Shown: positions 1-26,615 of the stretch, piece after piece | How positions within the stretch are numbered: the stretch's first letter is position 1 | Layout of the letters: every line of letters begins with the position of its first letter | Virus record (IMG/VR): IMGVR_UViG_3300034403_000064 | Coordinates: 1 to 26,615 of that record | Length of the DNA stretch: 26,615 nucleotides | Direction: 5' to 3' (one strand) | Source: a virus | Notes under the pieces: model-generated | What the model was told of the DNA's origin: nothing | Database searches by the model: none | The model's input: the letters and a program-made list of their open reading frames with translations, nothing else | Translations under genes and position numbers: made by a program

Positions 1-926
1 GCTGGTTTTTTGAAATGTTTTCTCAACCATTTGTAAAGTTTCCACGCTGCATATATCTTAAAGGGGTCTAAATTCCAATCATTGTTTGGATTGGTCATTC
101 TTTTCTTTTTAGATTTTTTACATACACATTTTAATATTTTATGTAAATCTTTATCTATATGTTTTAATACTTTATATATTCTAGTTGCACTTCTTTTATT
201 CTCCATTATAGATTCTATAGATGTGGGAGAACTGTTATCTGAGTATGTAGGTCCCACTAATGGGTTTGGGTTAACTGGTTTTCTTTGAGTATTGGTGTTA
301 GTCATGGATTTCATCATACCATGCATTTTGTATGTATAATATGTTTTTGCTAAATCAGGGAGATAATTTTTGTTTACATCAACTTCAACTTCCTGTTTAC
401 TATTGAATCTATTTCTTCTAGATTCAAATTCTTCTTTTTGTCTTTGTTCTTCTTGTTTTTTGTTTCTATATTTGTTAATTCCAGATTCCACGCCTTTTTG
501 CATTTTTCCAAGTATCCATGCAATTGCAGGAGATTGCATCATGATTCCAATAGTAGATGCGTCAAAATCAAATCCTTTATCAGCTATGGCATTTGTTTTA
601 TCTGAAAGTGATTTTGATATTCTTGTAGATAATGAAGTTTCATTTTTTATTATATTAGATTGTTGTTGTACTATATTTTTTAATATTCTATGTTCGTTTT
701 CTGTTATTTTTGTATTAGAATTAATATAGTTAGATATATCAGATAATGACGTATGTAATTGGTTTAATGATTTATTATCATTTATATTTGTATTATCAAG
801 AGATTGTTTAATTTCATCTAATAATTTCTGAGATTCTTTTGATGACAAATTTTTTGTATTTTCAGTTACGACATCATTTAAATTTGATGATTTAACATTA
901 TTAGTCGTTGATTTTAATGAAGGCAT
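1..926 (-). CDS. Probable tail tape-measure protein, N-terminal 308 residues (partial)
   Basis: The frame is open from an ATG at 926-924 to the left edge, so the C-terminus is missing. An AAAAGAG stretch ends 7 bases before the ATG and may be its ribosome binding site. Residues 1-110 are polar and rich in Asn, Ser, Lys and Gln, with heptad-like spacing that suggests coiled coil. One hydrophobic stretch follows at about 124-140, then a very basic Lys/Arg/Glu/Gln segment at about 150-175, and a Lys-rich stretch with a Cys pair (CVC) near 267-269. I recognise no catalytic motif. The identification rests mainly on position: it is the next long gene after the gp26-type gene and its frameshift extension, where tailed phages carry the tape measure. 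It could instead be a hub protein such as a divergent gp29, which is the T4 tape measure, or an unrelated structural protein. Confidence 0.55.
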   Translation of the reverse strand, partial: MPSLKSTTNNVKSSNLNDVVTENTKNLSSKESQKLLDEIKQSLDNTNINDNKSLNQLHTSLSDISNYINSNTKITENEHRILKNIVQQQSNIIKNETSLSTRISKSLSDKTNAIADKGFDFDASTIGIMMQSPAIAWILGKMQKGVESGINKYRNKKQEEQRQKEEFESRRNRFNSKQEVEVDVNKNYLPDLAKTYYTYKMHGMMKSMTNTNTQRKPVNPNPLVGPTYSDNSSPTSIESIMENKRSATRIYKVLKHIDKDLHKILKCVCKKSKKKRMTNPNNDWNLDPFKIYAAWKLYKWLRKHFKKP

Positions 927-949
927 ATTAATTCTCTTTTATTATTATT

Positions 950-1165
950 TTATTTTTTTCCTGATCCAATATATAAACCAAACCAAGCAGCACCAACACC
1001 AGTAATGACTGATATTAATGCTGCTTGTTCTGATGTTGGTGCTGATAGATTCATAAACCATATAATTGATTTATATAATAAAATCATATATATAGATATA
1101 AATATTCTTGGAAATATTCTTAATGAATCTATAGCTTCTGCCAGTTTGATTATTTTATTTATCAT
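950..1165 (-). CDS. Small two-helix membrane protein, unknown function
   Basis: This is a 71-residue protein. Residues 1-18 form a charged amphipathic start, about 20-39 are a first hydrophobic segment, and about 48-67 are a second, Gly/Ala-rich one, ending in GSGKK. The two segments are joined by a short loop (SAPTSEQ), so a helical hairpin in the inner membrane is likely. Its ATG begins one base after the stop of the upstream small reading frame, with no strong ribosome binding site, so translation is probably coupled. It lies between the tail-chaperone-like frames and the tape-measure candidate and is co-transcribed with tail genes. Similar short two-helix proteins occur in marine T4-like phages. 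A holin-like role is conceivable from topology alone, but nothing in the sequence proves it. Confidence 0.75.
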   Translation of the reverse strand: MINKIIKLAEAIDSLRIFPRIFISIYMILLYKSIIWFMNLSAPTSEQAALISVITGVGAAWFGLYIGSGKK

Positions 1166-1166
1166 A

Positions 1167-1343
1167 TTATTTTTTGTTTTTCATCTCTAAAATATGCTGT
1201 GATAATAAAGATATATATATATCTCGTTCAAATGGTATCATGTTATCCAATTCGGTTAACGAATAGTTGTGGTGTTGCATCAATGCAAAATTAGTTTTAT
1301 AATGTTCAAATAATGTATCATGATATAGACTTATACGAAAAAA
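1167..1343 (-). CDS. -1 frame extension of gp26-type protein (gpT/E'-like tail chaperone part)
   Basis: This frame opens just after an in-frame TGA at 1346-1344 and stops with TAA at 1169-1167. The 56 codons from the frameshift point contain the segment LMQHHNYSLTELDNM followed by a PFERDIYISLL helix. That pattern, YSLTEL then a Pro, an Arg and an aromatic-rich helix, recurs in short proteins next to gp26 in T4-like marine phages. The frame has no ATG, GTG or TTG before the conserved part: the first ATG is codon 20 and has no ribosome binding site. It is most simply made by -1 slippage at the heptamer 1343-1337 at the end of the gp26-type gene. The fusion would be about 298 residues if the upstream start is at 2062. 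Alternatives are a rare non-ATG start or a sequencing indel. Confidence 0.7.
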   Translation of the reverse strand, partial: FFRISLYHDTLFEHYKTNFALMQHHNYSLTELDNMIPFERDIYISLLSQHILEMKNKK

Positions 1344-2062
1344 TCAACTATTCCTGTCAAGTGTGCGTCATGTGTAAAGTCACAATGTTCACATTTTAAT
1401 TCTGCTCTATATGAAGTTGCCGGCATAGTATTGAAGAAAGAAAAGATTTTTTTAAATTGATTAGAAGTGAGTGATTCTAAGAATTCTGTGACTTCTTCAG
1501 TTGAATAATTAGTCACAAGATGTTTATTATCATTCTCAGTAATATATTTCATTGAACGAATAACTATTTCTGTATCTTCTATTTTTTTGTTATTATCTTC
1601 ATTATTAGAATATAAGTCTTTTATTAGATCATAATCTGGGTATTTCATAATAATAGATACATCATCTGTTATTTTTATAATATTACTATCTGGATTAATA
1701 TCTTCCACGACAACATCATCTAAATTTACGATAAATGGTATATTTTTAGTTTTTTCATCATTTGGACAGTCGTGGTCATATATTAAATCAATGGTATTTC
1801 CAACCGATTTGGATCGTAAATTTATAAATATATATTCCAAGTCAAATGTTGCAAGGTCATTTATATTTACATCAGATAGTATACAATTATTAACAATTTG
1901 TTTTATTACAACTGAAATTTCTAATGCGTCTGGATTTTCACTTTCTTTTGTCATTAATAATATTTTTTCTTCTTTTACTAAAAAGGGTCTATACTTTATA
2001 ATTTCGTTTGATGATGGTACTGTCAATTCATATATTGATGTTTCTATTTTTGGTAAATTCAT
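1331..2062 (-). CDS. 26: gp26/gp51-type baseplate protein, probable tail assembly chaperone
   Basis: This belongs to the T4 baseplate gp26/gp51 family (PF12322 type). The N-terminal signature is a short basic lead, then TVPSS, then YRPFLVKEEKILLM, which is characteristic of the family. The product is 243 residues from this start; T4 gp26 is about 208. An ATG 18 bases further upstream (2080) would give 249 residues, but the AAAGGA at 2077-2072 lies inside that extension and 9 bases before the 2062 ATG, so I chose 2062. The 3' end carries an in-phase slippery heptamer leading into a -1 frame extension. With the tape-measure candidate next in the block, this suggests the role played by G/GT in lambda. 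In T4 the protein is assigned to the baseplate hub and its assembly; the chaperone role here is inference. Confidence 0.85.
   Translation of the reverse strand: MNLPKIETSIYELTVPSSNEIIKYRPFLVKEEKILLMTKESENPDALEISVVIKQIVNNCILSDVNINDLATFDLEYIFINLRSKSVGNTIDLIYDHDCPNDEKTKNIPFIVNLDDVVVEDINPDSNIIKITDDVSIIMKYPDYDLIKDLYSNNEDNNKKIEDTEIVIRSMKYITENDNKHLVTNYSTEEVTEFLESLTSNQFKKIFSFFNTMPATSYRAELKCEHCDFTHDAHLTGIVDFFV
1337..1343 (-). other. Slippery heptamer T TTT TTC, candidate -1 programmed frameshift site
   Basis: On the minus strand the gp26-type gene ends GAT TTT TTC GTA TAA. The seven bases T TTT TTC fit the X XXY YYZ rule in the correct phase. Slipping back by one base gives TTT TTT CGT ATA AGT and enters the 56-codon open frame exactly. 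The site lies two codons before the zero-frame stop. I see no strong stem-loop downstream, only a short TATCATGATA palindrome 12 bases after it. Confidence 0.65.
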
Positions 2063-2071
2063 AATTTTTTT

Positions 2072-2077
2072 TCCTTT
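2072..2077 (-). promoter_or_regulatory. Ribosome binding site AAAGGA deciding the gp26-type start
   Basis: AAAGGA is followed by nine bases and then the ATG at 2062. It falls within codons 2-3 of the longer alternative frame starting at 2080, whose own ATG has no purine-rich site upstream. Confidence 0.6.
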
Positions 2078-2145
2078 CATTGTTTATAACGTCTTTCATT
2101 ATTTTTTGTCGATGTCACTTATTTGAAATATTTACCTCTGTCTAA

Positions 2146-2742
2146 TCATAAGTTGGCGAATGGTATATTCTTTGGATCTAAAGGTTCCCAGTATTCATAT
2201 GCATAAGTTACATCCACAGTGGCGGGTTCGTCATTTGAGTATGCATATGATATTGCTCCTATTGCAATAGGATACGCCTTATGAAATACCGCTGAACTAG
2301 ATACACTATCGTTTTCCGATAGAGTATCTATTCTTAATGTATTTATTGCAACTTCTTCATAATACATCATAGGTCTGAATTTACCATCTGCAGCATGAAC
2401 ATCTTTGGATGGGGAAATTTTATCAATACGACTCCAAATTTTGTCTCGCAACCAAAACGGATTGTTCGTATCTGTTAGTATCACAGTAAATGTTATATCT
2501 TCAAATGTTGTAGTATATGGTATTTTTCTGACAGGTCCAGTTCCGTCTATTATTTCGGTGGTTGATATAGAAATACCTGGCAAATCAAATGATTTTATAT
2601 ACATAACTGTATTATCGTTTGGGTTAACTGATCCAGAGAACACACTACTCCCTTCCTTCGAATTTATCGTTAATTGATATCGGTTTGTTTTAGTATGTGA
2701 TGATATCCTTGATATGAATTTGTCTAACTTCATATAATGCAT
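2146..2742 (-). CDS. Tail tube-fold protein, gp19/gp54-like (probable tube initiator at the baseplate)
   Basis: The product has 198 residues. It has the layout of the T4 gp19 tube family: an N-terminal helix, then beta strands including a KSFDLPGISI stretch where tube proteins carry the LPG motif, then a TFEDITFTVIL strand. It ends with a YAYEYWEPLD strand like the C-terminal ALDYWE of T4 gp19. The start at 2742 is supported by GGAG seven bases upstream; a second ATG three codons in is less likely. Because it sits next to gp26 rather than beside the sheath gene, it is more likely the gp54-type protein that starts the tube on the baseplate than the main tube subunit. T4 gp54 is longer (about 320 residues), so the exact orthology is uncertain. 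Confidence 0.75.
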   Translation of the reverse strand: MHYMKLDKFISRISSHTKTNRYQLTINSKEGSSVFSGSVNPNDNTVMYIKSFDLPGISISTTEIIDGTGPVRKIPYTTTFEDITFTVILTDTNNPFWLRDKIWSRIDKISPSKDVHAADGKFRPMMYYEEVAINTLRIDTLSENDSVSSSAVFHKAYPIAIGAISYAYSNDEPATVDVTYAYEYWEPLDPKNIPFANL

Positions 2743-2790
2743 ATTTATTCTCCATGAAAATTAGTTGTTATATTTTTTATCATAGTCTAT

Positions 2791-3363
2791 TCATACACCC
2801 CTATTCCAGATTTTAGATGGAGATGATTTTTTAAATTTTTGTACCGGTAAGAATATAGCTATATCCCATTCATTTGCTTCTATGTTCATTAAATTACTTC
2901 TTACATGTGAGATTAGATATTGTTTTACACATGGTTTTATTATATTATATTTAGATATTTTTTTTAATACGTTATATGATAGAGCCAGTTTCGTACTTCT
3001 GTCGTACCGGTTGTTATTTGTAATTGTTGATAGTGACTCCATTATAATCAACCGGTCTCTTGGAGAAACATAATGCAAATTAATTCCTAAAAACCCCCCC
3101 TTGTTAATGTCAACCACAAATATCAATGGGAACTCGTCATAGTAAGGCAATATCTTTGCGTGTTTTGGGCTGTAATAATAACAATACATTTTCCCGACAG
3201 TGATAGCAGAACTAAACCTTTCCTTGTCTAACATCAGGGTTGTTCTAGTTATACCAGATTGTCTTACTTTAGATCTGAACCACTCTCTAGCTTTATGTGT
3301 GTTTGCCTTTATTCCAGACGATGACAGTCGTTGTAGTAATTGTTTAAAATTAGTTTTACTCAT
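2791..3363 (-). CDS. Conserved T4-like phage protein, unassigned (possibly packaging or head related)
   Basis: The product has 190 residues and no signal peptide or membrane segment. The most distinctive block is GKMYCYYYSPKHAKILPYYD, followed by FPLIFVVD and GGFLGINLHYVSPRDR. Near the C-terminus, EWDIAIFLPVQKF precedes a final KIWNRGV. Proteins with the same blocks occur next to gp4 in T4-like marine phages; some may be annotated as the gp2 DNA end protector, but I cannot confirm that from the sequence. It starts inside the gp4 stop (ATGA overlap), so the two are translationally coupled and probably made together late in infection. There is a 48-base gap before the tube-like gene. The family is recognised, but its function is not. 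Confidence 0.7.
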   Translation of the reverse strand: MSKTNFKQLLQRLSSSGIKANTHKAREWFRSKVRQSGITRTTLMLDKERFSSAITVGKMYCYYYSPKHAKILPYYDEFPLIFVVDINKGGFLGINLHYVSPRDRLIIMESLSTITNNNRYDRSTKLALSYNVLKKISKYNIIKPCVKQYLISHVRSNLMNIEANEWDIAIFLPVQKFKKSSPSKIWNRGV

Positions 3364-3797
3364 AATATATGTTCTTCTGTTAGTATTTTAAATTCCCAGT
3401 TTCTTGTTTGACAATATTTTTGTGCGTATTGCCATTTTGAAGAGTTAACTGCCCATTTGCTCATTTCTGTTAAAAATGTTGTTCGTCGTTTCCTTTTCCC
3501 GTGTAACGGTTTAATTGTTTCTTTGTGTGGTTTTATTTCTATCATAATTATTTTGAATTGGTTTGTGTTGTCTTTAATTTTAATTAAAAAGTCTGGGTAA
3601 TATTTATGATATTTGTTGTCTATTGGTGATACATAGGGAACATATAATTCTTCAGAAGACCAAGACACTATATTGTTATTAGAGTCACAATATTTCATGA
3701 ATCGTTTTTCCCATGATGACCTGTATATAATGTTGTTTTTATTTCCTATATATTTATTAATATTTTTTAATTTGTATTTGCCTTTATAAAATCTCAT
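3360..3797 (-). CDS. 4: gp4 head completion protein
   Basis: The product has 145 residues, close to T4 gp4 (150). The N-terminal half contains IIYRSSWEKRFMKYCD followed by SWSSEELYVPYVSPID and HKYYPDF, which are hallmarks of the gp4 head-completion family. A PD-(D/E)xK nuclease-like pattern is visible: a possible Glu30, then PD at 68-69, then EIK at 87-89 on a following strand. This fits the proposed nuclease fold of the family. In T4 the protein completes the head after DNA packaging and before tail joining. Here it is the first gene of the minus-strand block. Its ATG has no clear ribosome binding site, but an exact late-promoter box lies 23 bases upstream. Confidence 0.92.
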   Translation of the reverse strand: MRFYKGKYKLKNINKYIGNKNNIIYRSSWEKRFMKYCDSNNNIVSWSSEELYVPYVSPIDNKYHKYYPDFLIKIKDNTNQFKIIMIEIKPHKETIKPLHGKRKRRTTFLTEMSKWAVNSSKWQYAQKYCQTRNWEFKILTEEHIL

Positions 3798-3820
3798 TGT
3801 ATTTAATTACTAAATATATA

Positions 3821-3828
3821 TATTTATA
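3821..3828 (-). promoter_or_regulatory. T4-type late promoter box TATAAATA for gp4 block
   Basis: Read on the minus strand, 3828-3821 is TATAAATA, an exact match to the T4 late -10 element. It is in the only sizeable divergent gap, 23 bases before the gp4 ATG, which is a good distance for a short leader. On the plus strand the same AT-rich patch gives only TATAAGAA (3825-3832, two mismatches) ahead of the gp48 gene, so the rightward promoter is less clear. Confidence 0.6.
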
Positions 3829-3863
3829 AGAATTAAATTTATTAGGATAGACAGGGGTGTTAA

Positions 3864-6278
3864 ATGGGAATGTCCATGGATGAAATATTATACGAGATTG
3901 ATTTTACTGATATCAATGACGCATTTGATGCTGGTGGTATCAATGTAGCAGAACTTAAATGGTATCTCGACGAGATATCTACTCAGGGAATCGATGCGCT
4001 CGTTGGTCCTGATGGTTCTTATAGTTGGGACCAATTTAAAAAAGATACGGGGATTGATAAATCCCAATTTATAGGTATGTCTTCAGACTATGGTTTAATT
4101 GAAGAGTATGAAGACTCTTTACCACATGGAGAAACGGCATCGAATAACTACTCTTCTTCGACTCAAGATCAGTTTGGAAAGAAAGGGGGGAGCGGTGGGG
4201 GAGGAGGTAACCCTGGGGTCAGTAATTCATCTCTTTTTCCTTCTTATAATACTCCGGTGGTTGCGCCATGGGAGGAATCTGGTTCAGATTTTTTTGATTC
4301 AAGTATTCAGACTTTTGATGACCCAGGTATTACCTTAGACCCTAGCATGGGATTTGTTAGTGCTGATGACTTAGTTGAAATATTTCCAGACCTTTTGAAA
4401 AGAGAAAATAATGAAACTCAGGAACCAAAATTAAATCTTAACGAAATTGCGACTATTATGAGCGATCTTTGGCGTTATGAGAGTAACGGTGATTTAGTGC
4501 AAGGTCAGATATTTGATGTTGAAAAATCCAATTATGCGGATGATATGGATGATGCTCGTGAAGAAGGGGCAGTTGATGCATATCAATTAAAGACAGGTTT
4601 GTCACAAGATCAGTTACAGTCAATGGCACAGGCTATGGGTATTATGTCTCACCGTGGTGGAGAAACGATTAGACTACCTGGTGGACCGATTCCGATGAAA
4701 TTTCCATTAGAAAAGACATTATCTAATGGACAGACTGTAGAGATAACAGAGTCAAAAGGAAGAGATTTTTATGAGGATAATTGGGGAGATACTGCTTTTG
4801 AAGAAACCGACGAATTTACGGTAGCACTTAAAGCAACCAATCCAAACATACCTCAACCGAATAATGATGCTAAGAAATATTCAACACCCGACACAGATAT
4901 TATTATGGTGCCGTTAGCAGACAATAACGGGAATATATCATTAGTAGCAATGCAAAAAGCAAAGGATACTCAGTCGTCTGCTGCAAAACAACTTGCGGCA
5001 GAGATTAATGCTCAGTCAACTGCCGCTGCATTAAGTGAGGTTAGAGGTAAAAATATTTCAGAACTGAATACAGTATTTCAAGGTTTAAATCAGCAACTAT
5101 CACCCAAACAGAATCCAAAAGATCAAACACTCGTTCCTCAACAATTTCACACCAAACCATTGCAACAAGCTATGCCAGGCATGCAGTCTTCTTTTAATCC
5201 ATCTACTAATGTTACTCGGACAACACAAACAAAAAGACCCTTCGTCAATACCCACGTTGAGAGAAAGGAAGCAAAAGCACAATTAACTAGTATAGATTCT
5301 TTGATGAATGTGACGCTGGCGCCACAAGATGGTACAGGTGTGACATTGGAATATCCAAGCGGTATTCAGAATCAAGCGGCGCCATATCTTGAATTTACAC
5401 CCATGTTTGGTGGCACAAAGGCGACTGGGTTCATGACAGAAGATTATAAAAAGGTTCTTAAACAGAATATACAAAATATAGCTAATGATGCGGTATCTGA
5501 TAATCTTCTAGAGAGCGTTTCAACAATTTTATCATCAGCAAATCCTTTTAGTTCTGCCGGATCGGCAATTATGGACACTGCTAAAGGTGCTGGAAAGTAT
5601 GTTGGGAGAGCTTTTAATAAGGTGATGCAGGAAAACCTTGGTGGACTTGGCACACGAAGTGCTGGTGATTTGGGTGCCACTATAGTATTATATGTACCAG
5701 AGGGATTTGAAATGGCAAATGAGGCGCAATGGGCGAGTGAGGACGGAAGTGTTATTAGAAATTGGATGGCAAATGTTAATACCCCCGGATCCAAATTTCC
5801 GACATCTGATGCGTTTAGTTCAGTTATGAAATCATTCGGTGACACATTTCAAGAAGGTGCTGGTAAAGATTTGCTGGCGGCTAGAGGATTAGCTAAAAAG
5901 AATAATAGGTCAGTTATGTTTAATGGAATTGGATTCAGAGAGTTTTCTATTAACTTTAATTTTGTCCCAAAGAGTGCTAACGAATATAACGACGTTAGAA
6001 AGATCATCACTAATTTTAGAAAATTAATGCTTCCAAAAAAACATGGTTCTGGGTCTACTCAGTGGGTATTGCCTGGATATTATAAAATCGATTTGCGGAA
6101 TACCGCACTTGTGTTTAATAGTTACTGGGTTTTAACTAATTGTCGAGTTGGTTATGGTTCAGAGGGGAGATTTAATGTAGCTGGGGAACAAGGCACACCA
6201 ACACAGATGTCATTACATTTATCCTTTATAGAAACTAGGCAACAACATATGGGCGATGTGGATCCTTCTGGTGTTTAA
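3864..6278 (+). CDS. 48: gp48-like baseplate tail tube cap with long N-terminal extension
   Basis: The product has 804 residues, more than twice T4 gp48 (about 364). The gp48-like part is about residues 540-804. It includes GATIVLYVPEGF near 610, then FREFSINFNFVPKS, VRKIITNFRKLMLP, and a C-terminal YWVLTNCRVGYGSEG leading to LHLSFIETR. This is the tube-fold layout of gp48/gp54. Residues 1-540 do not resemble T4 gp48: an acidic start with a GPDGSYSWDQF loop, a Gly-rich tract (about 103-113), an Ala/Gln-rich helix at about 370-395, and a Gln/Pro/Thr-rich linker. AGGGGTG upstream supports the start; Met3 and Met5 are close alternatives. The gene has visibly higher GC than its neighbours. It heads the rightward block and should close the tube on the hub. 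Confidence 0.82.
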   Translation: MGMSMDEILYEIDFTDINDAFDAGGINVAELKWYLDEISTQGIDALVGPDGSYSWDQFKKDTGIDKSQFIGMSSDYGLIEEYEDSLPHGETASNNYSSSTQDQFGKKGGSGGGGGNPGVSNSSLFPSYNTPVVAPWEESGSDFFDSSIQTFDDPGITLDPSMGFVSADDLVEIFPDLLKRENNETQEPKLNLNEIATIMSDLWRYESNGDLVQGQIFDVEKSNYADDMDDAREEGAVDAYQLKTGLSQDQLQSMAQAMGIMSHRGGETIRLPGGPIPMKFPLEKTLSNGQTVEITESKGRDFYEDNWGDTAFEETDEFTVALKATNPNIPQPNNDAKKYSTPDTDIIMVPLADNNGNISLVAMQKAKDTQSSAAKQLAAEINAQSTAAALSEVRGKNISELNTVFQGLNQQLSPKQNPKDQTLVPQQFHTKPLQQAMPGMQSSFNPSTNVTRTTQTKRPFVNTHVERKEAKAQLTSIDSLMNVTLAPQDGTGVTLEYPSGIQNQAAPYLEFTPMFGGTKATGFMTEDYKKVLKQNIQNIANDAVSDNLLESVSTILSSANPFSSAGSAIMDTAKGAGKYVGRAFNKVMQENLGGLGTRSAGDLGATIVLYVPEGFEMANEAQWASEDGSVIRNWMANVNTPGSKFPTSDAFSSVMKSFGDTFQEGAGKDLLAARGLAKKNNRSVMFNGIGFREFSINFNFVPKSANEYNDVRKIITNFRKLMLPKKHGSGSTQWVLPGYYKIDLRNTALVFNSYWVLTNCRVGYGSEGRFNVAGEQGTPTQMSLHLSFIETRQQHMGDVDPSGV

Positions 6279-6320
6279 TTTTTATACATTAGTGTGTAAT
6301 ATTGTAGAGAGTAATCAATT

Positions 6321-6947
6321 ATGTTCAATTATATTCCAAATTTAAAAAAACAAGTTCTTGTTTCAGGTACAGAATCTACTTATAACAAAGTTGATGATAT
6401 GTATATTAATTATGATAATATCCCCAGAAAGGTTAAGAATTTGTTTATAAAAGTTAAAGTTCCACAGACATACATCGATAATCCGTATACATGGGAATCG
6501 TGGTATGTTCGTGATGAAGATGACCCAGAAATTATAGCAGAGAAATACTATGGTGATTCTGGTTATTATTGGATCGTGTTATTGTTTAATAATATGATTA
6601 ATAAATATGATGATTGGCCGTTAAATGAAGAAAGTTTTAATAAAAAAATTATACGTGATTATGGCAGTCTTAGATATTCTATGATAATACCACATTGTTA
6701 TGTTAAGTTAACAAGCAGGGTTGTTGTTGATGAGTATAATAATAGTGAGACTATTGTTGATGAAGATTATAAAGTATCACCGTATACATATGAAAAGTTA
6801 AGTTTAAATGAACAGAATTCATTTAAACTGATTAGTAAATACGACTATAATTTTTCAAATAATGAAGAAAAGCGCAATATACGAGTTTTAAAACAAGATT
6901 CAATTCCTGAGTTTTTATCTGAATTTAAAAGAATGGTTGAATTATGA
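6321..6947 (+). CDS. 53: gp53 baseplate wedge protein
   Basis: The product has 208 residues; T4 gp53 has 196. The family pattern is clear: an opening FNYIPNL and a YVRDEDDPEIIAEKYYGDSG stretch with the LysM-like signature. YYWIVLLFNNMINKYDDWPL follows, then a segment ending HCYVKLT. In T4, gp53 is the last wedge subunit; it clamps neighbouring wedges and triggers wedge assembly around the hub. The gene follows gp48 after 42 bases and overlaps the next gene by four bases (ATGA), so hub and wedge parts are translated together. A GAGAG run lies about ten bases upstream of the ATG. Confidence 0.9.
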   Translation: MFNYIPNLKKQVLVSGTESTYNKVDDMYINYDNIPRKVKNLFIKVKVPQTYIDNPYTWESWYVRDEDDPEIIAEKYYGDSGYYWIVLLFNNMINKYDDWPLNEESFNKKIIRDYGSLRYSMIIPHCYVKLTSRVVVDEYNNSETIVDEDYKVSPYTYEKLSLNEQNSFKLISKYDYNFSNNEEKRNIRVLKQDSIPEFLSEFKRMVEL

Positions 6948-8206
6948 GTTTAAATACCGTTGGAGTATCATCTATACCTAAATCATTAGGAGATCATACG
7001 ATAGAGTTATTACAAATAACTTCTCATAATGGTAATGTTTTGGATCTTAGTAGCTCATATGAACAACTTATAATTTCAGAAGATATAATGATGTCTAGTA
7101 TTTCTGTTGATTTATATATTAATGACACTGAAGAAATAATATCAAATTTACCAATTATAGGACAAGAGCGTGTTATTATTAAATATAAAAGTGCGTTTTC
7201 TACTAGATATGTATATTTAAAATTATGGGTGTATATGATATCAGAGGTGGAAACTACCAGACATCAGTTGAATTATAAATTAAGTTTAGTTACATCTGAC
7301 CTTGTAAAAAATTATGAATATAAAATATCTAGATATTTTAGTAATGATGCGGCATCTATTGCATTAAAAATATTTGAAGAATTCAATGCAAGTAAGTCTT
7401 TAATCATAAGCAAAAGTGATGATAAACAAGAACTAGTAATTCCCAATATTGCACCATTTGCGGCAATACGTTGGTTGTCTACATTGGCATATAAGAGTGG
7501 GTCCACTGCTTATGTATTTTTTGAGAATAATAGGAATTATGTATTCAAACCAATAGAAGACTTGTTTTATCCGGAAAAAAAGGCGGAATATTATATTGGA
7601 GAGGTAGACCCCACAAATCTTATAACAAGTATTAATATAATAGATACGTGGAAAATAGTATCTAATTTTGATGTGTTGGGTAATATTATAGGGGGTATGT
7701 ACAATTCTACTAATATTAGTTGTGATATATTGTCTAGACAAGTTAATAAATCCACACATTCGTATTGGAAAAACTCAGAACAATATATTGAAAGTCGTGA
7801 TGGTGAATCTGCCAATAACCCCTTACTTGATAAATCTAACATATCAAAATCTAATGGATTACACCATAATCCCGAAATAATATCATATACCCCACACAAT
7901 AAATATAATAGTTATAATAGATCAGAGAATATATTATCTAGAGAATATGGGTTGCAATTATTTGATAATTTTAAAATAGAATTGAATGTGTTTGGTGATA
8001 CTAATATTGCAGTTGGTGATATCATAGGTATAGATTTACCACTTTTTAGAGAAAGTACTAGTAAGGAATCGTATAATAATCCGTCATATTATGGAAAATG
8101 GTTAATTATAAAGTTAACTCACAAGATGAGTAGTATGGGATATTATATGAAGATAACGGCAGTAAAAGATCGTACTGCTGTAACATTTCCGAAATTAAGG
8201 AGTTAA
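6944..8206 (+). CDS. 27: gp27-like baseplate central hub protein
   Basis: The product has 420 residues, close to T4 gp27 (391). The start resembles hub proteins of T4-like marine phages: an ELLQITSHNGNVLDL segment followed by strands around SEDIMMSSISVDLYIND. The middle part contains APFAAIRWLSTLAYKSGS followed by a YVFFENNRNYVFKPI strand pair, typical of the gp27/gp44-type hub fold. The C-terminal part has a VGDIIGIDLPLF strand and a GKWLIIKLTH strand, also typical of these hubs. It would form the trimeric ring carrying the gp5 spike, and the spike gene follows three bases later. The ATGA overlap with gp53 implies coupled translation. The assignment is by motif and order; divergence from T4 gp27 is large. 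Confidence 0.8.
   Translation: MSLNTVGVSSIPKSLGDHTIELLQITSHNGNVLDLSSSYEQLIISEDIMMSSISVDLYINDTEEIISNLPIIGQERVIIKYKSAFSTRYVYLKLWVYMISEVETTRHQLNYKLSLVTSDLVKNYEYKISRYFSNDAASIALKIFEEFNASKSLIISKSDDKQELVIPNIAPFAAIRWLSTLAYKSGSTAYVFFENNRNYVFKPIEDLFYPEKKAEYYIGEVDPTNLITSINIIDTWKIVSNFDVLGNIIGGMYNSTNISCDILSRQVNKSTHSYWKNSEQYIESRDGESANNPLLDKSNISKSNGLHHNPEIISYTPHNKYNSYNRSENILSREYGLQLFDNFKIELNVFGDTNIAVGDIIGIDLPLFRESTSKESYNNPSYYGKWLIIKLTHKMSSMGYYMKITAVKDRTAVTFPKLRS
8197..8202 (+). promoter_or_regulatory. Shine-Dalgarno AAGGAG for the TTG start of gp5
   Basis: AAGGAG followed by seven bases and TTG at 8210. It overlaps the end of the hub gene. It is among the best ribosome binding sites in the window and fixes a non-ATG start. 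Confidence 0.75.
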
Positions 8207-8209
8207 ATA

Positions 8210-9061
8210 TTGGACTATTTAGGAAAGGATAAATTTATTTGGTTTTATGGTGTTGTAGAAGATATTAATGACCCATTAAAAATAGGTAGATGTAGGGTTC
8301 GTATATTGGCGGCACATACCCACGATTCTTCTATTTTACCAACAGATGGACTACCATGGGCATCACCAATCATGCCAATTACCTCAGCATCTATTGCTGG
8401 TGTTGGTATATCGCCCACTGGAATATTAGTTGGTGCGTGGGTTGTGGGATTTTTTATTGACAGCATAGGTAATCAGGAACCAGTTCTTTTTGGTACAATT
8501 CCTGGTATACCTAAATCACCAGATATCACGACAGTTAAATTTGGTGATACTGGCAATAAATATCCATCTTTGAACGAAACTCCGATACATAATTCTGTTG
8601 TTGGTGAGTCAGATGTTAATAGATTGTCTAGGGGGGATAAAACTTCTGATACTATTGTTAAAGATAAGATTGATTCTGTTGTTTCTAATGCATTGTTTAA
8701 AGAACCCACAACTAAATATAAGACAATATATCCATATAATAAAGTTATTAGTACTGAATCTGGACATCATCAAGAATTTGATGATACTCCTGGTGGAGAA
8801 CGTATACATACTTATCATAGAAGTGGATCATTTGAAGAATATCATCCAAATGGAGATAGGGTTACTAAAATAATTGGGGACGATTATGAGATTATTAAAG
8901 GGGATAAGAACATGCATATAGAAGGTAATATCAATATAGTAGTTTCTGGTGATTGTAATATTAAAGTTAAGGGCGTTTGGGATTCGGATGTTAGTGGGAA
9001 ATATATAAATATTAGTAATGAGAGTATTGTGTTACGTGCTCCAAAAATAAATTTAAATTAA
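8210..9061 (+). CDS. 5: gp5-like baseplate spike protein lacking the lysozyme domain
   Basis: The product has 283 residues. Residues about 8-100 are the gp5 OB-fold: FYGVVEDINDPLKIGRCRVR, then PWASPIMPI and a GAWVVGFFID strand, ending GTIPGIP. After a linker come TESGHHQEFDDTPGGERIHT and EEYHPNGD, the entry to the beta-helix seen in gp5 and VgrG spikes. Short beta-helix repeats follow (IEGNINIVVSGDCNIKVKG) to the end. The lysozyme domain that T4 gp5 (575 residues) carries between these parts is absent, as is usual in marine T4-like phages. The start is TTG, forced by AAGGAG seven bases upstream and by the lack of an ATG before the conserved OB-fold. It trimerises on the gp27-like hub as the membrane-piercing spike. 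Confidence 0.88.
   Translation: MDYLGKDKFIWFYGVVEDINDPLKIGRCRVRILAAHTHDSSILPTDGLPWASPIMPITSASIAGVGISPTGILVGAWVVGFFIDSIGNQEPVLFGTIPGIPKSPDITTVKFGDTGNKYPSLNETPIHNSVVGESDVNRLSRGDKTSDTIVKDKIDSVVSNALFKEPTTKYKTIYPYNKVISTESGHHQEFDDTPGGERIHTYHRSGSFEEYHPNGDRVTKIIGDDYEIIKGDKNMHIEGNINIVVSGDCNIKVKGVWDSDVSGKYINISNESIVLRAPKINLN
9004..9011 (+). promoter_or_regulatory. Candidate late promoter box TATAAATA upstream of gp25
   Basis: An exact T4 late -10 match lies inside the last codons of gp5, 54 bases before the gp25 ATG. The genome is AT-rich, so chance is possible, but only four exact plus-strand copies were found by eye in the window, and two of them sit 52-54 bases before a baseplate gene start. Confidence 0.35.
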
Positions 9062-9065
9062 AGAT

Positions 9066-9512
9066 ATGTCATATAATACTACAATTTTAAATAAAAAGGA
9101 AGATTTTTGGAAGGATTTTGATTTAACTTTTTCAAAAAATACAGAACATAATGGATTAAATACTGCCGGTGATATAAATATATTGTATGGTAAAGACGCA
9201 ATGTCTCAATCTATGAAGAATATTTTATTAACTAATAATTCTGAACGTGTGTTTAGTATGGAATTTGGTACAAGTATAGGTAAATTGTTGTTTGAGAATT
9301 TAAACGACAAAATATATATAAGACGAATTCTTGAGGGTATTAAGACAACTTTGCAGACACTTGAATCGAGAATTGATATAATTGATATATCATTAGAAGA
9401 ATCCGACAATGATGTTAACGGTGGGTTTGAAATTACTTTGCAATATCGAACCCTAACATCAAATAGTAACGAAATAATATCAACATCAATTTCATTATAT
9501 AGAGTAAGATAG
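9066..9512 (+). CDS. 25: gp25 baseplate wedge protein (gpW/gp25 family)
   Basis: The product has 148 residues; T4 gp25 has 132. The gpW/gp25 domain is evident: AMSQSMKNILLTNNSERVF, then EFGTSIGKLLFENL, a RRILEGIKTTLQTLESRI helix, and a C-terminal ITLQYRTLTSNSNEII strand pair. The EFG-GxLLFE block and the following Arg-rich helix form the conserved core that docks sheath to baseplate. In T4 it joins gp6 and gp53 in the inner wedge and starts sheath assembly. It starts four bases after gp5 and ends two bases before gp6. The ribosome binding site is weak (AAAGAT), so translation is probably coupled to gp5. Confidence 0.93.
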   Translation: MSYNTTILNKKEDFWKDFDLTFSKNTEHNGLNTAGDINILYGKDAMSQSMKNILLTNNSERVFSMEFGTSIGKLLFENLNDKIYIRRILEGIKTTLQTLESRIDIIDISLEESDNDVNGGFEITLQYRTLTSNSNEIISTSISLYRVR

Positions 9513-9514
9513 AT

Positions 9515-11446
9515 ATGGAAAAGAATATAAAAGTTGCAGAATTAGATTTTAAAGAAATAAAATCTAGTATAATTGATTATATGAGAAATCACCCAACAAA
9601 TAAAACTTTTAATAGTTATGATTTTGAGGGATCTGCTTTAAACTCATTAATAGATATTTTAGCATATAATACACATCATCATGCATATTATTTAAATATG
9701 ATAGCATCTGAGATGTTTTTAGATACTGCTCAAATACGGGAAAATGTCATATCCAAGTGTAAATTATTAGGATATATACCCAAATCTAATACATGTGCTA
9801 AAGTTTCTGTTAATCTTATTGCCGTTGTTGAAATAAGGTCAGATTCTGAGTCATTACCTACTAGATTTTTACCCATCACTAGATCTGCTAAATTTAAATT
9901 GAATCGTAAAAACGGAATGCCGTGGAGTTTTTATCCTGAAAAAGAAGGATATGCAGTACGTACTCATTCGAATATTATTGGTGGTGTTGAAGGACGTAAG
10001 TATGATGTGTTTAGATTAGATGATTTTATATTATTACAGGGGAATGTAATAGAAGAATATTTTTATTATGATGAGTCGGATATAAATCAAAAATTCATAT
10101 TAAATAATAGTGGTATAGATACAGACACTCTTCGTGTTTTTATTACATATTCTGATATGGAAAGTGATAATGTATCAGAGTATTATTTAGAACGTGATAA
10201 TATGAAGTTAGATAAAGATAGTTTGGTTTTTTTCTTGCAAGAGAGTATCAATGAACAATATGAAATATATTTTGGTGATGGTGTGTTTGGTAGAAAATTG
10301 ACATCTAATGACCTGATTAAAGTTACATATTTAGATTGCGTTGGATCTGCGGCTAACGGAATAGGGCAAGGTATTATATTTGATAACGACGCAGAGAATC
10401 CGTTATACAATATAGTTGATACTTCGTTTTTAGGTATTGATGAATCATCGATTTTTATAAATTCTAAAACATTTGGCGGTGGAGATAAAGAAACTTTAGA
10501 AGAAATAAGACACGCAGCACCAAGAGCATTTTCTTCACAAAAACGAGCAGTCACATTAGAGGATTATAAAATTATTATTAAAGAAGTATATCCATTAGTT
10601 GAATCTTTAAATGTTTGGGGTGGGGAAGATAACATACCACCTAGATATGGAAGTATATTTATATCAATAAGACCTAAGTTTGGTGATTATATATCAGAAG
10701 TGGAACGCAGTAATATAGAATACGATTTAAAACGTAATCATTCTATGCTTGGTATTTCTCCTATTATTGTTAGTCCAAAATATATTAAATTGGGTATTAA
10801 AATTATGATTAAGTACAATTCGGATCAAACAACTCGTTCTTCTGATGATATTAAAAATATGGTTTATGATGAAGTTGTTAGATTTTCTAAAGAAGATTTA
10901 AATAGTTTTGGTGATTATTTTAGATATTCTAAGTTTCTTGCGATGATAGATAATACACATCACTCTATTGAAAATAATTTAACGGATATTGTTCTTAGAG
11001 TTAATGAAGACATCCCTGGACATGGTAAGCCATATACTTATATTTTTAACTTTTCTAATAAAATAAAGAAAGGTACGGTACGTTCTTCTGAATTCAGAAT
11101 CCCGGATTCTGAATTTTTGTGGCATTTTGTTGATGATAAAAAACATGATGGTCATTTGTTATTTCATAGAAAGGGGGAAACAGAAGGTGAATTCATAGTT
11201 AATACATATTTAAAAGGTATATGTGATTATAATAAAGGATTAGTGCGTATTGATAATATTATTGTATTAGAAAGTGATTATTATACTGATATATCGGTTA
11301 CATGTTCTTTGACATCGGATGATATATATCCAAGGGGTAATCAAATATTATATATAGATCAAACTAATATATCTATAGATATAATGGATAATGATTTATT
11401 TTATAGTTCTGAAAATTCTTCAGTAAGATCAGTAAATATAATTTAA
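9515..11446 (+). CDS. 6: gp6 baseplate wedge protein (Baseplate J-like)
   Basis: The product has 643 residues; T4 gp6 has 660. The N-terminus carries the gp6 signature: FEGSALNSLIDILAYNTHHH, then YYLNMIASEMFLDTAQ and a REN-KLLGYIPKS stretch. Around residues 240-285, EQYEIYFGDGVFGRKL followed by a VTYLDCVGSAANGIG strand is the Baseplate J core, and APRAFSSQKRAVTLEDYK at about 340 is the next family block. In T4, gp6 dimers knit the wedges into the continuous inner ring that switches shape on contraction. It is tightly packed between gp25 and gp7. About residues 515-643 form an added beta-rich C-terminal region after the usual core. Confidence 0.93.
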   Translation: MEKNIKVAELDFKEIKSSIIDYMRNHPTNKTFNSYDFEGSALNSLIDILAYNTHHHAYYLNMIASEMFLDTAQIRENVISKCKLLGYIPKSNTCAKVSVNLIAVVEIRSDSESLPTRFLPITRSAKFKLNRKNGMPWSFYPEKEGYAVRTHSNIIGGVEGRKYDVFRLDDFILLQGNVIEEYFYYDESDINQKFILNNSGIDTDTLRVFITYSDMESDNVSEYYLERDNMKLDKDSLVFFLQESINEQYEIYFGDGVFGRKLTSNDLIKVTYLDCVGSAANGIGQGIIFDNDAENPLYNIVDTSFLGIDESSIFINSKTFGGGDKETLEEIRHAAPRAFSSQKRAVTLEDYKIIIKEVYPLVESLNVWGGEDNIPPRYGSIFISIRPKFGDYISEVERSNIEYDLKRNHSMLGISPIIVSPKYIKLGIKIMIKYNSDQTTRSSDDIKNMVYDEVVRFSKEDLNSFGDYFRYSKFLAMIDNTHHSIENNLTDIVLRVNEDIPGHGKPYTYIFNFSNKIKKGTVRSSEFRIPDSEFLWHFVDDKKHDGHLLFHRKGETEGEFIVNTYLKGICDYNKGLVRIDNIIVLESDYYTDISVTCSLTSDDIYPRGNQILYIDQTNISIDIMDNDLFYSSENSSVRSVNII

Positions 11447-11450
11447 TATT

Positions 11451-14400
11451 ATGGACACTTCTAAATTAAAATGGTTGACAGATGACATATCAGAACAAAT
11501 TCCGTCTTGGATGCGTGAGTCTGGTGAATATAACACATATATTGAATTTTTAGAATTATATTATGAATGGATGGCACAAGATGGTAATCCATTAGGGGTT
11601 TCTGCTGGATTATTACAAGATTCTGATATAGATAATGTTTCTCATTTATTTGGCCAATATTATATTAAAGAAATGGCATTTGATATGCCAACAGTTATTA
11701 CTATTAATAATAGTATAGATGAAACGAATGAAAGTAATACTCGTAGAAATAAATTAAATTTAAGAAATCGTGAAAGTTCTACGGTAACATATTCTTCTGA
11801 TAATTTTGTCGGAAATGGTGTAGTTTCTCAATTCAATTTATCACATTATGAACCTTCATATTATAACGATAAAAGTTTTTTACAAAAAGTAGATGATATT
11901 TCAGTATATATTAATCCAGATTTAAATTCTTTTTTTATACCTATTGATGTAAATGGCATACCACTACTTTCTAATCAAGTAAATACAACTACTGTTCCAT
12001 TATATAATGAAATTGATACATTTGTGTCAAGATCTTCTTCAGATATTTCCGAATTTATTAACGAACTTCGATTTAACCCTTCTAACATTATTATTGAATA
12101 TCCTAGATTTGAATTTGTTCTTGGACAATTGGGGTCGTTATATGAAGTTATTGTTATATATCCATCATATGGGTGGACGGATGGTGTATATGCTCTTAAT
12201 GTTGGGGGGTTCGATGGTAACGACGGACAAGGTGGGATACTTGAAGTTACAGTAATATCTGGTAGTATTACATCCCCGATTATAATAGAGAACGGGTCTG
12301 GATATAATCAAAGTTCATCATCATTACGTGTTGATTTTTTAAATAAATTAAATATGCATGGTGGTTTTGGAATATCAACTAACTATAGTATTTTACCTAA
12401 ATTCAAATTTGAGATTGAAAATTCTTCAGGAGCATTGACTTCTGTCATGATTGATGATGAAGATGAGACATTAATAAGTGGTGCTAGTTTATATAATGTT
12501 GGGCATTCTTTAACTCCAGGAAAATATATTGTAGAGGTGGAAGATATTGATGGAATCGGGAGAGATGGTCAAATTGAATTTAATGTTTCCGAATCTAAAT
12601 CAGTTAATGAGGTAAGTATTATAGAACCTGGAGATTCGTATCATCTTCCTATTATAACACAATATATCAGAAATTATATATTCTATGGCAATGGCAACGC
12701 GGTCGGGAATGAAGAACATATCTTTACTATTGGTAGTGTGTCAGATCCTCTCATGTCTATTCTTTATTTATCTAATATAAAATTAGACTTATTTGATAAT
12801 AATATTAAATTATTTGTCAAATTTGATAATGGGGTCAACAAGTCATGTACTGTGTCTGGATATAATACACAAAGTTCGTGTCAATTAAATGGCGGTTTGT
12901 GGGAAGTTCCTTATATCAATATTACTAATATTAATAATGATATACATGTTCCTGTAGGAACAGTCTTTATGATGTTTAAAGTTGAAGTATTGGATGGTGG
13001 GGTATTTAACAATTTAATATTTGATATGAAATATGATATGTCTAGTGGTGATTTTGTAAAACTACCTAATGATTATTATAACATAGAAGACGGTATAATC
13101 GTTTTTAAAGATCCTATAAATGAGACAAGATGGATTCCTAAATCACAGACAGTAGTTCGTGTTCTTTATAGAATATCAACAACATATATTAGTAAAACTG
13201 AGATAGAAAGACGTTCTAATACTAATAGTGATAATATTAAAGTTGTTGCAGACAGGTCTAAACTTATAAAGTTTATGAAGACATTTTATTCTAACAAAGG
13301 AACGGAACAGTCATATAAATTTTTATTTAATCTTTTTTTCCAAAAAGATGTTGACTTTTTTTATCCAAGTAAATATACTTTTAAGCCAAGTGATAATACA
13401 TGGGAAATACAACAAAGTATACGATGTGTGCCATTTATAGATAGATATAGTGTTGCTGTTAATTATAATGATGAAACATATAACCCTAAATTGGTGGTTG
13501 GCAATATTAGTGGTTCTGTGGCAACTATAGACAGACATCTTTCATATTATATCGAGCTTAGTCCAGTAGAGGAATATTTCATTTCTAATATGGTTGGTAG
13601 ATTTATTAAAGGGGAATCCGTAACAATAACGGATAATGATAATAATTCGTTTACTGAAAGTTTATATGTAGTTATATCCTCAATTGATGTTATTCATGGT
13701 GGAAGTGGTTATAATGTTGGAGAATCACTTGCATTTAATATGATAGATCCGGGCAGTGGTAGTGGATTTGATTGTCATGTTGCATCTGTTAGAGTTGGTT
13801 CTGTTGACGGTGTTGTTGTGGAATCTGCTGGCGAGAATTATATTACAGGTGAAGTGTTGGAATTCAATGAGTTGGGCACTGGCGGTACTGGTGTTTTTGG
13901 TGTTATATCTAGTTGTACTAATAGTGCCGAATATATTTCTATGAAATGGGTACAAGATAGTTATGCTAGAACTCACTCATATAATATTGGATATCATAAT
14001 AAAATATATAATTCTGAGATTTCTACTGAGGTTGAAGTTATTATATCCAATGCGGATGATAAATATGATGATAATATTTTACTTTTAGATTTTCAAACTA
14101 ATGCTTTACTTGGTGGCACCTTTTATAATTTTGGTGGTAATAATTTTATAGACTATGCTAATGACTTAATTATAGAAAAGAATTCAATTCTTTTAGGGTC
14201 ATTTGGAAATCACGATAGTGTCTGTGGAGTTATTCAGAATCATCGAGTTGACCCAATATTATCATCAATATCCCCCGATTTATTTTTTGCCAATGGTTCA
14301 CTTGATATAGTCTCATGCCAAATACCATCAAACTTTGATCAGTTAACGTTTGTAAATGGATATGGATTAAGAAGTGGCAATTATTATGTGTCAATTTCTA

Positions 14401-17400
14401 ATAGCAATACTAGTACAAGAGGTAAATTTTCGCCAGCATATATACCAGTATCAGTATATACTGATATTGAAAGCTTTAGTAATCCATCATCAACTTATGG
14501 CATATCAGTAGTGACTATATTACCTCATTCTGGGACAGAACCTGCTATATGGATTAGCGGGTTTAATATTGATACCGAGAATTATATAGTAGATTATAAT
14601 GATATACCTGCGGAATATTTTATGGTTTATACGAACAGTTCTATCAGTTATGAACGTATTGATACGAACATGTTAAATAGTCATTCATGTTTAGTTGCTA
14701 ATGGCAAATACATACCTTCTACTGGATCTGATGAAAATTATCATGTGTTTGATAAAACAGAACATATGACTTTTGGAGATGATGGCGATGGGTATGTTAA
14801 AATTAATGGTGTTGGTGAATTGCTATCACCAGAATTTAATGCGGCAGATGATAAAACTTATAAGTTTACTATAGATTTTTGGTATCATCCAAATTTTAAT
14901 TATAATTTAAATCCGCCTAATTGGTCAGATGAGGAAGTTATTTTTTCATTGGCATCACAATATATTAGTGAAACCCCAAATAAACTGACATTAGTACAAA
15001 GAGAGTTTAATGATAAATTGAAGTTTGTTTTAGTTCTTGGACCAGAAGGACATCAAACAGAACTTTCTATGGATATGGAAGATGCTGGTGTTATTGATTA
15101 TGATAATGTTGAAGTTTCAGACAGTGGTTGGATTCATATTACGGTAGAAATTGATTTCCAATCTAGTGTGGCAAGTTTATATTTAAATGGTAAAGCCACT
15201 TCAATGACATATTTGAAGTCGTTTGTTATAACAGATGGTGGTGAACTCTATACATGTAATATAACAGAAGGCCCGTATGCTAATGATTGGCAAAGTATGG
15301 TTTATAGTTGGGATAATGCGATTAGTGCTGTTATTCATGAGATTAATTCTATAAATGATTCTAATATAACTTCAAAGGACGATGCGTTAATGTTGTTTTT
15401 ACAGGAGTCGGTGAACGGCGTTGTAAGGTATGATATTAATGAAAATTCTGATACTTCAGATGATATTGATATTATAACTGAGATGTTAAATTCTAAAAAA
15501 TATTATTGGGCATTTTATATTAATATCATATCAGAGATGTTAACTAGAAGTGAGTTTGATAAATATTTTATTACTGAAGGTACTCATTTAGAAGATGAAT
15601 TTCTGATTGGAGCAAGACGTTCAATTGTTTCTGAAACAATTGATGGTGAGATAACCATACCAACAGAATCTACTACTCATTGTAATGGTGACTTTGCAAC
15701 GTTTAGAATAACAAAAGGACATAGATTTGACAAACTTCCAGATGATACAGAGGATACGAATAATTATCTAAGGATGTGGTCTTCTAATCCTATGATTCAT
15801 AGTAGAATTATTAATTCAAACGAATATTCTATTAATGACCCAATATTGGACGAAAACACCGGACTATATTCTGATTCTTATATAACTATATATAAGAATA
15901 TTAATAGAATAAATCCAGTTATGTCAGACCTACATTTTGATTATTGGGAAGAGACTGATACAGATGAGAAACTTGGTAGGTTAAAAGAAACACCATCTAA
16001 TGGTAAATTGTGGTCGGATATCGTTTTTTCTAATGGGTATGGATTAGTAAGTGGGGTGTATCATGTTATTATTTCTTCTAAATCTCATTTTGGAATACCG
16101 GAATTATTTGGTGCTGCTAAAATACCAGTAAATGTTGTATTAGACGTTACTACTGGAGTATCAACAATAACAATAATATTACCAGTTGGTGGTGATATTA
16201 GTTTTTGGACATTTGGCGCCGAGGTAAAATGGGAGGTACAAAACCATAATGTTGATTATTATTTATTAAAAGATATAAAAGAACATAATAATGTATATAC
16301 AGATATTAATAATATCTGGGATGATGGCACTAAAGAAGGACATATACGTATTCCTTTAATGTTGCCGGATTGGTATACCGTATCATTAAAATATCATAAT
16401 CTATCTGTTGGGGGGATTTCTTCATTACATCTGTATAGTAGTGGAAGCGGATATAAAACTTTGCCTAGTGTGGGTGTTTCTGGTAAGAGTGGTGATTATG
16501 TTTCTAAAGGTAGTGGTGCGATTTTAAGATGTGTGTCAGACGATATAGGTGGGATTTCTACGGTTGTTATAGGTAGTTATGTTCCTGGTTTGGCGAACAG
16601 ATGGAATGATTTTGGCATTGGATATGAAGTTAAACCTATTTTGGATTTGGTGAGTAAGGGTAATGGGAATGCTGAAATAAAATTAAATAATGGAATCGTT
16701 TGCTCACGTGTAGGATATAGTTTATCAGAAAAAGATTCAATGCCATCTAATTCTGTGAAATGTCAAGATAGTATGTTATGGCAAGATTATTCGTATGTGT
16801 TACGTAGTACGGTAACTATTGATAAATGGCGAGATATAATTAAAAAAGTTATCCATCCAGCTGGATTTGAAGTGTTTGGGGAGTTTGTATTAGAGACCGA
16901 TACGTTCATAAGATCAAGTAAAACTAAGGGCGTTCCATATTTAAGATTTAATATAATTAAAAACGTTGAAATCACTGTTGATGTTATGGATGGTTTGGGG
17001 GTATGGACAAAAGGACTTGAAAAGGATGATATATCGGGAGATATTGTTTATAAAACAGATGTTGTTAATGTTAATAATCTCTATTCTGGTGGACATCATA
17101 ATACAGTTAGATATGATAATCTTCAATCAACTATGTTAGGGCTCAAATCTGGCGTTGATGTTGATAGTGACCCCTCTAACAACATTTATTATCCTGATCA
17201 CCGCCTAGGTGCAGGTCGATATGCCCTCTTCAGTGCCCATCATCTAGATACAGTCAACAGTCCTGGGTTTATTCTGACCCACTCTTCAGGTTTTGAAGTC
17301 AAAATTGATTTAAAACGCACTTTCGGTCCTTACCGCCGAATTCATCTTGATTCTAGGAAACCCGACGTTTTAGAGTTACATCAAGTCTATGGGCATGCGG

Positions 17401-19367
17401 CTGATCCAGAAGATTTAAATGGTATTAAGATTCAAGTGACATTTGACAATAAAGTATCTTGGGTTGATCTCGACCGCGGGTCTCCTGTTGAAGTCCCAGA
17501 TTATAATGCTGGTTTTGCGAAGGTTAGAATAACTGAAATACCAATAGGCACTTCTTTTAATTATGTAGATATATTGCGATGGTCTCATGACTTTGGCATT
17601 GGTGGTTCATATGCGTCTGATATTAATGTTATATATTATGACAGTTCTCTAGACGAGAGTAATTCGGTAGATAACATGTCTTGGTCAGATGTTAGATTTG
17701 TTGGTGTGAATCACATATCATATATTAGTAATTATTTCACAAAATATCGTGATACTAATGTGGATAAAAATGAATATGATATGGTTGATTTTTACAATGA
17801 TGATATTATTGGAACAAATTTCACTATATTCAAAAACAGAAGTGTTATGAATTATAATACAAGTTCTTGGAATTGGGGTAAATTTATTATTGTAGGTATT
17901 GAGTATCATCAAGATGATAAATATATAATATTTACAGTTAAACATATTGAAAGTAGTGGTAATATACCAATAGGAGAAGGTGCAGGTGGTTATTATGGTG
18001 AAAATAGTAGCGCATATGATTATCCTAATGATGTTGAATTCAGGTTTGATAGCATAAGCAGAAGTGGTGTTGATGAAAGTTCTAATTTTTGGGTTGGCAG
18101 CCAAAGATCTGGGTCAGATGTACGTGACGATAAAATGGTTATTAGACTTCATAAATATTGGGAAGATGTTCCGTCTTTGGGTGTTACATCTAAATCGTTA
18201 GAACGAACTAAATTTAGATTTTTGGGTGGAAATGAATATAGGGACGTTCTTAGTCATAGATTCACAGACCCAGATGAAATATTGGTATCACCACATTTAA
18301 ATTATAGACCAGAATCAGCAATTATGGTTAATGGTGAACGAATATATACTGGATATAAGAAACTTTATGATTCAAGAGTAGTTGTTGATATATCTTTAGA
18401 TGAAGATGGAGATGGTAATAGTAGTGAACGTTTGTGGTCTTCTCATATAGTTTCTCATGCATGGAAATATAATAATGTTGATACTAGTAAAATCATAACC
18501 GCCGTTAACTTAGAAATCCAACAACATATAGGTGGTTACGATCCCATTGATTATGAATTAAATGAGTTTTTGCAAGAAAAAATCGATGGGGTTGCTAGAT
18601 GGGATGTTAATAATAGCGGTAGTATCTCGTTGAGAGATATGCATATAATTGAACTTCATAATTTAAATATAGAAGAATCGCAATTAGTAATTGATGTCAT
18701 ACTTAATCCGATATTACAATCTGATAGATTTGACCATTATATATATAAGAGTCAAGGTATTACTGATTATACTGATCATTTATGGCCAACCACATCAATA
18801 CAATCATTAGAATCTATGTATGACCGCAATTATCATGCTGTTATTGATTCTGCATTATCTATAAGACCGAAACGATTATTTATTACATTAGAAAATAATA
18901 ATAATACAAAGAATGCAATTACGTTGGGTATGAATTGGAAAGGTTTAGAACGAATGAAGTTTTATAATACACCACAATGGTATATAGATAATGAGATGTT
19001 TGGTGTTACTCAAGATATGATAGAATCCAACTTTCATAAAAGAATAAATATAGGACACGAACCAGTGGTTTTTATTTCAAAAGTAAATACTAGCATTTCA
19101 TCTAATGTAAATGATATGTGTCATTTCAGCAATGGACAGATAGATATCCTTTTCGAATTGGTGCAAAGCAGAATATCTACGCATAATGATTCTCGGTCTC
19201 AAGGTGGAGACCCACCACTTGGATTTTTATCCTCAGTTGATAACAGCCAATATGGTGATGATTGGGAGAATATATATAATGATGCACTGCGTTATGCTTT
19301 TAGTATTATGAAAATGGAACGAGTATATAATAGTGATATAAATAATAGAAAAGAGTTGATAGATTAA
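11451..19367 (+). CDS. 7: Giant gp7-like baseplate wedge protein with large insertions
   Basis: The product has 2638 residues; T4 gp7 has about 1032. Three gp7 blocks remain in order. YIEFLELYYEWM (30-41) is one. FYSNKGTEQSYKFLF (612-626) matches the FYSTKGIEASYKFLF region of T4. DKWRDIIKKVIHPAGF (1791-1806) matches WKSDVIRFVHPVGF. Position between gp6 and gp8 agrees. Extra material: beta-rich Gly domains (about 200-400 and 745-820), a Cys-pair motif (465-485), a LamG-like domain (1133-1260), repeated NGYGLxSG modules (about 967-1040, 1526-1600), repeated FLQE...DGV modules with dockerin-like loops (1316-1340, 2373-2396), and about 830 residues after HPAGF. There is no ribosome binding site before the ATG, which lies four bases after gp6. 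In T4, gp7 starts wedge assembly and runs to the baseplate rim; the insertions here may form peripheral host-binding parts. Confidence 0.85.
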   Translation: MDTSKLKWLTDDISEQIPSWMRESGEYNTYIEFLELYYEWMAQDGNPLGVSAGLLQDSDIDNVSHLFGQYYIKEMAFDMPTVITINNSIDETNESNTRRNKLNLRNRESSTVTYSSDNFVGNGVVSQFNLSHYEPSYYNDKSFLQKVDDISVYINPDLNSFFIPIDVNGIPLLSNQVNTTTVPLYNEIDTFVSRSSSDISEFINELRFNPSNIIIEYPRFEFVLGQLGSLYEVIVIYPSYGWTDGVYALNVGGFDGNDGQGGILEVTVISGSITSPIIIENGSGYNQSSSSLRVDFLNKLNMHGGFGISTNYSILPKFKFEIENSSGALTSVMIDDEDETLISGASLYNVGHSLTPGKYIVEVEDIDGIGRDGQIEFNVSESKSVNEVSIIEPGDSYHLPIITQYIRNYIFYGNGNAVGNEEHIFTIGSVSDPLMSILYLSNIKLDLFDNNIKLFVKFDNGVNKSCTVSGYNTQSSCQLNGGLWEVPYINITNINNDIHVPVGTVFMMFKVEVLDGGVFNNLIFDMKYDMSSGDFVKLPNDYYNIEDGIIVFKDPINETRWIPKSQTVVRVLYRISTTYISKTEIERRSNTNSDNIKVVADRSKLIKFMKTFYSNKGTEQSYKFLFNLFFQKDVDFFYPSKYTFKPSDNTWEIQQSIRCVPFIDRYSVAVNYNDETYNPKLVVGNISGSVATIDRHLSYYIELSPVEEYFISNMVGRFIKGESVTITDNDNNSFTESLYVVISSIDVIHGGSGYNVGESLAFNMIDPGSGSGFDCHVASVRVGSVDGVVVESAGENYITGEVLEFNELGTGGTGVFGVISSCTNSAEYISMKWVQDSYARTHSYNIGYHNKIYNSEISTEVEVIISNADDKYDDNILLLDFQTNALLGGTFYNFGGNNFIDYANDLIIEKNSILLGSFGNHDSVCGVIQNHRVDPILSSISPDLFFANGSLDIVSCQIPSNFDQLTFVNGYGLRSGNYYVSISNSNTSTRGKFSPAYIPVSVYTDIESFSNPSSTYGISVVTILPHSGTEPAIWISGFNIDTENYIVDYNDIPAEYFMVYTNSSISYERIDTNMLNSHSCLVANGKYIPSTGSDENYHVFDKTEHMTFGDDGDGYVKINGVGELLSPEFNAADDKTYKFTIDFWYHPNFNYNLNPPNWSDEEVIFSLASQYISETPNKLTLVQREFNDKLKFVLVLGPEGHQTELSMDMEDAGVIDYDNVEVSDSGWIHITVEIDFQSSVASLYLNGKATSMTYLKSFVITDGGELYTCNITEGPYANDWQSMVYSWDNAISAVIHEINSINDSNITSKDDALMLFLQESVNGVVRYDINENSDTSDDIDIITEMLNSKKYYWAFYINIISEMLTRSEFDKYFITEGTHLEDEFLIGARRSIVSETIDGEITIPTESTTHCNGDFATFRITKGHRFDKLPDDTEDTNNYLRMWSSNPMIHSRIINSNEYSINDPILDENTGLYSDSYITIYKNINRINPVMSDLHFDYWEETDTDEKLGRLKETPSNGKLWSDIVFSNGYGLVSGVYHVIISSKSHFGIPELFGAAKIPVNVVLDVTTGVSTITIILPVGGDISFWTFGAEVKWEVQNHNVDYYLLKDIKEHNNVYTDINNIWDDGTKEGHIRIPLMLPDWYTVSLKYHNLSVGGISSLHLYSSGSGYKTLPSVGVSGKSGDYVSKGSGAILRCVSDDIGGISTVVIGSYVPGLANRWNDFGIGYEVKPILDLVSKGNGNAEIKLNNGIVCSRVGYSLSEKDSMPSNSVKCQDSMLWQDYSYVLRSTVTIDKWRDIIKKVIHPAGFEVFGEFVLETDTFIRSSKTKGVPYLRFNIIKNVEITVDVMDGLGVWTKGLEKDDISGDIVYKTDVVNVNNLYSGGHHNTVRYDNLQSTMLGLKSGVDVDSDPSNNIYYPDHRLGAGRYALFSAHHLDTVNSPGFILTHSSGFEVKIDLKRTFGPYRRIHLDSRKPDVLELHQVYGHAADPEDLNGIKIQVTFDNKVSWVDLDRGSPVEVPDYNAGFAKVRITEIPIGTSFNYVDILRWSHDFGIGGSYASDINVIYYDSSLDESNSVDNMSWSDVRFVGVNHISYISNYFTKYRDTNVDKNEYDMVDFYNDDIIGTNFTIFKNRSVMNYNTSSWNWGKFIIVGIEYHQDDKYIIFTVKHIESSGNIPIGEGAGGYYGENSSAYDYPNDVEFRFDSISRSGVDESSNFWVGSQRSGSDVRDDKMVIRLHKYWEDVPSLGVTSKSLERTKFRFLGGNEYRDVLSHRFTDPDEILVSPHLNYRPESAIMVNGERIYTGYKKLYDSRVVVDISLDEDGDGNSSERLWSSHIVSHAWKYNNVDTSKIITAVNLEIQQHIGGYDPIDYELNEFLQEKIDGVARWDVNNSGSISLRDMHIIELHNLNIEESQLVIDVILNPILQSDRFDHYIYKSQGITDYTDHLWPTTSIQSLESMYDRNYHAVIDSALSIRPKRLFITLENNNNTKNAITLGMNWKGLERMKFYNTPQWYIDNEMFGVTQDMIESNFHKRINIGHEPVVFISKVNTSISSNVNDMCHFSNGQIDILFELVQSRISTHNDSRSQGGDPPLGFLSSVDNSQYGDDWENIYNDALRYAFSIMKMERVYNSDINNRKELID
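14349..14566 (+). repeat. NGYGLxSG module, copy 1 (within gp7)
   Basis: Residues about 967-1040 contain FVNGYGLRSGNYYVSIS, an IPVSVYTD strand, and a VVTILP strand followed by a Trp-containing strand. Copy 2, 1.7 kb downstream, has the same order. The similarity is at protein level; the DNA has diverged, so the duplication is old. Confidence 0.6.
15396..15478 (+). repeat. Dockerin/EF-hand-like module, copy 1 (within gp7)
   Basis: FLQESVNGVVRYDIN begins at residue 1316 and is followed by an acidic Asn/Asp/Ser loop (1328-1340) that could bind Ca2+. Flanking helices on both sides also resemble copy 2 at 18567. The loop is one residue shorter than the canonical dockerin loop. Confidence 0.6.
16026..16215 (+). 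repeat. NGYGLxSG module, copy 2 (within gp7)
   Basis: Residues about 1526-1590 contain FSNGYGLVSGVYHVIIS, an IPVNVVLD strand and a TIILP strand, followed by SFWTFG. The order of elements matches copy 1. Confidence 0.6.
17161..17520 (+). other. GC-rich, C-ending-codon island inside gp7
   Basis: Counting by eye, 154 of 360 bases are G or C (about 43%), against 28 of 120 (about 23%) at 17701-17820 just downstream. Codons ending in C (CCC, CTC, CGC, GCC, CAC, ACC) are frequent here and rare elsewhere in the gene. The reading frame stays open throughout, covering residues about 1904-2023, which include GYGHA-like and YRRIHLDSRKPDVLELH segments. It looks like a segment acquired from a different source. 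Confidence 0.6.
18567..18656 (+). repeat. Dockerin/EF-hand-like module, copy 2 (within gp7)
   Basis: FLQEKIDGVARWDVN begins at residue 2373. The loop DVNNSGSISLRD (2385-2396) fits the dockerin Ca-binding pattern D-x-N-x-(D/S)-G-x-I-x-x-x-D exactly. Confidence 0.7.
19337..19344 (+). promoter_or_regulatory. Candidate late promoter box TATAAATA upstream of gp8
   Basis: An exact T4 late -10 match lies in the last codons of gp7, 52 bases before the gp8 ATG. The spacing is almost the same as for the box before gp25. Confidence 0.4.
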
Positions 19368-19396
19368 TTAACAAAATTAACAGAAAGGAATAAAAT

Positions 19397-21196
19397 ATGT
19401 CTGCAATTATAACAAATAAATTAAGGATTTTCAATGCCCAACAATTCATTGAATCCGTGAAATTAAGTGCATCACCATGGGCACCAAATACACCTTATAA
19501 TAAGAATGATAGTATCATTTATCATAAGAATATATATATTAATATTGGTGATTCGGGAACAAGCAACGGAGTTTCAGGACCAACGCACCTTGTTGGTGCA
19601 TTAGATGATGGTGACATAACGTGGTTATATTATACGGCGTCTCATTATAATAATGTGTATCTAGGCATAGGCAATTCTATACCATGGTTTGATGATTCAA
19701 ATCCACCAACACCATCTGATTCAGTATCTGGTGCATTTGATGTTGTTAATAATTTAACATCGATTAAAAAGATTGAACCAAATACAGTAACATTATGTGC
19801 CCCCAGAGTTGATTGGAAGTCTGGTACAATATATGAAATGTATGATGATTATAGAAGTGAATCTATTATACCTAATGGATATGTTTTAGTGTCTCATGAT
19901 AATGAATATCGTGTATATAAATGTATTAATAATTCTAAATGGACAGTTGGTTCGGTTGGTGTGTCTAAAGTTCCATCAACAATAAAACCGACAATCAAAG
20001 ATTTGGATAAACCATTTGATACGAATGATGGGTATACGTGGAAATATATGTATTCTATTTATTTGTTTGATGCGTTACAGTATTTAACTAAAGATTATAT
20101 ACCAGTTAAATTTCTCACGGTAGAACCTACAACTAACACCGCAAGTGCTGCGGTATCTAATCCAGATATTCTTCAATGGGCAGTTAAAGAAAATGCTATG
20201 GATGTTAATAAATCAGGAAGAATAGAACATGTCAGAATTTTACCAGATGATCTTAGTGATCCAGATGCGTTGGTGACTACACATGGTGGTGGTGGTGGTT
20301 ATAATAAAAAAATAACTATTACTAAAGGCACTAATGAACTATTGTCTAGTTCAGTTGATTATGAGTGGACCAGCGGTCTGAGTGGTTTGACGACTACTGG
20401 GTTAAATTATAACGGGTATGGTATTTTTGTAATAACTACTACAACTGGCGATTCTGGTGGTGCATGGAGAACACTTACTTCTGGTAGTTTAACAAGTACT
20501 AGTTTTAAATTTACATTATCAGGAGCATTCAGTCCTAGTGAATTATCAGGTGCTACTTCTTATGTTATTGCTCCAATAGTATATATTGATGATGGCAATG
20601 GGGAAAACTTCAGTGCCTATGCTGATGTAGTTAATGGAGAAGTGCATTCTATTAGAATAGTTAACAAGGGAAGAGGGTATACTATTATTGGTTCTACTAT
20701 AATTGGAGTAAATCCATTGGGACTAAGTTTGAGTCCAACTAATGCGAATGGTGAAGTTGCAGAACCTTCTGTTATTTGTCAAGCAAGGGCTATTATTTCA
20801 CCAGAACACGGACATGGGTTTAATCCAGTAGAAGAATTGGGTGGGTATTATGCAATGATATCTATGAAATTGGAATATGATGAGCAAAATAGTATGAACA
20901 TATCCATGTTTCCTGTAGATGGAGATGAGTCTGTGTTTAGACAAGTCAGTATTATAAGTGATCCGGTTGATGCAGAGACCCAATTGATTGCTGTTAAAGA
21001 TAAATATAGGGGTCCAAATCATCCAGAATATACCACTAATCCTGGATCAACCGTGAGTACTGGTACTGGCACTGTTGATTTGCGTACATTATGTATTTTA
21101 CCAGGACTTGGGCGTGTGTTATATATTGAGAATAGACAACCGGTTTCTAGAGCTATAGATCAGATTGAAGATATTAAAGTGGTTTTTGAATTTTAA
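19397..21196 (+). CDS. 8: gp8 baseplate wedge protein, enlarged with a carbohydrate-binding-like insertion
   Basis: The product has 599 residues; T4 gp8 has 334. gp8 blocks are visible: ITNKLRIFNAQQFIESV at the start, NVYLGIGNSIPWFDD (about 90-104), YTWKYMYSIYLFDA (about 213-226), FRQVSIISDP (from 514) and YIENRQPVSRAIDQIEDI near the C-terminus. Residues about 28-82 are extra: SPWAPNTPYNKNDSIIYHKN, then a Gly/Thr-rich loop and DGDITWLYY, similar to small CBM5/12-type modules. A second beta-rich insertion lies at about 275-440, with Gly-rich GGGGGYNKK and a GRGY motif. AGAAAGGA 8-15 bases upstream supports the start. In T4, gp8 dimers hold gp7 and gp6 in the wedge; the insertions probably decorate its outer face. 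Confidence 0.9.
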   Translation: MSAIITNKLRIFNAQQFIESVKLSASPWAPNTPYNKNDSIIYHKNIYINIGDSGTSNGVSGPTHLVGALDDGDITWLYYTASHYNNVYLGIGNSIPWFDDSNPPTPSDSVSGAFDVVNNLTSIKKIEPNTVTLCAPRVDWKSGTIYEMYDDYRSESIIPNGYVLVSHDNEYRVYKCINNSKWTVGSVGVSKVPSTIKPTIKDLDKPFDTNDGYTWKYMYSIYLFDALQYLTKDYIPVKFLTVEPTTNTASAAVSNPDILQWAVKENAMDVNKSGRIEHVRILPDDLSDPDALVTTHGGGGGYNKKITITKGTNELLSSSVDYEWTSGLSGLTTTGLNYNGYGIFVITTTTGDSGGAWRTLTSGSLTSTSFKFTLSGAFSPSELSGATSYVIAPIVYIDDGNGENFSAYADVVNGEVHSIRIVNKGRGYTIIGSTIIGVNPLGLSLSPTNANGEVAEPSVICQARAIISPEHGHGFNPVEELGGYYAMISMKLEYDEQNSMNISMFPVDGDESVFRQVSIISDPVDAETQLIAVKDKYRGPNHPEYTTNPGSTVSTGTGTVDLRTLCILPGLGRVLYIENRQPVSRAIDQIEDIKVVFEF

Positions 21197-21229
21197 ATGT
21201 ATCAAGATGTTTACTATATTAATTTACTA

Positions 21230-21237
21230 TATAAAAA
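21230..21237 (+). promoter_or_regulatory. Weak late-promoter-like box TATAAAAA before the DUF4815-type gene
   Basis: One mismatch to TATAAATA, in the 54-base gap after gp8 and 13 bases before the next ATG. The leader would be only a few bases long, so this may be chance in AT-rich DNA. Confidence 0.2.
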
Positions 21238-21250
21238 TGAGAACTAACAT

Positions 21251-24200
21251 ATGAGTATAAACTTAAATACTATACCTTATCATAATGATTATGCGTCTAC
21301 TGATGGGTTTTTAAAGGTACTGTTTAAACCTGGATATGCTATTCAGGGCAGGGAATTGATAGAAATACAATCAATATTACAAAATCAAATATCATCACTT
21401 TCTGATCATTTGTTTAAAGATGGTTCTATTGTAATTCCCGGACAATCTTCTGTTGACACTAATGTTGATTATATAAAAATACGGTCAACGGCGGGAGGTA
21501 ATAACACATATAATAATGTTAATGATTTTTTAGGTAGGATTTTAATAAAGACCCCCACTATATATGGTGAGGGTGATGATGGTATTATGGCGAAAGTCAT
21601 TCATGTAGAATCTGGTATTGATGGTGATAATAGATATCATGATACATTATTTTTAAAATATATAGCTGGCAGCACTATTATTAATAACGGGAAATGTCTT
21701 AATATTAACACTAATGAAGAGGCAGTATCTGACCCTGAAAATATTCCATTATATCCAACTGAAGGTCAATGTCAAGTACAAATAGACCATACGTGGCAAC
21801 CATTAGATGTAGAGTTTGTTAATGAATATAAACACGGTTCTATATTAGACACATCACCACAATATATACTAGACCCTAATGGTATTGAAACAGCAGTACT
21901 TAAAAGTAATTTTCAATGTGAAGTTTTAGACATTAGTGTCGGATATCCGACTGGCAAGTCTTCCTTAGCACATATTGATGCTGGTATATATTATGTTGGT
22001 GGTAATATGGTGAGTGTTCATGCACAGACAATATCATTGAATTGGTATTCTAATAGACCAACATATAAGGTTGGATTGCGTGTTATAGAAGAAATTGTAT
22101 CGGTGTATGAGGATTCTTCTTTATATGATAATGCACAAGGTAGTCCAAATTTTAATGCGCCTGGTGCTGACAGATATAAAGTTTCTTTGTTGTTGGAAAA
22201 AATAGAATATGATAGCCCAGTAAGTAATGATTTTATACAACTTATTTCTATAAATGATGGACAAATTGAACGTATACTTAGTAGAACGGATTATGCTTTA
22301 ATTTCAGAAATTATGGCATTACGTACATATGAACAATCTGGTAATTTCACAATAAAGTCTTTTAGTCTTGATGTTAGAAATTATTTTGATGAATTTGATA
22401 ATAATGGAATCAAGACTGTAAATGATATTGCATTTCGGACGTTTATGTCGGTGAATGATTTCATTTCTATGAATTTTAAACATACAGATTTATATGATGA
22501 CGTAAATGAGGTGGGACATTATCATCATGTCACTGTGAGGGATGTGGAAAAATATCCAGAACAAAATTTAATAGTTTCTTCTGAAATATTTTATCCAGGG
22601 AAAAGTCATGATAAAATGATGTCTGTTTTTAGGGATCATTTGGCAATAGGTATAGAGAATGGTATAGCGTATGTTAAAGGTAATAGAATAAGTAGTAGTA
22701 CTACAGTATTTATACCATATAAACGATCTACCAATACTATACAAAGAAATAGTGCATATTTGTCATATAAATCTGGTAAATATTTATATGTATCTGATAT
22801 TAATGGTTTACCTGAAATAAATTCTACTGTTAATTTGTTCAGTACTATGATATCAGAAAGAACTTCGACATTTTCTATTAGAAAACATACTGACAATTTA
22901 GCGGTAACTGGTGGTGGTTTGATAACCATATCTAACATGTTAACGAATGATGAAACATCATTTGTTGATGGCAATTTATATAATTGGAAAGATGTAGAAA
23001 ATCCTTCACGGAATGACACCGAATATGACCCATTGTCAGATAATCCGTATAAGGTTGATATTGTTGGTACTGCTAAAATACAATCAGTCGAATTTGTTCA
23101 AGGAACTCAACCTAATATTATTAATACTGGATTGTCTAGCATTAATGCTAATATATCAACACCAAATGGAGAAGAAGAAGAATCTGGTATTTTTAAAATA
23201 TATATTTATGATTTAAAATTTAACAATATGTATAATACCCCCACAAAATATACGCCATCTCATATCAGGTCTATTGGCGGTAGTAACACAACAGTAGGAC
23301 TACGAGGAACGGCTAATACTACGGGTGGGGTGTGGTCGTTTTGTGGTAATGTTTTGCATCAATATAAATTATCATCAACAGGGGTTGGTTCTAATATTGT
23401 GAAAAGTGGCATTGTCAAACCATTGATATTTTTAGCACATCAAGATAATACTAAAACTAGGGGTATGGTATATAATCAAGTCGGTGAAACAATATTAGTT
23501 AAACATATTGGTTCTTCAACTTATTTTGATGGGACTACAGTTAGTTCAGATGTATTTAAATCTGGTGGTCATGTCCGTTCTGTTGAATGGAGTAATACTG
23601 GAGTCGGCACCTTTGATGCCGGCGGAAATTCAAATTTAATAGAAACACAAAATGGTGGCCGTATTAGTTCTGCAACTGTTATTAATAATGATGGTGGTGG
23701 AAGTATGGCAGAGTTTGAGACTCCATATATTCAAACGGTGAGACATGTTGATGATATATCTGGTACTATTACCATTGATACGTCATATACATATCAACAA
23801 ACATTTATAAATCAACAGTCACGTATTCAAGATGAAGGTGGGTCTAATGAATTAAAACTCGTTTTACCTATCACTTCATTTGATAGATTTATGTCGTTTG
23901 ATGCATCGGGGGTTATTGTATATAAGGTTGGTTCTGATGCGGGAGTCGGTAAATGTTTTCCAATAGAATCCGATGGATATATAGTTAATCAGGATTTTAC
24001 AGAATTAAAATTACGTTCAAGTGTAACTATTGAGACTAATGTTGATTATAATATAATAATAACATTAATTAAAACAGAAGCAATAGAAAAAATTAAATCA
24101 AAAGTCCGTAATAATGTATATTTACCATACACGTTAGTAGACAAGTCAGGTATAGATACAGACAGTCCAACAACATTTGATAGGGGTTGGTTAACAGATG

Positions 24201-26615
24201 ATTTAAACGGTGTAATAGGCACTACTTTTGATTTAGATGTATATGAAGATATTATAAATTCCCAGTATCTTATTGATAATAAGTTGACAGATAGTAGTGG
24301 GACAAGTGTTACAATGGCTTCTGTTCAATTAAAACATTCTGATGTAATTAAAATACGGGTATATGATTTATCTGTAGATGCATCTGGTGGTGAGATTTTA
24401 GAGACAAATCTTTATTTCCGTATAGATTTAGATGGAAATGTATTATTTATTAACGAAATGACGGATGTACATTTGAAATTTGCTGCGGATGCTTGGAATT
24501 TTTATGAACGACAAGGCATAGCACCATGGGATGAGCCGTTATATTCAACAAATAAAACGGATAATCCATTTTTTGACGAGATGACACGCCGATATAATAT
24601 AAATTTTGCCATAGATCCAACGGATCCTTATGATTGGGGGCGTGGGGATTTTCACGCCGATGGAACACCAGTTGGTGTTTCAATTAAGAATATATATGAT
24701 GTCACTGATAATTATGAATTAGATGACGGACAGCGTGATGGATTATATGATATTTCTGTAATAAATCTTAAGCGTGGGAGAAATCCAGTTATAGGAAGAA
24801 TGGCAGTTGTTTATGATTATTATGAACATGGTTCTGGTGATTATGCGACGGTAGATTCGTATCGTAATACGTTATATGAGGATATTCCGACATATAAATC
24901 AGTTCGGTTGTCTGGATATATGGATTTTAGACCATCTTCCATATATGCTAATATACATAATTCAATACTTGGGCGTGGTGATGTGTTTGGTAGTAATACT
25001 TTTTCTGTTAGGTATCCATTAAGTGGTACTAGTATTATTACAGATTATCGTTTATATTTAAAAAGAAAAGATAGAATATTTTTAAGTGGTGACGGTATGT
25101 TTAATATTCAATATGGGAATGCATCATTAAAGCCAATTTTACCCAGTTCTTTTATTGATGGTATGTTATTATATAATGTGGAAGCAACCGAGTATACATC
25201 AACACCGAAAGATGTGTTATATAGTGCCGTTGACAATCAATTGTATAGAATGGATGATATGCGTAAATTGGAAACACGTATATCAAAATTGGAATATTAT
25301 ACTAGTTTAAGTTTGCTTGAAAAAGAGACGACTGATATGATAATAACCGATTCTAATGGTAATAATAAATTTAAAAATGGATTTTTAGTAGAACCATTTT
25401 TAGGACATAATATCGGTGATGTATCAGACCCAGATTATCAGTGTGCTATAGATTATGAATCTGGTATATTACGACCAAAATTTTCTGAAAAGAATGTTAA
25501 TCTTTTGTTTGACAACGACAATTCAAGTCATTATACGATTAAAGATGGACTTGTAATGCTGCCATATGTAGAAGAATTGGTAATTACACAACCAAAATGT
25601 TCTAAACATGTTAATGTGAACCCTTATGCTGTATTTACATTCAGGGGAGATGTTTTATTAAATCCACCAAATGATAATTGGAGAGATGTTGAAAGACTAC
25701 CTGATCTTACAATAAATCGTGATGAATATAATAATTTTAAAGAAAATGCGGAACAATTAGATTTACTTGGTACTAAATGGGGGGAAATAACAGACTCTTG
25801 GATATCAGGACAATCTTCATCATGGTCTTCTAGTTCAGTGCTGATGCGTGGGAGAGGAATTAGAAGGATAACTACTTCTACAGAGATTCAATCAACATCA
25901 ATAACAACTAGACAGGCTGGTGTTATTAACACACTAAAAGAAGATATTAAAACTGAAAGATTGGGGGATAGAGAACTTAATACTACGATTATTCCATATA
26001 TTAGGTCAAGAGTTGTAATATTTCGTGGAACTGCGTTAAAACCAAATACTAGAGTGTTTGCGTTTTTTGATGGGAGAAATGTTACTAAATATTGTTCTCT
26101 TATCAATTCTATTATTATGACCAATATAGCTACTAGGTATTCGTCAATGACATCATTTGTTGATGATATTGACATTCGTTCTGCCGTAAAAAATGATGTA
26201 CAATTATTTTTACAGGGTGCTAGTTCTAGTAAGCGAATGAGACTTATTGACATTTTATATAAGTCTGAGACTGAGGTTGAAATAATAGTGTTGGATAATA
26301 TTAATCCAGATATCATATATGAAAATGGAGAAGATTTGTTAATGGTATCTTTATCACAAAACACATCATCTGTTATTGGTACATTTAGTTATGTGAAATC
26401 ACAAACAACAAAACTAATTACTGATAATAAAGGGAACATAGATGGGTTGTTTGAAATACCAAATACCGAGGTTATTCGATTTCGTTGTGGGGATAGAGAT
26501 TTCAGATTAACCGATCAACAAAATAATTCAACCGATTCTGGAACATCAGCAGAAGTAACATACTCTGCAACTGGAATGTTGGTAAATGTTCAGGAAACTG
26601 TGGTTCAGACTAGAA
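21251..26615 (+). CDS. Large DUF4815-type tail/baseplate structural protein (partial)
   Basis: The frame is open from the ATG at 21251 to the right edge, giving 1788 codons with the C-terminus missing. The N-terminus, YHNDYASTDGFLKVLFKPGY then QGRELIEIQSILQNQI and FKDGSIVIPGQ, is the DUF4815 signature of large tail proteins found near gp8-gp10 in marine T4-like phages; relatives are sometimes called VrlC-like. A second conserved block at about 1155-1240 includes YELDDGQRDGLYD and DYYEHGSGDY. A short coiled coil (MDDMRKLETRISKLEYY, from residue 1334) follows. The middle (about 600-900) is Gly/Asn/Ser/Thr-rich and beta-prone. It starts 54 bases after gp8 with only a weak ribosome binding site. 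It is probably a peripheral baseplate or fibre-attachment protein; the precise role is unknown. Confidence 0.8.
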   Translation, partial: MSINLNTIPYHNDYASTDGFLKVLFKPGYAIQGRELIEIQSILQNQISSLSDHLFKDGSIVIPGQSSVDTNVDYIKIRSTAGGNNTYNNVNDFLGRILIKTPTIYGEGDDGIMAKVIHVESGIDGDNRYHDTLFLKYIAGSTIINNGKCLNINTNEEAVSDPENIPLYPTEGQCQVQIDHTWQPLDVEFVNEYKHGSILDTSPQYILDPNGIETAVLKSNFQCEVLDISVGYPTGKSSLAHIDAGIYYVGGNMVSVHAQTISLNWYSNRPTYKVGLRVIEEIVSVYEDSSLYDNAQGSPNFNAPGADRYKVSLLLEKIEYDSPVSNDFIQLISINDGQIERILSRTDYALISEIMALRTYEQSGNFTIKSFSLDVRNYFDEFDNNGIKTVNDIAFRTFMSVNDFISMNFKHTDLYDDVNEVGHYHHVTVRDVEKYPEQNLIVSSEIFYPGKSHDKMMSVFRDHLAIGIENGIAYVKGNRISSSTTVFIPYKRSTNTIQRNSAYLSYKSGKYLYVSDINGLPEINSTVNLFSTMISERTSTFSIRKHTDNLAVTGGGLITISNMLTNDETSFVDGNLYNWKDVENPSRNDTEYDPLSDNPYKVDIVGTAKIQSVEFVQGTQPNIINTGLSSINANISTPNGEEEESGIFKIYIYDLKFNNMYNTPTKYTPSHIRSIGGSNTTVGLRGTANTTGGVWSFCGNVLHQYKLSSTGVGSNIVKSGIVKPLIFLAHQDNTKTRGMVYNQVGETILVKHIGSSTYFDGTTVSSDVFKSGGHVRSVEWSNTGVGTFDAGGNSNLIETQNGGRISSATVINNDGGGSMAEFETPYIQTVRHVDDISGTITIDTSYTYQQTFINQQSRIQDEGGSNELKLVLPITSFDRFMSFDASGVIVYKVGSDAGVGKCFPIESDGYIVNQDFTELKLRSSVTIETNVDYNIIITLIKTEAIEKIKSKVRNNVYLPYTLVDKSGIDTDSPTTFDRGWLTDDLNGVIGTTFDLDVYEDIINSQYLIDNKLTDSSGTSVTMASVQLKHSDVIKIRVYDLSVDASGGEILETNLYFRIDLDGNVLFINEMTDVHLKFAADAWNFYERQGIAPWDEPLYSTNKTDNPFFDEMTRRYNINFAIDPTDPYDWGRGDFHADGTPVGVSIKNIYDVTDNYELDDGQRDGLYDISVINLKRGRNPVIGRMAVVYDYYEHGSGDYATVDSYRNTLYEDIPTYKSVRLSGYMDFRPSSIYANIHNSILGRGDVFGSNTFSVRYPLSGTSIITDYRLYLKRKDRIFLSGDGMFNIQYGNASLKPILPSSFIDGMLLYNVEATEYTSTPKDVLYSAVDNQLYRMDDMRKLETRISKLEYYTSLSLLEKETTDMIITDSNGNNKFKNGFLVEPFLGHNIGDVSDPDYQCAIDYESGILRPKFSEKNVNLLFDNDNSSHYTIKDGLVMLPYVEELVITQPKCSKHVNVNPYAVFTFRGDVLLNPPNDNWRDVERLPDLTINRDEYNNFKENAEQLDLLGTKWGEITDSWISGQSSSWSSSSVLMRGRGIRRITTSTEIQSTSITTRQAGVINTLKEDIKTERLGDRELNTTIIPYIRSRVVIFRGTALKPNTRVFAFFDGRNVTKYCSLINSIIMTNIATRYSSMTSFVDDIDIRSAVKNDVQLFLQGASSSKRMRLIDILYKSETEVEIIVLDNINPDIIYENGEDLLMVSLSQNTSSVIGTFSYVKSQTTKLITDNKGNIDGLFEIPNTEVIRFRCGDRDFRLTDQQNNSTDSGTSAEVTYSATGMLVNVQETVVQTR

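What the first reader, a model, noticed from the sequence alone, without database searches (positions are those of the whole stretch)
3864..5480. gp48 with a 540-residue N-terminal extension and raised GC
Only the last third resembles the tube cap. The extension is Gly-, Gln- and Pro-rich with an EF-loop-like GPDGSYSWDQF near residue 53. Sample lines of the gene count 43-47% GC, against about 22% in a gp6 sample. An added or fused gene is possible. The tube cap faces the tape measure and hub, so the extension might replace a missing hub protein.
Basis: partly seen in the sequence, partly recalled or inferred. Interest (0 to 1): 0.5.

Follow-up and report, generated by a model that had tools for sequence, protein, structure and literature searches.

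The report
Tube-cap protein with long variable arm
In a group of uncultured T4-like phages, the protein that caps the tail tube carries a very long front arm whose length differs even between near relatives; it is a lineage-specific elaboration of a known part, and its job is not known.

Summary
The ORF at 3864-6278 (804 aa) is a T4-type gp48 tube cap (PHROG 230, E 9e-21). Fold comparison of a low-confidence model places the cap at residues ~491-796, so the extension is ~490 residues, not 540. The raised GC is real but weaker than stated (39.3% against 31.6%), equal in extension and core, mostly amino-acid composition, and recurs in relatives: no mark of a foreign fused gene. The extension was found only in one clade of uncultured phages and varies in length: 804, 689, 651, 474, 465, 462 aa, against 210-467 aa in the 14 phage records and nine contigs I looked at outside it. 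Residues 1-89 are a predicted-helical module homologous to the N-termini of short clade members. One relative, whose other ten compared neighbour genes are 94-99% identical except one tube-like gene (81%), lacks it and starts gp48 at residue ~154. No separate gene for the extension was found in 12 records or the phage collection. Residues 1-153 are therefore dispensable in a relative and unlikely to replace a hub protein. Most likely mechanism (inferred): six flexible arms bracing the tube-hub-wedge junction, as proposed for the helix-rich domain of Mu's tube initiator.

The parts
3864..6278 (+). gp48-type baseplate tail tube cap gene, 804 aa
   Evidence: ORF; PHROG 230 E 9e-21; between gp4/gp2 and gp53 as in other T4-like phages
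3864..4130 (+). N-terminal module, residues 1-89, predicted helical, shared with L014 and with the N-termini of the short clade members
   Evidence: Alignment A8; hhalign E 3e-6 to the L017/L019 module; helices 5-11, 14-20, 28-41, 55-62, 66-75, 78-85 in a model of mean pLDDT 60
4131..4322 (+). Gly/Ser-rich linker, residues 90-153
   Evidence: up to 75% G/S/P/Q/N/T in a 20-residue block; pLDDT 22-34 in the ten-residue blocks 91-160
4323..4688 (+). Second, mostly helical segment, residues 154-275; the gp48 of L002 starts at its beginning
   Evidence: 77% identity to L002; helices in a low-confidence model; weak likeness to module 1 (hhalign E 0.001; 2 of 200 and 1 of 200 column shuffles reach the score)
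4689..5333 (+). Fast-diverging region, residues 276-490: predicted strands 283-364, helices 372-411, Gln/Pro/Thr/Asn-rich linker about 412-463
   Evidence: 71% aa identity to L002 and 34% to L014; low-confidence model
5334..6278 (+). Tube-cap core, residues 491-804
   Evidence: VIA-align Z 10.9 to 9f4a_BK (Klebsiella phage KP1 baseplate) and Z 10.6 to 5iv5_BE (T4 baseplate), from a model of mean pLDDT 37; A10
2146..2742 (-). Tail-tube-like protein, possibly a second tube initiator (gp54-like, by position); least conserved gene after gp48 against L002 and L014
   Evidence: PHROG 45 E 6e-20, Pfam gp19 below its cutoff; 80.5% and 65.6% identity

Best explanation
Shown: the gene encodes a T4-type gp48 tube cap (residues ~491-804) behind a ~490-residue N-terminal arm made of a module of predicted helices (1-89), a Gly/Ser linker, a second mostly helical segment, a fast-diverging region and a Gln/Pro-rich linker. 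In the collections searched the arm occurs in one clade of uncultured T4-like phages, and near relatives carry it at different lengths. Inferred: gp48 forms a six-copy ring between hub and tube (from T4), so the virion would carry six flexible acidic arms. They most likely lie outside the tube ring, filling or bridging the space between hub, tube initiator and wedges, and act as an accessory brace or latch that stabilises the junction and tunes its release on contraction. The nearest precedent is the extra helix-rich domain on the tube initiator of phage Mu. Probability: anatomy about 0.9; bracing mechanism about 0.4.
For: PHROG 230. Fold match to T4 and KP1 baseplate chains over 491-796. Length series in the clade against 210-467 aa in the records looked at outside it. 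Module homology. A 651-aa gp48 without the module in L002, whose DNA is identical to the window for 28 bases from the ATG with 1 mismatch in the 109 bases upstream; there a 38-codon ORF ends in ATGA onto the shorter gp48. Against L014 the least conserved of ten proteins are gp48 (57%), the tube-like protein (66%), gp25 (80%) and gp53 (87%); the other six are 92-98%, so proteins expected to meet at the junction diverge together. Mu precedent: PMC11915804, abstract and passages. Lumen argument: six 53.6-kDa arms would fill about 310 A of a 40-A channel (my arithmetic; channel width recalled).
Against: No structure or binding evidence places the arm: the full model has mean pLDDT 37, the module model 60 with no PDB match at E <= 0.001. 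This phage already has a gp53 homologue, and T4 gp53 carries a LysM domain like the gap-filling protein of A-1(L) (PMC10966104, passage), so a further brace is not obviously needed. Divergence against L002 is partly mosaic: synonymous divergence is also high in gp2, gp4 and gp5 (0.58, 0.24, 0.18). PHROG 230 has 628 positions, so long members may exist elsewhere in the family; I looked at 14 of the 339 phage records that match the core.
Confidence: 0.45

Rival explanations
1. The arm is a fast-evolving, largely disordered accessory tail with little function of its own, tolerated because the baseplate has room; its length changes by recombination and slippage.
For: Large length changes between near relatives; low-complexity linkers; pLDDT under 50 for 621 of 804 residues, though this includes much of the real core; dN/dS 0.70 and 1.32 against L002 for 154-275 and 276-490, against 0.13-0.25 in gp6 and gp7.
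Against: Of the eight searched records in which the gp48 start is present, seven carry the module at that place and one (L002) lacks it; ten positions are invariant in the six rows of A8. dN/dS against L002 is 0.70-1.44 in gp26, gp27, gp53 and the tube-like protein too, and gp48 is 0.42 against L014, so the ratio is not special.
Confidence: 0.3
2. The arm is an assembly extension: it binds the tape measure protein or chaperones ring assembly, and may be removed by proteolysis.
For: gp48 and gp54 form the platform for tube polymerisation, next to the tape measure (PMC3004832, passages). The arm is acidic with flexible linkers (pI 4.3).
Against: Only two loose matches to a T4 prohead-protease-like motif (recalled), at 294 and 548, neither near residue 490. 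The protein at the tape-measure position has a 95% identical N-terminal part in L002 although L002 lacks residues 1-153.
Confidence: 0.15
3. A separate gene was fused to gp48 and supplies a missing hub or cell-envelope function.
For: The gp5 homologue has only the OB domain above the Pfam cutoff and 283 aa; residues 1-153 are absent from L002. Contact of gp27 or gp48 with the inner membrane has been raised as a possibility for T4 (PMC7600766, passage).
Against: No Pfam match above cutoff and no PHROG match in the extension alone; no separate homologue; no GC step at the junction; residues 1-153 are dispensable in L002.
Confidence: 0.06

Closest known systems
T4 gp48 (baseplate tail tube cap) and the corresponding chain of Klebsiella phage KP1 (9f4a_BK)
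   Same: Core fold over 491-796 (Z 10.6 and 10.9); PHROG 230; neighbours gp4 and gp53. The listing does not name the chains; I take 5iv5_BE as gp48 because its residue numbers reach 358.
   Different: The T4 chain aligns from residue 32 and T4 gp48 is 39.7 kDa (PMC3004832, table passage); here 490 residues precede the core and the protein is 87.7 kDa
Mu gp43, tube initiator with a helix-rich domain (PMC11915804, abstract and passages)
   Same: Tube-fold ring protein with an extra helical part. A chain of a Mu baseplate entry (9ki1_0, not named in the listing) aligns at Z 5.9 over the tube fold.
   Different: Mu's extra domain includes a LysM module joined by a flexible loop; here no LysM was detected and there are several segments. 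Homology of the extra parts was not tested.
gp48 of HTVC008M, P-SSM2, S-PM2 and other marine T4-like phages
   Same: Same family and similar gene neighbourhood
   Different: 383, 386 and 332 aa; the extension as query has no match in the phage collection at E 10

Membership tests
T4-type gp48 baseplate tail tube cap | Sequence family match | tested here: met
   PHROG 230, E 9e-21, residues 353-800; six clade relatives also match
T4-type gp48 baseplate tail tube cap | Tube-type fold shared with a T4 baseplate-tube chain | tested here: met
   Z 10.6 over 148 residues, rmsd 4.0, to 5iv5_BE; the model is low confidence and the chain is taken as gp48 from its numbering
T4-type gp48 baseplate tail tube cap | Gene order gp4 - gp48 - gp53 - gp27-position protein - gp5 | tested here: met
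T4-type gp48 baseplate tail tube cap | Six-copy ring at the tube-hub junction | not testable with these tools
   Needs a virion structure
T4-type gp48 baseplate tail tube cap | Size near that of most members looked at (not a defining feature) | tested here: not met
   804 aa; 14 phage records and nine contigs outside the clade are 210-467 aa, chosen by me from 339 matching records and three scans; PHROG 230 itself has 628 positions
   No match to a loop pattern written from memory, in 804 residues
LysM-bearing tube initiator (Mu gp43 type) | LysM domain in the extra part | tested here: not met
   No LysM match in Pfam for the whole protein at E 1 or for residues 1-89 and 153-489 at E 10
LysM-bearing tube initiator (Mu gp43 type) | Extra domain bridges hub and wedge | not testable with these tools
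   Needs a virion structure

The most novel reading that the evidence does not exclude
In this clade the tube-cap ring carries six long, module-built arms that form an extra layer between hub, tube initiator and wedges, and whose length is tuned by gain and loss of a helical module: an evolvable contraction latch that I did not see described for other T4-like phages in the searches made.
Probability: 0.2. Interest if true: 0.55.

Novelty: new variant of a known kind. Interest (0 to 1): 0.3.

Why it matters
The tube cap sits where tube, hub and sheath meet. A natural series of arms of different length on one conserved cap, down to a relative without the first module, offers a ready experiment on what may be added to or removed from this ring. 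If the arm is only decoration, the case is still a caution: the GC rise that suggested a foreign gene is mostly amino-acid composition.

Tried and rejected
Fusion of a neighbouring cyanophage gene: seven proteins encoded just upstream of gp48 (P-SSM2, AG-345-O18, S-SRM01, ACG-2014f, two of S-SKS1, gp2 of S-PM2) compared with the module, the second segment and the whole extension gave a best hhalign E of 0.043 (seven columns), no phmmer match and only blastp hits of E 0.3 or worse.

PDB sequence hits of the module profile to TAL-effector repeats (whole-sequence E 1e-5 and 0.0025) were rejected: the score is a sum over many repeats, and the best single repeat scores under 4 bits. Only the listing was seen; nothing was fetched.

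Internal duplication (module 1 and residues 154-275): suggestive only (hhalign E 0.001; 2 of 200 and 1 of 200 column shuffles reach the score; one of those shuffles gave an odd score of 136 that I cannot explain). The A8 profile search at E 1 does not pick the second segment.

A weak A8 match (E 0.005, 12.7 bits) in a 3344-aa frame of the 42-kb contig of L018 was not followed.

One scan of genome contigs with gp48 found no confirmed relative (54 pattern matches), so no host link. A viral scan with residues 1-154 alone confirmed none of 7 pattern matches although L014 carries the module, so that scan missed a true relative: exact peptide patterns limit it, and the clade may be larger than shown.

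A local hmmsearch with the A7 profile printed no rows, for a reason I did not find. The gp48 genes of L022, L051, L053 and L055 therefore rest on position and alignment A10; those of L052, L054 and L056 on position and likeness to these; L032 and L033 on tblastn.

Module fold: no PDB match (best Foldseek E 3.4) from a model of mean pLDDT 60; this does not show a new fold. Parts of the arm other than the module were not folded alone.

Positive selection is not claimed: dN/dS above 1 rests on few changes and also appears in gp53 and the tube-like protein.

Full report
What is there. The window is a 26,615-base IMG/VR virus record. Family searches match a T4_baseplate (gp26-type) protein, a tail-tube-like protein, gp2, gp4, gp48, gp53, a 'tail protein' at the gp27 position, gp5 (OB domain), gp25, gp8 and a large wedge-like protein at the gp7 position; gp6 is named by position, no family search was run on it. 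The reported gene runs 3864-6278 and encodes 804 aa. PHROG 230, baseplate tail tube cap, matches residues 353-800 at E 9e-21; Pfam has no match at E 1.

Where the cap begins. In alignment A10 (11 tube caps) a YP pair at window residues 497-498 is invariant near the start of the shared part. AlphaFold2 on seven clade sequences gave a poor model (mean pLDDT 37). Even so, Foldseek's first six rows are KP1 and T4 baseplate or tail chains, one of them at E <= 0.001, and VIA-align placed model residues 491-796 on residues 32-344 of 9f4a_BK (Z 10.9, rmsd 4.3, 142 aligned) and 32-358 of 5iv5_BE (Z 10.6, rmsd 4.0, 148 aligned); after a second KP1 entry (Z 10.2) the next row has Z 7.4. The chains are not named in the listing; numbering to 358 fits T4 gp48. 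So the extension is about 490 residues, where that T4 chain has 31 before the aligned part.

GC. The interval 3864-5480 has 39.3% GC, the window 31.6%. The other twelve genes compared have 31.2% together. With their codon usage the amino acids of gp48 alone predict 37.0%; the observed value is 39.4%, the same for 1-490 and 491-804. GC3 is 28% in gp48, 30% in gp2 and 25% in gp4 and the tube-like gene, against 16-21% in gp26, gp53, gp27, gp5, gp25, gp6, gp7, gp8 and the last gene. The gp48 genes of L002, L014, L019 and L029 are also 40.6-43.3% GC. There is no compositional step between extension and core.

Relatives. Scans with gp48, gp6 and gp4 found contigs of the same clade. Their gp48 lengths are 804 (window), 689 (L014), 651 (L002), 474 (L029), 465 (L016 and L017), 462 (L019) and at least 444 (L031, cut by the contig end). 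L003 matches the window at 100% over residues 589-804, where the contig ends; L045 holds a 137-aa start like L017's. Outside the clade I looked at 14 records of the phage collection (HTVC008M 383, S-SSM4 341, Va1 281, Moby 263, phiM9 263, S-PM2 332, AG-345-O18 467, P-SSM2 386, K444 342, OLIVR5 271, S-SKS1 210, S-SRM01 299, ACG-2014f 319, Bue1 319 aa) and contigs L022, L032, L033, L051-L056 (333-426 aa, several near-duplicates). The 210-aa value may be a mis-called start. These 14 are a choice out of 339 records matching the core, and PHROG 230 has 628 positions, so other long members may exist.

The N-terminal module. Residues 1-89 align with L014 (64%) and with the N-termini of L017, L019, L029 and L031 (26-28%) in A8; profile comparison with the L017/L019 module gives E 3e-6. 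A profile search of 12 records, the window included, finds the module at the start of gp48 in 7, a weak match elsewhere in one (L018's contig) and none in four (L002's 115-kb contig, and those of L011, L013, L015). The contigs of L011, L013, L015 and L018 begin or end, by the position of gp48 or gp6 in them, on the wrong side of the gp48 start. So of eight records that hold that start, seven have the module and L002 lacks it.

The relative without the module. In L002 the DNA is identical to the window for 28 bases from the ATG, with 1 mismatch in the 109 bases upstream. After that it differs: the old start opens a 38-codon ORF whose TGA overlaps the ATG of a 651-aa gp48 that begins at window residue ~154 and is 78% identical from there on; an AGGAG stands upstream of that ATG. 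Loss in L002 is the simpler reading, since L014 and the short relatives have the module. Of eleven other genes compared between window and L002, ten are 93.6-99.3% identical in protein and the tube-like one is 80.5%. A near relative thus does without residues 1-153.

Divergence. Against L002 the least conserved proteins are gp48 (78%) and the tube-like protein (80.5%); against L014, gp48 (57%), the tube-like protein (66%), gp25 (80%) and gp53 (87%), the other six 92-98%. These are proteins expected to meet at the tube-hub-wedge junction (T4 knowledge; PMC3004832, passages). Synonymous divergence against L002 is patchy: 0.58 in gp2, 0.24 in gp4, 0.18 in gp48 and gp5, 0.10 in the tube-like gene, against 0.02-0.07 in the others, so part of the difference is mosaic. 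dN/dS is not decisive: 0.85 for gp48 against L002, but 0.70-1.44 in gp26, gp27, gp53 and the tube-like gene; 0.42 for gp48 against L014.

No separate gene, no known domain. The extension has no match in 50,697 phage records at E 10; residues 1-89 and 153-489 have none in PHROGs at E 1 and only hits below cutoff in Pfam at E 10. In the 12 records it is found only within gp48.

Mechanism. In T4, gp48 and/or gp54 sit between gp27 and the tube, six copies each, and travel with the tube tip on contraction (PMC7600766, passages). Six arms of 53.6 kDa would fill about 310 A of a 40-A channel (width recalled), so outside the ring is more likely. For Mu the abstract says that the tube initiator gp43 stabilises the wedge-hub connection and mediates contraction, and the discussion postulates that its helix-rich domain takes over functions of a gap-filling protein (PMC11915804). 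I take bracing or latching of the junction as most likely, at about 0.4; this step is inference. Other baseplate proteins here are also large: the gp7-position protein is 298 kDa against T4's 119, gp8 65 against 38, while gp53, gp27, gp25 and gp6 are of T4 size and gp5 is half, so the long cap may be one element of a partly enlarged baseplate.

Literature. Seven full-text searches (of I saw 10 of 11 and 10 of 31 listed) gave listings in which I saw no account of a long N-terminal arm on a T4-type gp48. I read passages of six papers (PMC11948020, PMC3004832, PMC10457771, PMC7600766, PMC10966104, PMC11915804). I did not look up the original T4 baseplate structure papers.

Noticed in passing
window 11451-19367: A 2638-aa protein at the gp7 position (PHROG baseplate wedge match at 599-801), GC up to 39% near 17101-17700, with stretches that read by eye like dockerin or EF-hand loops (DVNNSGSISLRDMH, DINENSDTSDDID); residues about 1752-1844 match three PHROGs named for other virion parts, which suggests a shared mobile domain.
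   Followed up: no
window 8210-9061: gp5 homologue of 283 aa: OB domain above the Pfam cutoff, needle repeat below it, no lysozyme domain in Pfam, although its PHROG families are named hub and tail lysozyme; about half the mass of T4 gp5.
   Followed up: partly
window 2146-9061 against L002: Patchy synonymous divergence (gp2 0.58, gp4 0.24, gp48 and gp5 0.18, beside 0.02-0.07 in other genes), pointing to exchange of alleles.
   Followed up: partly
L057:426-773, L010:2045-2443, L060:404-805: A small gene between gp4 and gp48 in cyanophages (T4-GC 8 in P-SSM2) contains a stretch (YxFxYNxKTP..YDxxPL......GFxGxNFHW) that looks by eye like the core of gp2, the DNA end protector.
   Followed up: no
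L002:816-4964, L014:1-1799, L019:1-1278: The protein at the tape-measure position (1382 aa in L002) has no Pfam or PHROG match; frames opposite it in L014 and L019 show short repeats.
   Followed up: no
window 21251-26615: 1788+ aa protein of PHROG 358 (unknown function, E 3e-269), open at the end of the record.
   Followed up: no
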